A stretch of 63,686 nucleotides of DNA, taken from positions 1 through 63,686 of the forward strand of contig JAAYDR010000061.1 of NCBI GenBank assembly GCA_012729115.1, given 5' to 3'. A model generated the notes under the pieces. It did no database searches. It saw only the letters and a program-made list of their open reading frames with translations, and had not been told where the DNA came from. Shown one piece after another: positions 1-63,686 of this stretch. The stretch comes from Clostridiales bacterium (GTDB lineage Bacteria > Bacillota > Clostridia > Christensenellales > Aristaeellaceae). Position numbers and translations under genes: made by a program. Numbering within the stretch: position 1 is the stretch's first letter; the number at the start of each line of letters is the position of its first letter.

Positions 1-89
1 AAGACATACTACCTGCTATTGGATTGGCAGGCTTGACGGTGAGTAGTTCCCTGCCGGGGGCAGGCATGATTTCAAGGAGGTTTTTTACA

Positions 90-2048
90 TTGCAAAGCAA
101 GGACCTGCAGGCCCTGACAGTGATACAGTTGCGCAAGCTCGCCCGTGAACATGGCGTGAAGTTGAGCGCGGGAATCGATAAGGATGGCATAGTGGAACGG
201 CTGGCGAATGCGCTGAAGGATCAGAATATTTTGGTTCCTTTTACAGATGCCTCAGAACCGGATAAGCCGTCTGAAAACGAAGCCTCTGACGAGAAACTGC
301 AGGGCTCTTCTTTGGCGGCAGATGTAACAGCGGTCGGGCCCGGTACTTCTGCACAGCCCTGGTCCACTCGGGTGGAACAGCCTGCCCAAGGTACAGGCAG
401 CACCGGTCAGCAGCCCGTTTATCGGCAGGCATGGCAGGCGCGTACCGCCATGTTTCGTCAACCTGGAATGCAGCCCAGTTGGCAGCAGCCTCAGCGTCCG
501 GCAGGCGCCCCTTCCCGCTTCGGACCGCCGGCCAGTTATCCGCAAACACCTCCTGTAACAAGAAGCCTGGATTCCCAGGATGAAACCCGTCTCGCCTCTG
601 AAACACCCAGGCAGGAGCCGGTTCCCCGGCTCGATGGATACCGCTTGGGATATCGGGCTGCTCCCCAGCGACAGACCTATCGGCGGCCGGAAGGCCCGCG
701 GTCTGATTTCTATCCCTCCTACCGCTCCGAGCAAGGCGCCGGAAGAGGAAGCTATTCCCCAAGCCCTTATCAGTCGCCTCGGGGCAATGAAATGGAGTAT
801 TACAACGACTCCTTGTACAGGCCGATTCGTGACCCTGCCTTTGCCGAGCCATATAGCCCCGGAATGCCTGTGCCGGACCTGCTCAGAACAGGCGAACCCT
901 TGGAGGCCAGCGGCGTTTTGGAGATCCTTCCCGACGGATACGGTTTCCTCCGCGCAGATACATTGCTGCCTGGCAAGAAGGATATCTATGTTTCCGTGGC
1001 GCAGATTCGTCGCTATGGCCTGCGCACCGGCGACTTTATTGAGGGCAAGGCACGGCCCCAGCGTGACAGCGATAAGTTTGCCGCATTGCTGTATGTGGAG
1101 CGCCTCAACGGTATGGAGCCGGAGGAAAGCAGTCTTCGCCAGACCTTTGACAGTCTGGTTCCCATCTATCCCAACCGACGCATTGTGCTGGAAAGCGAGC
1201 ACAATGGTGATAACATGCCCATTCGGCTGGTAGACCTGATTGCACCCATAGGCTTTGGCCAAAGGGCGATGATCATTGCTCCGCCGGAAAGCGGTCGTCT
1301 TATCATGCTCAAGGAGATTGGCAAGGCCATCAAACTGAACGATCCGCAAGCCCATGTTATGATGTTGATGGTCGACGCTCCCCCAGAGGAAGTCACCGAG
1401 ATCCGAGAGGCCGTCGAGGTGGAGGTCTTTGCGTCTACCTTTGCCGAGAGCCCGGAAAGCCAGACCCGGGTCAGCGAAACCATGCTGGAAAGCGCACAGC
1501 GCCTGGTAGAGGACGGCCGCAATGTGGTGATCCTCCTGGACAGCCTTACCAAGCTTACCCGGGCCTATCAAGCGGCGGCAACCCAAGGAGGCCGCGCCCT
1601 CACCAATACGGTGACTCCGGCTGCTCTCATCCGCCCCAAGCGCTTCTTCGGCATGGCCCGCAATACCAGGGAAGGTGGCAGTCTGACCATCATCGCCACC
1701 ATTGCCGTGGAAACCGGCTCCCGGGTGGACGATATCATTTTTGAAGAGTTCAAAGGCACAGCAAACATGGAACTGCGCCTGTGTACTCCCGCTCCCAATG
1801 ATCCCATCTTCCCCCTGATTGATTTGCAGCTCAGTGGAACCAAGAAGGAGGATTCGTTGCTCAGCGATGAGGAGAAGGAGGGGCTCAGGGCTATTCGAAC
1901 GGTGCTGGGTTCAACCACCAACCGGGAAGCTGTAGTGCAATTGGTGGATATGATGCGCAAGACCAAGTGCAACGCCGACTTGTTTAGCCGTTTGAAGGAC
2001 TGGATCGCCATGTGGGAGAAAAGCGGCTTTTTGGTAAGAAAGGGCTAA
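90..2048 (+). CDS. rho: Rho-like transcription termination factor with degenerate ATPase motifs
   Basis: Family role: Rho is a hexameric RNA-dependent ATPase that ends transcription. The product has 652 residues. I start it at TTG 90 because AAGGAGG (74-80) lies 9 bases upstream; an in-frame ATG at 66 precedes that site. Visible order: N-terminal SAP-like helices (about 5-45), a long disordered Pro/Gln/Arg/Tyr-rich insert (about 60-260), an OB-fold RNA-binding domain (LEILPDGYGFLRA), then the RecA-like core. The core keeps ILLDSLTKL, RPKRFFG, GGSLTIIAT and EEFKGT. However, the Walker A segment reads APPESGRL (397-404) instead of APPKAGKT, the catalytic DERPEE reads DAPPEE (429 on), and SGTRKEE reads SGTKKED. 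ATP hydrolysis is therefore doubtful. It could be a paralogue beside a normal Rho elsewhere in the genome. Confidence 0.85.
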   Translation: MQSKDLQALTVIQLRKLAREHGVKLSAGIDKDGIVERLANALKDQNILVPFTDASEPDKPSENEASDEKLQGSSLAADVTAVGPGTSAQPWSTRVEQPAQGTGSTGQQPVYRQAWQARTAMFRQPGMQPSWQQPQRPAGAPSRFGPPASYPQTPPVTRSLDSQDETRLASETPRQEPVPRLDGYRLGYRAAPQRQTYRRPEGPRSDFYPSYRSEQGAGRGSYSPSPYQSPRGNEMEYYNDSLYRPIRDPAFAEPYSPGMPVPDLLRTGEPLEASGVLEILPDGYGFLRADTLLPGKKDIYVSVAQIRRYGLRTGDFIEGKARPQRDSDKFAALLYVERLNGMEPEESSLRQTFDSLVPIYPNRRIVLESEHNGDNMPIRLVDLIAPIGFGQRAMIIAPPESGRLIMLKEIGKAIKLNDPQAHVMMLMVDAPPEEVTEIREAVEVEVFASTFAESPESQTRVSETMLESAQRLVEDGRNVVILLDSLTKLTRAYQAAATQGGRALTNTVTPAALIRPKRFFGMARNTREGGSLTIIATIAVETGSRVDDIIFEEFKGTANMELRLCTPAPNDPIFPLIDLQLSGTKKEDSLLSDEEKEGLRAIRTVLGSTTNREAVVQLVDMMRKTKCNADLFSRLKDWIAMWEKSGFLVRKG

Positions 2049-2064
2049 TAAACGGGTAAATCAA

Positions 2065-2107
2065 CGCCGTCCCGAAGGGGGAATCCTCTTGACGGGATGG
2101 CGCTTTT
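2065..2107 (+). terminator. Rho-independent terminator after the rho-like gene
   Basis: A 10-bp stem CGCCGTCCCG / CGGGATGGCG with one G-U pair is followed by CTTTTCTG. It starts 17 bases after the stop codon. Confidence 0.65.
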
Positions 2108-2133
2108 CTGCTGATTTTGTAAAGAAGGACATG

Positions 2134-2161
2134 ACAAAAGCGGCCCCTTTACAGGGGCCGC
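2134..2161 (-). terminator. Terminator of pckA (minus strand)
   Basis: A perfect 9-bp stem GCGGCCCCT / AGGGGCCGC is followed by TTTTGTC on the minus strand. It lies about 65 bases past the pckA stop and is arranged tail to tail with the rho terminator. Confidence 0.7.
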
Positions 2162-2225
2162 CCAAGACAAGTTCCGGTTGGCCTGCTATCTATGCGCCGT
2201 ATCGGTCGTCATCACATGGCTTTGA

Positions 2226-3800
2226 TTACGCTTTGGGGCCTGCGTCGATGATCTTCTGGTCCATGTTTTGATACTTCGCAAAATTCTTTTGGAACAACCC
2301 GGCCACCTTTTTGGCAGTTTCGTCGTAAGCGGCGGGATCCTTCCAGGTCTTTTTGGGAGTGAGAACTTCGCTGGGAACGCCGGGGCAGGAGGTGGGCACC
2401 ATCACGTTGAAGATGGGGTCCAGCTCAAACTCGCTCTTTTCCAGCTCGCCGTTGAGGCAGGCGGTGACCATGGCCCTTGTGTAGGGCAGGCTCATGCGCT
2501 TGCCGCCGTCGCCGTAGGAACCGCCGCTCCAGCCGGTGTTTACCAGATAGACGTTGGCACCGCTCTTGTCGATCCTCTCTCCCAGGAGCTCGGCATAACG
2601 GGAGGCGTGCAGGGGCAGGAAGGGCGCGCCAAAACAGGTGGAGAAGGTGGCTTCGGGCTCAGTAACGCCCCGCTCCGTGCCGGCCAGGCGGGCGGTGTAA
2701 CCGCTCACGTAATGGTACATGGCGGCCTCCCGGCTCAGTTTGCTGACAGGGGGCAGCACACCAAAGGCATCTGCCGTCAGGAAAATGACGGTTTTGGGGG
2801 TTCCGGCCACACCCGGAATAAGGGCGTTGCTGATGAAGTCCACAGGATATCCCACCCGGGTATTTTCTGTCAGGCTATCGTCGTCAAAGTCCAGTTCACG
2901 GGTCTGAGGATCAATCACGACGTTCTCCACCAGAGCGCCAAAGCGGATCGCGCCGTAGATCTCCGGCTCGTGCTCCTTGCTCAGGTTGATGCACTTGGCA
3001 TAGCAGCCGCCCTCGATATTGAAGATGCCATCGTCGCTCCAGCCGTGCTCATCGTCGCCAATCAGCTTGCGGTTGGGGTCAGCGGACAGCGTGGTCTTGC
3101 CTGTGCCGGACAAACCGAAGAAAATTGCGCTGTCGCCGTCATCGCCTACGTTGGCAGAGCAGTGCATGGAGAAGATATTCTGCTTGGGCAGCAGGTAGTT
3201 CATGATGGAGAAGACGCTCTTCTTCATTTCGCCCGAATACTGGCTGCCCGCCACCAGCACCATTTTTTTCTCAAAGGACACGATGATGGCCGCTTCGCTG
3301 CGAACGCCGTCCTTCACAGGGTCGCACTTAAAACCTGGTACAGACAGGATGGTGAAATCGGCATGGAAGGCTTCCAGTTCGTCCGTGGTGGGGCGGAGCA
3401 GCAGTTGGTGCATGAACATGTTTTGGCTGGCCAGTTCGTTCACCACCCGCACACCGATGCGGTATTTGGGGTCTGCTCCCGCAAAGCCGTCAAAAACGTA
3501 CACGTCCCGGCCCTGGAGATATGCAAGCATCTGCTTGAGGATGTTTTCGAACTTTTCGGGGCTGATGGCGACATTGACCTTGCCCCAGTCGATTTCATCA
3601 TGGACGGAGGGCTCGTCGACAATATAGCGATCCTGGGGAGACCGGCCGGTGTATTTTCCGGTGTTCACCACCAGAGCGCCGGTATTGCTGAGGATTCCTT
3701 CCCCGCGGGCGAGCGCGAATTCCGTGAGAGGACCAACAGGCAGGTTGCGATACACGTTCTTGGGATTGCTGATGCCCAAATAGGAAAGATCAAGACTCAT
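2226..3800 (-). CDS. pckA: Phosphoenolpyruvate carboxykinase (ATP)
   Basis: Interconverts oxaloacetate + ATP with phosphoenolpyruvate + CO2 + ADP in the cytoplasm. The product has 524 residues, normal for the ATP-dependent family. The kinase P-loop [14 protein letters not shown], the following GDDEHGW metal site and the N-terminal [10 protein letters not shown] segment are all visible. Two ATGs compete. The one at 3800 sits 7 bases from AGGAGG, while the one at 3806 is only 1 base away, so 3800 is chosen. The gene is monocistronic with its own terminator. A perfect 16-bp palindrome lies 68 bases upstream and may be an operator. In anaerobes this enzyme can work in either direction, linking to ppdK at 51038. 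Confidence 0.95.
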
Positions 3801-3867
3801 TTCCATGCCTCCTAAATAAAAGTGTTCACAGCACGCAGCTGTTCCACGCTTCGCATGCAGTGTGAGC

Positions 3868-3883
3868 GAAATTGTACAATTTC
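3868..3883. promoter_or_regulatory. Perfect 16-bp palindrome upstream of pckA
   Basis: GAAATTGTACAATTTC is its own reverse complement. It stands in the gap between ksgA and pckA, where an operator for pckA would be expected. No convincing -35/-10 pair was seen next to it. Confidence 0.45.
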
Positions 3884-3966
3884 ACCCTATTTCTAAAGTT
3901 TCTACGTATATCGGGAAAATCCTTCTTGTTCAGAAAAGCATTTTTCCAGATGGTACGTACGGGTAC

Positions 3967-4812
3967 TCAGCGCCGTTCCCAGCACCCGTTGGCAAAGCGG
4001 ATCCAATCCTCCACACTCAGCGCTTCACCCCGTACCGTGGGTGATAAGCCCAATGAGATCAGAACCTCCCGCAGGGTTTCGCTTTCCAGACCAGCTACGG
4101 TTTTCACTGCGTTGATCAGGGTTTTGCGCCGTTGGGCAAAGCCAGCCCTCATGAGGTCAAACAGCAATCGTTCGTCGACCACAGGATAAGGCGGAGCCTT
4201 GCGCAAGGGGAGGTTGATGAATGCGCTGTCTACCTTGGGAGGAGGTGTAAAGGCGTGTGCGGGGACCACCTGCGCCAGAGAGGGCTGCCCGTAGTATTGC
4301 GCCTTCACGCTGAGCAGGCTGTAGGCCTCCTGGGAGGATCCGGCCAGCAGTTTGTCCGCAACCTCCTTTTGTACCATCACGGAGATCTGAGCGATGGGCA
4401 GGCCGCTTTCCAGCAGTAAATCCAGGATTGGGGTGGTTACATTGTATGGGATGTTGGCGATCACGAAAAAACCCTGGCCGAGGGGGGCACAGAGTTGAGG
4501 CAAAGGCAGGCGGCGGATGTCTCCCTGAATGATGGATACATTGTCGTAGAGCGCCAGGTTGGTGCGAAGGAGGGGAAGGATGCTTTCATCCACCTCCACG
4601 GCCAGCACCTGCCCGGCTGCTTCGCACAGGCAGGCAGTCAACATGCCGCTGCCAGGTCCGATTTCCAGTACCTTATCCTGCTTGGTCACGCCTGTGGAGG
4701 CAACCAGGGACTCAAGCAGGGCCGTGTCATAGAGAAAATGCTGGCCCAGGTCATGCTTGAAAGGAAGCCCATCCTCCCGCCTGCGCCGGGCCTTCTGGTA
4801 GGATACTTTCAA
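3967..4812 (-). CDS. ksgA: 16S rRNA (adenine1518-N6/adenine1519-N6)-dimethyltransferase
   Basis: Dimethylates two adjacent adenines in the 3' hairpin of 16S rRNA during 30S maturation, using S-adenosylmethionine. The product has 281 residues, usual for RsmA/KsgA. Visible motifs: GQHFL near residue 23, the SAM-binding LEIGPGSGMLT near 50, the acidic VEVDE strand end, and the catalytic NIPYN. The C-terminal small helical domain is present. The start overlaps the dnaX stop by ATGA, so translation is probably coupled to dnaX. No clear terminator follows before pckA. Confidence 0.95.
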   Translation of the reverse strand: MKVSYQKARRRREDGLPFKHDLGQHFLYDTALLESLVASTGVTKQDKVLEIGPGSGMLTACLCEAAGQVLAVEVDESILPLLRTNLALYDNVSIIQGDIRRLPLPQLCAPLGQGFFVIANIPYNVTTPILDLLLESGLPIAQISVMVQKEVADKLLAGSSQEAYSLLSVKAQYYGQPSLAQVVPAHAFTPPPKVDSAFINLPLRKAPPYPVVDERLLFDLMRAGFAQRRKTLINAVKTVAGLESETLREVLISLGLSPTVRGEALSVEDWIRFANGCWERR

Positions 4813-6491
4813 TGCGGGCTCTCCTCCTCTTCAATTTGAACCAGGTCGCGGCCGAAAGTCTCCACCAGCATGCTTTGCACCTGGTCCTGGATGGCTTCCT
4901 TTTTGGCAGCAGTCAGATCATCCTCTCGCACCGGCTGAAAAACGATGGATAAGCCCGCCGCCTCGCTGAGTGCCTTGGAGACCAACTCCACCCGGGCAGG
5001 CTGGCATAGCTTTTCATAGGCGAAACCGTTGGTGAAAGGAATGAGGAGCTGGTATACATTGCCCTTGGCTCCTAAAAACCTTCCGCTGCGCAGCAGGCCG
5101 AACAGGGGTGGTTCCGTTTTGCTGATCATCGTCAGAGCCTTTTGCCAAATGGCAGAAGATTCCTGAGAGGACGGCCCTGCTCCCCTGGTTTCCGTTTGAT
5201 TTGATCCCTGTTTGGGGGAGGATACTTTACTGGCGGTATCCACAGCGGTGTTTCCGGTTGAAGGAGCTTGTCCTTCCTGTCGCTTGGCTGCGGGGGCAGC
5301 AGCGCGAACACTGCTGGAAGGGGGCATTTCTTTAAGCCCATCCAGCCTGCGCTCCAGTTCTGCCACGCGCTCCAGCAGTGCGGCGTTATCCTCGCCCCGC
5401 TGCTCCTGGCAGGCGTCCAGGGCGGCTACCTCCAGGCCGATGCGGGGGGTGGAGGCATAGCGGAGCTCGCCCTCTGAGCGCATGAGCAAGCCCATGATCC
5501 GCAGCAGCCGTTCCTGGGTGAAAGCTTTCCCTTGCGCGCGATAGCGTTTTTCGTCCTCATCGGTTACATCCAGCAGCGAAGCGGCATCTTTGGACACAGA
5601 CTTTACCAGGAGCAATGCCCGGATGTGGGACGTCAACTCCCGCAGGAATACCTGAGGTTCCCGTCCGGAGCGCATCATATGGTCAATTTGCTCCATTACG
5701 CGCCCTTCATTCCCCTGTGCGATACTGTCCACAAAGGAGAATAGAAAATCCTTGTCCGAGGCCCCCAGGATGTCCCTTACCTGGGAGGCGGTAATCTCTC
5801 CGTCGACGGCTCCCGCAACGACCATGTCCAAGATGCTGAAGGCATCCCGCATGGCTCCTTCGGCAGCGCGGGCCACCATTTGCAGTGCCTCCTCCTGGGC
5901 GGATATACCCAGCTTGTCCAAGGCAAGCATCATACGCTCCACCATTTGTCCGGAGGGAATCCGCCTAAAATCATACCGTTGGACGCGGGACAGAATCGTA
6001 GCGGGCAGCTTCTGGGGCTCCGTGGTAGCCAGAATAAATACCACGTGGGCCGGGGGTTCCTCCAGGGTTTTCAGCAGCGCGTTAAAGGCCGCGGTGGAGA
6101 GCATGTGCACCTCGTCGATGATATATACCTTGTACTTGCCCGTCTGAGCCGGATAGCGGACCTGCTCCAGTAATTCCCGTACATGGTCTACGCTGTTGTT
6201 GCTGGCGGCATCCAGTTCCAACACGTCCAGAGTGGTTTCACTCCCAATTGCCTTGCAGGACGGGCATTGTCCGCAGGGATCCCCCTCATGGGGATCCTCA
6301 CAGTTGATGGCCCGGCTCATGATTTTGGCCAGGGTGGTTTTGCCAGTGCCTCTGCAGCCGCAGAACAGATAGGCGTGGGCAATGTGCCCGGTTTGGATTT
6401 GGCGGCGCAGGGTTTTGACAACGGCCTCCTGGCCGATCACCTGCTCAAAGGTTGTGGGACGCCATTGGCGGTAGAGCGCTTGGTATGCCAT
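4809..6491 (-). CDS. dnaX: DNA polymerase III subunit gamma/tau
   Basis: AAA+ subunit of the clamp loader that places the beta clamp on primed DNA. The product has 560 residues. Visible: Walker A GCRGTGKTT (45-53), the zinc-binding cysteines C64, C73, C76 and C79, Walker B IIDEVH, and sensor-type ATTEPQKLP. A Ser/Gln/Lys-rich linker follows the third domain, then a C-terminal tau-like region. GGGAGG sits 6 bases before the start. A TATAAT at 6539-6544 (minus) is a possible -10, but no matching -35 is seen. The usual Bacillota neighbours yaaK/ebfC and recR are missing; ksgA follows directly with a 4-base overlap. Confidence 0.95.
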   Translation of the reverse strand: MAYQALYRQWRPTTFEQVIGQEAVVKTLRRQIQTGHIAHAYLFCGCRGTGKTTLAKIMSRAINCEDPHEGDPCGQCPSCKAIGSETTLDVLELDAASNNSVDHVRELLEQVRYPAQTGKYKVYIIDEVHMLSTAAFNALLKTLEEPPAHVVFILATTEPQKLPATILSRVQRYDFRRIPSGQMVERMMLALDKLGISAQEEALQMVARAAEGAMRDAFSILDMVVAGAVDGEITASQVRDILGASDKDFLFSFVDSIAQGNEGRVMEQIDHMMRSGREPQVFLRELTSHIRALLLVKSVSKDAASLLDVTDEDEKRYRAQGKAFTQERLLRIMGLLMRSEGELRYASTPRIGLEVAALDACQEQRGEDNAALLERVAELERRLDGLKEMPPSSSVRAAAPAAKRQEGQAPSTGNTAVDTASKVSSPKQGSNQTETRGAGPSSQESSAIWQKALTMISKTEPPLFGLLRSGRFLGAKGNVYQLLIPFTNGFAYEKLCQPARVELVSKALSEAAGLSIVFQPVREDDLTAAKKEAIQDQVQSMLVETFGRDLVQIEEEESPH

Positions 6492-6600
6492 GCTATGCCT
6501 CCCGGGGCTTGGCCCCTTCCATACATTGGGTTGTGTTCATTATATCATAGAATTCCGCGGCAGGGGAGGGGGCGGGACCTTCACCCGGAGCATTTCCGGC

Positions 6601-6629
6601 TTGTGCTTTTGCGCCACTTGCGCTATGAT
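6601..6629 (+). promoter_or_regulatory. Candidate sigma-70 promoter for the MATE gene
   Basis: TTGTGC, 17-base spacer, TATGAT; the -10 ends 61 bases before the MATE start codon. Confidence 0.45.
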
Positions 6630-6690
6630 ACCTGAGTATCCCGGCGCTTATGAACCCTTTGCCCCATCAACGCAAACGAGGAGGATAGCC

Positions 6691-8082
6691 ATGCAGCGGA
6701 CCCGGCACACCCTCCGCTCCTACATGGGAACCAAGGCATTCTATCAAAGCGCGTTGAGCGTGATGATTCCCGTTGCCATCCAGCAGCTCATCAACAACCT
6801 GTTTAATATGATGGACAATGTCATGGTGGGAAGCCTCGACATCGAAGGCCTGGCCATGAGCGCCTGCAGTGTAGCCAACAAGCCCTATCTTATTTTTTTT
6901 GGCGTGTTTTTTGGTCTTTGTGGCGCAGGGGGGTTGATGATCAGCCAGTATTTTGGCTCCGGGGACCGAAAGACCTGCCAGGGTCTGTTTTCTTTGCAGA
7001 TGCTGCTGGGGTTGTGCAGTTCCCTTCTTTTCTGCGTGGTTCTGTTCTGCTTTCCCAGTCAGGTGATGAATATCTTTGTCAGGGATGAGCGCACCGTGGC
7101 ACTGGGGGTACAATACCTGCGGGTGGTCTGCTTCAGTTACTTGCCGGTGGCGGTCAGCAGCACCTGTATCTTTTCCATGCGTGCCTTGGGGCATAACAAA
7201 GTCAGCATGATGGTCAGTTTGGCCACCATGGCTGTCAATGCGATCTTTAATTATCTGCTGATCTTTGGCAAACTGGGATTCCCGGCCCTGGGAGTGGAGG
7301 GGGCAGCATGGGGCACCCTGATTGCCCGAATGTTTGAAATGGCCTTTTACCTCGTTGTACTACTGCGCAAACGTACGGTATTCTCCTTGGATTTGCTTGC
7401 CTTCCGCAGGCTTGGCAAACCTGTGGCCAAGACCTATACCCGCAAGGCCATACCGCTCATTTTCAATGAGATCTTGTGGACGGTGGGACTGAATGTGTAC
7501 TTCTGGAGTTATGCTCGCCTGGATGAAAGCGCTCTGCCTGCCATTACCATCGCGGACCAATGCTTCCAGGTAGCTGCCGTGCTGGCTACGGGAACCTCCT
7601 CGGCGGTATCGGTGCTCATCGGTACGGAACTGGGAGCCAACCGGCTGCAAAAGGCCAAGGAAAACTGTAAAAAGCTCTTTTCTCTGGTGCTGGCAGTGGC
7701 CTCTGTTTGCACGGTGCTGTGTGTGCTGTTGGGTCTGCTTATGCCGTATGCCTTTACCGTCACCCGGGAGTTGCGCCTGCTGGCTACCTGGCTGACCTGG
7801 ATAACCGCCCTGTTTGCCCCGCTGAACTTCGTGTATGCCTTCTGTTTCTATTGCCTGCGGGCAGGCGGTGATACCCGCAGCGCCATGCTGTTGGACAGCG
7901 GCTATATGTGGGTGATCCCTGTGCCCATCAGTATTTTCATGGCCCTGCTTCTTCCAGGCAGGATCTCCATCACAGCCGCCATGCTGATCGTACAATTCCT
8001 AATGAATGCCAAGGTGATTCTGGCCCTCAGGGTTCTCCGCAGGGGGCGCTGGGTCTGCAACATTACTCTGCGGGACGCCTAG
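6691..8082 (+). CDS. MATE family multidrug/metabolite exporter
   Basis: Predicted Na+- or H+-coupled exporter in the cytoplasmic membrane. The product has 463 residues, the normal length for the 12-helix MATE family. The N-terminal half carries the family pattern PVAIQQLINNLFNMMDNVMVG, and two homologous sets of about six hydrophobic segments can be traced. The start at ATG 6691 follows GAGGAGG by 6 bases; upstream codons in the same frame lie in the promoter region and are excluded. It is transcribed divergently from dnaX and is probably monocistronic. The substrate cannot be read from the sequence. Confidence 0.9.
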   Translation: MQRTRHTLRSYMGTKAFYQSALSVMIPVAIQQLINNLFNMMDNVMVGSLDIEGLAMSACSVANKPYLIFFGVFFGLCGAGGLMISQYFGSGDRKTCQGLFSLQMLLGLCSSLLFCVVLFCFPSQVMNIFVRDERTVALGVQYLRVVCFSYLPVAVSSTCIFSMRALGHNKVSMMVSLATMAVNAIFNYLLIFGKLGFPALGVEGAAWGTLIARMFEMAFYLVVLLRKRTVFSLDLLAFRRLGKPVAKTYTRKAIPLIFNEILWTVGLNVYFWSYARLDESALPAITIADQCFQVAAVLATGTSSAVSVLIGTELGANRLQKAKENCKKLFSLVLAVASVCTVLCVLLGLLMPYAFTVTRELRLLATWLTWITALFAPLNFVYAFCFYCLRAGGDTRSAMLLDSGYMWVIPVPISIFMALLLPGRISITAAMLIVQFLMNAKVILALRVLRRGRWVCNITLRDA

Positions 8083-8094
8083 GGAAAGCGGATG

Positions 8095-8123
8095 TTGATT
8101 CTGGATACAAACTGGGATATAAT
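8095..8123 (+). promoter_or_regulatory. Sigma-70 promoter for trmK operon
   Basis: TTGATT, 17-base spacer, TATAAT: a near-consensus promoter. It lies 34 bases before the trmK start and drives trmK, the Nif3-like gene and the zinc-ribbon gene. Confidence 0.75.
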
Positions 8124-8156
8124 AATGAATGGATCTTTTTTTGAAACGGATGCATT

Positions 8157-8915
8157 GTGTTGGAGAATGACTGCCTAAGCCGATGCAAGGTGGGCGGGAG
8201 CCCCCGTCAGCCTCAATTGGATAAGCGCCTGAAGGCCGCTTATGACATGATCCCCGCCTGCGCCCTGTGCGCGGACATCGGGGCGGATCATGGGCGGTTG
8301 AGCGCTGTCTGTCTGCTTGCCGGTAAGGTGCAGCACATGCTGGTTGCTGATATCAGCGCTAAGGCCCTGGAGAAATCACGAAAGCTGATGGCCGCGTGGA
8401 GGCTTTGCGATCGCACCAGTTTTGCGGTTGCGGACGGCCTTGAGGCCATCCAGATCCTGCCGGAGGGCAAAGTGGATGCCATCTGCATATTGGGCATGGG
8501 CGGAGAGACCATGGCGGGCATCCTGCAGAGGGGAAAGAATCAATTGGGAGGGGCATCTCTGGTGCTGGGACCCCAAACAGAGCTGTCCTTGGTGCGGGAA
8601 ACGCTGAATGAAATCGGTTACCGGATTCGACGCGAGCTTGCAGTGGAGGCGAATCGGCGCTTTTACGTTCTCATGGCCGCTACTCCTGCGCTGCCGGGAG
8701 AGACGCCCCATACCCGGCGGGAGATTCTGGCAGGAACAAAAATGCTCATGGAGTGCGGGCCGGAGGGCCAGGCTTACCTGCAAAGGAGGCAGCAATTGCT
8801 GGAAAAGACAATGGCGGCCATGGGAGACAAGCCCAATGACCCGGTCAGGCTTTGCAGAATCCAAGAGGAATTGGGCTGTCTGACAGAGGTTCTCCCACAG
8901 CGGGAAGGAATTTAG
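8157..8915 (+). CDS. trmK: tRNA (adenine22-N1)-methyltransferase
   Basis: Methylates N1 of A22 in tRNA using S-adenosylmethionine (YqfN/TrmK family). The Rossmann-type motif ADIGADHG and the family signature GMGGETM are visible, followed by the helical C-terminal part. The product is 252 residues if started at GTG 8157. The conserved part begins at LDKRLKAAYDMIP, about 20 residues in, and no strong ribosome binding site precedes GTG 8157, so the true start could be TTG 8160, GTG 8190 or TTG 8218. The Nif3-like gene 35 bases downstream is the usual neighbour in Bacillota. Confidence 0.88.
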   Translation: MLENDCLSRCKVGGSPRQPQLDKRLKAAYDMIPACALCADIGADHGRLSAVCLLAGKVQHMLVADISAKALEKSRKLMAAWRLCDRTSFAVADGLEAIQILPEGKVDAICILGMGGETMAGILQRGKNQLGGASLVLGPQTELSLVRETLNEIGYRIRRELAVEANRRFYVLMAATPALPGETPHTRREILAGTKMLMECGPEGQAYLQRRQQLLEKTMAAMGDKPNDPVRLCRIQEELGCLTEVLPQREGI

Positions 8916-8950
8916 GTTCCCCATCAAGAAGTAATAAGGAGGGCCAAGGG

Positions 8951-9730
8951 ATGCAGGTCACTGTGCAGGGGGTCTATGACTGGCTGGATGGGCTTGCACC
9001 CTTTGATACGGCCGAGGGCTACGATAACGCAGGCCTGCTGGTGGGTGAGGGTTCCGCTTTGGTGAGCAGAGTCCTTTTCTGCGTGGATGTTACCGACGAG
9101 GTAATCCGGGAGGCTCTCCATCAGGGCGCGGAGCTTATTGTGTCCCATCATCCCCTCATGTTCGGCGGCATCCGTCGTATTGACTATGGGACACCGGAGG
9201 GAAGAATACTCCAGGCATTGGCAGCTCACCGACTTCATCTGATCGCTGCTCACACCAACCTGGATAAGGCGCCGGGCGGCATTGGGGACAGTCTGGCTCA
9301 GGCTCTGGGCCTTACACAGATACAGTCGCTGGGGGATTACGTGCGCTTGGGCCGCTTGCCAAAGGTACTATCGGCCCGGGAGTTGGGGGAATATGTGCAT
9401 GTATGTTTGCAAGCCCCTGTGCGACGATACGGTGATGAGGATCGCCCCATATCTCTTCTGTCAGTAGGCCCCGGCGCAGCGGGGGACGGTGTGCGGGAGG
9501 CTTATCAGGGTGGAGCCCAGGCCTATATTGTGGGTGAGATCAAACATCATGAGCTGTTATGGGCAACCGCCCAGGGGCTCCTCGTGGTGGAAGCAGGGCA
9601 TTACGCCACCGAAGCGGCTGGCATGAAGGCCCTTTACGAAGGTTTTCAAACAATGGTGGCGCAACAGGATTGGTCTGTAACGCCGCTATGGTTCTCTCAG
9701 GCTCCGTTTGCCGGCGCGCTAAGCCGCTGA
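8951..9730 (+). CDS. Nif3-like dinuclear metal centre protein
   Basis: Member of the NIF3/YqfO family, whose cellular role is still poorly defined; some members have been linked to GTP cyclohydrolase I type 2 naming. The product has 259 residues, the short form without the central PII-like insert. Metal ligands are visible in SHHPLMF, AHTNLDKA and the C-terminal GHYATE. The start at ATG 8951 follows AAGGAGG by 9 bases. It sits between trmK and a coiled-coil zinc-ribbon gene, a common order in Clostridia, so it is probably co-transcribed with both. Confidence 0.9.
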   Translation: MQVTVQGVYDWLDGLAPFDTAEGYDNAGLLVGEGSALVSRVLFCVDVTDEVIREALHQGAELIVSHHPLMFGGIRRIDYGTPEGRILQALAAHRLHLIAAHTNLDKAPGGIGDSLAQALGLTQIQSLGDYVRLGRLPKVLSARELGEYVHVCLQAPVRRYGDEDRPISLLSVGPGAAGDGVREAYQGGAQAYIVGEIKHHELLWATAQGLLVVEAGHYATEAAGMKALYEGFQTMVAQQDWSVTPLWFSQAPFAGALSR

Positions 9731-9763
9731 ACTGGGCCAATCCGAGTATTCAAGGAGGTACCC

Positions 9764-10471
9764 ATGGAACAGATCCAGTTGCTGTGGCAGTTTCAACAGG
9801 CGGATATGGAGGCGGATGCGTTGGAGAGCGAGATCAAGCGCGCCCCCAACCGTTTGGCACTCATTAAGAACCGGGAATTCCTCATGGAGCAGCAGAGCGC
9901 TGTGAAACGTATGGAGGAAGAGGTTTCCGAAATGGTAGACAGGATGGACGTCATCAAGGATGCCATCAACCGTCTGGAGGAACAGCTCAGTTCATTGCAA
10001 AAGCGTGTCGCCGAGGCTCCCCCCGCCAGTTTGGAGCAGGCCAGGGAATTGAGCCATGATGCCCAAAGGATGCTAAGCGGCCTGAGCAGCTTTGAGCAGG
10101 AAATGCGGCGTATTCAAAAAGATGCCGCCGAGCGGGACCGTATGGAAAAGGACATTCGCATGAAGTACGCCAAGGTGAAGATGGAGTACGACAAGCAGAA
10201 GGTGGACTACGAGGCCGAATACAAGGAGCAGATGAAAGCTCTGGAAGAGAAACGAAGGATTGCTCAGGATAAGACCAGGGGCATCGATCCATCGCTGATC
10301 GAGCGATATCAGATCATCAAGCAGCACTGTACGCCTCCGGTTGCGAGGCTGATCGGGGATCAATGCGGAGGGTGCAACATGAGCTTGCCATCGGTCACTC
10401 TCCGAAATTTGAAGGCAGGGGCCCAGATCATTGAATGCGAAACCTGCGGGCGCATGATTATTCAGATGTAG
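9764..10471 (+). CDS. Coiled-coil protein with C-terminal C4 zinc ribbon
   Basis: The product has 235 residues. About 170 N-terminal residues are a long charged coiled coil (repeated E/K/R/Q with Leu and Met at heptad positions). The C-terminus has CGGC and CETC pairs about 25 residues apart, forming a zinc ribbon of the zf-RING_7 kind. This family often lies beside Nif3-like genes. A nucleic-acid-associated role has been proposed for relatives, but nothing in this sequence proves one. AAGGAGG precedes the start by 7 bases, and a strong hairpin follows the stop. Confidence 0.85.
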   Translation: MEQIQLLWQFQQADMEADALESEIKRAPNRLALIKNREFLMEQQSAVKRMEEEVSEMVDRMDVIKDAINRLEEQLSSLQKRVAEAPPASLEQARELSHDAQRMLSGLSSFEQEMRRIQKDAAERDRMEKDIRMKYAKVKMEYDKQKVDYEAEYKEQMKALEEKRRIAQDKTRGIDPSLIERYQIIKQHCTPPVARLIGDQCGGCNMSLPSVTLRNLKAGAQIIECETCGRMIIQM

Positions 10472-10480
10472 GTGTTGCGC

Positions 10481-10510
10481 AAGCGGGCATCGCGGAAGCG
10501 ATGCCCGCTT
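10481..10510 (+). terminator. Hairpin after the zinc-ribbon gene
   Basis: Perfect 13-bp stem AAGCGGGCATCGC / GCGATGCCCGCTT with a GGAA loop. There is no T-run behind it, so it may terminate weakly or only protect the 3' end. Confidence 0.5.
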
Positions 10511-10547
10511 ATGCATTTGAGGGCCACAGGACGGATGGAGGAGAACC

Positions 10548-11873
10548 GTGAACATTATCGACCTGATCGAAAAGAAGAAACGGGGCCAATCCCTTACCAA
10601 GGAAGAGATCGCGTTTTTCGCTTATGGCGCGGCAAAAAGGGAGATCCCTGACTACCAGCTGTCAGCATTGCTGATGGCGATTCGGCTCATGGGCATGGAC
10701 CGGGAAGAAACCGTCCAGCTAACCCTGGCCATGGCACATTCCGGTGAGATGGCCGACCTGTCCGCCATCCACGGCATTCCCACGGACAAGCATTCCACAG
10801 GAGGTGTGGGGGATACCACCACCCTTGTGCTGGTTCCCCTGGTGGCGGCCTGTGGAGTACCCGTTGCCAAGATGAGTGGACGGGGCTTGGGGCATACCGG
10901 CGGAACTCTGGATAAACTGGAGAGCATCCGGGGCTTTCAGACAGATATAAGCACCCAGCGCTTCATCGCCCAGGTGCAGAGCATCGGTTGCGCGGTGGTG
11001 GGGCAAAGCGAGGATTTGGCGCCGGCCGACAAGGTGCTGTATGCCCTCAGGGATGTGACTGCCACCGTCGACAGCGTCCCGCTCATCGCCGGAAGCATCA
11101 TGAGCAAGAAGCTGGCCAGTGGGGCCAGGGCGATTGTGCTGGATGTGAAAACCGGCGCAGGTGCTTTGATGCACTCCGTGGAGGAGAGCATACATCTGGC
11201 TCAAACCATGGTGCGCATCGGTGAGGATGCAGGACGCAGGATGATCGCTCTGGTGACGGACATGGGCGAGCCTCTGGGCAGTCATGTGGGCAACGCTCTG
11301 GAGGTCAAGGAAGCCATCGATGTGCTGGCGGGCCGGGTACAGGGTCCCTTGCTGGATATTTCCCTGGAGTTGGGCAGCCGCATGCTGCTCTTGGGCGGTG
11401 CATGCCGGGTTGTTAAGGAGGGCAAGGCCATGCTCCGCGACAAGCTGGAAAGCGGCGAAGGGCTCAGGCGCCTGGCCCAGATGATCCAGGCTCAGGGAGG
11501 CGATCCTCTCGTTTGTGAGGATGTGGGCCGTCTGCCTCAGGCCAAGGTGGTGCAGGATGTTCCTGCCCCTTTCAGCGGCTATGTTCACCACATGGATACC
11601 ACCGGCCTGGGCAGTACTGCCCAGGGCATGGGTGCTGGCCGCAGGAAGAAGACCGATTCCATCGACCATGAGGTGGGGTTTGTTCTCCATAAGCGCATCG
11701 GAGATGAGGTAAAAGCCGGGGAAGCCATTGCCACGGTCTACGCCAGGGACTACGAAAGCTCGGAATCCGCCATCCGTCAGATTCAACGGGATGTGGTAAT
11801 CACACCGGAAAAGGCACCCCCCAGCAAGCTTCTTCATGCGGTGGTCTCTGCGGAGAAAATAGAGCGCTTCTAG
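10548..11873 (+). CDS. pdp: Pyrimidine-nucleoside phosphorylase
   Basis: Splits uridine, thymidine and deoxyuridine with phosphate into the base and (deoxy)ribose 1-phosphate in the cytoplasm. The product has 441 residues, the usual size. The family signature GRGLGHTGGTLDKLE and the phosphate-binding KHSTGGVGDT are visible, as are the helical N-terminal domain and the C-terminal alpha/beta domain. The start is GTG 10548, with GGAGGA just upstream. The next genes encode a DUF5058 transporter pair and a peptidase and may be on the same transcript (32-base gap), though no functional link is obvious. Confidence 0.94.
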   Translation: MNIIDLIEKKKRGQSLTKEEIAFFAYGAAKREIPDYQLSALLMAIRLMGMDREETVQLTLAMAHSGEMADLSAIHGIPTDKHSTGGVGDTTTLVLVPLVAACGVPVAKMSGRGLGHTGGTLDKLESIRGFQTDISTQRFIAQVQSIGCAVVGQSEDLAPADKVLYALRDVTATVDSVPLIAGSIMSKKLASGARAIVLDVKTGAGALMHSVEESIHLAQTMVRIGEDAGRRMIALVTDMGEPLGSHVGNALEVKEAIDVLAGRVQGPLLDISLELGSRMLLLGGACRVVKEGKAMLRDKLESGEGLRRLAQMIQAQGGDPLVCEDVGRLPQAKVVQDVPAPFSGYVHHMDTTGLGSTAQGMGAGRRKKTDSIDHEVGFVLHKRIGDEVKAGEAIATVYARDYESSESAIRQIQRDVVITPEKAPPSKLLHAVVSAEKIERF

Positions 11874-11905
11874 CAAATCCAAAAGATAACATAGGAGGGA
11901 TCCGG

Positions 11906-12637
11906 ATGCCATTTGATGTGAATTCAGGCTTCCTGTACCTGGTGACCGGCATGATTATTGTGTTTGTCATCGCCCAATCCCTGTTTTTCATGGGAAAGGC
12001 CGTCAAGCGGGCCAAGCATCTGGGCATCTCCCGGCAAACCATCCGCAGCACCATTCTCTCCAGCGGCTTATTCTCCCTGGTTCCGGCCGTCTCCATTCTG
12101 CTGGGTGTTATCTCCCTGAGCCAGTTTATCGGGCTGCCCCTTCCCTGGTTACGGCTGTCCGTCATTGGCGCAGTAACCTATGAATTGCCGGCTGCGGCAA
12201 CCGCTGCCGCCACCATGGGGGTGGATGTGACCCGGAATGTCCGGCTTATTACCGATCCCAAGATATTCACCAACATCGCCTGGGTTATGACCCTGGGCAT
12301 CCTTTCCGGACTGGTTCTCATCCTGTTTGGTCTCAAGAAAATTCAAAATGGTATGCATTCCATAACAGGCAAGGACAAACGATGGGGCGATATCCTCATG
12401 GACGCCCTGTTTCTGGGCATGATATCCGCTTTCGTGGGCATGCTCTTTTCCCAAATCCGCACGGGTTTACCGGGCTTCATTCCCATTGTGGTGGCCCTTT
12501 GCTCCGCTGCGCTCATGGCCATCTGCGGCATCCTGATCAAGAAATGCAAATGGGCCTGGCTGGAGCAGTACGCCCTGCCTCTTTGCATGCTGGGGGCCAT
12601 GGCGCTGAGCATTCCCATCACCGGATGGATGTCATAA
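11906..12637 (+). CDS. DUF5058 family membrane protein
   Basis: The product has 243 residues with about six to seven hydrophobic helices. The segment LPLPWLRLSVIGAVTYE is typical of DUF5058 as I recall it. The function is not established; the family is treated as a putative transporter. A second polytopic protein follows after 13 bases and a membrane-anchored M20 peptidase after that, which suggests a two-component carrier that supplies the peptidase or exports its product. GGAGGG precedes the start by 7 bases. Confidence 0.7.
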   Translation: MPFDVNSGFLYLVTGMIIVFVIAQSLFFMGKAVKRAKHLGISRQTIRSTILSSGLFSLVPAVSILLGVISLSQFIGLPLPWLRLSVIGAVTYELPAAATAAATMGVDVTRNVRLITDPKIFTNIAWVMTLGILSGLVLILFGLKKIQNGMHSITGKDKRWGDILMDALFLGMISAFVGMLFSQIRTGLPGFIPIVVALCSAALMAICGILIKKCKWAWLEQYALPLCMLGAMALSIPITGWMS

Positions 12638-12650
12638 GGAGGGAAGAGAG

Positions 12651-13364
12651 ATGAGCCTGAAGAAAGCGGTTCCGTTTTCCGAGTATGAGAGCAGCGTCCA
12701 TGTGTATGGGCGGATTTGGATGGCCTTGGCGCTGCTGCTGATGATCGCCGCGCCCGTTGCCATGTGTGTTTATTTTGACGCCTGGCCCGACGGCGTCTAT
12801 CTCCTTAAAGGTCTGCTGGGGGTCGCTCCCATGTTTTGGACAGTGGGCATCATCGAGGTGCTCACCTATGCGCCCATGCTGGGCACCAGCGGAACCTACC
12901 TGGCCTTTGTTACCGGCAACCTGACCAATTTGAAGGTTCCCTGCGCCCTCAACGCCATGGAAGCGGCCAAGATCAAGCCCGGCACCGAGGAAGGGGAAGC
13001 CATCTCCACCATTGCTGTGGCTTCCAGTTCCATTGTAACCACGTTGGTCATCGCTCTGGGGGTGCTTGGCCTCAATTTCCTGCAGCCTGTGCTGGAGTCT
13101 CCCACTTTGAAGCCCGCTTTTGACAACATCCTGCCCGCCCTGTTCGGGGCCCTGGGTGCGGTGTTCGTCAGCAAGAATTTGAAACTGGCAGTGGCACCGC
13201 TGGTGTTTATGGTGGTCCTGTTTCTGTTGGTGCCGGGCTTGTCCAAAAGCGTGGGCATTCTGGTGCCTGTGGGTGCGCTGATTGCCATCGGTGTGGCGCG
13301 GATTCTGTACAAGAAGGGTCTGCTTGGCGGCAAGGACGAAAAGGCTGCCCACGCCGACGCTTAG
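12651..13364 (+). CDS. Polytopic membrane protein, partner of the DUF5058 protein
   Basis: The product has 237 residues with about six hydrophobic segments. The N-terminus is cytosolic-looking (SLKKAVPFSEYESSVHVYGR) and the C-terminus is charged. No catalytic motif is seen. It lies 13 bases after the DUF5058 gene with a good ribosome binding site (AAGGAGGG) and 21 bases before the M20 peptidase gene, so the three are almost certainly co-translated. Family name not recalled; a small-molecule carrier role is inference from context. Confidence 0.65.
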   Translation: MSLKKAVPFSEYESSVHVYGRIWMALALLLMIAAPVAMCVYFDAWPDGVYLLKGLLGVAPMFWTVGIIEVLTYAPMLGTSGTYLAFVTGNLTNLKVPCALNAMEAAKIKPGTEEGEAISTIAVASSSIVTTLVIALGVLGLNFLQPVLESPTLKPAFDNILPALFGALGAVFVSKNLKLAVAPLVFMVVLFLLVPGLSKSVGILVPVGALIAIGVARILYKKGLLGGKDEKAAHADA

Positions 13365-13385
13365 CAACGGAAGGAGGGGAACCCC

Positions 13386-14819
13386 GTGATTGTGTTTTGG
13401 ATTGTCTTTGGGCTTTTTCTCTGCTTTCTGGCCGTGTTGGTGATTCGTGCGCTGGGGTTTAAACCCAAGGAAAGTCCTCCGCCGGAGCCCATCCCCGTGA
13501 CGGTGGGGGCGGAAGCGGCAATCAGACGCTTTCAGGCTCTGATTCAGAAGAGAACTGTCAGCTATGTGGATCGGGGCAGGATGGATGAAAGCGAGTTTGA
13601 GGCCTTCCGGGAGATGCTCGCCACATTGTATCCGGCGGTTCACGCCACATGCACCCGGGAGTTGATCGGCCCGGGGGGGCTGCTGTATACCTGGAAGGGC
13701 AAGAGCAGTGAGGCGCCTTCCGTGCTGATGGCCCATTACGATGTGGTTCCCGCGAAGGAGGAAGAATGGCAGGAACCGCCCTTCTCCGCTGTGATCAGGG
13801 ACGGCGAGATTTGGGGCCGGGGGACGCTGGACACCAAATGTACCCTGCACGGAATTCTTGAGGCTGCCGAGCAGCTGATTCAAGAGGGCTTCCGGCCGGA
13901 AAACGATCTCTACTTTGCCTTTGGAGGAGATGAAGAGGTGATGGGGGCGGATGCGCCTTCTATCGTCGGGGAGCTTGAGTCCCGGGGTGTGAAGCCCGCC
14001 TTTGTGCTGGACGAGGGCGGAGCCATTGTGGAGGGCGTGTTTCCCGGTGTAAAGCAGAGCGCGGCACTCATCGGCATCGCGGAAAAGGGCGCGGTTTCCA
14101 TGGATGTTACTGCCACGGGCAAGGGCGGCCATGCCAGCACCCCTCCGGTGCGCCAGAGTCTGGCGGTGCTTGCCAGAGCCATTGGACGGTTGGAAAAGCC
14201 CATGCCCTTCACCCTCACCAAGCCCGCGCTGGAACTTTTTGACATCATGGGGCGGCATTCCGGTTTCGCTCTCCGGTTGATTTTCGCAAATCTGTGGTGC
14301 TTCGCCCCGCTGCTGAACCTGATCTGCAAAAAGGGCGGCGGCGAACTGAACGCCATGGTGCGCACCACCTGTGCCTTTACCATGGCCAAAGCGGCCGATG
14401 CTTACAATGTCCTTCCCAGGGAATCCACCGCAGGGGTCAACCTGCGGCTGATCTGCGGTGATACGATGGAGCGGGTGAAGGCCCGCATGGAAAAGGTCAT
14501 TGCCGATTCCAACGTGAAGCTGACGATCCGCCAGGGCCAGGACCCGTCCCCGGTTTCCAAGACCTGCGATGCGGCCTGGAATCGGCTGGAGAGCGCCATC
14601 CGTCAAACCTATCCCCAGGTGCTGGTATCGCCCTATCTGATGGTGGCGGCCACGGACAGCCGCCATTTCTGCCGAATCAGCGAGAATGTATACCGTTTTG
14701 GCGGCATGCCCCTCACCAAGGAACAGCGGGGGCTGATCCATAATGCGGATGAACGGATACCCGTGGCATTGGTGAAGGAGTATATCGCCTTCTTCACGCG
14801 GCTGATCCGCCTGAGTTGA
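13386..14819 (+). CDS. Membrane-anchored M20 family metallopeptidase
   Basis: Dizinc amidohydrolase or carboxypeptidase. The product has 477 residues. One hydrophobic helix (about 1-25) should anchor it in the membrane. The metal-site motifs are in family order: MAHYDVVP, WGRGTLDTK, GGDEEVMG, DEGG and a late IHNADE. The insert with GKGGHAS corresponds to the dimerisation/lid domain. The start is GTG 13386, following GGAGGGG. It ends the operon with the DUF5058 pair, so the substrate is probably a peptide or acylated amino acid moved by that pair. The terminator lies inside the 3' end of the convergent gene. Confidence 0.85.
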   Translation: MIVFWIVFGLFLCFLAVLVIRALGFKPKESPPPEPIPVTVGAEAAIRRFQALIQKRTVSYVDRGRMDESEFEAFREMLATLYPAVHATCTRELIGPGGLLYTWKGKSSEAPSVLMAHYDVVPAKEEEWQEPPFSAVIRDGEIWGRGTLDTKCTLHGILEAAEQLIQEGFRPENDLYFAFGGDEEVMGADAPSIVGELESRGVKPAFVLDEGGAIVEGVFPGVKQSAALIGIAEKGAVSMDVTATGKGGHASTPPVRQSLAVLARAIGRLEKPMPFTLTKPALELFDIMGRHSGFALRLIFANLWCFAPLLNLICKKGGGELNAMVRTTCAFTMAKAADAYNVLPRESTAGVNLRLICGDTMERVKARMEKVIADSNVKLTIRQGQDPSPVSKTCDAAWNRLESAIRQTYPQVLVSPYLMVAATDSRHFCRISENVYRFGGMPLTKEQRGLIHNADERIPVALVKEYIAFFTRLIRLS

Positions 14820-14834
14820 CAGGCAGAGCATCCC

Positions 14835-15515
14835 TTACCCCTTTATCCGCACCCTGCGCCCAAAGGTAAAGGGTGCGGTGTTTTCTTGAAAATGTTTATA
14901 GAAAGAACCCAGAAGTGCCAGAATCAGCATGGCCAGCAGCTCCAGGGAATAAAGGTAACCCACTCCGCCCCCTCTTGCCAGCCATTCCAGGGGTGTCCCC
15001 GTGGGAGGCTTGGCAAGAAACATGTAGTTTGTATCAAACAGGCTGTTAAAGGTGGCCACCAACAACAGGTATCCGTTGGCGCACAGGAATACCGGGCGAT
15101 AATCACTGGGCCAGGGGAAACCCCGCAGGTGTAAAAACAGAGGTCCGCAGAGGATCAGAACATGCAGGCGAAAGAAGGCGGAGGCCATCAGCAAGGGGTG
15201 CCTGCTCCCTGCAATAGCCGGAAAGCAAAGAGCCAAGAAGGCGCAGGGAGCCCCCAGGAACATTGAGAAATCATACAGGGATCGGCTTGGTCGCAACAGC
15301 ATGGGCACGGTAAGAAGCCCCATCATGGCGCACAGGTGCAGCGGCACGGCTGTACCTATGTGAAGCTGGCCCACGTCCGCCAGCAGCAGCAGTTGCGTTC
15401 CCATGGACAGCAGGATGCCCAGGCTCAGCACCCACGGCCAGAGGGCAGCGCGCTTATCCTCCCTGGCGGCCCACCAGGTGAGTCCGCCCCATATAAACAG
15501 CTGAACCCATCGCAT
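14835..15515 (-). CDS. TIGR02206/YwaF family membrane protein
   Basis: The product has 226 residues with about six hydrophobic helices. The conserved features PLHLC in the middle and NYMFL.P later match the TIGR02206 (YwaF) group of uncharacterised integral membrane proteins. I start it at ATG 15515 (MRWVQLF), because an upstream in-frame start at 15578 would fall inside the terminator of the neighbouring rodA operon. The C-terminal 40 bases overlap the terminator of the convergent M20 gene. No function is proposed. Confidence 0.72.
   Translation of the reverse strand: MRWVQLFIWGGLTWWAAREDKRAALWPWVLSLGILLSMGTQLLLLADVGQLHIGTAVPLHLCAMMGLLTVPMLLRPSRSLYDFSMFLGAPCAFLALCFPAIAGSRHPLLMASAFFRLHVLILCGPLFLHLRGFPWPSDYRPVFLCANGYLLLVATFNSLFDTNYMFLAKPPTGTPLEWLARGGGVGYLYSLELLAMLILALLGSFYKHFQENTAPFTFGRRVRIKG
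14847..14887 (+). terminator. Terminator of the pdp/DUF5058/M20 unit
   Basis: Perfect 9-bp stem CCGCACCCT / AGGGTGCGG followed by TGTTTTCTT. It lies within the 3' end of the convergent TIGR02206 gene. Confidence 0.65.
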
Positions 15516-15576
15516 GCGAATGCATCCCCCCGTCAGTCTCCCTGTGTTATTGTGCGTGAAAAGCATTCCATCAAGC

Positions 15577-15607
15577 AAAAAAGGAGCAGGAAATCAATTC
15601 CTGCTCC
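15577..15607 (-). terminator. Terminator of the maf-mre-rodA operon
   Basis: Perfect 9-bp stem GGAGCAGGA / TCCTGCTCC; read on the minus strand it is followed by TTTTTTGC. It starts about 55 bases past the rodA stop. Confidence 0.85.
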
Positions 15608-15661
15608 CAATGGATGGGATCTGCGAGCCATGATCATCCAAAGTGGGGATGAGCCACCATG

Positions 15662-16864
15662 TTATCTCAGATATTTCGGCTTCACGGAGGTCTGGGGCGT
15701 AAGCCTTGCGCTGCCGGTGATGCTGCGGTTCTTGGTGACATTCAGCACCAGACCGATTCCGGCCATGTTGGTGACCAGGTTGCTGCCACCATAGCTGATA
15801 AAGGGCAAGGGAATGCCGGTCACCGGCATAAGCCCGGCATTCATCCCTACGTTCTCAAAAATGTGGAAGAGCATCATGGCCATGACGCCAATAATGATCA
15901 TCTGTCCAAAGCGGTCCGTGGTGTAGAAGGACAGGTAGAGCATGCGCAGGATCAGCAGCAGGTAGGTCAGGAGCAGAATCAGGCTGCCCACGAACCCGAA
16001 AGCCTCGCCGATGGTGGAATAGATAAAATCCGTCCAGTCCTCCGGCACATAGTCCAGCTGGCTGAAACTGCCCTGAACGAATAAACCCAGGCCGTTCATT
16101 CCGCCGGAACCGATGGCCATTTTTGCGTTGTCCACCTGATAGGTGGCATTTTTGTCCACCAGGGCAGGATTAACGAAGGAGAGGATTCGGTCCAGGCGGT
16201 AGTTGCCCGTTCCGGAGGCCATGGAAACGCCGTAGAGGATTGCGATAGCGATTACGCCCACCGCGATAATCCCTCCCAGGATCCTGAGGCGAACGCCGCC
16301 GAAGAAAAGCATCACGCCAAAGACGAAAATCATCACCAGCACCGAGCCCATTTCGCCCTGGGCCAGGGTGAACACCCAGGGAACGCCCATGAGCAGGGCC
16401 AGGCGCAGCGCACCGTTCATGGTGCCCAGTGGGTCCTCGTTGTTTTCCAGATGCTTGGCAGTAATAATGATGCAGGCCAGCTTTACAAACTCCGAGGGCT
16501 GGAGCGTGTAATCCCACAGGATGCTGATCCATGCCTTCACACCTTCTGCAGAGCTGCCTACCAGGGCCACCAGCAGCAGCCCCAGGGCGATGTAGTAAAA
16601 CAGCGCAGAGTACCGCCTGATAAACTCATAGGGGAAAAAGGTGATGACACCTATGACGATGGGGGAGATCAGGAAGAAGATCGCCTGCCGCATACCATAG
16701 CGGGAGGCCACGATGTAGTTGAGCAGGGTATCTTCGGCCGGGGATGCCGTGTTGAAGGTGGCAACGGAGACGCACAGAACCCCAAAGGCGGCCAGCCCAA
16801 ACACCAATATGGTGAGAGGAATGTCAAAATGGGCCCGGGAGCGTCTGGATTCATTGATCATCAT
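15662..16864 (-). CDS. rodA: Peptidoglycan glycosyltransferase RodA (SEDS family)
   Basis: Polymerises lipid II into glycan strands during cell elongation, paired with the transpeptidase PBP2 encoded three genes upstream in the same unit (mrdA). The product has 400 residues with about ten membrane helices. SEDS hallmarks are present: LQPSEFVKL, the catalytic-loop region YVPEDWTDFIYSTIGE, and GLMPVTGIPLPFISYGGSN near the C-terminus. It is the last gene of the unit and is followed by a strong terminator. The start is ATG 16864 or the adjacent ATG 16861; GGAGG is about 12 bases upstream. Confidence 0.92.
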   Translation of the reverse strand: MMINESRRSRAHFDIPLTILVFGLAAFGVLCVSVATFNTASPAEDTLLNYIVASRYGMRQAIFFLISPIVIGVITFFPYEFIRRYSALFYYIALGLLLVALVGSSAEGVKAWISILWDYTLQPSEFVKLACIIITAKHLENNEDPLGTMNGALRLALLMGVPWVFTLAQGEMGSVLVMIFVFGVMLFFGGVRLRILGGIIAVGVIAIAILYGVSMASGTGNYRLDRILSFVNPALVDKNATYQVDNAKMAIGSGGMNGLGLFVQGSFSQLDYVPEDWTDFIYSTIGEAFGFVGSLILLLTYLLLILRMLYLSFYTTDRFGQMIIIGVMAMMLFHIFENVGMNAGLMPVTGIPLPFISYGGSNLVTNMAGIGLVLNVTKNRSITGSARLTPQTSVKPKYLR

Positions 16865-16895
16865 CGATTAAGCGTTCCTCCCTGAGATATGTCCT

Positions 16896-17669
16896 CTATC
16901 CGCTAAAGCCAAAAAGCTGTCGCCTGACCTTGGGCTGGGGCATGGTTACATATTCGCCCATAAAGCGCTTTGCGATGCGTTCAACCGCATCCCTGGCCGG
17001 ACATCTGGCGTCCATCAGGCTTTGGTGGCGGCTGAAAGCCCGAAGGACTTCCGGGTCCTCAGGTACATAGCCCAGCAGCGGCACATCCAGGTTCAAGGCC
17101 ACGGTTTGGGGGCTGTACATGTATCCACTGCGCACCATATCGGCGCGGATCCGGTTGACGACCAGCATAGGAGAGGGCTTGTCCCCTTTACGGATCAGCG
17201 AGATGAGCCGTTCTGCGTCCCGCATGGCAATGTCGTCCGCCGTGGTGACCAGCAAGGTCTGGTCCGCGCAGGATAATATGTTTTGCATTCCCTGGTCCAC
17301 TCCGGCCGGCGCGTCAATCAAGATGTAGGAAAAATGCTTGCGAAGCCTGCGGATCACCTGCGCCCAATCCTCCGCGGTCAGATCCGATGCACAGTGCATC
17401 TGGGCCGCGGGAAGCAAGGACAGAAAGGGCAGCTGGGGGTCCTGGACAAGGGCGTAGCGCAGTTTGCAATCCTTTTGCACCACGTCCACCACATCGTAGA
17501 TCACCTTGCTTTCCATGCCCAGCATCAGGTCCAGATTCCGAAGGCCAATGTCAGCATCCACAGCAACTGTCTGCATCTGCCGCTTGGCAAGGGCCGCCGC
17601 CATGGCGGAGGTAATGAAGGATTTTCCGACGCCTCCCTTGCCGGAGGCGATCATCCATACCTGACTCAT
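16896..17669 (-). CDS. minD: Septum site-determining ATPase MinD
   Basis: ParA/MinD-type membrane-associated ATPase that normally positions the division septum with MinC. The product has 257 residues. Deviant Walker A KGGVGKS at the N-terminus, the switch motif DADIGLRNLD and DAPAG are visible. The last 14 residues (PKVRRQLFGFSG) form a basic amphipathic tail like the MinD membrane-targeting sequence. The start at ATG 17669 is 8 bases from AAAGGGGG; ATG 17675 is too close. It lies between mrdA and rodA, where minC-minD-minE usually occur, but neither minC nor minE is here. Confidence 0.9.
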   Translation of the reverse strand: MSQVWMIASGKGGVGKSFITSAMAAALAKRQMQTVAVDADIGLRNLDLMLGMESKVIYDVVDVVQKDCKLRYALVQDPQLPFLSLLPAAQMHCASDLTAEDWAQVIRRLRKHFSYILIDAPAGVDQGMQNILSCADQTLLVTTADDIAMRDAERLISLIRKGDKPSPMLVVNRIRADMVRSGYMYSPQTVALNLDVPLLGYVPEDPEVLRAFSRHQSLMDARCPARDAVERIAKRFMGEYVTMPQPKVRRQLFGFSG

Positions 17670-17696
17670 GGGCATTCCCCCTTTCTGAAAAACGGG

Positions 17697-20240
17697 TTAT
17701 GGTGCCAGCATATTGCCGCCGGGGAACGTCGAATCGTTGGTACGCAGGGTCTTCTGGTCCATATACCAGCCTACAAATTCCTTGGCAGCCAAGGAGGCTT
17801 CTCCGCCGCTCAGACCGCTGGGAATGAATACTACCACTGCAATTTCCGGCTTTTGCGTGATGGTCATGGTTTCATCATCCATTTGAAAGGGTGCAAGCAT
17901 GACGAACCAGGCATTGTTCTCCAAATCGATGGAGGTAACCTCGGCGGTTCCGGTTTTCGCGCAGACCAGGTTGCGGTATTCCCAGTTCTTGAAGTATTTG
18001 GCAGCGGTACCGCTCTCGTCCACAACGCCCTCCATTCCCTTCAGGATATAGGGCAAGTACTGCTCCGCGCCTTCAAACTGGTTCATCTGGGAGGGAGTGC
18101 GCTGGCTTAGAATGTCCCCTTCGGGAGAAGTGATGCTGTCCACAATCATCAGGTTGTTGACCTTGCCCTCGTTGCCCAGAGTGGATACATAGCGGCTTAC
18201 CGCGGCGGGGGTGAGCACGGTGATGGACTGCCCGATGGCCACCTGAATGGTCTGGCCGCCGCCCCACTTGATATCGTTGAGGTAGTTGTAGGTATCGCCG
18301 ATGACGGCCTGGAGGTATACCATCTCCCGGGACATGTTCAGCTCTTCCATGAGGATGGGGCGCATGTACTCCAGCCACTCATTCTGGTTGGTATTCACTG
18401 CCATGTCCATCAGACGCTTCACGCAGCGGTTGAGCCGGTCGTCGTCATAGGTTATGTTCCGGCTGGCCCCTTGATTGCGCAGGTGCTTCTTGATGGAGTT
18501 GAATACGATGATGGGCAGGGCGGTATCCTGGGAGGCTTCGTCCATGGCCTTGTCAGGATCATAGAGGCTGGTCTGGTTGCCCACCACGCTGCGCAGCTCT
18601 CCGGGAAGATCCACGCCGGTTTTACTGGTCAGGCCAAACTCCGAGGCATACTGGTACAGCAGCTTTTCCTCCAAACGGGAGCCCAGGGTGTAAAAAAAGT
18701 AGTTGCAGCTGTTGGACAGCCCCTGGATGATGGTCTGGTGCTGATGTTTGTACCGTTGGGAAGCGGAGATCCAGCATTTGGGTGCGGTGGAAAGGTCTCT
18801 GGTGTACTCCAGGAAGTATCCGCCGTCACTGATGGTTTCGTTGGTCAGCAGCTTCCCCTCCAGCAGGGCTGCCAGGGCGGGCACCATCTTGAAAATCGAG
18901 CCCGGTGTGCCTCTGGCGTGGATGTTGTAATTCATCAGCACATTGCGGGGGTCCGTAAGGATCTGCTTGCTCTCGGGCCCTGCTGCCGCCAGGGCGTTTA
19001 AGTCATAAGTAGGATAATTCGCCATGGCCAGCACCCGGCCCTCCATGTCGATTACCATCATGGCCGCACGCTGGGCAAGGGAGAGGGGGTATTGCATCCA
19101 TTTTCGGGTTTCGATGTCTACCTTGTTGCTTTCCAGCCAGGAGTTGAGCATCAGCTTGCTCTCCTGCACCGCCCGTGTACTGGCTACGTTATTGGCCAGC
19201 GCCCGCTCCGCCTGCTGCTGGTAACTGGCCCGGATGGTCAGTTTCACATTGCTGCCGTCTTCGGGAGCGGAGTAGCTGAGCTCCCGGGTGATCTTGCCCA
19301 CGCTGTCCCGTTCCACCTCACGGTAGCCCTGGCGCAGGTTGCTGTTTTGGGTAAGCCAATCCTCCATGGAGGCCTCGATGCCGTCCACGCCGATGGTGTC
19401 GCTATATTTATAGCCCTTTGGCTGCAGTTCCGCCCACTTGGCGGCGGAGGGGATCGCACCCATGTAGCCGATCACCTGGGCGGCCAGCGAACCTCTGGGA
19501 TACACCCGCTTGGTACCCACCGCTATCTCCATGCCGGGCAGGGTCATGGAGCGGGTTTCGATCTTGATAACCGTCTCGTAGGGTACGTCTTTGGCAATTA
19601 CAATAGGCTGCGAGTTGAACAGGTTCATCTGCATTTCTGAAAAAACGGCCATGACCTTCAGCATGGTTTCCTCGTCCATGTCCGGAGGGATCTGGTATCG
19701 GGCCTTTAGCTTTTCGATGGCCATGGCGGCAGTGGGGACGCTGGAAACGGAGTAATAGTTATTGTTGCGCCACTGGGTCTCGCGGGTCTGTAGCACAGCC
19801 TCGCTAACACCGCTGCCAAAGTTGAACTCCCATTCCTGGGTCTGGGGATTGCGCTGAATCACAAATTTGACGGAGAGCTGCCCGCCATCCCCCTCGATGA
19901 TGCCGATGGTCTCCCGGATGGATTGGGTATAGGCCCTGTACTTTTCCGCCGAGTTCTGGGAAGCGTCCCGATAAAAGGTAACGTTATAGACCAGTTCATC
20001 CTTTGCCAGAATCACGGCATCCGCATCGGTGATCATGCCCCGGCTGCCCCGCAGCGTGATGGTGGTGGTACGGCTGCTCTGCGCTTTTTGCTGATAATCC
20101 TCCGCCGATCTGAGCTGGAGGTTGGCAATGCCTGCGATCAGATAGGTGAAAATTGCGATGATAGCGCCGAAAAACACGAAAAAACGGATGCGGATATTAT
20201 ATCCTTCCCGATCCGCCTTGCGGACATTTCTGCGATTCAT
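17697..20240 (-). CDS. mrdA: Penicillin-binding protein 2 (elongation transpeptidase)
   Basis: Monofunctional class B transpeptidase that cross-links peptidoglycan made by RodA. The product has 847 residues with an N-terminal membrane helix (about 20-45) and then the pedestal/dimerisation region. Active-site motifs are in order: SIFK (Ser nucleophile and Lys), SCN and KTG in CAKTGTAEV. About 100 extra residues, including a helical charged stretch, separate SCN from KTG, making it longer than the E. coli enzyme, as in several Clostridia. The neighbours mreD and minD are in the same transcription unit. AAGGAG precedes the start. Confidence 0.93.
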   Translation of the reverse strand: MNRRNVRKADREGYNIRIRFFVFFGAIIAIFTYLIAGIANLQLRSAEDYQQKAQSSRTTTITLRGSRGMITDADAVILAKDELVYNVTFYRDASQNSAEKYRAYTQSIRETIGIIEGDGGQLSVKFVIQRNPQTQEWEFNFGSGVSEAVLQTRETQWRNNNYYSVSSVPTAAMAIEKLKARYQIPPDMDEETMLKVMAVFSEMQMNLFNSQPIVIAKDVPYETVIKIETRSMTLPGMEIAVGTKRVYPRGSLAAQVIGYMGAIPSAAKWAELQPKGYKYSDTIGVDGIEASMEDWLTQNSNLRQGYREVERDSVGKITRELSYSAPEDGSNVKLTIRASYQQQAERALANNVASTRAVQESKLMLNSWLESNKVDIETRKWMQYPLSLAQRAAMMVIDMEGRVLAMANYPTYDLNALAAAGPESKQILTDPRNVLMNYNIHARGTPGSIFKMVPALAALLEGKLLTNETISDGGYFLEYTRDLSTAPKCWISASQRYKHQHQTIIQGLSNSCNYFFYTLGSRLEEKLLYQYASEFGLTSKTGVDLPGELRSVVGNQTSLYDPDKAMDEASQDTALPIIVFNSIKKHLRNQGASRNITYDDDRLNRCVKRLMDMAVNTNQNEWLEYMRPILMEELNMSREMVYLQAVIGDTYNYLNDIKWGGGQTIQVAIGQSITVLTPAAVSRYVSTLGNEGKVNNLMIVDSITSPEGDILSQRTPSQMNQFEGAEQYLPYILKGMEGVVDESGTAAKYFKNWEYRNLVCAKTGTAEVTSIDLENNAWFVMLAPFQMDDETMTITQKPEIAVVVFIPSGLSGGEASLAAKEFVGWYMDQKTLRTNDSTFPGGNMLAP

Positions 20241-20271
20241 CAGCGATCTCCTTTCTCATCCTTTGTTGTGT

Positions 20272-20817
20272 TTAGCGGGCCTTCTTCAACTTGTATACCC
20301 CCAGCCACCAGCGGAGGGGAAACTGGAGCAGGCCGGACAGTACGGTGGAGTATATCACGTCGATCAGTGCTCGCCCGATATGCCCGCCGTTAATGGCTAC
20401 GCCGTTGAGAGAAATATAGAACAGGTTCACCGCTTCAAACACCGTAACACTCAGAGCGGCGCAGAGGGGAGTGCGGATGTGGGCGTGCAGGGTGATGCTG
20501 CGCTTTCCTGTGCTGCGTTCCTCCTCAAGCCTGCGCTCGCTTTTATCCGAAAAGGCCAAGGCTCCCAGCATGGCGCAAACCGGATAGAGAATCAGGCTGA
20601 TGTAGTCCAGCACGGGGAGCATAATCTCAAGCAGATAACCGATGGTCAGGGACATGAAAAACGTATATTTGCGCCCAAGGCCTACGGTAACGACGGCCAC
20701 CAGGACCAAGGCCAGGTTTGGGGCTACATCCCACAGGGACATGTGAATGGCGGCGGTGGTTTGCAGCAGGTAAGCCAGCAGCGTCAGCGCCACCACCTTG
20801 GCAAGCTTGGAGATCAT
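20272..20817 (-). CDS. mreD: Rod shape-determining protein MreD
   Basis: Small integral membrane partner of MreC, MreB and RodA in the elongasome. The product has 181 residues with about five hydrophobic segments and a charged central loop (KSERRLEEERSTGK). Sequence conservation in MreD is low, so the call rests mainly on size, topology and its place between mreC and mrdA. The start codon is 6 bases after the mreC stop, and the ribosome binding site (GAGGA) lies inside the end of mreC. Confidence 0.88.
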   Translation of the reverse strand: MISKLAKVVALTLLAYLLQTTAAIHMSLWDVAPNLALVLVAVVTVGLGRKYTFFMSLTIGYLLEIMLPVLDYISLILYPVCAMLGALAFSDKSERRLEEERSTGKRSITLHAHIRTPLCAALSVTVFEAVNLFYISLNGVAINGGHIGRALIDVIYSTVLSGLLQFPLRWWLGVYKLKKAR

Positions 20818-20823
20818 GCTATC

Positions 20824-22041
20824 CTAGTCCTCCTCTACGGAAACATCCAGAGGAAGGGGAGTGGGGGTGGGCGAGGCTGTGGGAGCCAGGGTGTAGCCGT
20901 AGGAGGAGTCTGTCTGCTGGTCAAGGGGCACCTGGTACTCTACACTGTTCCCACCTCCCGGCGTGGGGGTGGGAGCAGGGGTACTGCCGGGAACCGTCAC
21001 TGTGGGGGTGGGTTCCGGAGAGGGGGTGGGCGTGGGGGCAAGCTGGTAGAAATCATTACCAATTTTGATGGTGGGGATAGGCATCGGTGAATCGAGCGGT
21101 GTAAACTCCATCCCCTGGGTTCCATCCCCTGTCTGAGACTGGACCGCCTCGGCATCGGGCTTGTAACGCAGGACGATCACGTATTCGATGTGTTCAAAAT
21201 CCGCCTGGGGCTCCACCACAATGTATTGCTTATTGCTTTCCATACCCCGGGTACTCTCCCGGACAGTGCCGATGGGGATGCCTTTGGGAAAGGACATACC
21301 TACACCGGAGGTCACCACCAAATCCCCTGGGCGGGGCAGGTGATCTTCAGGCAAGTAATACATGCGGCACATGGCCTGGCCATCAATGCCCAGGGTTCCA
21401 CGCACCGTTCCCTGGTCCCGGCGGGAGCCGGATATCAGGGCTGCGATGCTGGCTTCGCTGTCGATGATGGTTCGAACCGCGCTTTTGGTTGGGGATACGT
21501 CATAGGTATATCCCACCAAAGCGCCCCCCATGGTGACAGCCATAAAATTATCAATGCCGTCATTTGAACCTTTGTTGATGGTAAAGCTTGAAAAATAGTT
21601 GCCCTCGTTACGGGCAATAACCGTACACACCAGCGGGTTCATGCTTTCATTGATAGAGACCTCTTCGTAAAGGTCTTCATAGACCGACAGTTTCTGCTGC
21701 AGTTCTGCAGCCAGCATGGCCTGATAGACAAGCTGCTCGTTTTCCTGTTTCAGATTGTTATACTCCAGTTCCAGAGTGGAACGGAGCTTCAAACGGTACA
21801 GGTAGTTTACCACACCGTCTACAATGGCGGAAAAGCCGTTTTGGATGGGGGTCATGATGCCGGATACGGCGTTGCCCGGTCCGTTGAGTGCGTCGTTCTT
21901 GGTGATGACGGCCAACAGATGGGTTCCGGAAAGCCCCAACAGGATCACGGCTATGCCGACTAAAAGGATGCGCCGGAAGATCCGCCTTCCTGTGCTGTCC
22001 GTGCTTTTACGCCGTTCCGTTTTGGGAACCTTTAACCTCAT
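20824..22041 (-). CDS. mreC: Rod shape-determining protein MreC
   Basis: Scaffold protein outside the membrane that links MreB with PBP2/RodA. The product has 405 residues: a basic N-terminus, one membrane helix (about 24-45), a coiled coil (about 70-115), and the beta-rich MreC domain with VIARNEGNYFSSFTINKGSNDG and a VVTSGVG segment. The C-terminal 90 residues are an unusual Pro/Thr repeat (PTPTPSPEPTPT and similar), probably a cell-wall-spanning tail. GGAGG is 6 bases before the start. Confidence 0.93.
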   Translation of the reverse strand: MRLKVPKTERRKSTDSTGRRIFRRILLVGIAVILLGLSGTHLLAVITKNDALNGPGNAVSGIMTPIQNGFSAIVDGVVNYLYRLKLRSTLELEYNNLKQENEQLVYQAMLAAELQQKLSVYEDLYEEVSINESMNPLVCTVIARNEGNYFSSFTINKGSNDGIDNFMAVTMGGALVGYTYDVSPTKSAVRTIIDSEASIAALISGSRRDQGTVRGTLGIDGQAMCRMYYLPEDHLPRPGDLVVTSGVGMSFPKGIPIGTVRESTRGMESNKQYIVVEPQADFEHIEYVIVLRYKPDAEAVQSQTGDGTQGMEFTPLDSPMPIPTIKIGNDFYQLAPTPTPSPEPTPTVTVPGSTPAPTPTPGGGNSVEYQVPLDQQTDSSYGYTLAPTASPTPTPLPLDVSVEED

Positions 22042-22090
22042 GCCGGAACCTCCGATTCATATTGGCCGTCATTGGCTGGGGGTCTGTCCG

Positions 22091-23119
22091 TTAACTTTGC
22101 TTCAGGAAGCTGGTTCTGCCCAGGTGATAGAGCAGATCAAAGTTCTCAATGATGTTTCCAAGCCCCAGGGCTGCACAGTCCATGGGCTCCTTGGCCAGGA
22201 GCACAGGGATGCCCAGCTCGCTGGCAATCAGCTGATCCATGCCATACAGCAACGCCCCGCCGCCCGTCAGGTAGATGCCGTTGTGCATTACATCCGCCGC
22301 CAGTTCCGGAGGGGTGCGTTCCAGCACCCATTTGATGGCGCTTAAGATGGCCAGGCAGGGTTCCCGGATGGCCTGATAGATCTGGGTGGAGGTGATCTCC
22401 GTGGTCTGGGGCAGATTGGTAACGATATCCCGGCCCCTGATCCGAGCACGGCGTTCTTCCCTGGTGGGCAAGCCCGAGCCCAGGTCCAGTTTGACCTCTT
22501 CGGCTGTACGGTCTCCGATGAGGATATTGAACTCCCGCTTGATGAAGTTGATGATGGATTCGTCCATCTTCACGCCGCCCACCCGGATAGAATGGCTGAT
22601 TACGATGCCTCCCAGGGAGATCACCGCTACATCCGTAGTGCCGCCGCCGATGTCCACCACCATGCAGCCGTTGGGATCAAAAACAGGCAGGCCGCTGCCC
22701 AGGGCCGAAGCAAAGGGCTTCTCCACCAGGAACACCTTTCGGGAGCCTGCGTACTTGGCTGCCTCGCTGACAGCCCTGCGCTCAATGGGGGAAATAGAGC
22801 AGGGATAAGTTAAAAACAACCGGGGCTTCACCAGATAGCTGGAGCCGATGGCCTTGCGGGTAAAATATTGGATGAGTATCTCCGTCATGTCAAAATCAGT
22901 AATGACGCCCTCCCGCATGGGGCGTACCGCCATAACGCCGTCTGTGGTGCGACCCAGCATGATCTTTGCATCATCGCCCACGGCGCGGACCTTGCGCTCA
23001 TTGCTGCTTTCCACTACCACAATGGTTGGCTCACTGATCATAATGCCCTTGTGTTTGACATAGACCAGGGTATTGCTGGTACCCAAATCAACACCCAGGT
23101 CAAGTGCCACAAAGCCCAT
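22091..23119 (-). CDS. mreB: Rod shape-determining protein MreB
   Basis: Actin-like ATPase that forms membrane-bound filaments guiding lateral wall synthesis. The product has 342 residues, the normal length. ATP-binding motifs are visible: DLGVDLGTSNTLVY (phosphate 1), DIGGGTTDVAV (phosphate 2) and LTGGGALLYGMD (adenosine). The start is 2 bases after the maf stop with only a weak ribosome binding site, so translation is probably coupled to maf. Confidence 0.96.
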   Translation of the reverse strand: MGFVALDLGVDLGTSNTLVYVKHKGIMISEPTIVVVESSNERKVRAVGDDAKIMLGRTTDGVMAVRPMREGVITDFDMTEILIQYFTRKAIGSSYLVKPRLFLTYPCSISPIERRAVSEAAKYAGSRKVFLVEKPFASALGSGLPVFDPNGCMVVDIGGGTTDVAVISLGGIVISHSIRVGGVKMDESIINFIKREFNILIGDRTAEEVKLDLGSGLPTREERRARIRGRDIVTNLPQTTEITSTQIYQAIREPCLAILSAIKWVLERTPPELAADVMHNGIYLTGGGALLYGMDQLIASELGIPVLLAKEPMDCAALGLGNIIENFDLLYHLGRTSFLKQS

Positions 23120-23121
23120 AG

Positions 23122-23754
23122 CTACACATCCGTTTCCGTATCGTTAGTCTGGCAAGGCCGGGAAGCCAGCGGGAGGGTAATCCCCGCGTTTTGAAGCATC
23201 TCGCCCACAAGGGCCAAGGGCAGCCCGATCACGTTGGAAGGGCTTCCTTCGATGCGGGAGATAAAAATTCCGCTGATCCCCTGGATGGCATAGGCTCCAG
23301 CTTTGTCCATTGGCTCGCCGGTGGCTACATATCGGTCGATCATTACCTGAGAGAGGGGGATGAATTCCACCCGGGTCACCTCTACGCGGGTATCAACAAG
23401 ACCGTTGGGCCCCCGCAGGCATACACCGGTATACACGTCATGCCAGCGACCAGACAGTTTGCGGAGCATCACCGCGGCATCACGTGCATCCTTAGGTTTC
23501 CCAAGGATTTGATCATCCACACATACCAATGTGTCGGCGGCCAGCACCAACCGGTCAGGGTAAAGGGCGGCCACTTCACTGCATTTATCATGGGCGATTT
23601 TGGCCACCTGTTCCCGACCGCCACCCAAGGCGTTCTCCGGACCATGAGAAGGGACGATCTCAAAGGGGAGACCAAAATGGGACATCAAATCGCGTCTGCG
23701 GGGCGAAGCGGAAGCCAAAATCAGAGGCAGTGGTGAGGGAATGCATGAATACAA
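23122..23754 (-). CDS. maf: Maf-like nucleoside triphosphate pyrophosphatase
   Basis: Hydrolyses dTTP/UTP or modified nucleotides to the monophosphate, keeping them out of nucleic acids. The product has 210 residues. The family motif LILASASPRRRDL lies at the N-terminus, with AADTLV and GKPKD in the middle and GSPSNVIGLPL near the end. I chose TTG 23754 because GGAGG ends 7 bases upstream; the longer frame (to 23793) reads through this ribosome binding site. It is the first gene of the mre unit, a common Clostridia arrangement. Confidence 0.9.
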   Translation of the reverse strand: MYSCIPSPLPLILASASPRRRDLMSHFGLPFEIVPSHGPENALGGGREQVAKIAHDKCSEVAALYPDRLVLAADTLVCVDDQILGKPKDARDAAVMLRKLSGRWHDVYTGVCLRGPNGLVDTRVEVTRVEFIPLSQVMIDRYVATGEPMDKAGAYAIQGISGIFISRIEGSPSNVIGLPLALVGEMLQNAGITLPLASRPCQTNDTETDV

Positions 23755-23818
23755 AAGCACACCTCCATGATGGGCATTGCTGAGCGATGGCATAGCTCAA
23801 CACAGCCTGGAACAACTT

Positions 23819-23846
23819 ATTATAGCACAAAATTGCATTCTGGCAA
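23819..23846 (-). promoter_or_regulatory. Promoter of the maf-mreBCD-mrdA-minD-rodA operon
   Basis: Minus strand TTGCCA, 16-base spacer, TATAAT. The -10 is 65 bases before the maf start. Confidence 0.7.
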
Positions 23847-23936
23847 TGCGGTCACAAGGGGGTACAGGGTGTAACAAATCAGCGGAGCCGCCCAGCGAAG
23901 CAGCCTGCAATGGGCCGATTTCAAAACAGGGAGGCC

Positions 23937-23966
23937 TTGCCAGCGGGATGGAAATGATGTTACAAT
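23937..23966 (+). promoter_or_regulatory. Candidate promoter for the amine-oxidase-like flavoprotein
   Basis: TTGCCA, 18-base spacer, TACAAT, about 88 bases before the start codon. The remaining gap between maf and this gene shows nothing else. Confidence 0.5.
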
Positions 23967-24054
23967 ACGCCAGATGCCTTTTTACGCCGCTTTGTTGAGG
24001 CGCATGCAGCTCGAAAAGGCCGAAGCAGCTGTTGGCGGAGGGGAGAAAGCACCT

Positions 24055-25623
24055 ATGAAGCATGTTGTCATTATCGGCGCGGGGCCTGCAGGTCTCACTG
24101 CCGCTTACGAATTGCTGGCAAAGCACGAAGGATACCGTGTCACAGTCCTGGAAAAGAGCGATGCCATCGGGGGGATCTCCAAGACGGTCCCCCATGAAGG
24201 CAACCGGATGGACATCGGCGGTCACCGTTTTTTCAGCAAGGATGCCCGGGTCATGGCCTGGTGGCATGAGATCATGCCGCTGCAGGGGGTTCCCTCCCTG
24301 GACGACGCCAAGTTGGGCCGGGAAGTGAAGCTCACCCCCGGCGGGCCGGACCCTCAGCAGGAGGACCGTGTGATGTTGGTTCGCAACCGGGTGAGCCGGA
24401 TCTATTACCAGCACCAATTTTTCGATTATCCCATCAGCCTTAAATGGCAGACCCTCAAAACCATGGGCTTTGGTACCACCCTTCAGGTGGGTTTCAGCTA
24501 CATCAAGGCCGCGCTATTCAAGAAACCGGAAACATCCCTGGAAAACTTCTATATCAACAGCTTTGGCAAGAAATTATACAGCATGTTTTTTGAGGGATAT
24601 ACGGAAAAGCTTTGGGGACGGCACCCCAGGGAGATTTCGGCGGACTGGGGCGCGCAGCGGACCAAAGGCCTGAGCGTACGGGGCATTTTATTGGATATGC
24701 TATCCAAGATCTTCATGAGCAAGGAAAAGCGGGCACAAAAGGTCCAGACTTCTTTGATCGAGGAGTTTTATTACCCCAAATTCGGGCCCGGTCAGCTCTG
24801 GGAGATCGTGGCCCGGGAGGTGACAAACCTGGGCGGTGAAGTGCGGATGAACTGCCAGGTCACCGGCGTACAGACCCAGGACGGCAGAATCACTGCCCTG
24901 TGCTACCGGGAAGGGGACGTGGAAAAAACCCTGGAGGGGGATATCTTCTTTTCCTCCATGCCCATCAAGGATCTTCTCCAGGGGATGCAGAACGCGCCCC
25001 AGAGGATACGGGAAATTGCCAAGGGCCTGCCCTACCGGGATTTTGTCACGGTGGGTCTGCTGGTAGACCGGTTGAACCTGGAAAACAAGACTCATCTGAA
25101 AACCCTCGGCAATATCGTACCGGACTGCTGGATCTATGTCCAGGACACCAATGTCAGGATGGGGCGCATCCAGATTTTTAACAACTGGTCCCCCTATATG
25201 GTGAAGGATCCGGAGCATACGGTATGGATCGGCCTGGAGTATTTCTGCGACGAGGGAGACGCATTCTGGAATCTTTCCCAGGAAGACTGCGTGGCCATGG
25301 CCATTGACGAACTGATCACCATGGGGATTATCTCCGGGCGGGAGCAGGTGCTGGACAGCCATCGGGAGCGAGTGCAAAAGGCTTATCCCGCTTACTTTGA
25401 CACCTACGAGGAGATCAACACCCTGGTGGATTATCTGAATACCTATGAAAATTTATATTGCGTAGGACGTAATGGACAGCACCGATACAACAACATGGAC
25501 CATTCCATGGTGACCGCCTTTGAGGCTGTCAGGAATATAACCCAGAATATTAATTGCAAGGAAAACATTTGGAATGTGAACACTGAAAAGTCGTATCATG
25601 AGGAGAAGGAAAGCGGCAAGTAG
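24055..25623 (+). CDS. NAD(P)/FAD-dependent amine-oxidase-like oxidoreductase
   Basis: The product has 522 residues. The N-terminal dinucleotide-binding motif is [17 protein letters not shown], followed by GGISKTV and the family pattern [10 protein letters not shown]. It resembles a UDP-galactopyranose-mutase/protoporphyrinogen-oxidase-like group often found with cell-surface polysaccharide genes, but no such genes are adjacent here. The C-terminal [18 protein letters not shown] segment matches the FAD-contacting end of this group. The start is at ATG 24055 after GGAGGGG. The substrate is unknown. It converges on a Gfo/Idh gene with only 8 bases between. Confidence 0.75.
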
Positions 25624-25631
25624 GGTCTCTT

Positions 25632-26609
25632 TCAGTGCTTGCGCTTTGCAAAATCAATCCCATTCTCCGCCCGGATGGCGTCCATCACCCGAAGCGTACT
25701 CTGTGTCCACCGGTGATAGGGCTCTGCCAGGCCGGGGTTTTTTGTCATCTTCATGAAACGGAAAATCTCATAAGCCATATCATGTTCCCGTGTCTCCAGG
25801 GGAATCAAGGTGGTTTCACCGCTGCGAAAGCGAAGCTCCGCCTGGGTCGGGATGGGAAAAGGGGAGAGGGTCAGGGAGCCGGCCTCCCCTTCGATAACGG
25901 CAGGACGCAGGCTCTGATGCACCTTGGAGTAACACAGATGCACCTGCATCCCGCCAAAGTCACACAAAGCTGAGCCGCAGACGTCAATGGAATCGTCGAT
26001 GAAGGATGCCAGGGAAACCACCTTGCCGGGCTCGCCCAGCAGCATCACCATCCAGTGAACGCAGTATACTCCCAGGTCCATCAGCGCACCGTTGGCCAAG
26101 GTGGGGTTAAATGCGTTGTCCACAATTCCTTCCTTGAAGCGGTCATAGCGGGAAGAGTACTGGGCATAGGGGAACTCGGCATATCGCAAAGTCCCAAGCT
26201 TGGGCAGCAGCTCCCGGATTGTCTCCAGTGCAGGCAGATGCGCGGGCCGCATGGCCTCCAGCAGCAGGAGGCCCCGTTTTCCTGCCTGCTCCAGCAGCGG
26301 TATAAGTTCCTTTTCACTGGGAACGATGGGCTTCTCGCACAACACATGCTTGCCTGCCAGCAGCATGCTTCCTATCTGCTGATAATGGAAAGCGTTGGGG
26401 CTGGCAATGTACACCGCGTCGATGTTTTGATCCCGGCTCAGTTCTGCAAAATCCCAGCAGGCGGACTTGGTCCCCCACCTTTCTGCATTTTGCAGAGCCT
26501 GCTCACGGGTGCGGGAGTATGCAGTCTGCAGCACCAGATTTTCGCATTCCCTGGCTGCCCTTACAAACCGATCCGCAATGAAATTGGAGCCCACAATGGC
26601 AAAGCGCAT
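25632..26609 (-). CDS. Gfo/Idh/MocA family oxidoreductase
   Basis: NAD(P)-dependent sugar or cyclitol dehydrogenase family. The product has 325 residues. The Rossmann start FAIVGSNFIADRF and the signature CEKPIVPS (Lys is the usual catalytic/cofactor residue) are visible, as is a GALMDLGVYCVHW helix carrying the usual Asp and His positions. AGGGAGG precedes the start. This is one of three family members in the window; it stands alone and opposite to its neighbours, near the catabolic island. The substrate cannot be read from the sequence. Confidence 0.85.
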   Translation of the reverse strand: MRFAIVGSNFIADRFVRAARECENLVLQTAYSRTREQALQNAERWGTKSACWDFAELSRDQNIDAVYIASPNAFHYQQIGSMLLAGKHVLCEKPIVPSEKELIPLLEQAGKRGLLLLEAMRPAHLPALETIRELLPKLGTLRYAEFPYAQYSSRYDRFKEGIVDNAFNPTLANGALMDLGVYCVHWMVMLLGEPGKVVSLASFIDDSIDVCGSALCDFGGMQVHLCYSKVHQSLRPAVIEGEAGSLTLSPFPIPTQAELRFRSGETTLIPLETREHDMAYEIFRFMKMTKNPGLAEPYHRWTQSTLRVMDAIRAENGIDFAKRKH

Positions 26610-26920
26610 GAAAGAACCTCCCTATCGGTGATGTGGCTCTCGCCAGGATCAGAGAATATAGAACCTTCGTCCCCGCCCCTCTGGCAGGCTTCACGGATCA
26701 CAACCTGAGTTTGGGGCGGACCCATGGCGCCTGCCATACACGGCCCCTGTAAGCTGCTTTGAGCTGCAGCACCGTTTCCAGTGGGCTCCTTGAAAAATAA
26801 TGGGACTGCATCCACAGGAGCGGGCGCAGTCCGCGGTTGATCCCCCTTGCACGTTTTGCAAGTCGTTTCACTCTACCTGGCAAGACACTCCGCGGTGCTT
26901 GATGTTTTCATCCCGGTTGT
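26610..26920. other. Intergenic region between a Gfo/Idh gene and the KDPG-aldolase gene
   Basis: About 310 bases without a convincing gene. Short open frames here lack ribosome binding sites and family features. A probable terminator for the aldolase gene (26792-26832, minus) is the only element I can support. Confidence 0.6.
26792..26832 (-). terminator. Probable terminator of the KDPG-aldolase gene
   Basis: 7-bp stem GGACTGC / GCAGTCC; read on the minus strand it is followed by the T-rich CATTATTTTTC. It lies about 90 bases past the aldolase stop. Confidence 0.45.
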
Positions 26921-27562
26921 TTAACCCGCAACTTTTCGATATTCCGCAGCCAGTTCGGTAATCTGGCTCCACTGACCGGCCAGAATCCACTCTTTGTTGA
27001 CAAGATTGCCCCCTACCCCCAATCCACAGCACCCCGCGGAAAGAAAATCGGCCGCGTTTTTCTCGGTAATGCCGCCTACCCCCAGTAGGGGAATATGGCT
27101 CAAGGGAGCTCGGACTGCCTTTACATAGGTTGGACCCAGGTTGCCTGCTGGGAACAGCTTCACGGCATCAGCGCCGGCCTCGTAGGCTGCCTGAATTTCA
27201 CTGGGGGTCATGGCACCTGGCAAGGCAACCAGTCCCATGTCCTTAACCTTGCGGATCAGTGCTGGATTTGTGTTGGGTGTGATAATATACTTTGCGCCTG
27301 CATCGGCAGCCATCTTCAATTGCTCCTGGGTCAACACCGTACCCGCGCCCACCAGCATTTTACCCTCCATATGGCAGCGGATGGCTTTGATGGCAAGCGC
27401 TGTGTCCTTCCAAGTTTCAGGTTTGGCCTGGTCAAAGGTAATCTCCATCAGATCAATCCCGCCCGCATATAACGCGTCGGCCAACCCCAACATTGGCTCT
27501 GGAGAAAATCCGCGAACGATAGCAATCACCTTGCGGGCAAGCACCCATTCCATGGCTGTCAT
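26921..27562 (-). CDS. eda: 2-keto-3-deoxy-6-phosphogluconate/KHG-type aldolase
   Basis: Class I aldolase that cleaves 2-keto-3-deoxy sugar acids into pyruvate and an aldehyde. The product has 213 residues, the usual size. The Schiff-base lysine is K135 in AVKLFPAG, the general base is E40 in LMEITF, and the phosphate-binding GAGTVLT loop is present. It has its own promoter, and the regulator gene next to it suggests joint control with the SDR/IlvD-type dehydratase operon on the other strand, which would produce its substrate type. Whether the natural substrate is phosphorylated is not visible. Confidence 0.85.
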   Translation of the reverse strand: MTAMEWVLARKVIAIVRGFSPEPMLGLADALYAGGIDLMEITFDQAKPETWKDTALAIKAIRCHMEGKMLVGAGTVLTQEQLKMAADAGAKYIITPNTNPALIRKVKDMGLVALPGAMTPSEIQAAYEAGADAVKLFPAGNLGPTYVKAVRAPLSHIPLLGVGGITEKNAADFLSAGCCGLGVGGNLVNKEWILAGQWSQITELAAEYRKVAG

Positions 27563-27599
27563 CTTTGATTTCCATTCCTTTCATCACATATGTTTTTTA

Positions 27600-27629
27600 A
27601 GTATAGCTGTGTCCATCACCGTATGTCAA
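27600..27629 (-). promoter_or_regulatory. Promoter of the KDPG-aldolase gene
   Basis: Minus strand TTGACA (perfect), 18-base spacer, TATACT, 37 bases before the start codon. Confidence 0.7.
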
Positions 27630-27704
27630 AGAGAAAAGAAAGCCTGCATTTCTGTAAAATCCGACTTGTGCAGGGGGAAGATCTATGATAACATATTATT
27701 TTTT

Positions 27705-28865
27705 CTAGTTCAGGCTGCCCGGAAAGTCTACTTTGTCGGCGAAAGGATTCCCCCCGCCCAGGTGCTCAGCGATTAAGTTTTTAAACTCCTGGCGAGATTT
27801 CACTCCCGCATCGGTGAAAATTTTACCGAGGCGATAGCGCAGCGTACTGCCGCTGATGAATAGTTCCTCAGCAATCTGTTCGTAACCATGATGACCCATG
27901 AGGCCTTTTATGATGCCCATGTCAATTTCGTCCCGTTGAGAAATGCAGTTTTCGATGCCCACCAACGCTGCGATGGTGGGATTGTGATAAAAGCGGTCTG
28001 CCGGTAAACTGGGGGACTTGATACCCTTGCCTGCCTCAATGCGTATGCCCGCTGTGCTTTCCCGGGCCAGAATACGGCTGGGTACGGTTATTTTTAGCGC
28101 TTTCAGGCGGGATACGTCATTGAGGGTCAAAAAGCGCCAGGCATTAAACGCCTGCTCACCCACCCCAAGCATATCCATGGTCATCGAGGTAATACTGGGG
28201 CGATAGAATTGGCCGATGGACATGTTGCCAAAGGAGGCTACAAATAGATCCCCCGGTACCGCAAGGCCGTTGGCCTTGCATTGGTTGATAAAGCAGATCG
28301 ATATCACGTCGTTGGGGCAGATCACAGCATCGTAACGGTCCGCTACTCTTAAAAAGGCGTCGAAGCTGGATTGTGGTTCATACTGCCAGAGGAAAGCATC
28401 ATCCTCAGTAAGCAGTTTTCCCCATGCGGCAACAGCACTCATGGCGGCATGGTAACGGAAATTGTCGTTGATGGAATTGGAACCGAAGCCCACCAATGCC
28501 AGCCGCTCCTTGCCGCATTGGTACAGGTAGTTAACTAGTTGCTGGGTTTCAGCCCTGCGGGAAGGGGTGGCACAGGAAACGTCGGGGCCAAAAGGTTCGC
28601 TATCTGTTCCAGCCAGCACGATATGCCTTTCTGCTGCCCGCAACCGGGAAATGACATCCTGAAGAAAGGGCATGGACGCACTGGTAAGTATGGCCACTGA
28701 TGCCAGAGAGGAAAAATCAATGGAGGTGAGACTTTCCTCCGAGTAAAGAGACAAGTGCATCCCCTGTTTGGCAGCAGCGGTACGAATGCCTTGGATGGCG
28801 TTGGCATATTGGGTGGAAGCGGCTGACTTTTGATCAAAAAAAACAGGGATGAGCAAATCTTTCAC
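27705..28865 (-). CDS. Transcription regulator: periplasmic-binding-like sensor with C-terminal LuxR-type helix-turn-helix
   Basis: The product has 386 residues. Residues 1 to about 275 resemble the sugar-binding sensor of LacI regulators (KERLALVGFGS, YDAVICPNDVIS, DLFVASFGNMSIGQ). There is no N-terminal DNA-binding domain; instead residues about 311-366 form a LuxR/GerE-like helix-turn-helix (YEQIAEELFISGSTLRYRLGKIFTDAGVKSR, given here in pieces of one domain). The start GTG 28865 is 10 bases from GGAGG and gives the same N-terminus as its paralogue at 43851. It lies between the aldolase gene and the divergent catabolic operon, so it probably senses that pathway's substrate. Confidence 0.75.
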   Translation of the reverse strand: MKDLLIPVFFDQKSAASTQYANAIQGIRTAAAKQGMHLSLYSEESLTSIDFSSLASVAILTSASMPFLQDVISRLRAAERHIVLAGTDSEPFGPDVSCATPSRRAETQQLVNYLYQCGKERLALVGFGSNSINDNFRYHAAMSAVAAWGKLLTEDDAFLWQYEPQSSFDAFLRVADRYDAVICPNDVISICFINQCKANGLAVPGDLFVASFGNMSIGQFYRPSITSMTMDMLGVGEQAFNAWRFLTLNDVSRLKALKITVPSRILARESTAGIRIEAGKGIKSPSLPADRFYHNPTIAALVGIENCISQRDEIDMGIIKGLMGHHGYEQIAEELFISGSTLRYRLGKIFTDAGVKSRQEFKNLIAEHLGGGNPFADKVDFPGSLN

Positions 28866-28900
28866 TTGGTTTTCGCCTCCAATCCCCAAATGGATATAAT

Positions 28901-28929
28901 AGTATAAAGTATATTCACAAATAAAGCAA
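28901..28929 (-). promoter_or_regulatory. Promoter of the first regulator gene
   Basis: Minus strand TTGCTT, 17-base spacer, TATACT, 36 bases before the GTG start. Confidence 0.55.
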
Positions 28930-28966
28930 GACGAAATCTTCCGGCGGCCAATGTGGCTTCTTCACG

Positions 28967-28995
28967 TTGAGGGAGAGTGACGGATACCTTACAAT
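28967..28995 (+). promoter_or_regulatory. Promoter of the MBL-SDR-dehydratase-FdrA operon
   Basis: TTGAGG, 17-base spacer, TACAAT, 29 bases before the MBL start. Divergent from the regulator promoter; the two -35 elements are about 40 bases apart. Confidence 0.55.
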
Positions 28996-29023
28996 TATTA
29001 CACAGGAAAGGAAGCGGATGTGA

Positions 29024-29902
29024 ATGATAAGCTTTGAGCTCATTACGCCGGAGCTCTACCAGCTGCAAGTCCCCTTTCCGGGCTGCTGGACAGGGGTCAC
29101 GCTGGTGCGCGGTACTCAGAATGTGCTGGTGGACAGCGGAGGCTCCGCTGAAACGGTGGATGGTTGCATCGTGCCCGCCCTGGAAGATGTGGGGTTAGGG
29201 CCCAGTGACATTGATTTTCTGGCGCTCACACATATTCATGGCGATCATGTGGGTGGTTGTTCGCGCTTGAAAGCTCTTGCACCGGCAATCAAGGTAGCGG
29301 TTTTTGCTGAGTCCTTGGATCGGATACGGAATCCAAAAGCCTATTCCCGGCAGATCCGGGAACGTTTTTCCGGCCATGGCGCACCTGTGCCCGCCTTGCT
29401 GGAGGGTGTTGAGCCCGATGTACTGCTACAGGATGGAGAAATGTTATCGACTTTGCGTCTTGTGCATACACCTGGCCACGATACGGATAGTTGCAGCTAC
29501 CTGGATGAACGAACCCGCACGCTGATCACCGGAGATTCCCTCCAGCTAAACGGCACCGTATCCCAGGGTTGCGCGCTGCTGATGGATGCGGCTCGCTATC
29601 AGTATACATTGCGACGCCTTCAGGACATGGACATCCACAATATTCTTTGCGGACACCCGTTTCTTCCTCTGGGTGACCGGGCTATGGGGCCCGCTGCGGT
29701 GAGGGCATATTTGTCTGCGTGTACCGCCTGTGACGCCCATGACCGGGGTTTTGTAGAAGGAATGCTGGCTGCAGGGAAGACGAATGCCGCCTTCATCGCT
29801 CGGGCGCTGATTCATGAGATAGGGGGTCGGGAGCCGGAGCATCTGTTTCTTCCGCTGCATACGGTTACGGAATATATCCACAAAAGGAGTCGGTGCTTAT
29901 GA
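29024..29902 (+). CDS. MBL-fold metallohydrolase
   Basis: The product has 292 residues with the metallo-beta-lactamase metal motifs: THIHGDHVGG (HxHxDH), HTPGHD, TGDS and CGHPF. A fused C-terminal helical part (about 225-292) follows, as in many glyoxalase-II-like or lactonase-like members. It is the first gene of the catabolic operon and overlaps the SDR gene by ATGA. A lactonase or thioester/ester hydrolase step on a sugar acid fits the context but is inference. AAGGAAG precedes the start. Confidence 0.82.
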   Translation: MISFELITPELYQLQVPFPGCWTGVTLVRGTQNVLVDSGGSAETVDGCIVPALEDVGLGPSDIDFLALTHIHGDHVGGCSRLKALAPAIKVAVFAESLDRIRNPKAYSRQIRERFSGHGAPVPALLEGVEPDVLLQDGEMLSTLRLVHTPGHDTDSCSYLDERTRTLITGDSLQLNGTVSQGCALLMDAARYQYTLRRLQDMDIHNILCGHPFLPLGDRAMGPAAVRAYLSACTACDAHDRGFVEGMLAAGKTNAAFIARALIHEIGGREPEHLFLPLHTVTEYIHKRSRCL

Positions 29903-30690
29903 AAAAGTCGGTTCTTATTACGGGCTCCTCCCATGGCATTGGTGCGGCGGCAGCGCTGGCTTTCGCCAAGGAAGGGTACGATGTTGGGGTCAATTATTTC
30001 GCTTCCCCTCAAGACGCTTTAAAAGTGGCGGAGCAATGCCGGGGGGCTGGTGTGAATGCCCGGATCTATCAGGCGGATGTTTCCAAGCGGGATGAGTGCG
30101 AGAGGATGCTTCACGCATTTATCGAAGATTTCGGCAAGATCGACGTGCTGGTCAACAACGCAGGCGGCGCGCAGCGAATGCCCAAAGGCGGTTTTGCGGA
30201 TATGCCCATGGAATACTGGGACCAGCAGATCAATTTGAATCTGAACGCTGCTGTGTATTGCGCTCACGTGGCCGCCAAGGACATGATCGACAAAAAGACC
30301 CGGGGAGCAATCATCAATGTTTCCTCCATCCACAGCGAGATCACCTGGGTAAGACGGAAAGCGCTGCCCTACTCCGCCGGCAAAGCCGGTCTGAACATGT
30401 TCACCAAGTCCATCGGCGTAGAGCTGATCAAATACGGCATCAATGTCAACTGCATCGCACCCGGCCTTATTTATACGCAGGTAATGAGCCGCTACAGTGA
30501 CAAGAACGTGGAGGGCTTCCATCGCAAGATCCCGGCCGGATACGGCGGATCGCCAGAGGATATCACCCCCATGATGCTGTTTCTGGCGGACAAGAGTAAA
30601 AGCCGCTTCATTGTTGGTCAGACGATCTTCATTGACGGCGGGCAGTCCATTGACGGAGCCATTGACAACATGCTGGACGAGGAATTTTAA
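29899..30690 (+). CDS. Short-chain dehydrogenase/reductase
   Basis: NAD(P)-dependent alcohol/sugar (acid) dehydrogenase. The product has 263 residues, the classical SDR length. The cofactor motif TGSSHGIG, NNAG, catalytic Ser in INVSSIH and YSAGK (Tyr/Lys) are all present, and the end FIDGG is typical. The start at ATG 29899 overlaps the MBL stop (ATGA); a longer frame from 29893 is less likely. It is coupled with MBL and a dehydratase, which suggests oxidation of a sugar to a lactone or sugar acid, then dehydration. Confidence 0.88.
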   Translation: MKKSVLITGSSHGIGAAAALAFAKEGYDVGVNYFASPQDALKVAEQCRGAGVNARIYQADVSKRDECERMLHAFIEDFGKIDVLVNNAGGAQRMPKGGFADMPMEYWDQQINLNLNAAVYCAHVAAKDMIDKKTRGAIINVSSIHSEITWVRRKALPYSAGKAGLNMFTKSIGVELIKYGINVNCIAPGLIYTQVMSRYSDKNVEGFHRKIPAGYGGSPEDITPMMLFLADKSKSRFIVGQTIFIDGGQSIDGAIDNMLDEEF

Positions 30691-30722
30691 TTACCATCAT
30701 AAATTTCAAGGAGGCAGCTATC

Positions 30723-32399
30723 ATGAAACGGACCTATAAGGATATGCGCAGCAACTGGGAGTTTGGTGAGGCATCGGAGTGCCGCCGGGGTCTGATGCTG
30801 GGGATGGGATATACCGAGGAAGAGCTTCACCGGCCACTGATTGCCGTTGTGAACAGCTGGAACGAGTACAACCCCGGGCATGTTCATTTGAAAGAACTGG
30901 CCGAGCGGGTCAAGCAGGGTGTGCGCGAGGCCGGTGGTCTGCCCCTGGAGGTCATGACCACAGCCATCTGTGACGGCATGGTGCTCAAGGATCCGAAATA
31001 CATCGAGATTCCCAGCCGGAACTCTATTGCGGATCAGGTGGAATTGACCGTGGAGGGTAACTTTTTTGACGGCATGGTAATGCTCTCCACCTGTGATTCC
31101 ATCGTCCCCGGCCATCTGATGGGAGCTGCCCGCCTGGACATTCCCACCATCATCGTTACAGGCGGTTACATGCCCCATGGTCAGTTCCGCGGCAAAGAAG
31201 TCGTGCACATCCGCGCTCAGGACAAGGTGGGCACTGCTGCGGAAGGCAAGATGGACATGGATGAGTATAACGGCCTGATTGCCAACAGCTGGGGTACCTG
31301 CGGGGCTTGTACTTCCATGACCACCGCCAACTCCATGTGCATGATGGCGGAAGCCATGGGATTGACCCTGCCGGGGAATTCCACCATGAGCGCCGTTTCC
31401 AGCGCCATCCGCAAGCTCTCCTACGAGGCAGGCAAGCGGATCATGGCCCTGGTCGAGAAAGGAATTACCGCCCGGCAGATCATGACCGTTGATGCCATCA
31501 AGAACGCCATTGCCGTCAACATGGCCGTCGCCGGTTCCTCGAACCTCATTCTGCATTTGCCGGCTATCGCTCATGAGGCCGGATATGATCTGCCCTGGTG
31601 GAAGTATTTTGATGAGGCATCCAACAATGTGCCGCTCATGAGCCACCTGATGCCCGGCGGCGAATACTCCGTGAAGGATTTTGACTTGGCCGGGGGTATG
31701 CCCGCGTTGATGAAGAACCTGCTGCCCTGCCTGAATGGTGATTGTCTGACCGTTACCGGCTGCACCATCGTGCAGAACGTGGCGGATGCGGTGGTCTACA
31801 ACGATGACTGTATTCGGACCTTGGATAATCCTGTGATGAAGGAGCCGGGTATCGGCGTGCTTTATGGCAACCTGGCCCCGGAAGGCTCAATTTTAAAGAT
31901 TGCTGCCGTTCCGTCCCATCTGATGCATTTCAAGGGCAAGGCCAGGTGCTTTGACAGCCTCCAGGCGGGCCTGGATGCTTTGCGTTCTGGTAAGATCCAG
32001 GAAGGTGACGCCATCATACTGCGCTTTATGGGCCTCAAAGGCCGCTTTGGCACCACAGCCTTCACCTTCCAGGAGGAGCTGAAGGGGCAGAGCAAGCTTT
32101 ACAACTCCTGTGCGATTATCACCGACGGCCGCTTCTCGGGCGGCACCAGCGGCCTGAGCGTGGGATACGTCAGCCCTGAGGCAGCCTTGGGCAGTACATT
32201 GGCAGTGGTTCAGGATGGAGACGAGATCGTCATTGATGTGCCCAGTCGCAGGATGGACGTACAGTTGACGGATGAGGAGATCAGCCGTCGTATCGCCGCA
32301 TTCGAATGGGAGTTCCCCGGTCAGGACTATCCCCGTTTCCTGCGCCTGTTCTCCAAGAACATCGGTTCCATGGCAAAGGGCGGTATCTGGGATGTGTGA
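30723..32399 (+). CDS. IlvD/Edd family dehydratase
   Basis: Iron-sulfur dehydratase family covering dihydroxy-acid, phosphogluconate and sugar-acid dehydratases. The product has 558 residues. Cluster cysteines are seen in ICDGMV, STCDSIVPG and GTCGACTSM, and the family end GRFSGGTSGLSVGYVSPE is clear. It uses the PGHxHL pattern of the clostridial/archaeal IlvD-like branch. No other branched-chain amino acid gene is nearby; the SDR, aldolase and transporter context favours a sugar acid being turned into a 2-keto-3-deoxy acid. AAGGAGG precedes the start. Confidence 0.88.
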   Translation: MKRTYKDMRSNWEFGEASECRRGLMLGMGYTEEELHRPLIAVVNSWNEYNPGHVHLKELAERVKQGVREAGGLPLEVMTTAICDGMVLKDPKYIEIPSRNSIADQVELTVEGNFFDGMVMLSTCDSIVPGHLMGAARLDIPTIIVTGGYMPHGQFRGKEVVHIRAQDKVGTAAEGKMDMDEYNGLIANSWGTCGACTSMTTANSMCMMAEAMGLTLPGNSTMSAVSSAIRKLSYEAGKRIMALVEKGITARQIMTVDAIKNAIAVNMAVAGSSNLILHLPAIAHEAGYDLPWWKYFDEASNNVPLMSHLMPGGEYSVKDFDLAGGMPALMKNLLPCLNGDCLTVTGCTIVQNVADAVVYNDDCIRTLDNPVMKEPGIGVLYGNLAPEGSILKIAAVPSHLMHFKGKARCFDSLQAGLDALRSGKIQEGDAIILRFMGLKGRFGTTAFTFQEELKGQSKLYNSCAIITDGRFSGGTSGLSVGYVSPEAALGSTLAVVQDGDEIVIDVPSRRMDVQLTDEEISRRIAAFEWEFPGQDYPRFLRLFSKNIGSMAKGGIWDV

Positions 32400-32405
32400 T
32401 AGGCG

Positions 32406-33995
32406 ATGAAGAAGTGGACGACAGACTGCCTGGTGGTTGGCGGGGGCCTTGCCGGATGGTGCGCAGCCCGGGAAATTGTAAACACAGGCGTTCACGTTGC
32501 ATTGATGCATGATGGCATGGGCGCATCTCCCTGGGTTCATGGCATCAATGTTCCGGTGCTCCCGCAGGACTCGGTAGACTGCTTTTTGAGTGATACTCTT
32601 CAAAGTGGGCTTGGGCTCAGCGATCCCCGCCTGGCCAGGGCGCTGTGTGAAGACGCGCCAAAGGTACTGGAGACTTTGCAAGGGATGGGGCTTTCCTTCA
32701 ACCGAAAAGGGGAGGAGTACCAGCTCTTGCGCCCTTTGGGGTCCAGCCATCCACGGGTGGTTTCCATTGGCAATGAAACCGGGGTAGCGATTCTGGGAGC
32801 CATAAAGAGGGAGTTGACCGGGCGAGTAGCGGAGTTTCCTCACACCCGGGCTCTCCGACTGTTGACAGGCCCTGGCGGCCTTCAGGGAGTGCTGGCATAC
32901 GATGCCCGGGCGCGGGAATGGATTGGGGTAAACACAAAGGCAGTGGTGTTGGCTTGCGGCGGCTTCTGCGGTCTTTATCCCTTTACCACCAATAAGCGGG
33001 ACTCCGGCGGAGACGGACCTGCCATGGCCTATGGAGCGGGCGCAGTCCTGCGGGATATGGAATTCATTCAATTTGAGCCCAGTGCAGCGGTCTGGCCTCC
33101 CCAACTCATGGGTACCAGCGTTATTACAACCTTGTTTTTTGAGGGCGCCGTGTTGCGCAACAATCAAGGAGAGCGTTTTATGACTCGCTATGGCCTGGAA
33201 GCGGAGCGGGTGGGCAAGGATGTTTTGGCTCGATGCATTGCGGCGGAGATTACAGCGGGCCTGGGTACGGAGCACGGCGGTGTGTATTTTGATGCCACGG
33301 CTGTTGATGTAGGTACGCTGGAGCGGGATTATCCCATGTATCTGCGGCGTTATCGGGATGTGGGCATCGATTTGTCCATCAGCCCTGTGGAGTTGGCGCC
33401 TGCTCCCCATACATCTCTGGGTGGCGTCGCGACAGACGAGAATGGGCGCACCTGTGTGCCGGGCCTCTTCGTCTGCGGCGAGAGCATGGGTGGACTGCAT
33501 GGAGCCAATCGTATCGGAGGCAGTGCAGGATTGGAAACGTTGGTATTCGGTTTCCGATCTGGCCGTCAGGCCGCTGCGTGGGCCAAGGAGACGGCCCCTA
33601 TGACGGCAGATATTCAAACGCCCATATCAAGTGGGGCCTCCATTCGTGAGGCACTGATACAGCTTCGGACAGGGATGCAAAAAGTGCTGGCAGAGGCTGC
33701 AGGCCCTCTGCGGGAAGGTCCTGCGCTGGAAAAGGCAGAGAAAACCCTTCGGCAGGAGTTGAATGAAGCCTGCAAGCTTCGGGGTGCTGACTCCGAGGAG
33801 GTCTTTTTGCGGCTGAGACTGGAGAATGATCTGATCACCGCCCTGATGGTCTGCGCGGCAGCCAGAGCCCGGGAAGAAACCCGGGGCTGCCATGCTCGGG
33901 AAGATTTTCCTGAAGCAAACAAGGAACTCCTGCGTGTGACACTCCGGAAGGGTGGCGAGGGCATTGTGGTGGCAAAGGAGACGATATTGGGATGA
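32406..33995 (+). CDS. Fumarate-reductase/aspartate-oxidase-like FAD flavoprotein
   Basis: The product has 529 residues. N-terminal FAD motif CLVVGGGLAGWCAA, the substrate-domain GERFMTRYG, then HTSLGGVATDENG and GLHGANRIGGSAGLETLVFG as in succinate dehydrogenase/fumarate reductase and L-aspartate oxidase. The helical C-terminal domain ends with the family REETRGCHAREDFP. No membrane anchor or iron-sulfur subunit gene is adjacent, so it may act as a soluble oxidase or reductase of a pathway intermediate. It begins 6 bases after the dehydratase stop and overlaps fdrA by ATGA, so it is tightly tied to both. Confidence 0.85.
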   Translation: MKKWTTDCLVVGGGLAGWCAAREIVNTGVHVALMHDGMGASPWVHGINVPVLPQDSVDCFLSDTLQSGLGLSDPRLARALCEDAPKVLETLQGMGLSFNRKGEEYQLLRPLGSSHPRVVSIGNETGVAILGAIKRELTGRVAEFPHTRALRLLTGPGGLQGVLAYDARAREWIGVNTKAVVLACGGFCGLYPFTTNKRDSGGDGPAMAYGAGAVLRDMEFIQFEPSAAVWPPQLMGTSVITTLFFEGAVLRNNQGERFMTRYGLEAERVGKDVLARCIAAEITAGLGTEHGGVYFDATAVDVGTLERDYPMYLRRYRDVGIDLSISPVELAPAPHTSLGGVATDENGRTCVPGLFVCGESMGGLHGANRIGGSAGLETLVFGFRSGRQAAAWAKETAPMTADIQTPISSGASIREALIQLRTGMQKVLAEAAGPLREGPALEKAEKTLRQELNEACKLRGADSEEVFLRLRLENDLITALMVCAAARAREETRGCHAREDFPEANKELLRVTLRKGGEGIVVAKETILG

Positions 33996-35503
33996 AAAGG
34001 GTGTATCTGGCGAAGAACCGGTATGTGGATTCGGTAACCCTGATGGGCGTAGCAGAGCGGATTCTGGGACGGGAGGGCATAACCGGCGCAGAAAGCGGCA
34101 TGGGCACCCCTGCCAACGTGGAGTTGCTGACCAGCCTGGGCTACCGCGTGCCCGAAGATACATGCAGGAACGATATGATGCTTGCCCTGGATGCGGAGGA
34201 TGAGGAAGCATTGGAAGCTGCACACCGGGCGGGGATGGAGATGCTGGACCATCCTGGCGGCAGGCAGCAAGTCTTGCGGGATTTGCGGGATCTTGAGCTG
34301 GGTCAGTTTGACATAGCCCAGATATCCCTGCCGGGAGAATATGCGGCTGCGGAGGCTCGCAAGGCCATTGAGTTGGGCATGGATGTGTTTATTTTCAGCG
34401 ACAATGTGCCCCTGTCTCAGGAGCGGGAGCTCAAGGAGTTTGGACGTACCAGAGGGAAACTTGTGATGGGGCCGGATGCCGGTGTAGGCCTGATGGGTGG
34501 CGTTGCGCTGGCGGCAGGCAGTATTGTGCGCAAGGGTGCCGTAGGCATTGTGGCGGCCAGTGGAAGCGGGGCTCAGGAGGTGGCCTGCCTCATCGAGCGG
34601 TTGGGTGCCGGTGTCAGCGCCATCATCGGAGCAGGTGGTCATGATTTGTTGCCCGGGATCGGCGGCATTACTATGCGCATGGGGATGGAACGGCTGGACA
34701 ACGATCCCGATACCCAGGTCATCTGCCTGGTGAGCAAGCTGGCTGACCGGGGGGTTATGGCAAAGGTGCTCACAGATGCGGACAGGTTGAGTAAGCCTGT
34801 GGTAGCGATGTTTCTGGGCGGGGGTGAAGAGATCTTCCAAGGGAGCCGGGTCAGAGGGGCATTCAGCCTTCAGGAAGCTGCGGAACTCTGCTGCGAGTTG
34901 CTTACCGGGGAAAAAAGGCATCTGGGCTGGGGCCCGGACGAGGTGGACAGACTGGCGGAAGATTTGCTGAAGGGAATCACCCCTCCCCGGAAATATTTTC
35001 GGGGGCTATACTGCGGTGGTACCTTTGCTGAGGAGGCACTGCTGCTTTTTGCCCGGGAAAATCCGCAGGTGAAACTATACTCAAATATCAATACCCCCTA
35101 TACACAAAAGCTCCCCTCTCATCACCAAAGCATAGGTCATACCCTTGTGGATCTTGGGGCGGAGGATTTCACCGCCGAGGCACCCCACCCGGTTTTTGAC
35201 CCATCTTTGCGTTTGCGCAGGCTGGAGAGGGAGTTGGAAGATCCCCAGGCAGCGGTGATATTGCTGGATTTCATAACAGGTCCGGGGGTGCATCCCGACC
35301 CAATCCTGCCTTTTGTTCGCATGGTACGGCAGCATAGGGACGTCATTTTCATCGCGACCATATGCGGAGCACAAGGCGATCCCCAGAATATCACCCAAGC
35401 CAGAAAGGCTCTTGAAGAAGCAGGTGTAATCATGGCGGATTCCAATCAACTGAGTGCACGGTTGGCTTCGGCCCTGATGGCGGCCCTGGAAAGGAGGCGG
35501 TAG
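33992..35503 (+). CDS. fdrA: FdrA-like protein (oxamate carbamoyltransferase-type subunit, CoA-ligase fold)
   Basis: The product has 503 residues. It contains two succinyl-CoA-synthetase-like domains: GIVAASGSGAQEVACL with IGAGGHDLLPGIGG resembles the SucD core, and the end with GPGVHPDPILPF resembles the ligase-type domain. The SucD phospho-histidine loop (GHAGA) is not visible. From established work as I recall it, E. coli FdrA, YlbE and YlbF (AllFGH) together form oxamate carbamoyltransferase. Here the companions DUF1116 and DUF2877 follow. The start overlaps the flavoprotein stop by ATGA. The real substrate may differ, since allantoin genes are absent. Confidence 0.85.
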   Translation: MKRVYLAKNRYVDSVTLMGVAERILGREGITGAESGMGTPANVELLTSLGYRVPEDTCRNDMMLALDAEDEEALEAAHRAGMEMLDHPGGRQQVLRDLRDLELGQFDIAQISLPGEYAAAEARKAIELGMDVFIFSDNVPLSQERELKEFGRTRGKLVMGPDAGVGLMGGVALAAGSIVRKGAVGIVAASGSGAQEVACLIERLGAGVSAIIGAGGHDLLPGIGGITMRMGMERLDNDPDTQVICLVSKLADRGVMAKVLTDADRLSKPVVAMFLGGGEEIFQGSRVRGAFSLQEAAELCCELLTGEKRHLGWGPDEVDRLAEDLLKGITPPRKYFRGLYCGGTFAEEALLLFARENPQVKLYSNINTPYTQKLPSHHQSIGHTLVDLGAEDFTAEAPHPVFDPSLRLRRLERELEDPQAAVILLDFITGPGVHPDPILPFVRMVRQHRDVIFIATICGAQGDPQNITQARKALEEAGVIMADSNQLSARLASALMAALERRR

Positions 35504-35504
35504 C

Positions 35505-35663
35505 ATGGAAGAGAAGGATCCAAAACCCAGGGTGGTCAATGTGGGCATTCAGGCCTTTTATGAGGCGCTGCTTGCCCAAGGAGTGGAGTGTGCCCAGATC
35601 CAGTGGCATCCCCCCGCACAGCAGAGCGAGGAGATCCAAAGCCTGTTGGATATGTTTTTGTAG
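35505..35663 (+). CDS. Small 52-residue protein, detached FdrA-type terminal domain
   Basis: ATG 35505 lies 1 base after the fdrA stop, and AAGGAGG sits 7 bases upstream, so it is very probably translated. The product has 52 residues with VVNVGIQAFYEALLAQG and QIQWHPPA, a pattern (NVG-F-QG-W-PPA) I associate with the terminal segment of longer FdrA proteins. It ends right before the DUF1116 ribosome binding site. A separate subunit or a domain split from FdrA is the likely explanation; a frameshift is unlikely because it has its own ribosome binding site. Confidence 0.7.
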   Translation: MEEKDPKPRVVNVGIQAFYEALLAQGVECAQIQWHPPAQQSEEIQSLLDMFL

Positions 35664-35680
35664 GAGGGGACGATGCCTCA

Positions 35681-36940
35681 ATGATGGATGTTCGCGAAAG
35701 AATAAAGGCTGCTAATGACGCTGCGGTTCATTGCATTATTGATTCGGATCCCTATTGGGTAGATGTGCAGCCTGCGGGAGAATGCGTGGAAGGCTTGGAG
35801 GATCATATGATCCTGCACTCGGGCCCCCCCATTGACTTTGAGGATATGGTGGCGTTGCATCGCCGGGGGATGGTCAGCGCCATGCTCTTTGAGCATTGGG
35901 CCAGGGATGAAAAGGAGGCCGTGGAGCGCATCCGTGCCGGAGAGGTAAAGATCGAGTCGGCATTGGATCACAACACGGTAGGCGCGGGAACGGGTATCAT
36001 TACCAAGTCCGTGATGATGAATGTAATCCAGGATCGCCATTCTGGCAAACGTGCTTGCACCTTTCCGGCAGAAGGGCCATATCAGGGCGGCTTGTGCGGC
36101 TGGGGGCTGTATAGCGAAGAGATAGCTGAAAACTTACGAATCATGCGGGAGGAACTTTTTCCCGTGCTGCGGGAAGTGCTGCACAAGCGCGGAGGCATGG
36201 CTCTCAAACCCATATTGGCAGAAGGGATGCAAATGGGGGATGAGAACCATACCCGTCAGACAGCAGCGGATCTTTTGTTTGACAAGCAGATTCTGCCCGA
36301 CCTTTTTGCCCTGGATCGCCCCAAGGAAGAGATTCTGAAAGTTGTCCGATATATCGTGGAAACCCCCCGTTTTTTCCATTGCTATGGCCAGGGGGCATCC
36401 CGCTCCGCGTTGATGGCAGCGGATGATACGCCCTACTCCACCATGGTAATCGCTATTTGCGGCAACGGAGTGGAGTTCGGTATCAAGGTGGCGGGTATGC
36501 CGGGACAGTGGTTCACAGCCCCTGCTCCCATGATGGAGGGCCGTTACACCTCCACCCATTATACCAAGGCGGATCAACTGCCCTGGATCGGAGACAGTTG
36601 TGTGGTGGAATGCGCGGGTATGGGTGGCTTTGCTGCGGCAGCAAGCCCCATTGTGTGCAACTTAAGGGGCATGACCCTTAAGGAGTCCATCGCCCAGACT
36701 CGTGAGATGGAAGAGATATCCATTGGGAAAAACCCGAATTTTCCCATCCCAAACCTGGATTTCAGCTTCCTGCCTGTGGGCATCGACATCCGGCTTGTCC
36801 TGAAAACCGGGATCAGTCCGGCGATTCACGGTGGGATGTTCAACCGGGAGGGAGGCCTCATCGGAGCAGGCATGGCCAGGGTCCCCATGGAATGCTTCCA
36901 GAAGGCCATGAAGGCTTTTAGTGTCCAATATGCGGGCTGA
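35681..36940 (+). CDS. DUF1116 protein (YlbE/AllG-like)
   Basis: The product has 419 residues from ATG 35681, the same length as E. coli YlbE as I remember it, and the conserved segments PYWVDVQPAGE, LHSGPP, FEHWARDEKEA and GGMFNREGGLIGAG match that family. YlbE is reported to be one subunit of oxamate carbamoyltransferase. The ribosome binding site GGAGGGG is 11 bases upstream, inside the end of the small ORF. Upstream in-frame codons back to 35588 overlap the small gene and are rejected. A terminator follows 13 bases after the stop. Confidence 0.88.
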   Translation: MMDVRERIKAANDAAVHCIIDSDPYWVDVQPAGECVEGLEDHMILHSGPPIDFEDMVALHRRGMVSAMLFEHWARDEKEAVERIRAGEVKIESALDHNTVGAGTGIITKSVMMNVIQDRHSGKRACTFPAEGPYQGGLCGWGLYSEEIAENLRIMREELFPVLREVLHKRGGMALKPILAEGMQMGDENHTRQTAADLLFDKQILPDLFALDRPKEEILKVVRYIVETPRFFHCYGQGASRSALMAADDTPYSTMVIAICGNGVEFGIKVAGMPGQWFTAPAPMMEGRYTSTHYTKADQLPWIGDSCVVECAGMGGFAAAASPIVCNLRGMTLKESIAQTREMEEISIGKNPNFPIPNLDFSFLPVGIDIRLVLKTGISPAIHGGMFNREGGLIGAGMARVPMECFQKAMKAFSVQYAG

Positions 36941-36952
36941 GCCCCATCGTAT

Positions 36953-36999
36953 GCCGCCCCGGGGAGAAACGGGCCTCGTTTTTCCACGGGGCGGCTTTT
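36953..36999 (+). terminator. Intrinsic terminator inside the operon
   Basis: 9-bp stem GCCGCCCCG / CGGGGCGGC, extended inward by a further imperfect stem, followed by TTTTATC. It separates DUF1116 from the kinase and DUF2877 genes, which would then be read at a lower level. Confidence 0.75.
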
Positions 37000-37018
37000 A
37001 TCGTGGGAGGTATGGATG

Positions 37019-38191
37019 ATGAGGATTCTGGTACTCAACCTTGGCTCCACCAGCTTTAAGTGCAAGCTCTATCAAATGAGCCCCGTGGAGGTGCAGCTGG
37101 CGTCAGGTGGTGTGGAAAGTATTGGTGGCCATGGCAGATATGTTGTGCAAGCAGGGGAAAAGCGCCGGGAGGGGGAATGTGCCTGCAAAACCCACCTGGA
37201 TGCTCTGGAATTGTTTCTGGAGGCGCTGGGTGACTTGGGCATGTCTATGGACAGGGAGGCTCTGGATGCGGTGGGATATAAGGCTGTTCACGGCGGTTCT
37301 CTTTCCGGAGCTCATTTGGTCGACGATGCACTGATGGAACAGATGGATAAAATGGCAGTGTTTGCTCCCGCACACAACCCGGTGTATCTGTCCATGATGC
37401 GCAGCGTAAGGGAGCGTTATGACAGGATCCGCCAGATCGCTTGCTTTGAGACTGCCTTTCATGCTACCATGCCCTTAGAAAGAGCTGTGTATGGAGTACC
37501 CTACGCCTGGGCTATGGAGGATGGATTGCGCCGCTATGGTTTTCACGGCTCCAGTCATAGCTATATCGCCTGGAAAATGGGACAGATAGCTCCCCATGCC
37601 CGGCGGGTAATCAGCGCCCATCTTGGGGGTAGCAGTTCCCTTTGTGCAATTTTAGACGGTCAGAGCGTTTACAACACCATGGGCGCGACCCCTCAAAGCG
37701 GTTTGTTTCATAACAACCGGGTTGGAGACTTGGATGTATTCTGTCTGCCAGCCCTGATTCAAAGGCTGGGGGGCCTGGAGGAGGCCATGAAAGCACTTTC
37801 CACCCAAAGCGGCTTGTTGGGACTGTCCGGTGTGAGCAATGACTTGCGGGAGGTAGAGCAGGCAGCGGAGGAGGGTAATGACCAAGCTGCGCTCGCAGTA
37901 AAGGCTCTGGTGGATGAGGTGGTCGGTTATACCGGCATGCTCACCGCTTATTTGGGAGGCTTGGATGCGTTGGTTTTCACAGGGGGGATTGGCTTTAACG
38001 GAGCGAAGTTTCGTAGGAAGGTGGTTGGGAAGTTGGGTTTCTGCGGCGCAAGGATCGACGATACGTTGAACTACCAAGGATATGAGGGACTCATCAATGC
38101 TGCGGACAGCGATATTGAGATCTGGGCTCTTCAGACCAATGAGGAGTTAATGGTGGCCCGAGCTTGCGTCCGACTATTGAAAGGATGTTGA
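37019..38191 (+). CDS. Acetokinase family kinase (acetate/butyrate kinase-like)
   Basis: The product has 390 residues from ATG 37019, which fits the ribosome binding site GGGAGG better (8 bases) than ATG 37016. Motifs of the family: LVLNLGSTSFKCK, VHGG, AHNPVY, FETAFHATMP, RYGFHGSSHSY, VFTGGIGFNG and the late QTNEE. The usual GTRSGDID reads NNRVGDLD: the catalytic Arg stays, but the surroundings differ. HLGNGAS reads HLGGSSS. These changes suggest a carboxylic substrate other than acetate. It stands where E. coli has a carbamate kinase, so it may turn an acyl or carbamoyl phosphate plus ADP into ATP. Confidence 0.82.
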   Translation: MRILVLNLGSTSFKCKLYQMSPVEVQLASGGVESIGGHGRYVVQAGEKRREGECACKTHLDALELFLEALGDLGMSMDREALDAVGYKAVHGGSLSGAHLVDDALMEQMDKMAVFAPAHNPVYLSMMRSVRERYDRIRQIACFETAFHATMPLERAVYGVPYAWAMEDGLRRYGFHGSSHSYIAWKMGQIAPHARRVISAHLGGSSSLCAILDGQSVYNTMGATPQSGLFHNNRVGDLDVFCLPALIQRLGGLEEAMKALSTQSGLLGLSGVSNDLREVEQAAEEGNDQAALAVKALVDEVVGYTGMLTAYLGGLDALVFTGGIGFNGAKFRRKVVGKLGFCGARIDDTLNYQGYEGLINAADSDIEIWALQTNEELMVARACVRLLKGC

Positions 38192-38946
38192 GAAATGCTT
38201 GCGCGGGGGAAGCGAGGCTGACCCCGGTTTTTGGGGAAACCGGGCAATGGCAGGGCCGGGTACATTCCGTATTCCGTCAGGTGGTCAATGTGACCTTCCT
38301 CCTGGAGGGTGAAGCTCGGCTGGTGGTGCTGTGTGGACCGGGACTTCCGCTGCTGCCGGACAGTATCGTGTTGCCACAGGGTTGGCTTGAGGAGACGGCA
38401 CTGTTTCCTGGGGCACCGGTCCTGCTTTCACCGGGAGAGCTATGGGCCAGGGGACGGAGCATTACCCTGCTCCGTGATCTGAAGTGGGACGGGTTTATGC
38501 CGCCCCTGGCAGGAAGACCTGCCGCAGGTGAACTGCGGGAAATTGAAAAGCGCTGCAAGAATGGATTTGGTTCGTTCCCACCCGTTCTCAGACCCCGGAT
38601 AGAAGCCGCCCTCACCGATGGAAGTGCTCAACGCTGGTTGGGACTCGGGGCAGGCCTCACCCCTTCCTTTGATGATGCCTGTGTGGGGGTCATGGCTCTA
38701 TGTCGTGCAGTGGGGCATCCCACTCCTTTTGTGCTGGAGGATCTGAGCATGACCACTGAGGTGAGCGCGCGATATTTGCGGCTTGGCCAGGAGGGGTATT
38801 ATGGTCAGCCTTTAGGCAGATTGGTTGCGACGCTTTTTTATGGCGGTGTGGAAAAAGCCGCCCGGGAGTTGCTTGCCGTAGGCGCAAGCTCTGGGGCGGA
38901 CATGCTTCATGGGGTGGCAGCAGCGCTGTCATATTTGAAAGCATAA
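38185..38946 (+). CDS. DUF2877 protein (YlbF/AllH-like)
   Basis: The product has 253 residues from ATG 38185. The family motifs GLGAGLTPSFDDA and the late VGASSGADMLHG agree with E. coli YlbF, the third reported subunit of oxamate carbamoyltransferase. The start overlaps the kinase stop. An alternative TTG 38164 lies further upstream with a GGTGG sequence, so the start is uncertain by seven residues. It is the last gene of the operon; no clear terminator is seen in the following 170 bases. Confidence 0.8.
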   Translation: MLRNACAGEARLTPVFGETGQWQGRVHSVFRQVVNVTFLLEGEARLVVLCGPGLPLLPDSIVLPQGWLEETALFPGAPVLLSPGELWARGRSITLLRDLKWDGFMPPLAGRPAAGELREIEKRCKNGFGSFPPVLRPRIEAALTDGSAQRWLGLGAGLTPSFDDACVGVMALCRAVGHPTPFVLEDLSMTTEVSARYLRLGQEGYYGQPLGRLVATLFYGGVEKAARELLAVGASSGADMLHGVAAALSYLKA

Positions 38947-39013
38947 AAAAATATCATAACATAAACGCTGAAACAATACAATGCTATTTTTCTGCAGGAT
39001 GGAGGGAAAAGAA

Positions 39014-39048
39014 TTCGTCTGGAAGGGTTTCATAGCCTATACTATAAT
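39014..39048 (+). promoter_or_regulatory. Candidate promoter of the sugar ABC transporter
   Basis: Overlapping -10 candidates TATACT (39038) and TATAAT (39043); the -35 TTCGTC, 18 bases from the first, is weak, so an activator may be needed. Confidence 0.45.
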
Positions 39049-39116
39049 GCCTATATAACGGGAGGGCAACGTGATGAAAGCCTTCCAAAACAAAATAATG
39101 GAAAGGTGGATATCCC

Positions 39117-40388
39117 ATGAAGAAATTCTTGGCACTGGTTCTAACCATGATCTTGCTGGTATCCGTGTCTTCCTTCGCATTGGCGGAAGACGTAACCATT
39201 GGCTGGACATCCTGGGCACTGGCCGAGGAGAAGCTCCTCCCGGTCTATGCAGGATCAGCTGACGCGTTTATGGCCGACAATCCGGGCATCACAGTTGACT
39301 ACTCTCAGAGCAATCCCTATGCATCCTACCTGGATCAACTTTTAACCGCAGCCAGCGCAGGCAATGCTCCCTATGTGGCCCATATCAAGGCGGAGTGGCT
39401 GCCTCAGTTCCTGGAGCTGGGCGTGCTCAAAGATCTCACTCCCTACATCAGCGCTGATGTAATCGCTGACTACAGCCCTAGCGCTATCGAGGGCGCAACG
39501 GTGGATGGCAAGATGGTTGCCATGCCTTGGTTTGGCAACACCTATGCAATGTACTACAACAAGGCCCTTCTGGCTCAGGCAGGGATCGAAACTCTGCCCC
39601 AATCCTGGGATGAGCTGATTGAAGATGCCTATAAAATTGCTGCCTTGGGCGATGACATCTATGGTTTGGCCATTCCCAACTCCAATGGTGTAGAAGCCGG
39701 GGAAGGCTACAACGTATTCCCTGCCCTGTGGGCCAATGGTGGAGACTTCCTGGATGCCGAGGGCAAGATTAACCTGACCGATGAAGCCGCCATCAAGACC
39801 TTCACCCAGATACAGAAGTTGGTGGTGGATAAGGTATCCCCCACTGTAGGCAACAGCTTCAAGGATCTGCGCAATCTCTTTGGGCAGGGCAAGATCGCCT
39901 TTTATTGGGATTTGGAAGGCACGGTGTCTGCCGCTGCCGCTGCTGCTCCGGATGAAGCGAAATTTTACGAGGACTTTGGTTGCTTTGTGATTCCTGGTGC
40001 AGACACTCCCAATGGCAGTGGTTACGTCATCAACCACTATCTGGTGGTTTTCAACAACTGCCCCGATGAGATCATGCCCCAGGTGGCAACTTTCCTGGAA
40101 TACATGAGCGATGCGAGAGTGATCCAAATCTTCAAGGATGGCAACCAGGGCAAGATGAGCAGTCGCGAAAGTGTCATGGAGAAGGTTTTTACTGAAGTAG
40201 GTGAAATCACCAGGGTATATGTGGACGCTATGAAGACCGCCCGTCCCCTGCCCGTCAGTGGCCTGCACTTCATGGACGCTGATAAAGAGATTGTCAATGC
40301 CTTGACCCGCTTGGCTCAGGGCGAGGATGTCGCTGCTGTGATGGCAGACTGCCAGAGCATCATTCAGGAGATGTACGACGAGGAATAA
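39117..40388 (+). CDS. ABC transporter sugar-binding protein (extracellular)
   Basis: Captures a sugar or oligosaccharide for the two permeases that follow. The product has 423 residues, usual for family 1 solute-binding proteins. The N-terminal signal MKKFLALVLTMILLVSV ends in SSFALA-ED, a normal signal peptidase I site; there is no lipobox cysteine. The mature part has the MalE-like pattern FGNTYAMYYNKALLAQAGI. GGAAAGGTGG precedes the start. A strong hairpin after the stop probably raises its expression over the permeases. Ligand unknown. Confidence 0.9.
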   Translation: MKKFLALVLTMILLVSVSSFALAEDVTIGWTSWALAEEKLLPVYAGSADAFMADNPGITVDYSQSNPYASYLDQLLTAASAGNAPYVAHIKAEWLPQFLELGVLKDLTPYISADVIADYSPSAIEGATVDGKMVAMPWFGNTYAMYYNKALLAQAGIETLPQSWDELIEDAYKIAALGDDIYGLAIPNSNGVEAGEGYNVFPALWANGGDFLDAEGKINLTDEAAIKTFTQIQKLVVDKVSPTVGNSFKDLRNLFGQGKIAFYWDLEGTVSAAAAAAPDEAKFYEDFGCFVIPGADTPNGSGYVINHYLVVFNNCPDEIMPQVATFLEYMSDARVIQIFKDGNQGKMSSRESVMEKVFTEVGEITRVYVDAMKTARPLPVSGLHFMDADKEIVNALTRLAQGEDVAAVMADCQSIIQEMYDEE

Positions 40389-40407
40389 GGGATACACCTA
40401 ATCCCCA

Positions 40408-40444
40408 AGCGCCGTCCTTTCTGCAAGACGGGAAGGACGGCGCT
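40408..40444 (+). terminator. Hairpin between binding-protein and permease genes
   Basis: Perfect 12-bp stem AGCGCCGTCCTT / AAGGACGGCGCT, followed by CTTTC. Likely a leaky terminator or 3' stabiliser giving more binding protein than permease. Confidence 0.6.
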
Positions 40445-40468
40445 CTTTCAATGAAAGGATGAAGGCAC

Positions 40469-41461
40469 ATGCAAACACGGGCCGGACAGGTCATCAATCC
40501 CAGAAGCCCCACACAGCGCGCAGACAGCTTGTTTGGTTTCGTGTTGGTGCTACCGGCTCTGTTGGCGTTGCTGGTCGTTATCGCACTACCGATCCTCAAG
40601 GGTATTTTTGTCAGTTTTTTTTCCTATAAACTGAAGAATATCAGTGGTTCTCTTTTTGATTTTTCGAGATTGCCCGACGTGCTGAGCGGCAAGGATGATA
40701 TAAACAGCCTGTTAACTCTTCAATGGAACGATTTTGCGAATTATACATCTCTTTTCAAACGTGGTGAAATCCTCAAGTATTTCGGCAACACCCTGGAGTT
40801 CGTGATTCTGACTGTGGGAATTCAGTTGATTCTGGGCATGGCAATCGCGCTGTTGCTCAATTCACGAATCAGGGGTTGCGGCCTGTTCCGGAGCATAATG
40901 CTCATCCCATGGACCATTCCATCCGTGGTTGTCGCTATTCTGTGGCGATGGATGATCCATCAGGATTTTGGTGTGATCAATTATGTGGCTTATGTCATGG
41001 GTTTCTCAGAACAGCTCAACGTATCATGGCAGGTATCCAACAGCTTGGCCATGGCCTCCATTGTGATGGCCTCGGTATGGCGGCAGCTGCCCTATATGAT
41101 GGTGATGCTTTTAGCGGGACTGCAGAGTGTGGATTCATCACTGGAGGAAGCCGCTCATATCGACGGAGCCAATGGATGGAAGACCTTTCTGAATGTCATA
41201 TTGCCATCCATTCGTCCGGTGCTGATCACATCCACCTGGATTGCAGTCATGAATAACTTCCAGATGTACACCATCATCGCCAACATGAACGGTACCGGTG
41301 CAGCTACTATGACGCTTTCTATTGCCGCGTACCAGGAAGCCTTCAAGAGCTATAACTTTGGCAAGGGAGCTGCCATCGGGGTCATGTGGCTGGCGCTGCT
41401 TTTTATCATCACACTGCTGAGCAACAAGCTCAATGACCGTTACGCCAACGATTACCAGTAG
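40469..41461 (+). CDS. Sugar ABC transporter permease (MalF-like)
   Basis: Inner-membrane subunit of a carbohydrate uptake system. The product has 330 residues with about six membrane helices. The EAA loop LEEAAHIDGANGWKTFLNVILP contacts the ATPase; it is given in the family position about 100 residues from the end. It forms a pair with the next gene. No ATPase gene is in the operon, so a shared MsmX/MsmK-type ATPase encoded elsewhere is expected. Confidence 0.92.
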   Translation: MQTRAGQVINPRSPTQRADSLFGFVLVLPALLALLVVIALPILKGIFVSFFSYKLKNISGSLFDFSRLPDVLSGKDDINSLLTLQWNDFANYTSLFKRGEILKYFGNTLEFVILTVGIQLILGMAIALLLNSRIRGCGLFRSIMLIPWTIPSVVVAILWRWMIHQDFGVINYVAYVMGFSEQLNVSWQVSNSLAMASIVMASVWRQLPYMMVMLLAGLQSVDSSLEEAAHIDGANGWKTFLNVILPSIRPVLITSTWIAVMNNFQMYTIIANMNGTGAATMTLSIAAYQEAFKSYNFGKGAAIGVMWLALLFIITLLSNKLNDRYANDYQ

Positions 41462-41480
41462 TCAGATCGGAGGGATAGCG

Positions 41481-42572
41481 ATGAATCATCCTGTAAGCGC
41501 TTTACCCGTTGGTGATGGCCGCTGGCGGTGGGCGGGCGTGTTGACGCTGTATATCCTCAGCGGGGGACTTGCTTTTGTGGGCCTTCGGCGTATCTTCTTT
41601 CTCTCCCACCGGGTCCCTCCGGAAGAAAGTGTTGCATGCATTGTTCTGGGAGTAGCATTTCTGTTGTTTTCAGCGGGAGCACTCTACCTGGCCCGTCGGC
41701 TTTCCAATGCTTCCAAGGAGAAGCGGGGATTTGCCGCCTCCCGCCATGCAACGGCGCTATCTATGCGCTATGGAGTGTTGATCGCTTTGATAGCGTTGCT
41801 GTTGTTTCCTGTTCTATGGATGCTCATCTCCTCCTTACAGTCCAGCCACAGACTGATGAGTCTTCCGCCTCAATTCGCGCTGGGCAGTGACAGCGGCTTT
41901 TTCAACTACCAGAAGATTTTTGCCAAGCCGGAATATGTGCGTTACTTCATCAACAGCTTCATTACCGCAGGGGGTACGGTGCTGATGGTGCTGTTTATTT
42001 CCATCCCGGCAGGCTTTTCCTTTTCCCGCTACCGTTTTAGGGGCCGCAATGCGATTTTGACGACCATTCTTTCTGTGCAGATGTTTCCCATCGTGGTGAT
42101 TTTGATTTCTCTCTATACTTTTTATATGAAGTGGGATCTGCTCAATCGCTACATGGGTGTGATCCTTGCGGACACCACCTTTGCACTTCCCTTGGCAATT
42201 ACGTTGATGAAATCGTTTTTTGACACCCTGCCCCGTTCCCTTGACGAGAGTGCGCGGATTGACGGCGCGGGAAGAATGCGCACCCTGATTCGGATTTTAC
42301 TGCCCTTAACGCTGCCGGGGCTTGTTGCTGTGGGTATCTACACCTTCCTGTCGGCCTGGGATGATTACCTGATGTCCATGACCATCATGCAGACCAATCA
42401 TATGAAAACCTTGCCGGTGGGTCTCGCCCAAAGCTTTCTGGGAGAATACGCCCATGATTATGGCGCGTTGATGGCGTTCTCCATGGCAGGTTCACTTCCC
42501 ATTGTTCTTTTGTTTCTATTTTTCCAGAAGTATATGATCAGCGGCCTGACAGCGGGCGCAGTGAAGGGATGA
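41481..42572 (+). CDS. Sugar ABC transporter permease (MalG-like) with N-terminal extension
   Basis: The product has 363 residues from ATG 41481, after GGAGGG. The EAA loop DESARIDGAGRMRTLIRI is in the usual place. About 75-80 extra N-terminal residues contain two additional hydrophobic segments before the normal MalG start (about residue 90, ALSMRYGVLIALIALLL), so it is longer than the usual 270-300 residues. It is translated right after the MalF-like gene and directly before an FAD oxidoreductase gene (7-base gap), which ties uptake to that enzyme. Confidence 0.9.
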   Translation: MNHPVSALPVGDGRWRWAGVLTLYILSGGLAFVGLRRIFFLSHRVPPEESVACIVLGVAFLLFSAGALYLARRLSNASKEKRGFAASRHATALSMRYGVLIALIALLLFPVLWMLISSLQSSHRLMSLPPQFALGSDSGFFNYQKIFAKPEYVRYFINSFITAGGTVLMVLFISIPAGFSFSRYRFRGRNAILTTILSVQMFPIVVILISLYTFYMKWDLLNRYMGVILADTTFALPLAITLMKSFFDTLPRSLDESARIDGAGRMRTLIRILLPLTLPGLVAVGIYTFLSAWDDYLMSMTIMQTNHMKTLPVGLAQSFLGEYAHDYGALMAFSMAGSLPIVLLFLFFQKYMISGLTAGAVKG

Positions 42573-42579
42573 GCGGTCC

Positions 42580-43794
42580 ATGATGTGGACAGAAGCCCAG
42601 GAGATTCCGGTACGGCAGGAGACAGAGGTACTGGTTGCCGGGGGCGGTATTGCAGGCGTAGCAGCCGCGCTGGCTGCCCGCAGAGAAGGGGCGCGGGTTT
42701 TGCTGTTAGAAAAGAGCGTCCTGCTGGGCGGTCTGGCTACCAACGGTCTGATCAACTGGTATGAACCCTTGTGCGACGGCAAAGGAGAGCAGATGATCTT
42801 TGGCTTGGCCGAGGAACTACTGCGCCTGTCTATCCGTTACGGAGATCATACGCTGCCCGAGATATGGCGGGACCGTACCGTGCCGCCGGACAAAACAAAG
42901 GTTAGTCCTCTGAAGCAGGATCACATCGGCGGGCGCTATGGAACCTACTTTGTCCCAACGTTGTTCCAGCTTCTTTTGGACGAGTTGCTTCTTAAAGAGG
43001 GGGTCGAGCTTCGTTTGGACATTTTGGCAGCTCGGCCTCATATGGACGGCGAACGTTGCGCCGGAGTAATCTGCGAATGCAAATCCGGGCGCGAGCTGTT
43101 GCCCGCCAAGGTTGTGATTGATGCCACCGGAGACGCGGACCTGTTCTATCGGGCGGGTGCACCCTGCGATCAGGGGCAGAACTATCTTTCGTATGTAGCC
43201 CATTTGTGGAACACTCCCAATCCTACCCATACCATGAAGCATCGGCGCTGGATCGCCTGTGGGTCGGACCTCCACGGGAACGGGCATCCGGATAACTATC
43301 CCACCATCTCCGGCTTGGACAACGAGGAGATCACCCGCTTTGTACTGGACGGAAGGCGGATGTTGCTGGACCGGCTGCGAGAAACGGAATGTCAGATAAA
43401 GGATCTGGCATTACCCTCCATGGCACAGTTGCGCACCACACGGCATATCCGCGGGACAAGTATTATGTCGGAAGTGGATCAGGGCAAGGAACGGAGCGAC
43501 TCCATCGGCCTGATCGGAGACTTTGAACGGCCAAGCCAGTGGTACGAAATACCGTGGGGCACCCTTTATTGCAATGGATTTCCCAATCTGCTGGCGGCTG
43601 GCCGTATGATTTCGGCTCAGGGCTGGGCATGGGAGGTTACCCGTGTCATTCCGGCCTGTGCGGTGACAGGGCAGGCGGCGGGAGTGGCAGCTGCCATGAT
43701 GGCTCGCCGTGGTGTATCCGCGCAATCGCTGGATGTGAAGGTTTTACAGGAGGGTCTCCGCTCCCAGGGTGTTCGGCTGCATCATTACCCATAA
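42580..43794 (+). CDS. FAD-dependent oxidoreductase (FAD_oxidored family)
   Basis: The product has 404 residues. N-terminal EVLVAGGGIAGVAAALAARREG binds FAD (motif in one piece of the Rossmann start), followed by KSVLLGGLATNGLINWYEP and VVIDATGDADL. These match PF12831-type oxidoreductases that often lie in carbohydrate utilisation clusters of anaerobes. It is the last gene of the ABC transporter operon, so it probably oxidises or reduces the imported compound. No partner subunit is seen. Confidence 0.8.
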   Translation: MMWTEAQEIPVRQETEVLVAGGGIAGVAAALAARREGARVLLLEKSVLLGGLATNGLINWYEPLCDGKGEQMIFGLAEELLRLSIRYGDHTLPEIWRDRTVPPDKTKVSPLKQDHIGGRYGTYFVPTLFQLLLDELLLKEGVELRLDILAARPHMDGERCAGVICECKSGRELLPAKVVIDATGDADLFYRAGAPCDQGQNYLSYVAHLWNTPNPTHTMKHRRWIACGSDLHGNGHPDNYPTISGLDNEEITRFVLDGRRMLLDRLRETECQIKDLALPSMAQLRTTRHIRGTSIMSEVDQGKERSDSIGLIGDFERPSQWYEIPWGTLYCNGFPNLLAAGRMISAQGWAWEVTRVIPACAVTGQAAGVAAAMMARRGVSAQSLDVKVLQEGLRSQGVRLHHYP

Positions 43795-43797
43795 TAC

Positions 43798-43830
43798 ACA
43801 GGGACATAAAAGGCGATTTTCCGTCCCTGT
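43798..43830. terminator. Weak hairpin between convergent genes
   Basis: 8-bp stem ACAGGGAC / GTCCCTGT between the FAD oxidoreductase and the second regulator. No T-run on either side, so termination is uncertain. Confidence 0.35.
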
Positions 43831-43850
43831 ACTCGTGTTCCAGACAGAGG

Positions 43851-44981
43851 CTATTCCTCGGGCAGGGTGAATGTTCCAAAGTATTGTTTAAATAAAGCCA
43901 TAAATTCTGCCCGGGTACGGCAGCCCACATCCCGATAAATTTTGGCCATACGGTAGTGCAATGCGCTAGAGCTGATGTACAGTCGGTCGGTCAACTCTTC
44001 GTAGCTGATATTGCTTAAAATCCCCTTGGTAATGCGCAAATCCAGCTCGTCCTGCCGGTTGAGGCAGCTTTCAATGCGCATCAGCCGCTGGATGGTGTCG
44101 TCATTGTAGAATTGGTCCTTTTCGTCCTTTTGCCAGAAGGGCACGGATGCCAGCGCTATTTCAGGTTGCTGAAATGCGGTGCTACCGCGGGCCAGCAAAC
44201 GGCTGGGAGCGATGATTTTCAGTACCAGATCCTTTTCCATCAGGGTCTGCAGTTGCATCCAGATGGAGAAAGCGTAGCGCCCAATGGCGGAAAAATCCAT
44301 GGTGATGGTGGTAATGGTGGGGGTGGAAAAACGTCCCACTGCTTGGTTGGAAAAGCCTGCCACATAGAGGTCTTTGGGCACTCGTATGCCGTTTTTCTCC
44401 AAATGGCGGATGAGGGTAAGCGCTGCGAAGTCGTTGGGACAGATCACCGCATCGTAGCGGGAACAAACAGGTAGAAACCGGGAGATGCATTCCTCCAGGC
44501 ATTCTGTCCAGTCGTAGATGTCGTTGCGACGGACGGGATGAGCCAGACTTAGGGTATAGCGCAGTGCCGCATCCACCTTGATCAAATCGTTGATTGAGCT
44601 TCTGCCAATGCCCACCAGGGCAATCCGCTCCCTGCCGCAGGCATAGAGGTATTGCAGGAGTTCCACTGTCTGGCGGCTGCGGCTGTGAGTAACGCAGCTG
44701 ATTTGGTTGGAGAGGTTGTCAGCATCCATCCCTGCGAGGATGATGCGTTTATCCCAGCGGGTCAGTCTGTCTACAGCGCTTGTCAGATATTCGTGGGAGT
44801 AACCAATCAGGATGACCGGTTCCCCAACGTCCCTGATTGCCTCCTCCTCGTCTTCGTCAACCAGACACACGGTGCGTTGAGAGATTCGCGCCGCCCGCTG
44901 TATCCCGTTGAAGATTTCCCGATGCCAGGCAGAGTTGAAGCAGGCCGGATCCCAAAAGATGGGGATACACCGTTTCTTCAT
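43851..44981 (-). CDS. Transcription regulator: periplasmic-binding-like sensor with C-terminal LuxR-type helix-turn-helix
   Basis: The product has 376 residues and is a paralogue of the regulator at 27705: the same N-terminal sensor pattern (RERIALVGIGRSSIND, YDAVICPNDFAAL, DLYVAGFSNQAVGR) and the same C-terminal helix-turn-helix (about 309-365, YEELTDRLYISSSALHYRM). There is no N-terminal DNA-binding domain. The start at ATG 44981 follows GGGGGC by about 8 bases. It is divergent from the Gfo/Idh-GRE operon, and a 12-bp inverted repeat overlaps both -35 elements, so it most likely controls itself and that operon in response to a sugar-like ligand. Confidence 0.78.
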   Translation of the reverse strand: MKKRCIPIFWDPACFNSAWHREIFNGIQRAARISQRTVCLVDEDEEEAIRDVGEPVILIGYSHEYLTSAVDRLTRWDKRIILAGMDADNLSNQISCVTHSRSRQTVELLQYLYACGRERIALVGIGRSSINDLIKVDAALRYTLSLAHPVRRNDIYDWTECLEECISRFLPVCSRYDAVICPNDFAALTLIRHLEKNGIRVPKDLYVAGFSNQAVGRFSTPTITTITMDFSAIGRYAFSIWMQLQTLMEKDLVLKIIAPSRLLARGSTAFQQPEIALASVPFWQKDEKDQFYNDDTIQRLMRIESCLNRQDELDLRITKGILSNISYEELTDRLYISSSALHYRMAKIYRDVGCRTRAEFMALFKQYFGTFTLPEE

Positions 44982-45011
44982 AAACCTGCCCCCTGCGAAC
45001 AAAGTGCAAAT

Positions 45012-45040
45012 ATTATACAGGAATTTGACAAAAAACGCAA
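45012..45040 (-). promoter_or_regulatory. Promoter of the second regulator gene
   Basis: Minus strand TTGCGT, 17-base spacer, TATAAT, 31 bases before the start codon. Confidence 0.65.
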
Positions 45041-45082
45041 TACCAAGCCGCCTGTACTGAGATGAAAACCCTTCGTATTGCG
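45036..45082. promoter_or_regulatory. Inverted-repeat operator candidate between divergent promoters
   Basis: CGCAATACCAAG (45036-45047) and CTTCGTATTGCG (45071-45082) are inverted copies with one mismatch in 12, spaced by 23 bases. Each arm covers the -35 element of one of the two divergent promoters. Confidence 0.6.
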
Positions 45083-45106
45083 ATATTCGATTAGGAAACC
45101 TATACT
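45078..45106 (+). promoter_or_regulatory. Promoter of the Gfo/Idh-GRE operon
   Basis: TTGCGA, 17-base spacer, TATACT, 32 bases before the first start codon. Confidence 0.65.
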
Positions 45107-45137
45107 GTCATCATCAAATCGAGTGGGAGGCAGCCTT

Positions 45138-46265
45138 ATGGGACATCGGTACAAACTGGCAATCATCGGAAATGGAATGATTTGCAACGCCGCTCATCTC
45201 CCGGCGCTGGCGCCGTTGCGCAAGGCAGGCAAAGTGGAGGTGGCAGCGGTTGCGGATATTAGACCCCAGGCGGCACATGAAACTGCAAAACGCTATGATA
45301 TCCCCGCCTGGTACACGGATCCTCAGAAGATGCTGGACGAGGTAAAGCCAGATTGGGTCAGCATCTGTACGCCCAATTGCCATCACGACTGGATGATTCA
45401 AGCCCTTCGTGCGGGAGCAAATGTGATGTGTGAAAAGCCGCTTGCTTTGACCTGTGTACAGGCCAAGGAGGCATTCCGTGTGGCAAAGGAGGAGGGCAAA
45501 CTACTCTTTCCCTGCCAAAGCCGTCGTTGGAGCCCAGACATGAACTTTGCCAGCGACGTGGTTGCCAAGGGTTTACTGGGTAAGCCCTACTTTGCTGATT
45601 TGAGTTTTATTCGCCGCTATGGCATTCCAACCTGGGGTATGTTTCATATGAAGGAGGAAAACGGCGGAGGCCCCTTCTGCGACTTGGGAGTGCATTTTTT
45701 GGATGCCTTGCTTTGGATGACGGGCAATCCCCGGGTAGAGGCTGTCAGCGGCAGCGCTTTTGATACCTTGGCGCAAAAGGGCGAAGACGTGCTCCTATCC
45801 ATCAAGGAAAGCGGCGCTTATATCGGCACCTTTACCCCCCGGCCCTACAAGCATGAGGAGTTTAACGTGGAGGACAGCGCCGTAGGCACCATTCGCCTCG
45901 CGGGGAATTTCACTGTGAATTTCAAGTTTACTTGGGCACTCAATCAACCCACAGCCAAGCACATCATCATCTGCGGCGACCAGGGTGGACTGGATGTGGA
46001 GGAGATGATGCTCTACCACAATGTTGGAGGATACCAGGGCGAGACAAAGCTCAAGTATTTTGACAACCGTCCCTATGCAGGCGTGGCTTTTGATGCCCAT
46101 TACTATATGTACGATCATGTGTACAATGTGCTGGAAGGCCGGGAGGAGCCTCGGGTCAAGCCCGAAGAAACCCTGAATGTGGTTGCCGCCATTGAAGCCT
46201 TTTACCGCTCTGCCGCGGAAAACCGGGAAGTCCGAACCACTGAGTTGGAGGGATATCAGGTATGA
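45138..46265 (+). CDS. Gfo/Idh/MocA family oxidoreductase (first of two)
   Basis: NAD(P)-dependent dehydrogenase of sugar or cyclitol substrates. The product has 375 residues from ATG 45138, which follows GGGAGG; the frame upstream to 45078 lies in the promoter. N-terminal AIIGNGMICNAAHLP, the CEKPLALT signature and GGGPFCDLGVHFLD (Asp/His positions) are visible. It overlaps the next family member by ATGA. Two different members in tandem suggest successive redox steps, for example oxidation to a keto sugar and its reduction at another centre. Confidence 0.88.
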   Translation: MGHRYKLAIIGNGMICNAAHLPALAPLRKAGKVEVAAVADIRPQAAHETAKRYDIPAWYTDPQKMLDEVKPDWVSICTPNCHHDWMIQALRAGANVMCEKPLALTCVQAKEAFRVAKEEGKLLFPCQSRRWSPDMNFASDVVAKGLLGKPYFADLSFIRRYGIPTWGMFHMKEENGGGPFCDLGVHFLDALLWMTGNPRVEAVSGSAFDTLAQKGEDVLLSIKESGAYIGTFTPRPYKHEEFNVEDSAVGTIRLAGNFTVNFKFTWALNQPTAKHIIICGDQGGLDVEEMMLYHNVGGYQGETKLKYFDNRPYAGVAFDAHYYMYDHVYNVLEGREEPRVKPEETLNVVAAIEAFYRSAAENREVRTTELEGYQV

Positions 46266-47374
46266 ATACTTATAAGGTCTGCATCGTCGGCTTTGCTCAT
46301 GTCCATATCAATGACGTGGCCACACACTTTGCCCATCATCCCCAGATCGATCTTTGCGGCTGCGCCGATATCTCGCCTCTTTATCCGGAGTTGAAACGAG
46401 GCGCACCTTATACCCGGGAGTGGAACATCCGCTATGTGAGCGACCAGTTCGGCGTACAGATTTACCAGGATTGGCGAGGAATGCTGGAGGCATTGCATCC
46501 GGACCTGTGCGTGGTCAACAGCGAAAACAGCTTTCATGCAGAAATCACCGAGTTCTGTGCCCAGCGTGGCATTGGCGTATGCATCGAGAAGCCAATGGCA
46601 GTCACACTTGGGGACGGTCTACGGATGGCACGTGCCGCCCAGACACATGGAACGTTATTGATGGTCAACTGGCCAGTAACATGGAATCCCGGCATGCATA
46701 TGATTAAAAAGCTCATTGACCGGGGAGTCATCGGCGATGTGATTCAGATCAAAACCCGCATGGGTCATACCGGACCTCTGGGTCGCGGTGCAAAGCATAA
46801 GATCGAGCAGGTTGCCGAACCCATGACTGGGGCTGAAAAAGGGAGCACATGGTGGCATCGTCATAATGCGGGTGGCGGCGCCATGGCCGATTACTGCTGC
46901 TATGGCAGTGTTCTAAGCTATTGGTATGCCGGGGAGTGCGCTGCCGCCGCCATGGGCATGCGAATTAACAGCATGACAATGCTGGGTGACGCGGAGGACA
47001 ATAGCGCAATGCTTGTAAGATTCCCCCAATGCTATGCAGTATTGGAGGGTACCTGGACTACCTTGGACCATACATTTAAGAGCCCCATCGTCTATGGGAC
47101 CAAGGGAGCCTTGGTGGGGGATTACAAGACGGGCAAGGTGCTCTGGTATCACGAGGATAATACCGTGGAAGAGATCGTTAATGATCCATTACCTCCGGAA
47201 CTCAAGGATGTGGCATGCGGCTATGTTCATCATAGAGAAACCGGGGAGCCGCTTCACTACACAGCCCAGGTGGAGTTCAACCTGAACGCTTTGGCCATTC
47301 TGGACGCCGGCCTCCGTTCCGCGGACAGTGGCAAGATGGAATTGGTTAACAACCCTCACTGGCAGATTGGCTGA
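46262..47374 (+). CDS. Gfo/Idh/MocA family oxidoreductase (second of two)
   Basis: The product has 370 residues. N-terminal CIVGFAHVHINDVATHF is a variant of the Rossmann motif with a His-rich start, the signature is IEKPMAVT, and GGGAMADYCCYG takes the place of the usual GG-DLG-H segment, so the typical Asp-Leu-Gly-x-His pattern is altered. A non-standard substrate or role is possible. Start and previous stop overlap by ATGA. A GC-rich hairpin follows before the cupin gene. Confidence 0.82.
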   Translation: MNTYKVCIVGFAHVHINDVATHFAHHPQIDLCGCADISPLYPELKRGAPYTREWNIRYVSDQFGVQIYQDWRGMLEALHPDLCVVNSENSFHAEITEFCAQRGIGVCIEKPMAVTLGDGLRMARAAQTHGTLLMVNWPVTWNPGMHMIKKLIDRGVIGDVIQIKTRMGHTGPLGRGAKHKIEQVAEPMTGAEKGSTWWHRHNAGGGAMADYCCYGSVLSYWYAGECAAAAMGMRINSMTMLGDAEDNSAMLVRFPQCYAVLEGTWTTLDHTFKSPIVYGTKGALVGDYKTGKVLWYHEDNTVEEIVNDPLPPELKDVACGYVHHRETGEPLHYTAQVEFNLNALAILDAGLRSADSGKMELVNNPHWQIG

Positions 47375-47381
47375 ATCAACC

Positions 47382-47412
47382 GGCGGGGAGGATTGGGTCT
47401 GTCCTCCCTGCC
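47382..47412 (+). terminator. Intercistronic hairpin before the cupin gene
   Basis: 11-bp stem GGCGGGGAGGA / TCCTCCCTGCC with one G-U pair and no T-run. It may process or attenuate the transcript between the oxidoreductase and GRE genes. Confidence 0.4.
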
Positions 47413-47471
47413 ATGGCATACCCTAAGGGAACGGTACAGGAGAAAGGCAGTCTTTGCAAGGAAGTGTGTTC

Positions 47472-47879
47472 ATGGACGAACGATATCTGCAAATCAGGGA
47501 ACATACGGGAGAGAATTATCAGCCAGTGGTTTCCTTTGGGGAATGGCGGGTGGCCTTCCTCAATACCCATGACCGATTCCGCCGGGAAAACCTTTGTCAA
47601 TTGGAGCGCCACTTGCTCACCGATGAGACTTTTACGCTTCTTAAAGGCTGGGCGGTGCTGTACATCGGTGATGGAGACGGGACACAGGTCGGAACCATCA
47701 CTCCGGTTTTTCTGGATCCATATAAGGTCTACAATGTCCGGGCCGGGGTGTGGCATGCCATAGAGACTGGGGACGATACCAGCCTGCTGATCACCGAAAA
47801 TGAAAATACAAGCCCGGAGAATTCTCCCAAACTGTCGATTTCGCCGGAGCAGCTTCCCAGTTGGAAGCCAAAAGGGTGA
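47472..47879 (+). CDS. Small cupin-like protein
   Basis: The product has 135 residues from ATG 47472, 8 bases after AAGGAAG. The beta-strand-rich pattern (WRVAFL, RHLLTDETFTLLKGWAVLYIG, VYNVRAGVWHAIETGDDTSLLITEN) looks like a single-domain cupin, with His in RHLLTDE and VWHAIE as possible metal ligands. The exact family is not recognised; ureidoglycolate-lyase-like and sugar-isomerase-like cupins have similar layouts. It lies directly before the glycyl radical activase gene (6-base gap), so it probably handles the substrate or product of the glycyl radical enzyme. Confidence 0.6.
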   Translation: MDERYLQIREHTGENYQPVVSFGEWRVAFLNTHDRFRRENLCQLERHLLTDETFTLLKGWAVLYIGDGDGTQVGTITPVFLDPYKVYNVRAGVWHAIETGDDTSLLITENENTSPENSPKLSISPEQLPSWKPKG

Positions 47880-47885
47880 GGGAAC

Positions 47886-48701
47886 ATGAACGGAATCATC
47901 ACCGATATCCAGAAATTCAGCCTTCATGATGGCGAAGGCATCCGTACGACTGTGTTTATGAAGGGCTGCAACATGCGTTGCCTCTGGTGCCACAATCCCG
48001 AAACCATCAGGGAGAATCCTCAGCAGGCGTTTTACAAGGATAAGTGTATCCACTGTGGACATTGCGATCAATGTCCCACTGGAGCCAGAACGATCCTGGG
48101 TCAGGAGAGAAGCGTAGGCGAGGTATTTGCTGAGCTGCTCTCCGACCTGCCTTACTATCTGTCCTCCGGCGGCGGTGTGACAATATCCGGAGGTGAACCC
48201 CTGATTCAGGCTGATTATTGTGCCGAGTTACTGAAGTTGTGTAAGGACGCGGGCATAAACACAGCCATGGAATCAAACCTATCCTTACCCTTTGACAACG
48301 TCAAAAAGGTGCTGCCCTTTTTGGATACAATCTTTTACGACATTAAACTGATGGACGATCAGGTGCATCGGGAAACCACCGGTGTATCCAATAAACACGT
48401 GTTGGAAAATGCTCGAGAATTGGCTCGGATGGGGATTTCTGCTGTTGTTCGCACGCCATTGATTCCCGGGATCACCGCCACAACGGAGAATATATGCGCC
48501 ATTGCTGGATTTCTGTCAAGCTTGAGCAATGTGCATGCCTACGAACTGTTGAATTTCAACCCTTTGGGCCAGCCAAAATATGAAGCTCTGGGCTTGTGCT
48601 ACTCCTTTTCAGGACAAAAACCGTTACCCAAAGCCCAGATACATGCCTTGGCACAGGCTGCCCAGGGTTTTGGCATCAATGTGCTGTATGGACAGGAGTG
48701 A
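47886..48701 (+). CDS. Glycyl radical enzyme activating enzyme (radical SAM)
   Basis: Uses S-adenosylmethionine and a [4Fe-4S] cluster to make the glycyl radical on the next gene's product. The product has 271 residues. Radical SAM cysteines are C28, C32 and C35 (CNMRCLWC), and the SAM-binding GGGVTISGGEP follows. Between them lies only one compact Cys set (C54, C57, C60, C63), enough for one extra cluster. Pyruvate formate-lyase activase has none and most dehydratase activases have room for two. The stop is 7 bases before the GRE start. Confidence 0.93.
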   Translation: MNGIITDIQKFSLHDGEGIRTTVFMKGCNMRCLWCHNPETIRENPQQAFYKDKCIHCGHCDQCPTGARTILGQERSVGEVFAELLSDLPYYLSSGGGVTISGGEPLIQADYCAELLKLCKDAGINTAMESNLSLPFDNVKKVLPFLDTIFYDIKLMDDQVHRETTGVSNKHVLENARELARMGISAVVRTPLIPGITATTENICAIAGFLSSLSNVHAYELLNFNPLGQPKYEALGLCYSFSGQKPLPKAQIHALAQAAQGFGINVLYGQE

Positions 48702-48708
48702 GAAAAGC

Positions 48709-50892
48709 ATGGGCATCCAGGAAATGTCCCTGGAACAAAAGCGGGAGTTGTATACCCGCTGGCTTGCGTATTTGCGAGAGATGAAAATAGAGGAGACCCG
48801 CAAAAAGGTGGCTCGTTTTGGTTACACCGATGAGGATGACTACCATTTTCTCGTTCCGCCGGAGGATTATCATTGGCAGCCCAGGGGGGATACGCCCAAC
48901 GGTGACTTCCACGGTTATCGGGGTTGGTCGGGAAACTATCGGGACATGGTGGCTACCTTCCCTCCGGTGGTCGTGCCCCAAAACTCCATGGCCGGAAACT
49001 TCTTTCGAATCCTGCAAAAGTTTCGCAAGCTGCGCTGGCATGAGGAATGGGATTTATCCCCCTACCAGGAACTGATAGATCGTTACGGCATCGATCACGG
49101 ATTGGGGCAGATGCACCATTTTTGCGGCGATGTGCGCATCGCTCTGAAATTGGGCTGGGGAGGCCTGCGGGAAAAGGTGCTCCATTATGCCGCTATCAAC
49201 AATAGAACACCCCAGCAGAAAGAGCTTTACCAGGCGGAACTATTGTTCCTGGATACCTGCATCAATTGGATTGGGAGGACCATTGACGGAATCCGGGAGA
49301 AACTGCAAAACGAGGACGACCCGCTGCTGCGGGAAAATCTGGAGGGAATGCTGCAGACCAACTTGCGGGTTATGCTGGGTGTGCCTGAAACGCTGCGGGA
49401 GGCCTGCCAGTTCATCTCCTGGTACAATATCTTTGGACGCAGTTTTAATCGGGAGGGTTGTGGCGGTCAGCTGGATGAGGTACTCCGGCCTTATTACGAG
49501 CATGATATCTCCATGGGTCTCATCGATGATGAGGATGCGGTCTTCTGGATCGGCGGGCTCTTGATGAGCGATACCAAGTATTATCAGCTTGGCGGACCCG
49601 ATGTGGATGGGCGGGACATGGTCAGCCAGGTCTCTTGGCTCATTCTGGAAGCCGCCCACAGGCTGGATGTTGCCACCAACCTGACAGTACGCTTCCATGA
49701 CGGGCTCCCCAGGAAGTTTTTCCGCCGCTGTGTAGAACTCCTATTTGAGCACAAGAACGGCTGGCCCCGCTTCTCCGGCGACCAATCGTTGGTAGAGGGG
49801 TTCATGCGGCGGGGGTTTCCCAAGGAGTTGGCTCGTAGACGTATTGCTGTGGGCTGCAATTGGATGGCTATTCCAGGCATCGAGTATCCCCTCAATGACA
49901 GCATCAAGGTGAACTTTGCCAAGGTACTCGAGGTTGCGCTATGGGAGATGTTTTCATCCGGGGAGCGATCCACCCGGCGGCTGTTTGAACTGTTTTCGAT
50001 GCATTTGAAAATTGTGATGCAGGTCATTGCTGACACCACAGATATGCACTTGCGCCAGAATTACACCAACAACCCGGAACTGTTTTTGAACCTGGTGTCC
50101 GTCGGCCCCATCGAAAAGGGGAGAGATGCCTCCGATCACAGTATGGAATACTATAATATCGGCGTGGACGGAGCTGGCATCGCGGTAGCGGCCGATTCCT
50201 TCGCAGCCCTGGAGCAGCGGGTGGAGCGGGAGAAGGCCATTACCTGGGAGGAAGTTGAACAGACGCTGAAAACCGACTATGAAGGAGAAAGAGGAGCCTA
50301 TATCCAGGCTTTAATGAAATCTGCATCCAAATTTGGGCAGCGGAACTCCCTGGGTGAAGAGTGGGCTCGCAGAATCTGCGGGCAGTTTACGCAGACAGTG
50401 GTGGAGCAGAAGGCGGTGGAGGGAGAGATATTCATTCCCGGGCTGTTCTCCTGGAGTAAAACGATCCAATTCGGAAAGATTGTAGGAGCCACTCCCGATG
50501 GGCGCAAAGCGGGCATGCCTATCAACCATGGGGCCAATCCCATGCCCGGCTCTGTGCCCAATGGGGCCATGACCACCATGAGCGAGGCCATTGTGGCGGT
50601 TCAATGCGGCATGGGCAACACCAGCCCTTTCCAGATGGAGTTGGATCCCCGCATCACCCAGGCACAGGGCGGCATTGAAAAGGTGATGGCGCTGCTTCAG
50701 ACCCATTTGAGCCGTGGCGGCACGCTGATTAACGTGAACATCATGGATGCGGACAAAGTGCGGGCGGCCCATCAACATCCTGAACTGTACCCGGATCTGG
50801 TGGTGCGGGTCACAGGTTTTACAGCTTATTTCATTACCCTGTCACCGGAGTTCCGTCAATTGGTGGTGGACCGAATCGTAGATATGGGATAA
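48709..50892 (+). CDS. Glycyl radical enzyme (pyruvate formate-lyase-like, unknown substrate)
   Basis: The product has 727 residues from ATG 48709, with AGGAG 10 bases upstream; an upstream in-frame start would overlap the activase gene. The C-terminal glycyl radical site is VRVTGFTAYF with the radical at G703. The active-site loop is AVGCNWMAIPG with the thiyl cysteine C383. The dehydratase/eliminase subfamilies I know carry Cys-x-Glu here, and pyruvate formate-lyase carries Cys-Cys; this one has Cys-Asn-Trp. It is shorter than most relatives (about 760-850). The operon of sugar oxidoreductases and a cupin suggests a carbohydrate-derived substrate. Confidence 0.9.
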   Translation: MGIQEMSLEQKRELYTRWLAYLREMKIEETRKKVARFGYTDEDDYHFLVPPEDYHWQPRGDTPNGDFHGYRGWSGNYRDMVATFPPVVVPQNSMAGNFFRILQKFRKLRWHEEWDLSPYQELIDRYGIDHGLGQMHHFCGDVRIALKLGWGGLREKVLHYAAINNRTPQQKELYQAELLFLDTCINWIGRTIDGIREKLQNEDDPLLRENLEGMLQTNLRVMLGVPETLREACQFISWYNIFGRSFNREGCGGQLDEVLRPYYEHDISMGLIDDEDAVFWIGGLLMSDTKYYQLGGPDVDGRDMVSQVSWLILEAAHRLDVATNLTVRFHDGLPRKFFRRCVELLFEHKNGWPRFSGDQSLVEGFMRRGFPKELARRRIAVGCNWMAIPGIEYPLNDSIKVNFAKVLEVALWEMFSSGERSTRRLFELFSMHLKIVMQVIADTTDMHLRQNYTNNPELFLNLVSVGPIEKGRDASDHSMEYYNIGVDGAGIAVAADSFAALEQRVEREKAITWEEVEQTLKTDYEGERGAYIQALMKSASKFGQRNSLGEEWARRICGQFTQTVVEQKAVEGEIFIPGLFSWSKTIQFGKIVGATPDGRKAGMPINHGANPMPGSVPNGAMTTMSEAIVAVQCGMGNTSPFQMELDPRITQAQGGIEKVMALLQTHLSRGGTLINVNIMDADKVRAAHQHPELYPDLVVRVTGFTAYFITLSPEFRQLVVDRIVDMG

Positions 50893-50921
50893 TTCTTGAA
50901 GAATTGTATGAATTTCTTCTC

Positions 50922-50950
50922 TTGCCATTTGATGGATTGGCGTGTATAAT
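50922..50950 (+). promoter_or_regulatory. Promoter of ppdK
   Basis: TTGCCA, 17-base spacer, TATAAT: strong match. The leader to the start codon is about 85 bases. A short palindrome (50891-50905) precedes it. Confidence 0.75.
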
Positions 50951-51037
50951 CAAAAGGCTATAAGGAAGGATAGACATTGGGGATGGAGTCCACCGGTGAT
51001 TTGTCCTCGCATAACCAATGAGGAGGATGGCAGACTC

Positions 51038-53680
51038 ATGACAAAGTATGTATACCTGTTCAAAGAGGGCAACGCCGACATGCGTAACCTGTTGGGCGGC
51101 AAGGGCGCGAACCTGGCCGAAATGACCAATATCGGCCTGCCGGTACCCCAGGGCTTCACCGTAACCACGGAAGCCTGTACCCGTTATTATAAAGACGGCC
51201 AGGTGATTGCCGATGAAATCGTTGCCCAGATCTATGACGCACTGGCCAAGACGGAAGTCATCTGCGGCAAGAAGTTTGGCGATATGGACAACCCCTTCCT
51301 GGTATCCGTCCGCTCTGGCGCCCGCGCTTCCATGCCCGGAATGATGGACACCATTCTGAACCTGGGCCTTAACGATGTTGCTGTGCAGGGGCTGGCCAAG
51401 CAGACCGGCAACGAGCGCTTTGCCTATGACAGCTATCGCCGCTTCATTCAGATGTTCTCTGACGTGGTGATGGAGGTAAAGAAGAGCAACTTTGAAGCCA
51501 TCCTGGACGAGATAAAGGCTGCCAAGAAGGTAAAGTTTGACACCGATCTGACCGCTGAAGACCTCAAGGAGGTTGTTAAGCGTTTCAAGGAGTTGTACAA
51601 GAAGGAAAAGGGAGAGGACTTCCCCCAGGATCCCAAAGTGCAGCTCATGGAGTCCATCAAAGCCGTATTCCGCAGCTGGGACAACCCCAGGGCGATTTAT
51701 TACCGCCGCATGAATGATATCCCCGGTGATTGGGGCACTGCCGTCAACGTGCAGTCCATGGTGTTTGGAAACATGGGCGATGACAGCGGCACCGGCGTGG
51801 CCTTTACCCGCAATCCCTCCACGGGCGAAAACAAGCTGTATGGCGAGTACCTCATCAATGCCCAGGGCGAGGATGTTGTGGCCGGCATTCGCACCCCTCA
51901 GCCCATCTCCACCCTGGAGCAGGTGATGCCTGAGGTGTACAATCAGTTTACCCAGATCGCCAACACCCTGGAAAAGCACTACCGGGATATGCAGGACATG
52001 GAGTATACCATCGAGCATGGCAAGCTGTACATGCTGCAAACCCGTAACGGCAAGCGCACTGCCGCCGCCGCCATCAAGATCGCTGTGGACCTGGTGGACG
52101 AGGGCATGCTTACTCCCGAAGAAGCCGTGCTGAAGGTGGAGCCCAAGCAGCTTGACACCCTCTTGCACCCCAACTTTGATTCCTCTGCTCTGAAGAAGGC
52201 GACAGTCATCGCGAAGGGTCTGCCTGCCTCTCCGGGAGCTGCTGCCGGTCAGATCTATTTCACTGCCGAAGCAGCCGCCAAAGCCGGCAAGGCCGGTATT
52301 GCCTGTATCCTTGTACGGGAGGAGACCACTCCTGAAGATATCGAGGGCATGGACCTTTCCAAGGGCATCCTTACTGCCCGTGGCGGTATGACCTCCCATG
52401 CGGCGGTTGTTGCCCGTGGCATGGGTCGTGCGGCCGTGGTAGGCTGCGGCGAGCTGCACATCAACGAGCATGCCAAAACCCTCACCGTGGGCGACAAGGT
52501 TTATCATGAAGGAGAGTTCCTCTCCGTGGACGGCTCCACCGGCAATGTGTACGGCGAACTGATTCCCACCGTGGAAGCCCAGGTGTCCGGCGACTTTGCC
52601 CGCCTGATGAAGTGGGCTGACGAAGCGCGCACCTTGAAAGTCCGCACCAATGCAGATACCCCCAGGGACACCTTGCAGGCAGTGAAGTTTGGTGCAGAGG
52701 GCATCGGCCTTTGCCGCACTGAGCATATGTTCTTTGAGGCCGACCGGATTGCCGCCGTGCGCGAGATGATCCTTGCCGACACCGTGGAGCAGCGGGAGAA
52801 GGCACTGGCCAAGATCCTGCCCATGCAGCAGGGTGACTTTGAGGCCATGTACAAGGCTCTGGAAGGCCGTCCCATGACGGTCCGCTACCTGGATCCCCCG
52901 CTGCACGAGTTCCTGCCGCAGAAGAGCATGACCGCTGAAATCGCGGAGATTGCCAAGCAGCTCAACACCACCAGCGAGAAGATTATCGAGAAAATTGACG
53001 CTCTGCACGAGTTCAACCCGATGATGGGTCACCGGGGCTGCCGCCTGGCTGTCACCTATCCCGAAATCGCCGTGATGCAGACCCGCGCCGTGATGCAGGC
53101 CGCCATCAAGGTGAAGAAGGAAACCGGCATCGATGTAGTGCCTGAAATTATGATCCCCCTGGTCTGTGAGATCAAGGAGCTGGCTTTTGTCAAGAAGATC
53201 GTCGTGGATACCATTGAAAAGGTATTTGAGGAGCAAAAGACCACCCTTACCTACCACATCGGTACCATGATCGAGATTCCCCGTGCCGCTGTAACCGCTG
53301 ACGAGATCGCCCAGGAGGCCGAGTTCTTCTCCTTTGGTACCAACGACCTCACCCAGATGACCTTCGGCTTCAGCCGCGACGACGCGGGCAAGTTCCTGGA
53401 TTCTTACTACAGCAGCAAGATCTTCGAGAGTGATCCCTTTGCCCGCCTGGACCAGAACGGCGTTGGCAAGCTGGTGGAAATGGCTATCAAGCTGGGCCGT
53501 CAGACCCGCCCCGACATCAAGCTGGGCATCTGCGGTGAGCATGGCGGCGATCCCTCCACCATCGAGTTCTGCCACAATGCCGGCCTCAGCTATGTAAGCT
53601 GCTCTCCCTTCCGTGTACCCATCGCCCGTCTTGCAGCAGCCCATGCGGCCATCAAAGAGAAGAAGGCCAAGGCAAAGTAA
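51038..53680 (+). CDS. ppdK: Pyruvate, phosphate dikinase
   Basis: Interconverts phosphoenolpyruvate, AMP and diphosphate with pyruvate, ATP and phosphate; in anaerobes it often works in glycolysis. The product has 880 residues from ATG 51038, after AGGAGG; in-frame codons upstream overlap the promoter. N-terminal LLGGKGANLAEM binds ATP, the phospho-histidine motif is GGMTSHAAVVARGMG (about 450), and the C-terminal catalytic Cys lies in GICGEHGGDP (about 830) after GTNDLTQMTFGFSRDD. Monocistronic, with a strong promoter and terminator. Confidence 0.97.
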   Translation: MTKYVYLFKEGNADMRNLLGGKGANLAEMTNIGLPVPQGFTVTTEACTRYYKDGQVIADEIVAQIYDALAKTEVICGKKFGDMDNPFLVSVRSGARASMPGMMDTILNLGLNDVAVQGLAKQTGNERFAYDSYRRFIQMFSDVVMEVKKSNFEAILDEIKAAKKVKFDTDLTAEDLKEVVKRFKELYKKEKGEDFPQDPKVQLMESIKAVFRSWDNPRAIYYRRMNDIPGDWGTAVNVQSMVFGNMGDDSGTGVAFTRNPSTGENKLYGEYLINAQGEDVVAGIRTPQPISTLEQVMPEVYNQFTQIANTLEKHYRDMQDMEYTIEHGKLYMLQTRNGKRTAAAAIKIAVDLVDEGMLTPEEAVLKVEPKQLDTLLHPNFDSSALKKATVIAKGLPASPGAAAGQIYFTAEAAAKAGKAGIACILVREETTPEDIEGMDLSKGILTARGGMTSHAAVVARGMGRAAVVGCGELHINEHAKTLTVGDKVYHEGEFLSVDGSTGNVYGELIPTVEAQVSGDFARLMKWADEARTLKVRTNADTPRDTLQAVKFGAEGIGLCRTEHMFFEADRIAAVREMILADTVEQREKALAKILPMQQGDFEAMYKALEGRPMTVRYLDPPLHEFLPQKSMTAEIAEIAKQLNTTSEKIIEKIDALHEFNPMMGHRGCRLAVTYPEIAVMQTRAVMQAAIKVKKETGIDVVPEIMIPLVCEIKELAFVKKIVVDTIEKVFEEQKTTLTYHIGTMIEIPRAAVTADEIAQEAEFFSFGTNDLTQMTFGFSRDDAGKFLDSYYSSKIFESDPFARLDQNGVGKLVEMAIKLGRQTRPDIKLGICGEHGGDPSTIEFCHNAGLSYVSCSPFRVPIARLAAAHAAIKEKKAKAK

Positions 53681-53718
53681 GGGTATAACCCAAAGCTGTA
53701 AAACAACAATGGAAACAA

Positions 53719-53754
53719 CCCCCCGCGAATGGCTTGGCCGTTTGCGGGGGTTTT
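53719..53754 (+). terminator. Terminator of ppdK
   Basis: Stem with CCCCCGC / GCGGGGG, continued inward by GCGAATGGC / GCCGTTTGC (two wobble pairs), loop TTG, followed by TTTT. Confidence 0.8.
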
Positions 53755-53791
53755 AGGTATCAGAGGCACTTTGACTGCTATGGTCTTGGGT

Positions 53792-55066
53792 TCACCGGTT
53801 TTCCCCTGCCAACAGTTCCCCCAGCGGCAAGGTAAAGTTTCTGGCTGGGTCATAGGTCCGGACCTCGCTGCCATCCCCCGGCCACTCGCAAGAGTAAAAG
53901 ACAAATGTAAGGACATCGGGCACTTCCTCCGGCATTTGGAACTCACCAGAGAACATCAGAGCCCTGCTGTCTCCGCCGTGCTCCCCAGGCATCGCCACTC
54001 CTCTGGAGGAGCAGGGTATGACGTCGCCATTAGGCAGGGTCATTTCGTATGCTTCGTGGCCCGTGAAGCTGGCAAGGGCCTTCTCATCCCGGGCAATCAG
54101 CTCAAACTGATAGCGCCCGGAGAGGAAGGAGAAATCCAGCCCGCCAAAGGCAATGGTGCCGCCCGGGACAGGGAAGGTGATACCTTTGCCCAGGCCGGAA
54201 TGATGGGTGATGGGCAATGGGGTGGTGAAGACACACTCAATGGTGTCCACCAGGGTGAAGGCCCCGGAATTCACCAGGCTTTCTGGGAGGTCGACAAAGG
54301 CGGCTTCTTCCGGAGTCATGCCCTCGGGGATGGGCAGGCGGCTGGCATATTCCACTACGCTTTCCCCGTAGGTGAGGAGGATCTTGCGGTTGTCATAAGC
54401 GTCCCGGAAGGTCTGCATGTACACCTCAAAAGGGGGATCGTTATCGTCACCGTGGAGGATGACGGTATCGTTGACCAGAGGCCAATTGGGCCAGAGCACC
54501 TTCATGGTGAACACCCACCTGACATCCGTATCAGCGACATCTTCGTAAATGATTGCGTCAAAGCCGTACTGTCCTCCCAAAACATCCGGATCGGCTATGT
54601 TGGGGAACAGGAAGCCGGAATAGAAGTCGCCCCGGGAGCCTTGCACGTCGATGTCGAGCTTGCGCTCCCCGCAGTAGGCACTGAGCCTGGGGTATAGGTA
54701 TACGGGCTTTGAGGATTCTTGGGAGCTCAGGTTCATGGTCATGGCCACCTCACTGCCATCGAAAACCGCGTCTCCCAAAGTCAGGGTGATGTAATCATTC
54801 TGATAGGTTTGATTCAGCTCGACGATATGCTCCTCGAATACCGCCGAGGGCTTACCCCCGGTCTCATATTGTCGGACGCTGTAATAATTGAACAGGGCAA
54901 AGGCTGTCCCGCACAAAACGGCCAATAGGAAAACGGCGATCAATACCACCGTGGTTCTCTTCATCATAGTACATTCCTCCTTCACGCTTTGGGCGGCGCG
55001 CATGAGCTCCTCGTGAAACGCCGGGGGAACGGGGGAGTAGGCTTGCTTCAACATAGAAACCTTCAT
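53792..55066 (-). CDS. DUF4179-like membrane protein, probable anti-sigma partner
   Basis: The product has 424 residues: a short cytosolic N-terminus (about 35 residues), one membrane helix (TTVVLIAVFLLAVLCGTAFALF region) and a large extracellular beta-rich domain. This layout and its position after an ECF sigma factor match DUF4179-type proteins, which are thought to act as membrane anti-sigma factors or sensors. The start at ATG 55066 overlaps the sigma stop (ATGA) and is 8 bases from AAGGAGG; GTG 55075 is too close. The signal it senses is unknown. Confidence 0.75.
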   Translation of the reverse strand: MKVSMLKQAYSPVPPAFHEELMRAAQSVKEECTMMKRTTVVLIAVFLLAVLCGTAFALFNYYSVRQYETGGKPSAVFEEHIVELNQTYQNDYITLTLGDAVFDGSEVAMTMNLSSQESSKPVYLYPRLSAYCGERKLDIDVQGSRGDFYSGFLFPNIADPDVLGGQYGFDAIIYEDVADTDVRWVFTMKVLWPNWPLVNDTVILHGDDNDPPFEVYMQTFRDAYDNRKILLTYGESVVEYASRLPIPEGMTPEEAAFVDLPESLVNSGAFTLVDTIECVFTTPLPITHHSGLGKGITFPVPGGTIAFGGLDFSFLSGRYQFELIARDEKALASFTGHEAYEMTLPNGDVIPCSSRGVAMPGEHGGDSRALMFSGEFQMPEEVPDVLTFVFYSCEWPGDGSEVRTYDPARNFTLPLGELLAGENR

Positions 55067-55554
55067 GAGTGCCACACCTCCTTATCATGCTCCAGTTCCA
55101 GTTGCAATGCTTTGCGCCCTTGGTGCAGGCGGGCCTTAACCGTGCCCAGGGGAAGGCGCAGCGAGGATGCGATGTCCCTGAGAGCCCATCCTTCCAGATA
55201 GTGAAGCACCACCGGGAGGCGGAGCTTTTCCGGGAGCGCGTCCAAGGCCGAGGAGACGTCCAGGGGAGAGGCCCAGGGGTTTTCGGATTCTTCGGGACCT
55301 TCCCAATCCTCGGCCACCAGTACTACCCGGGCCTGCCTGCGGCGAATGCTTCGGCACTCGTTGATGAGAATCCGCGTCAGCCATGTGGTGAAGTACTGAG
55401 GCTGCCGCAGGTCTCCCCGATGAGCCCAGGCCTTGGCGATGGCCTCCTGTACCGCGTCCAGCTGGTCCGCCTCCTGCCGCAGCAGGGACCGGGCGACCCG
55501 GTAGAGCAATGGCTCCTGTCCCATCACCCGGTCGATAAACTCCTGCCTGTCCAT
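55063..55554 (-). CDS. ECF-type RNA polymerase sigma factor
   Basis: The product has 163 residues. Region 2 (DQLDAVQEAIAKAWAHRGDLRQPQYFTTWL, shown by the acidic-to-WL pattern) and region 4 (LPEKLRLPVVLHYLEGWALRDIASSLRLPLGTVKARLHQGRKAL pattern) are clear. The factor should direct RNA polymerase to a small regulon, perhaps cell-envelope stress, and is coupled to the membrane partner gene by ATGA. CGGAGG precedes the start. I could not define its own promoter. Confidence 0.9.
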   Translation of the reverse strand: MDRQEFIDRVMGQEPLLYRVARSLLRQEADQLDAVQEAIAKAWAHRGDLRQPQYFTTWLTRILINECRSIRRRQARVVLVAEDWEGPEESENPWASPLDVSSALDALPEKLRLPVVLHYLEGWALRDIASSLRLPLGTVKARLHQGRKALQLELEHDKEVWHS

Positions 55555-55651
55555 GGGCGATTACCTCCGGCGCAATGCTTGTGTGCTTTTGTCATGCATG
55601 ACACTGGTTAGATGCGTGAGATCCAAAAAAGGTTATCCTTTTCGCTAAAAG

Positions 55652-55688
55652 AAACGGTTTCAAAGGCGCGGGGCCCTTGAAACCGTTT
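55652..55688 (-). terminator. Terminator of the flavodiiron gene
   Basis: Perfect 12-bp stem AAACGGTTTCAA / TTGAAACCGTTT; read on the minus strand it is followed by CTTTTAGC. Confidence 0.65.
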
Positions 55689-55740
55689 TGAACGCGAGCA
55701 ACAAGGTCAAATGATGGGTCCAGGGGGGTGGAGCCCCCTG

Positions 55741-57615
55741 CTAGAATCCCACAGGCTCAAAATCATCCGACCCATGCTTGCACACCGGGCAGATGAAGTT
55801 GGACGGTAATGTATCCCCTTCGTGGAAGTAGCCGCAGATTTTGCAGACATAACCCCTCTTGGGCTTATCTTCTGCCTTGGGCTGGGGCTTGGGCTTGATG
55901 TGGTCAAAGTAATAGGCATAGGTGACGGATGGGACAGTGCAAAGAACCTGAGCCTTTGTCACATCTGCAATGAATAAGGTATGGGTGCCGCAGTCTACGG
56001 TGGAAATCACCTTGCCGGAGAGATACGCGTTGCAGGACTCCGTCAGATACTTCAGGCCGTTTTCGCTGCGGGGGTCCTGGCGCCCTGCGAACTTGTCCAC
56101 CGCATGGCCGCTTTGGAAGCCAAAGCGTTCAAACAGCGCAAAGGGGACCTCCTGGGTGAGAACACAGATGTTGAACACTCCGGTCTTCATGACCATGTCA
56201 TGGGTCATGTTCTGCTTGTTCACCGCCAGGGTCATGCGCTTGGGCTGGTCGGTGGTCTGAATGACGGTGTTGATAATACAACCGTTATCCTTGTCCCCTT
56301 CCCTGGCCGTGAGCACATACAGGCCGTATCCGATGGTGAAGAAGGCCCTGGGGTCGATGCCGCTTTCATCAGGTGACGCGGCAGGGGTGGGAAGGCAAGT
56401 CTGGGGAACCTTGGGCATGGAGGCAAGGATCGCGTCCGCCATGCGGCTCAGTTCTTCCTCCTGGCTGGGTTTCAGTGCCGACAGCACAGTAACGGAGGCA
56501 TCCAGTACCCGCATGTTCTTCATTTCAGCAAGACGCTTGCCTATCAAGTCCCCGGCTGCAGGGGCCCAGGATCCGTTTTGCACAATGGCCACGGTCCTGT
56601 TCTGCAGATTATGGTCTTTGAATTCTGACAGCAGGTGATCCATCAGATGGAAGATACCCGCATTGTGGGTAACGCTGCACAGGACAAGATGGCTGGCCCG
56701 GAAAGCTTCGGCAACCAGCAAGGAGTGATCTGCAGAGGATACATCGTACATGGCAATATTTTGCACACCTTGATCCGCCAGTTTGGCAGCCAGGATGTCG
56801 GCGGCATTCTCGGTGTGGCCATAGATGGAGGCATAGAGGATCAGCAGCGATGTTTCTTCCGGCTCGTAGGCGCTCCACTTGCGATACTTGTCCATATACC
56901 AGGGGATGTTTTTCCTCCAGATGGGGCCGTGAAGGGGGCATAAATACCTGATTTCTTTCAGGCTATCTGCCTTTTTAAGTGCGGATTGCACCTGAGGACC
57001 ATATTTGCTTACGATGTTGGCATAGTACCGGCGGGACTCCGGCAGCCACTTTCCTTCAAAGTCCACCTCATCCGCAAAAATATTCCCATTCAGCGCTCCG
57101 AAGGTGCCAAAGGCGTCGGCGGAGAAAAGGATGCCCTCGGTTTTTTCATAGGTGAACATAACCTCGGGCCAATGGACCATGGGGGCCATGAGAAAAGTCA
57201 GGGTATGCTTCCCCAGGGACAGTTCGTCTCCCTCAGCCACCAGCCGCACCCGCGCCGCCAATTCCTGGTCAAAGAATTGGCCGATCATCTTGGCGGTCTT
57301 GCTGTTGCAGACGATCTGCACACCGGGATAGCGTTGGCATACTTCACCAAGGGTGGCGCAATGATCCGGCTCCATATGCTGCACCACCAGGTAGTCAAGG
57401 GAACGTTCCCCCAGCACATGGGCCAGGTTCTCATAGAATAACCCTCCGATGGCCCAGTCCACCGTATCCACCAGGGCGTTTTTTTCATCCAGAAGCAAAT
57501 AAGAGTTATAGGATACCCCCTTGGCGACAGGGAAGGCGTTTTCAAATCGGGCCAGACGGCGGCAGCTACCGCCCACAAAATAGAGGGAATCCGTGATTTT
57601 CCGTACGTTGTGCAT
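55741..57615 (-). CDS. Flavodiiron protein fused to flavin reductase and rubredoxin
   Basis: Reduces O2 or NO to protect an anaerobe. The product has 624 residues with four parts: an MBL diiron domain (HMEPDH, then VHWPE, SADAFG and LHGPIW as ligands), a flavodoxin domain (ILYASIYGHTENAA), a flavin-reductase-like domain (about 435-570) and a C-terminal rubredoxin (C591, C594, C609, C612). Having rubredoxin and a flavin reductase in one chain lets one polypeptide carry electrons to the diiron site. The start at ATG 57615 follows GGAGGTG; the open frame up to 58155 is a chance extension. It has its own promoter and terminator. Confidence 0.9.
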   Translation of the reverse strand: MHNVRKITDSLYFVGGSCRRLARFENAFPVAKGVSYNSYLLLDEKNALVDTVDWAIGGLFYENLAHVLGERSLDYLVVQHMEPDHCATLGEVCQRYPGVQIVCNSKTAKMIGQFFDQELAARVRLVAEGDELSLGKHTLTFLMAPMVHWPEVMFTYEKTEGILFSADAFGTFGALNGNIFADEVDFEGKWLPESRRYYANIVSKYGPQVQSALKKADSLKEIRYLCPLHGPIWRKNIPWYMDKYRKWSAYEPEETSLLILYASIYGHTENAADILAAKLADQGVQNIAMYDVSSADHSLLVAEAFRASHLVLCSVTHNAGIFHLMDHLLSEFKDHNLQNRTVAIVQNGSWAPAAGDLIGKRLAEMKNMRVLDASVTVLSALKPSQEEELSRMADAILASMPKVPQTCLPTPAASPDESGIDPRAFFTIGYGLYVLTAREGDKDNGCIINTVIQTTDQPKRMTLAVNKQNMTHDMVMKTGVFNICVLTQEVPFALFERFGFQSGHAVDKFAGRQDPRSENGLKYLTESCNAYLSGKVISTVDCGTHTLFIADVTKAQVLCTVPSVTYAYYFDHIKPKPQPKAEDKPKRGYVCKICGYFHEGDTLPSNFICPVCKHGSDDFEPVGF

Positions 57616-57671
57616 GAATACAGCACCTCCATAGCGATGATGACAACCAGCATTGGATCCCAATGAATCCC

Positions 57672-57700
57672 ATTTTATCACGCATTGGGGATGGGCACAA
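57672..57700 (-). promoter_or_regulatory. Promoter of the flavodiiron gene
   Basis: Minus strand TTGTGC, 17-base spacer, TAAAAT, about 57 bases before the start codon. Confidence 0.55.
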
Positions 57701-57759
57701 GGCCGCTTTGGCGGATTGTATCCCATCGGTATTTTTTCCTTTGGGACCATTCCAATGCC

Positions 57760-57788
57760 TTGACAAGGGCCCATGGGCGGCTTATGAT
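57760..57788 (+). promoter_or_regulatory. Promoter of the TrpX-type ABC transporter operon
   Basis: TTGACA (perfect), 17-base spacer, TATGAT. The first gene starts almost 290 bases downstream. Confidence 0.7.
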
Positions 57789-57794
57789 GGGATT

Positions 57795-58076
57795 GTTCGA
57801 TAGCTGAAACGGGAATCGCCGAGGCAATTTTCGTGAAAAGCTGCCCGATGAGCGACAGTGCTTGACTCATGGGGAAGAACTCTACTTGTGTAGGATGGTT
57901 GGACGGTAGGGATGGTAGGTTCCTCCACCAAGCTTCGAGGGCATTGTTGCTTGCGAAAGCCGCTGTTATCGCGCTGTAAAGTGTGTTATCCGACAAGCCG
58001 CCCTCTTGGAAGCAAAGGGGCGGCTTTTGCGCGGTCTGCCGCGAGAAGGCAATAGATGTATGGGAGGTATATAGAA
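57795..58076 (+). other. Long 5' leader of the ABC operon with a possible leader peptide
   Basis: About 280 transcribed bases before the first gene, ending in an intrinsic terminator (57995-58028). It contains a 36-codon open frame (57869-57979) that stops 15 bases before the terminator stem and has no clear ribosome binding site; its C-terminus is Leu/Ala-rich. No known riboswitch core or T-box was recognised. The layout suggests transcription attenuation. Confidence 0.5.
57995..58028 (+). terminator. Terminator/attenuator in the ABC operon leader
   Basis: Perfect 9-bp stem AAGCCGCCC / GGGCGGCTT, then TTTTG overlapping the stem end. It lies between the promoter and the first gene, so it must be read through or regulated. 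Confidence 0.65.
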
Positions 58077-59039
58077 ATGAGGAGACTGTTTGCTTGTGCG
58101 CTTGTGCTGACGCTGGTCTGCATGCCCATGCTGGCGATGGCAGGCGAGGGAACAAAAACCATTGGTATCATCCAGTACGTTCAACATGTGGCTTTGGACT
58201 CGGCACGTGAGGGCTTCGTCCAGGCGCTGGCTGACAATGGTTTCGTGGATGGGCAGAACATCGCCCTGGATGTACAGAACGCCCAGGCGGATGCATCGAA
58301 CCTGGCCACCATTTCAGACCGTTTTGTAGCCAATAACGTGGATCTGGTGCTGGCCATTGCTACCCCGGCGGCTCAGTCTATCGCTGGTAAAACCACCACG
58401 ATACCCATTCTGGGCACCGCCATCACTGATTATGAGGTGGCCCGGTTGGTTAGCAGCAACCAGAATCCCGGCACCAACGTGTCCGGAACCACCGACATGA
58501 ATCCGGTGGCGGACCAGATTAAACTGATCAAGGAGTTGTTCCCGCAGACCCGGACCGTTGGCTTGATTTACACCTCCAGTGAGGACAACTCCATCCTCCA
58601 GGCGAAGATGGCCAAGGAAGCTGTGGAAGCCGAGGGCATGTCCTATAAGGAGGTTACCGTGTCATCCTCCAACGATGTGCAGCAGGCGACCCAGTCCATT
58701 GTGGACAACTGCGATGCCATCTACATCCCCACAGACAATGTGCTCGCGGCATCCATCTCCGTGGTTTATGAGGTCACCACAGCCGCCAGGAAGCCTGTTA
58801 TCTGCGGTGAGGCAGGCATGGTGGAAGGCGGTGCGCTGGCGACCCTGGGCATAAACTATTACGATCTGGGATATCAGACCGGCCTGATGGCCTTGCGTGT
58901 GCTGGCAGGCGAGGATGTTTCCACCATGGCCGTTGAAACAGCCTCTAAAATGGATTACACCTTCAACTCCACCTATGCGGAGGCGATTGGCTTCACGATT
59001 CCCGAGAAGTACCAGGCCTACGCGAAGCCCATGGAATAA
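58077..59039 (+). CDS. ABC transporter substrate-binding protein (TrpX/PF04392 type)
   Basis: Binds a small ligand for import by the permease and ATPase that follow; relatives handle tryptophan or other small molecules, and the ligand here is unknown. The product has 320 residues. The signal peptide (about 1-22) ends in MLAMA-GEG with no lipobox. The mature part shows TIGIIQYVQHVALD and ILGTAITDYEVARLV, typical of the family. The start at ATG 58077 follows GGGAGG. A strong hairpin follows the stop. Confidence 0.88.
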   Translation: MRRLFACALVLTLVCMPMLAMAGEGTKTIGIIQYVQHVALDSAREGFVQALADNGFVDGQNIALDVQNAQADASNLATISDRFVANNVDLVLAIATPAAQSIAGKTTTIPILGTAITDYEVARLVSSNQNPGTNVSGTTDMNPVADQIKLIKELFPQTRTVGLIYTSSEDNSILQAKMAKEAVEAEGMSYKEVTVSSSNDVQQATQSIVDNCDAIYIPTDNVLAASISVVYEVTTAARKPVICGEAGMVEGGALATLGINYYDLGYQTGLMALRVLAGEDVSTMAVETASKMDYTFNSTYAEAIGFTIPEKYQAYAKPME

Positions 59040-59051
59040 GCAAAGCATGGC

Positions 59052-59081
59052 GGGTGCGGGCCGTGAAAGCTGCCCGCACCC
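59052..59081 (+). terminator. Hairpin between binding-protein and permease genes
   Basis: Perfect 10-bp stem GGGTGCGGGC / GCCCGCACCC without a T-run. Probably raises the binding protein level relative to the permease, as at 40408. Confidence 0.5.
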
Positions 59082-59109
59082 TTCGAGCATGTAAGGGAGT
59101 CAATTGTTC

Positions 59110-60009
59110 ATGTCGCAAATCCTGTTGGGCGCAGTGGCGCTGGGACTACTTTGGGCCATCATGACCATCGGTGTATATATCACCTATCGTATCCTGGACA
59201 TCGCCGATCTGACAGTGGAGGGCAGCATCACTTTGGGAGCTGCGGTGTCTGCTTCGATGATCTATAATGGAGCAAGCCCCTATGCCGCCACAGGCTGTGC
59301 TTTGCTGGCGGGGCTTTTGGCAGGTCTCGTCACGGGGCTGCTTCATACAAAACTGCGCATTCCGGCGCTGCTCTCGGGCATCCTCACGATGATCGCGCTG
59401 TACTCGGTGAACCTGAGGGTGATGGGCAAAGCGAATGTCTCCCTGCTTAGGATGGGCACGGTATACAGTCCTCTGGAGTCAATGGGACTGGAGAAAAACA
59501 CAGCTGTCGCTCTCCTGGGGCTGGTCCTTGTGATGGGAATTATCGGGATCCTGTACTGGTTCTTTGGAACCGAGTTGGGCAACGTAATCCGCGCCACAGG
59601 CAATAACCCCAACATGGTCCGGGCCCAAGGCATCAACACGGACACCGCCAAGATCCTGGGCCTGATGATCAGCAACGGGCTGGTATCCCTGAGCGGTGCA
59701 ATGATCGGCCAAAGCCAGAACTTTGCAGATGTGCAGATGGGCACCGGATCCATCGTCATCGGGCTTGCGTCCCTGATCATCGGCGAAGTGCTCTTTGGGC
59801 GGCGCAACTTTTTCAGCAGGCTCTTTTCTTTGATACTGGGCGCCGTAACCTACCGGGTGATCATCGCCCTGGTGCTCAAGCTGGGTATGCCCACCAATGA
59901 TTTGAAGCTGTTCACCGCCATCACCGTGGCGCTGGCGCTTTCGTTGCCCATGTTTCAGGACTACCTGAAAACGCTGCAGCGATCCATGAGGGGGCGAAGG
60001 AGTTGCTAA
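59110..60009 (+). CDS. ABC transporter permease (branched-chain amino acid-like)
   Basis: Membrane subunit of the same importer. The product has 299 residues from ATG 59110, 10 bases after AAGGGAG. About eight or more hydrophobic helices and the loop GNVIRATGNNPNMVRAQGIN, typical of the LivH/TrpY-like permeases, are present. It overlaps the ATPase gene by 7 bases, so their translation is coupled. Confidence 0.9.
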   Translation: MSQILLGAVALGLLWAIMTIGVYITYRILDIADLTVEGSITLGAAVSASMIYNGASPYAATGCALLAGLLAGLVTGLLHTKLRIPALLSGILTMIALYSVNLRVMGKANVSLLRMGTVYSPLESMGLEKNTAVALLGLVLVMGIIGILYWFFGTELGNVIRATGNNPNMVRAQGINTDTAKILGLMISNGLVSLSGAMIGQSQNFADVQMGTGSIVIGLASLIIGEVLFGRRNFFSRLFSLILGAVTYRVIIALVLKLGMPTNDLKLFTAITVALALSLPMFQDYLKTLQRSMRGRRSC

Positions 60010-60797
60010 AGCTGATAAACATTCGCAAAAGCTTTAACAAAGGCACGGTTAATGAAAAATTGGCCCTGGACGGGGTCAACCTGATCCTGAAGCCTGGAGA
60101 TTTCGTCACCGTGATCGGCGGAAATGGCGCGGGCAAATCCACATTACTGAACGCCATCGCAGGGGTTTACCCTGTGGACGAGGGAAAAATCGAGATTGAC
60201 GGTATTAATGTAACACGTCTATCGGAGTTCCGTCGGGCCAAGTACCTGGGCCGGGTGTTCCAGGATCCCATCATGGGCACCGCTGCTGACATGAACATCG
60301 AAGAGAATCTGGCCATGGCTTTCAGGCGGGGCGAGAGGCGTACCCTGAGATGGGGCGTAACCGCTGCCGAGCGCAAACGTTATGCTGAGTATTTACAGCA
60401 CCTGGATTTGGGCTTGGAAAAGCGGATGACTTCCAAAGTCGGGCTGCTTTCCGGCGGTCAGCGCCAGGCACTGACGTTGCTGATGGCCACCCTGAAAGCG
60501 CCGAAACTCTTGCTGCTGGATGAGCACACCGCCGCATTGGACCCCAAAACCGCGCCCAAGGTGCTTAACCTCAGCGACCGGTTTATCCAGGAAGAGGGTC
60601 TGACTGCGCTGATGGTCACCCATAATATGCGGGACGCCATCACCCACGGCAATCGCCTGCTGATGATGCATGAGGGAAAGATCATTGTGGATGTGGAGGG
60701 TGAGGAAAAGAAGCGCCTGACAGTGGAGGGGCTGCTAACCCTCTTTGGCAGGGCCGCCGGGCAGGAGCTTGCCAGCGACCGGATGCTGCTATCCTGA
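60003..60797 (+). CDS. ABC transporter ATP-binding protein
   Basis: ATPase of the importer. The product has 264 residues. Walker A GGNGAGKST, signature LSGGQRQ, Walker B LLLLDEHTAALD and the switch His in VTHNMRDA are all present. The start is TTG 60003 (MLKLINIRKSFN), inside the permease end and directly after GAAGGAG; homologues begin at the same point. The ribosome binding site is unusually close, so translational coupling is likely. Confidence 0.9.
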   Translation: MLKLINIRKSFNKGTVNEKLALDGVNLILKPGDFVTVIGGNGAGKSTLLNAIAGVYPVDEGKIEIDGINVTRLSEFRRAKYLGRVFQDPIMGTAADMNIEENLAMAFRRGERRTLRWGVTAAERKRYAEYLQHLDLGLEKRMTSKVGLLSGGQRQALTLLMATLKAPKLLLLDEHTAALDPKTAPKVLNLSDRFIQEEGLTALMVTHNMRDAITHGNRLLMMHEGKIIVDVEGEEKKRLTVEGLLTLFGRAAGQELASDRMLLS

Positions 60798-60812
60798 GTC
60801 ATTAGGCCTGGC

Positions 60813-60840
60813 TTGACTGGCTGTCTTAATGGTGTATAAT
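60813..60840 (+). promoter_or_regulatory. Promoter of the orphan 79-residue gene
   Basis: TTGACT, 16-base spacer, TATAAT, a near-consensus promoter 30 bases before the start codon. Confidence 0.75.
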
Positions 60841-60870
60841 GCTTGGGTTACCAAATACAGGAGGGACACC

Positions 60871-61110
60871 ATGGCAGAGCATAAGGAACGGCCAAGCATT
60901 GAGGAAATGGTTGAAAGCAGCGTTAAGGTGAAGGTGCAGCGGGACCGCAAGGACTGGGTCGGTTTTGTGGAAAGTGATGCAGCCAATTTCATGCAACTCA
61001 ATGACATTGGGAAGATGACCCTGGACGATGGCGCGGGCAACAAAGCGAAGCTCACTCGGCGCAAGGACGGCAGTATTTTTGTGGAGTCCACCTCCTCCAA
61101 CGTGCTGTAA
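60871..61110 (+). CDS. Small orphan protein, function unknown
   Basis: The product has 79 residues from ATG 60871, with AGGAGGG 6 bases upstream. It is charged and soluble, with a predicted pattern of short beta strands (VKVKVQRD, WVGFVES, KLTRRKDGSIFVES). No membrane helix, Cys pair or known motif is visible, and I do not recognise a family. A strong own promoter and a 15-bp terminator frame it, so it is probably highly expressed as a single gene. Confidence 0.75.
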   Translation: MAEHKERPSIEEMVESSVKVKVQRDRKDWVGFVESDAANFMQLNDIGKMTLDDGAGNKAKLTRRKDGSIFVESTSSNVL

Positions 61111-61143
61111 GCAAGCTGCCGGATTACACCACTATGAAACAAC

Positions 61144-61179
61144 ACCGCCCCTTTAGGTCCCCAGACCTAAAGGGGCGGT
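61144..61179. terminator. Bidirectional terminator between the orphan gene and iolB
   Basis: Perfect 15-bp stem ACCGCCCCTTTAGGT / ACCTAAAGGGGCGGT with a 6-base loop; TTTG follows on the plus strand and GTTGTTTC on the minus strand. Confidence 0.75.
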
Positions 61180-61189
61180 TTGCTGTGCA

Positions 61190-62005
61190 TCAGCTCTTTT
61201 TCAGCAGATTTTCCACTGCACCGACCCACGCATGTTTGGGGTCACTGCTGCGGTAGAAGCCCTGATGCTCACCGGCCATCAGCCACAGGAAGTAGGTATT
61301 GTAGCCGGGCGCTCCAACAGTGGTGTGGTAACCACGGGGAAATTCCACCAGTTCATCGCTCTTGACGCGATAGGCTTCGTCAATCTCGCCATCGGAGGTA
61401 TACATGCATTGCACGCCAAATCCTTGTTCAGGGTCAAACAGGAAGTAGTAAATTTCTTCCAGCACCCCTTCGGAGGGCATGTTGTCCACATCGTGCTTGT
61501 GCGGCGGAAAGCCGGCCCAGTTGCCCGGCGTGATATACGCTTCGCCGATGGTAAGCTTTTTGGCGTTGGTTGAGCTGTCCACAATGAAGCTGGTATCGCG
61601 TTCCCATGGCTTTACACCCAAGCGCACCGCACGCACATCATTCTGGCGGATCACCTGGGGCACGCTTTCCTCCATCACAGGGGTACTGCACACAGCAATC
61701 TTCACATTCCACGGGCTGTTGATGAGGACAGTGCAGTCGCGGGGGGCATAGAAGCATTCTGCTTTGGGGCTTTCAAACACACTGCGCCGTACGCCTACCA
61801 TGCCATAATCAGTGCCGTTGGCAGTAAAGTTGGCCTTGCCGCTCAGCAGGACGAACGCTACCTCCCGGTCCCTGGTTGGAAAGGTGTAACTTTCACCATC
61901 ACTCAGCTCGAGAATGCCGAACTCAAGGTCTTTCAATGAGCACTTTCCAATTTCACACAGGGGGGTAAAGCCTTTTTGAGGTGTGTACGTTTTCTTGTAA
62001 TTCAT
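61190..62005 (-). CDS. iolB: 5-deoxy-glucuronate isomerase
   Basis: Converts 5-deoxy-glucuronate to 2-deoxy-5-keto-gluconate in myo-inositol breakdown. The product has 271 residues, the usual size, with a two-cupin fold. The metal site PPHKHD plus the downstream Glu (EEIYYF) and the PRGYHTTVGAPGY segment identify the IolB family. It is coupled to etfA by ATGA. No other iol gene is in the window; more may lie beyond the right end, or the enzyme may serve a related pathway. Confidence 0.92.
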   Translation of the reverse strand: MNYKKTYTPQKGFTPLCEIGKCSLKDLEFGILELSDGESYTFPTRDREVAFVLLSGKANFTANGTDYGMVGVRRSVFESPKAECFYAPRDCTVLINSPWNVKIAVCSTPVMEESVPQVIRQNDVRAVRLGVKPWERDTSFIVDSSTNAKKLTIGEAYITPGNWAGFPPHKHDVDNMPSEGVLEEIYYFLFDPEQGFGVQCMYTSDGEIDEAYRVKSDELVEFPRGYHTTVGAPGYNTYFLWLMAGEHQGFYRSSDPKHAWVGAVENLLKKS

Positions 62006-62955
62006 GCTATTTTTTTTCCTTTCTTAATATACTCTATGATCACGTCGATGGTTTCCCGCCAGTCGGCGATGATACCAAAATCCGAGCAACTAAAGATGGG
62101 GGCGTTGCGATCTGTATTCACGGAAATGACCGTCCCTGCGCTGCTCATACCCACCACATGCTGCATGATACCGCTGATTCCAAATGCAAAATAGAGATCC
62201 GGACGAATCATCACGCCAGTTTGACCGATCTGGTGCTCATAGTCTATCCATCCTGCGTCCACCGCACTGCGCGTTGCGCCCACTGCGCCGCCCAGTAGAT
62301 CAGCCAGTTCATGGAGCTTGTCAAAGCCTTTTTTGCTGCCGATTCCTTTGCCGCCAGCCACAACCACCCTTGCTGTCTGAAGCGAAATGCCGTATTCCAC
62401 AGGTTCAAAGGCAAGCTCATCCATACGCTGAAGCACTTGTTGGATGGTAAGCGCGCTGTGAGGCTCCCCGGCATTTTCTGTGCATCTTTGGGGTTCCGGC
62501 CTTGCAAACACGCCTGGACGAACGCTGGCGATCTGCGGTCTGCTTTCCTTGCACAGGATATCCGCCGTAAGGTTGCCGCCAAAAGCCGGGCGGGTTTGTA
62601 AAAGCAGACCGTCGGCATTCAGTGACAGCTCGGTGCAATCGGCTGTGAGGCCTGTATCCAGCTTTGCTGCTGCCCAAGCCGAAAGGAATCTTCCGCGTAC
62701 GGTGGCCGGAAATAGCACGATATCCGGCGATAGTGCGGATAGTGCAGCGGCAATGCGTGTACCCTGAGCGCAATCATCCACGCAGCGGTCCATAGATAAA
62801 GCTTCATCCGCACCTGAAGCCAGCAACTGTGGTACGCAGCTTTCCCTGTCTTCATAGAGCGCACAAATGGTGGCTTCTGGTGCAATGGCACGGCCTTTGC
62901 CAATCAGTTCCAGTGCCGCAGAAAGTTCCTTTTCACAGAACACGACAATTTTCAC
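62002..62955 (-). CDS. etfA: Electron transfer flavoprotein alpha subunit
   Basis: FAD-binding subunit of an electron transfer flavoprotein. The product has 317 residues. The C-terminal FAD domain shows VVAGGKGIGS, GATRSAVDAGWIDYEHQIGQTG and FGISGIMQHVVGM. Both ends overlap their neighbours by ATGA (etfB before, iolB after). It is usually partnered with an acyl-CoA dehydrogenase or a lactate-dehydrogenase-like flavoprotein, none of which is in the window. Confidence 0.95.
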   Translation of the reverse strand: MKIVVFCEKELSAALELIGKGRAIAPEATICALYEDRESCVPQLLASGADEALSMDRCVDDCAQGTRIAAALSALSPDIVLFPATVRGRFLSAWAAAKLDTGLTADCTELSLNADGLLLQTRPAFGGNLTADILCKESRPQIASVRPGVFARPEPQRCTENAGEPHSALTIQQVLQRMDELAFEPVEYGISLQTARVVVAGGKGIGSKKGFDKLHELADLLGGAVGATRSAVDAGWIDYEHQIGQTGVMIRPDLYFAFGISGIMQHVVGMSSAGTVISVNTDRNAPIFSCSDFGIIADWRETIDVIIEYIKKGKKIA

Positions 62956-63686
62956 GGCAGCAGGCCCCTTTCCGTCAGTCTGGACAGAACTTCATGCACA
63001 TCCAGTTTCTGGCACGGGCGCACACCTACGGGCCTGGCATCCACATGGATGACGCGTGTAGGCGATGCTTTGAGGCCGCAGCTTGCATTCCTCATGCCGA
63101 TATCGGAAGGCTTCAGGATAGGGATCTCGGCCCTGGAGGCGCGTTTCAGCCCCATCAGCGTGGGAAGGCGTAGGGGATAGCTCCATTCGCACAATGTAAC
63201 AACAGCCGGAAGGGATGTTTTCCACGTGCGCTTGCCACTCTCGGTAAGTTGGCAAACTGTCAGGCATTCACCATCGCTGTCAGCCTGTGTCGCATTGGCT
63301 ACACAGGCGATATCCAGCAAAGAGGCAATCATGGGGCCAACCTGTCCTGTTTCGCCATCCACAGCTCTGCGCCCGCACAGGACCACGTCAAAGCCATCAA
63401 GCTGTCTGATGGCTGCTGTGAGGCATTTGGCGGTCACCAGCGTGTCCGCTCCTGCAAAGGCTGTATCGGACAATAGCACCGCCTTGTCAGCACCGCGGGC
63501 AAGCGCTTCGCGCAGCATGCCTTCAGCGCGGAGCGGACCCATGCTAAGCGCCGTAACGGTCCCGCCGTGCCGGTCGCGCAGGCGCAAGCCCAACTCCAGC
63601 GCACTTTCATCCGCAAGGTTCATAACCTGGGCGATAAAATCCCTTTGCAGTGTATAGTTGCTGGAAAGTTTGATCTCTGTGGTGTC
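62952..63686 (-). CDS. etfB: Electron transfer flavoprotein beta subunit (5' end beyond window)
   Basis: AMP- or FAD-binding partner of EtfA. The reading frame is open through to the window edge: DTTEIKLS... before MNLADESALELGLRLRDRHGG matches the EtfB N-terminus (PDT-E-K...DE-ALE-ALRLK), so the gene continues past 63686 and the ATG at 63623 is internal. At least 244 residues are present; only about ten N-terminal residues should be missing. The CGRRAVDGETGQVGP signature is clear. Confidence 0.92.
   Translation of the reverse strand, partial: DTTEIKLSSNYTLQRDFIAQVMNLADESALELGLRLRDRHGGTVTALSMGPLRAEGMLREALARGADKAVLLSDTAFAGADTLVTAKCLTAAIRQLDGFDVVLCGRRAVDGETGQVGPMIASLLDIACVANATQADSDGECLTVCQLTESGKRTWKTSLPAVVTLCEWSYPLRLPTLMGLKRASRAEIPILKPSDIGMRNASCGLKASPTRVIHVDARPVGVRPCQKLDVHEVLSRLTERGLLP

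Follow-up and report, generated by a model that had tools for sequence, protein, structure and literature searches.

The window, a 63,686-nucleotide contig of a Clostridiales bacterium, carries an operon in which AllF (FdrA), AllG and AllH are joined to sugar-acid genes and to an acetokinase-family kinase with a changed active site. We favor, with moderate confidence, a pathway in which AllFG(H) would use phosphate to cleave a 2,4-diketo-3-deoxy acid, yielding pyruvate and a 2-hydroxyacyl phosphate, from which the kinase would make ATP; overall, the operon would on balance encode a variant of the non-phosphorylating sugar-acid pathway that saves energy.

Gene content of the operon

Profile matches placed the gene set at positions 29024 to 38946, on a single strand and almost free of gaps (Table 1). 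All genes named in the initial annotation, which had described the AllF-AllG-AllH trio beside an MBL-fold protein, an SDR dehydrogenase, an IlvD/Edd dehydratase and a flavoprotein, were present. The subunit families of oxamic transcarbamylase (OXTCase), PF00549, PF06545 and PF11392, thus lie in one operon, with an acetokinase-family kinase in place of the carbamate kinase partner. No allantoin gene had been reported, and this also held: the entire window was matched against a reference set of 22 E. coli proteins, which covered allantoin genes and carbamate kinases, plus 19 proteins of its own, and for none of its genes was the best match an E. coli one. A distant DNA search of plasmids returned no match.

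The AllF and flavoprotein genes share 4 nt; AllF matched PDB 3DMY (E value, 1.2e-53), and its NF004760 score of 333 bits was below the cut-off of 433. For AllG, alignment made a start at 35684 more likely than the first ORF start at 35588, and a fold search with its predicted model (pLDDT 89.9) gave 3CLQ as the sole match. The AllH start overlaps the kinase end, with an alternative ATG at 38185. The dehydratase scored below the cut-offs of the IlvD, Edd and L-arabinonate dehydratase profiles. The gene run extends past AllH through an ABC transporter and then an FAD oxidoreductase to 43794. Homologues of all three transporter proteins adjoin the operon in loci L016 and L028, 62 to 64% identical homologues of the oxidoreductase were found in L022, L025 and L033, and a homologue of the divergent regulator adjoins the operon in L015, L016, L024, L026, L028, L033, L034 and L069. 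The eda gene lies upstream on the opposite strand; in many relatives its homologues adjoin the operon or sit within it.

Table 1. Features of the operon and its flanks (window coordinates)
Feature	Position	Strand	Profile evidence
KDPG/KHG-type aldolase, eda	26921..27562	-	PF01081, TIGR01182 above cut-off
Divergent regulator, periplasmic-binding-protein-like domain	27705..28889	-	PF13377
MBL-fold hydrolase, putative sugar lactonase	29024..29902	+	PF00753 (lactonase role predicted)
SDR dehydrogenase, putative aldose 1-dehydrogenase	29893..30690	+	PF13561
IlvD/Edd-family dehydratase, putative sugar acid to 2-keto-3-deoxy acid	30723..32399	+	PF00920/PF24877
FrdA/NadB-like flavoprotein, changed active site, putative 2-keto-3-deoxy-acid 4-dehydrogenase	32406..33995	+	PF00890/PF02910
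AllF (FdrA), succinyl-CoA-synthetase-like	33992..35503	+	PF00549
AllG, acyl type (Gly260, Trp301, Gly383)	35684..36940	+	PF06545, E 2.1e-69
Acetokinase-family kinase (K91/E148/G211/S212), putative 2-hydroxyacyl-phosphate kinase	37016..38191	+	PF00871, E 3.7e-90
AllH	38164..38946	+	PF11392, E 1.4e-17
ABC transporter: binding protein and two permease-like proteins	39117..42572	+	PF01547 (binding protein only)
FAD-dependent oxidoreductase	42580..43794	+	PF12831

Residue signature of the kinase

The window kinase belongs to the same family as AckA and TdcD (PF00871, 302.9 bits; TIGR00016, 312 against a cut-off of 293.4) but departs from them in its residues. Relative to acetate kinase 1TUU, the changes R91K, D148E, N211G and G212S were found in all 49 trio-linked kinases (44 distinct) in an alignment that left out kinases shorter than 300 aa, such as that of L027; L122 was also replaced in 48 of the 49. 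We take R91, D148 and N211 (1TUU numbering) to be acetate kinase active-site residues. In the tree, a 100* branch separates the linked kinases from ordinary acetate kinases. The altered active-site surroundings earlier ascribed to the kinase standing in for carbamate kinase can thus be given as K91/E148/G211/S212, and the enzyme is, as proposed, neither a normal acetate nor a normal butyrate kinase: the residue signature rules out an ordinary AckA, and the TIGR02707 score of 50.7, against a cut-off of 289.1, rules out a butyrate kinase. An ordinary AckA, which keeps Arg, Asp and Asn at positions 91/148/211, is encoded on another contig of the same genome.

The signature kinase was also found in five fucose/rhamnose-microcompartment-type loci, where it equals the window kinase at all 16 compared sites and is adjoined by PduL, shell-protein and aldehyde dehydrogenase homologues. 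Four of the five hold a class II aldolase (L372 ends before it), and neither AllF nor AllG was found in these stretches. The fucose/rhamnose PVM compartment has the same gene make-up, and its aldehyde was inferred to be lactaldehyde (PMC4207490). Lactyl phosphate would be the expected substrate of these signature kinases; the PVM acyl phosphate would differ from that proposed here in coming from lactaldehyde via lactyl-CoA and PduL inside a shell.

Two residue classes of AllG

The 101 aligned AllG rows formed two residue classes at positions 260/301/383. Gly260-aromatic301-Gly383 occurred in 65, made up of all 61 with sugar genes or the kinase and 4 on short contigs. The remaining 36 rows, among them every one of the 12 with carbamate kinase, were Arg260-Asp301-Thr383. 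The window AllG is Gly-Trp-Gly and falls outside the Arg-Asp-Thr class, defined in this analysis, that contains the carbamate-kinase rows. AllG residues were not a clean marker of AllF absence, with only partial changes among 13 AllF-less rows (D368 and A395 kept in 7, C306 in 3).

An allantoin enzyme merely placed in a new position was rejected because of the AllG class, the partner kinase and the sugar-acid neighbors. A system that still works on carbamoyl groups, in which a ureido acid, oxalurate-like or otherwise, would be split by the trio and carbamoyl phosphate would be the substrate of the acetokinase relative, is very unlikely. It would agree with the homology to the E. coli enzyme and with locus L015 (= L025), where a dihydropyrimidinase and a hydantoinase/carbamoylase-family protein lie convergent with the operon and hint at ureido chemistry nearby. 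Against this, the window AllG does not have the residues seen in all 12 carbamate-kinase rows, none of the 55 loci with sugar genes had a carbamate kinase within the locus stretch, and the neighbors are of sugar-acid enzyme families. Furthermore, the carbamate kinase of this genome lies outside the operon, in a purine-type cluster with a Se-dependent xanthine dehydrogenase, a dihydropyrimidinase and a diaminopropionate ammonia-lyase. The allantoinase-like neighbor in L040 scored best as another amidohydrolase, below cut-offs. Overall, of the initial proposal that the trio and kinase form a pathway through an acyl or carbamoyl phosphate, the acyl phosphate route to ATP fits the comparative evidence, whereas the carbamoyl option is disfavored because of the 0/55 count and the lack of Arg-Asp-Thr in AllG. 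No substrate was specified in that proposal.

Recurrence of the gene set

The survey for the trio-kinase pair suggested earlier was carried out, and the set recurs. Sugar genes, AllF and kinase occurred together in 35 of 105 AllG loci (114 minus nine duplicates); a set of 80 loci used in the survey was the best 80 of 402, a selection that favors the acyl AllG type. In varied gene order, the set with kinase was present in Clostridia, Erysipelotrichaceae (L058) and Victivallales (L035), and in Opitutales, Verrucomicrobiaceae and Planctomycetaceae the set had AllF and AllG with no kinase in the stretch. After removal of duplicates, a linked kinase was present in 42 rows of the AllG tree; it was on the AllG strand in all 42 and no more than 300 nt away in 31, so the pairing exceeds chance.

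Additional genes varied. Downstream of the kinase and AllH, L058 carries a nickel-dependent lactate racemase (604.7 bits; cut-off, 460) as well as EtfB-, EtfA- and GlcD-like proteins, the latter three below NCBIfam cut-offs. These genes and a glycerate kinase in L017 speak for the phosphorolysis model; that lactate genes were seen only in L058 and in L063, which has no racemase in its stretch, speaks against it. The L018 operon starts with a PF04909 amidohydrolase and has no MBL gene. A PfkB-family, KDG-kinase-like gene occurred in 22 loci; together with eda, it suggests a phosphorylated branch that would be superfluous in the phosphorolysis model and counts against it.

In a held-out set of 72 of the matching stretches (69 after removal of 3 duplicates), AllG was Arg-Asp-Thr in 57, Gly-aromatic-Gly in 7 and unclassed in 5. 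Of these 57, 21 had a carbamate kinase, 1 had an acetokinase whose residues are ordinary and 35 had neither, and none had an IlvD or flavoprotein gene. An IlvD-type gene accompanied 5 of the 7 Gly-aromatic-Gly rows, and AllF or kinase none of them. That no new signature-kinase-linked loci were found among the held-out genomes counts against the model.

Apparent joint absence of AllF and the signature kinase

In some relatives, AllF and the signature kinase are both missing. Whole-genome look-ups of the 12 genomes with acyl-type AllF-less loci (two loci share one genome) found no signature kinase; with two genomes of unclassed AllG added, the same look-up gave no AllF beyond a single weak match of 43 bits, and again no signature kinase. 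Twelve sugar loci had AllF and no kinase in the stretch, and eight had no AllF; genome-wide searches covered 8 and 6 of these, respectively. The association agreed in 4/4 independent tree pairs (sign test, p 0.125; the MAGs are incomplete), and joint absence was set aside as a significant count because there were only 4 such pairs. Seven AllF-bearing genomes had the signature kinase off the examined locus, five in microcompartment-type loci and two in an actual or apparent second trio locus, and are not clean support for the link. In L050, AllF was present and a genome search found no signature kinase, which counts against the model.

These absences would fit equally well an optional activation module. 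AllG would then hydrolyze the diketo acid, or some other bond, by itself; the hydroxy acid set free would be activated by the kinase at the expense of ATP and handed on to CoA by AllF. Such a role, in keeping with the CoA-ligase-type domains of AllF, is rather unlikely. In E. coli, oxamate formation recovered to 16% with allGH in the absence of allF, so AllG-side chemistry may proceed without AllF, but deletion of allF alone abolished oxamate formation and allFG restored only 7%; AllF and AllH therefore matter there, which counts against AllF-free chemistry (PMC11326118). E. coli AllF is, moreover, part of a carbamoyl-phosphate-linked complex, AllF-AllG fusions (L013, L141, L145) argue for one enzyme, and no CoA-using partner was recognized beside the window genes. 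The aligned AllF rows shown had no segment matching the succinyl-CoA synthetase phosphohistidine loop (GHAGA, E. coli SucD).

Proposed phosphorolytic pathway

Every catalytic step, substrate and direction in the favored phosphorolysis pathway is predicted from sequence observations, namely, the gene set, its recurrence, the AllG classes, the kinase signature and the co-absence. The SDR would oxidize the sugar at C1, the MBL protein would open the lactone, and the IlvD-type dehydratase would convert the aldonate to a 2-keto-3-deoxy acid. Oxidation at C4 by the flavoprotein would give the 2,4-diketo-3-deoxy acid (-OOC-CO-CH2-CO-R). This compound is a carbon analogue of oxalurate (-OOC-CO-NH-CO-NH2), the substrate cleaved with phosphate by E. 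coli AllFGH (PMC11326118). AllF-AllG(-AllH) could then split C3-C4 with phosphate to pyruvate and R-CO-OPO3, an acyl phosphate whose phosphate group the signature kinase would transfer to ADP, yielding ATP and a 2-hydroxy acid. Going by the kinase resemblance, the product would most likely be lactate from a 6-deoxyhexose, with glycolate or glycerate as alternatives if the sugar is a pentose or hexose.

In all 60 flavoprotein rows, the His of the FrdA QYHP motif is replaced by Glu and the Arg of PRD by Lys (H233 and R288 of E. coli FrdA by gene count, presumably H232 and R287 in literature numbering). These changes led us to reject a fumarate reductase or L-aspartate oxidase, and the covalent-FAD His motif is absent; the reaction proposed for the flavoprotein is drawn from these two residues. 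It is unlikely that acyl-phosphate phosphorolysis is right with a different beta-dicarbonyl formed from the 2-keto-3-deoxy acid, the SDR and flavoprotein roles being swapped or another carbon oxidized. Such a variant is in line with the two SDR genes of L018, with the KDG-kinase-like and eda genes of many loci and with the known fucose route, where an SDR enzyme performs the C4 oxidation (PMC11199699). However, only C4 oxidation gives the exact oxalurate-like arrangement, and the window operon has one SDR, with glucose 1-dehydrogenases among its nearest solved relatives.

Comparison with known systems

E. coli AllFGH (FdrA-YlbE-YlbF) with AllK shares the three protein families and the logic proposed here, in which phosphate-dependent cleavage beside a 2-keto acid gives a mixed anhydride that a kinase uses for ATP (PMC11326118). 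It differs in its allantoin rather than sugar-acid neighbors, its carbamate rather than acetokinase-family kinase, its Arg/Asp/Thr rather than Gly260/Trp301/Gly383 AllG and its N-C rather than the proposed C-C cleavage. The L-fucose and L-rhamnose diketo-hydrolase pathways (FucA, B, C, F, G; LRA5, LRA6) have the steps predicted here, namely aldose dehydrogenase, lactonase, dehydratase, C4 oxidation and cleavage to pyruvate and a hydroxy acid, with the same diketo intermediates split by a hydrolase (PMC11199699). Here, cleavage would instead fall to AllFG(H) with phosphate and C4 oxidation to the flavoprotein. Pfam identified no protein of the fumarylacetoacetate-hydrolase family, to which we take FucG and LRA6 to belong, among the ten window proteins scanned. 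The portions of the literature covered by our search held nothing on such a system, whether diketo-acid phosphorolysis or lactyl, glyceryl or glycolyl phosphate kinases.

More tentatively, AllF-AllG might be a general phosphorylase for -OOC-CO-X-CO-R (X = NH or CH2). Sugar-acid operons might thereby perform C-C phosphorolysis without thiamine or coenzyme A, conserving an acylpyruvate retro-Claisen cleavage as a lactyl-type phosphate and then ATP, and lineages without AllF and kinase might use AllG as a simple hydrolase.

If correct, the favored pathway would give gut and rumen anaerobes a further means of substrate-level phosphorylation during sugar breakdown, with diketo-acid cleavage yielding ATP rather than heat. 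It would also account for AllG-containing operons without allantoin genes, assign a role to an acetokinase subfamily now scoring as acetate/propionate kinase and provide residue rules (AllG 260/301/383; kinase 91/148/211/212) by which annotation could be corrected.

Genetic organization of the trio operon

The gene families named in the initial annotation are all present on the plus strand of the window, and several adjoining genes of the operon overlap or abut. AllF (FdrA), AllG and AllH, the trio, are relatives of the subunits of Escherichia coli oxamate carbamoyltransferase. Comparison of the whole window with reference proteins identified no gene whose best match was an allantoin protein or carbamate kinase of E. 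coli, in keeping with the earlier statement that both are absent. The genome (3.15 Mb in 124 contigs) carries its carbamate kinase on a different contig, in what is a separate purine-type cluster; no trio genes were seen in that stretch, and the products listed for it scored above NCBIfam cut-offs. Elsewhere in the window, a 770-aa glycyl-radical enzyme fell far under every NCBIfam cut-off listed, and none assigns it a substrate.

Features of the window and of the carbamate kinase cluster in the same genome
Feature	Coordinates	Strand
MBL hydrolase, SDR, IlvD/Edd-family dehydratase, FrdA/NadB-like flavoprotein, AllF, AllG, acetokinase-family kinase, AllH	29024-38946	+
Two GFO/IDH/MocA oxidoreductases, glycyl-radical-enzyme activase, 770-aa glycyl-radical enzyme	45078-50892	
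Carbamate kinase, selenium-dependent xanthine dehydrogenase, dihydropyrimidinase, diaminopropionate ammonia-lyase (contig G000:C90)	L162:1434-12633	

Distribution of the operon in other genomes

AllG was present in 9 of 150 related genomes, the window genome counted. The whole operon also occurs in two of these, G012 (locus L015) and G072 (L016), and G127 (L018) has a diverged operon of other gene order with a PF04909 amidohydrolase in front. From a collection of 84,980 species, the best 80 of 402 AllG relatives were kept. Among these, the operon set together with the kinase was found in many Clostridia, one Erysipelotrichaceae (L058) and one Victivallales (L035), and the set with no kinase in the stretch in Opitutales (L037, L042, and L043), Verrucomicrobiaceae (L038) and Planctomycetaceae (L046).

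A survey for the trio-kinase pair was proposed in the initial annotation. HMM detection over 105 nonduplicate AllG loci, a sample biased toward window-type AllG, shows that the pair recurs: 35 carried AllF, an acetokinase and sugar genes (an IlvD-type dehydratase or the flavoprotein). A further 12 had sugar genes and AllF with no kinase in the stretch, and 8 had sugar genes with neither AllF nor kinase. Loci lacking sugar genes carried an acetokinase (n = 8, of which one is a truncated stretch lacking AllF), a carbamate kinase (n = 12) or neither (n = 30). Sugar genes and carbamate kinase occurred together in 0 of the 105. The linked kinase shared the strand of AllG in 42 of 42 rows and lay ≤300 nt from it in 31.

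Other arrangements were also seen. A single protein of ∼1000 aa is a fusion of AllF and AllG in L013, L141, and L145, which have carbamate kinase and allantoin-type genes, and four alphaproteobacterial loci (L088, L089, L095, and L100) have two adjoining AllG copies beside a single AllF. Clostridial YahEFG-like loci (L131 to L140 and L142 to L144), mostly with Arg-Asp-Thr AllG, have recurrent neighbors of ∼566, 398, and 265 aa; carbamate kinase was seen in L134 only.

Two classes of AllG

In a 101-row AllG tree, all 12 carbamate-kinase rows fell inside one starred clade of 36, and most rows with acetokinase and sugar genes in a second clade of 62; three deep rows (L017, L019, and L150) likewise had an acetokinase. 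The kinase label changes once on the tree. Arg260-Asp301-Thr383 was found in 36 rows (the 12 with carbamate kinase plus 24 in which no kinase was seen); Gly260-Trp/Phe/Tyr301-Gly383 was found in 65 (61 with sugar genes or acetokinase and 4 on short contigs). Residue 260 adjoins an invariant residue and 301 lies two positions before one, the invariant set being D186, H189, N261, D304, S305, and E309, with E187 replaced by Asp in four rows. The change to Gly-aromatic-Gly can be read as loss of a ureido-binding pair, but the label tracks one or two splits in the tree, so the rows do not represent independent events. The AllG structure model (pLDDT, 89.9) had a protein of unknown function, 3CLQ, as its sole fold match.

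Among held-out loci, 57 of the Arg-Asp-Thr class had 21 carbamate kinases, one acetokinase with ordinary residues (L302) and no IlvD-type or flavoprotein genes. Seven of the Gly-aromatic-Gly class had no AllF and no kinase, with an IlvD-type gene in five; the remaining five were either unclassed or truncated. The held-out stretches yielded no further locus with a linked signature kinase.

AllF, which matches E. coli FdrA (3DMY), keeps its glycine-rich loop (∼189 to 193) in both classes. Both 177 and 192 are Ser in every one of the 49 sugar-type rows; in all 11 rows of the carbamate-kinase type they are Asn and Thr. No phosphohistidine segment aligned in AllF. In the flavoprotein, the QYHP His of FrdA is Glu and the PRD Arg is Lys in 60 of 60 rows, and the later His and Arg (HYTMGG and HGANR motifs) are conserved in the rows displayed. 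An aldose-epimerase-family gene occurs in 17 loci, with PF01263 confirmed on one.

Joint absence of AllF and the kinase

Whole-genome searches of six genomes with AllF-less loci identified no signature kinase and no AllF except one weak 43-bit match. Neither was found in eight more genomes from the same phylum as Oligosphaera: six of them carry the seven acyl-type loci without AllF (L307 to L313), and two have unclassed AllG (L314 and L315). Presence or absence of AllF and of the signature kinase agreed in four of four independent tree pairs (p = 0.125). Eight genomes had AllF but a kinase-less stretch; the signature kinase was located elsewhere in seven, and was not found in the whole genome of L050. 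These seven count weakly for an AllF-kinase link, since five are microcompartment-type copies (L372 to L376), one belongs to another trio locus of the L079 genome (L045, of the cultured Oligosphaera ethanolica DSM 24202) and one seems to have a similar position (L024, from the same isolate as L078).

L307 to L313 have an IlvD-type gene in five of seven, and their AllG proteins are candidate AllG-only hydrolases. In E. coli, an allF single deletion formed no oxamate, and in a triple mutant oxamate was restored 16% by allGH and 7% by allFG (PMC11326118).

Kinase signature and relatives

R91K, D148E, N211G, and G212S, relative to acetate kinase 1TUU, were present in each of the 49 linked kinases of ≥300 aa (44 without duplicates), confirming the altered active-site surroundings first noted in the window; L122A was found in 38. 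The genome's own AckA has ordinary residues. The best 30 kinase matches from 382 genomes of the class comprised 3 trio-linked kinases (the window's included), 23 ordinary ones, 3 unlinked with the full signature and 1 with a partial signature. The three unlinked signature kinases (L196, L197, and L198) share an operon with genes for ABC transporters, galactarate-dehydratase-like and isopropylmalate-synthase-like proteins, a 2-hydroxyacid-dehydrogenase-like protein (read by eye) and a LarA-family racemase scoring below equivalog cut-offs, a putative further hydroxyacid pathway.

In five genomes (L372 to L376), the signature kinase is surrounded by homologues of PduL, BMC shell proteins and aldehyde dehydrogenase, with a class II aldolase homologue in four; L372 ends before it. 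This is the make-up of the PVM compartment, in which L-fucose and L-rhamnose are degraded, presumably by way of lactaldehyde (PMC4207490), and conversion of lactyl-CoA to lactate has been predicted in a genome with such a microcompartment type (PMC8706344). Because these kinases are identical to the window kinase at all 16 compared sites and sit in PVM-type loci, lactyl phosphate is our best guess at the window kinase's putative substrate. The acetokinase of L372 to L376, which shares the four-residue signature, may be misnamed acetate kinase.

Proposed pathway

A 2,4-diketo-3-deoxy acid has CH2 where oxalurate, the E. coli AllFGH substrate, has NH, and R where oxalurate has NH2, with no other difference; pyruvate corresponds to oxamate as the leaving group. 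Diketo acids of this kind are intermediates of bacterial routes for L-fucose and L-rhamnose, where they are hydrolyzed to pyruvate and lactate (PMC11199699). No account of a sugar-acid role for the trio or of diketo-acid phosphorolysis was among the literature matches listed, preprints and most subscription journals being outside their scope.

Some features do not fit. In L015, genes for a dihydropyrimidinase and for a protein of the hydantoinase/carbamoylase family are convergent with the operon; both scored above cut-off, and they count against the proposed pathway. The role of the KDG-kinase-like (PfkB family, 22 loci) and eda genes is not explained by the pathway.

On general grounds, diketo-acid phosphorolysis should be energetically feasible. 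A diketo acid would be made by the operon's enzymes, AllFG(H) would cleave it with phosphate to pyruvate and an acyl phosphate, and the kinase would recover ATP; if so, the operon holds one enzyme for each step. Downstream of the kinase and AllH, L058 encodes a lactate racemase (604.7 bits against a cut-off of 460) along with EtfB-, EtfA-, and GlcD-like proteins, and L017 and L019 carry a glycerate kinase and a tartronate-semialdehyde reductase, respectively, both above cut-off. The racemase, glycerate kinase and reductase suggest that the group R differs between loci.
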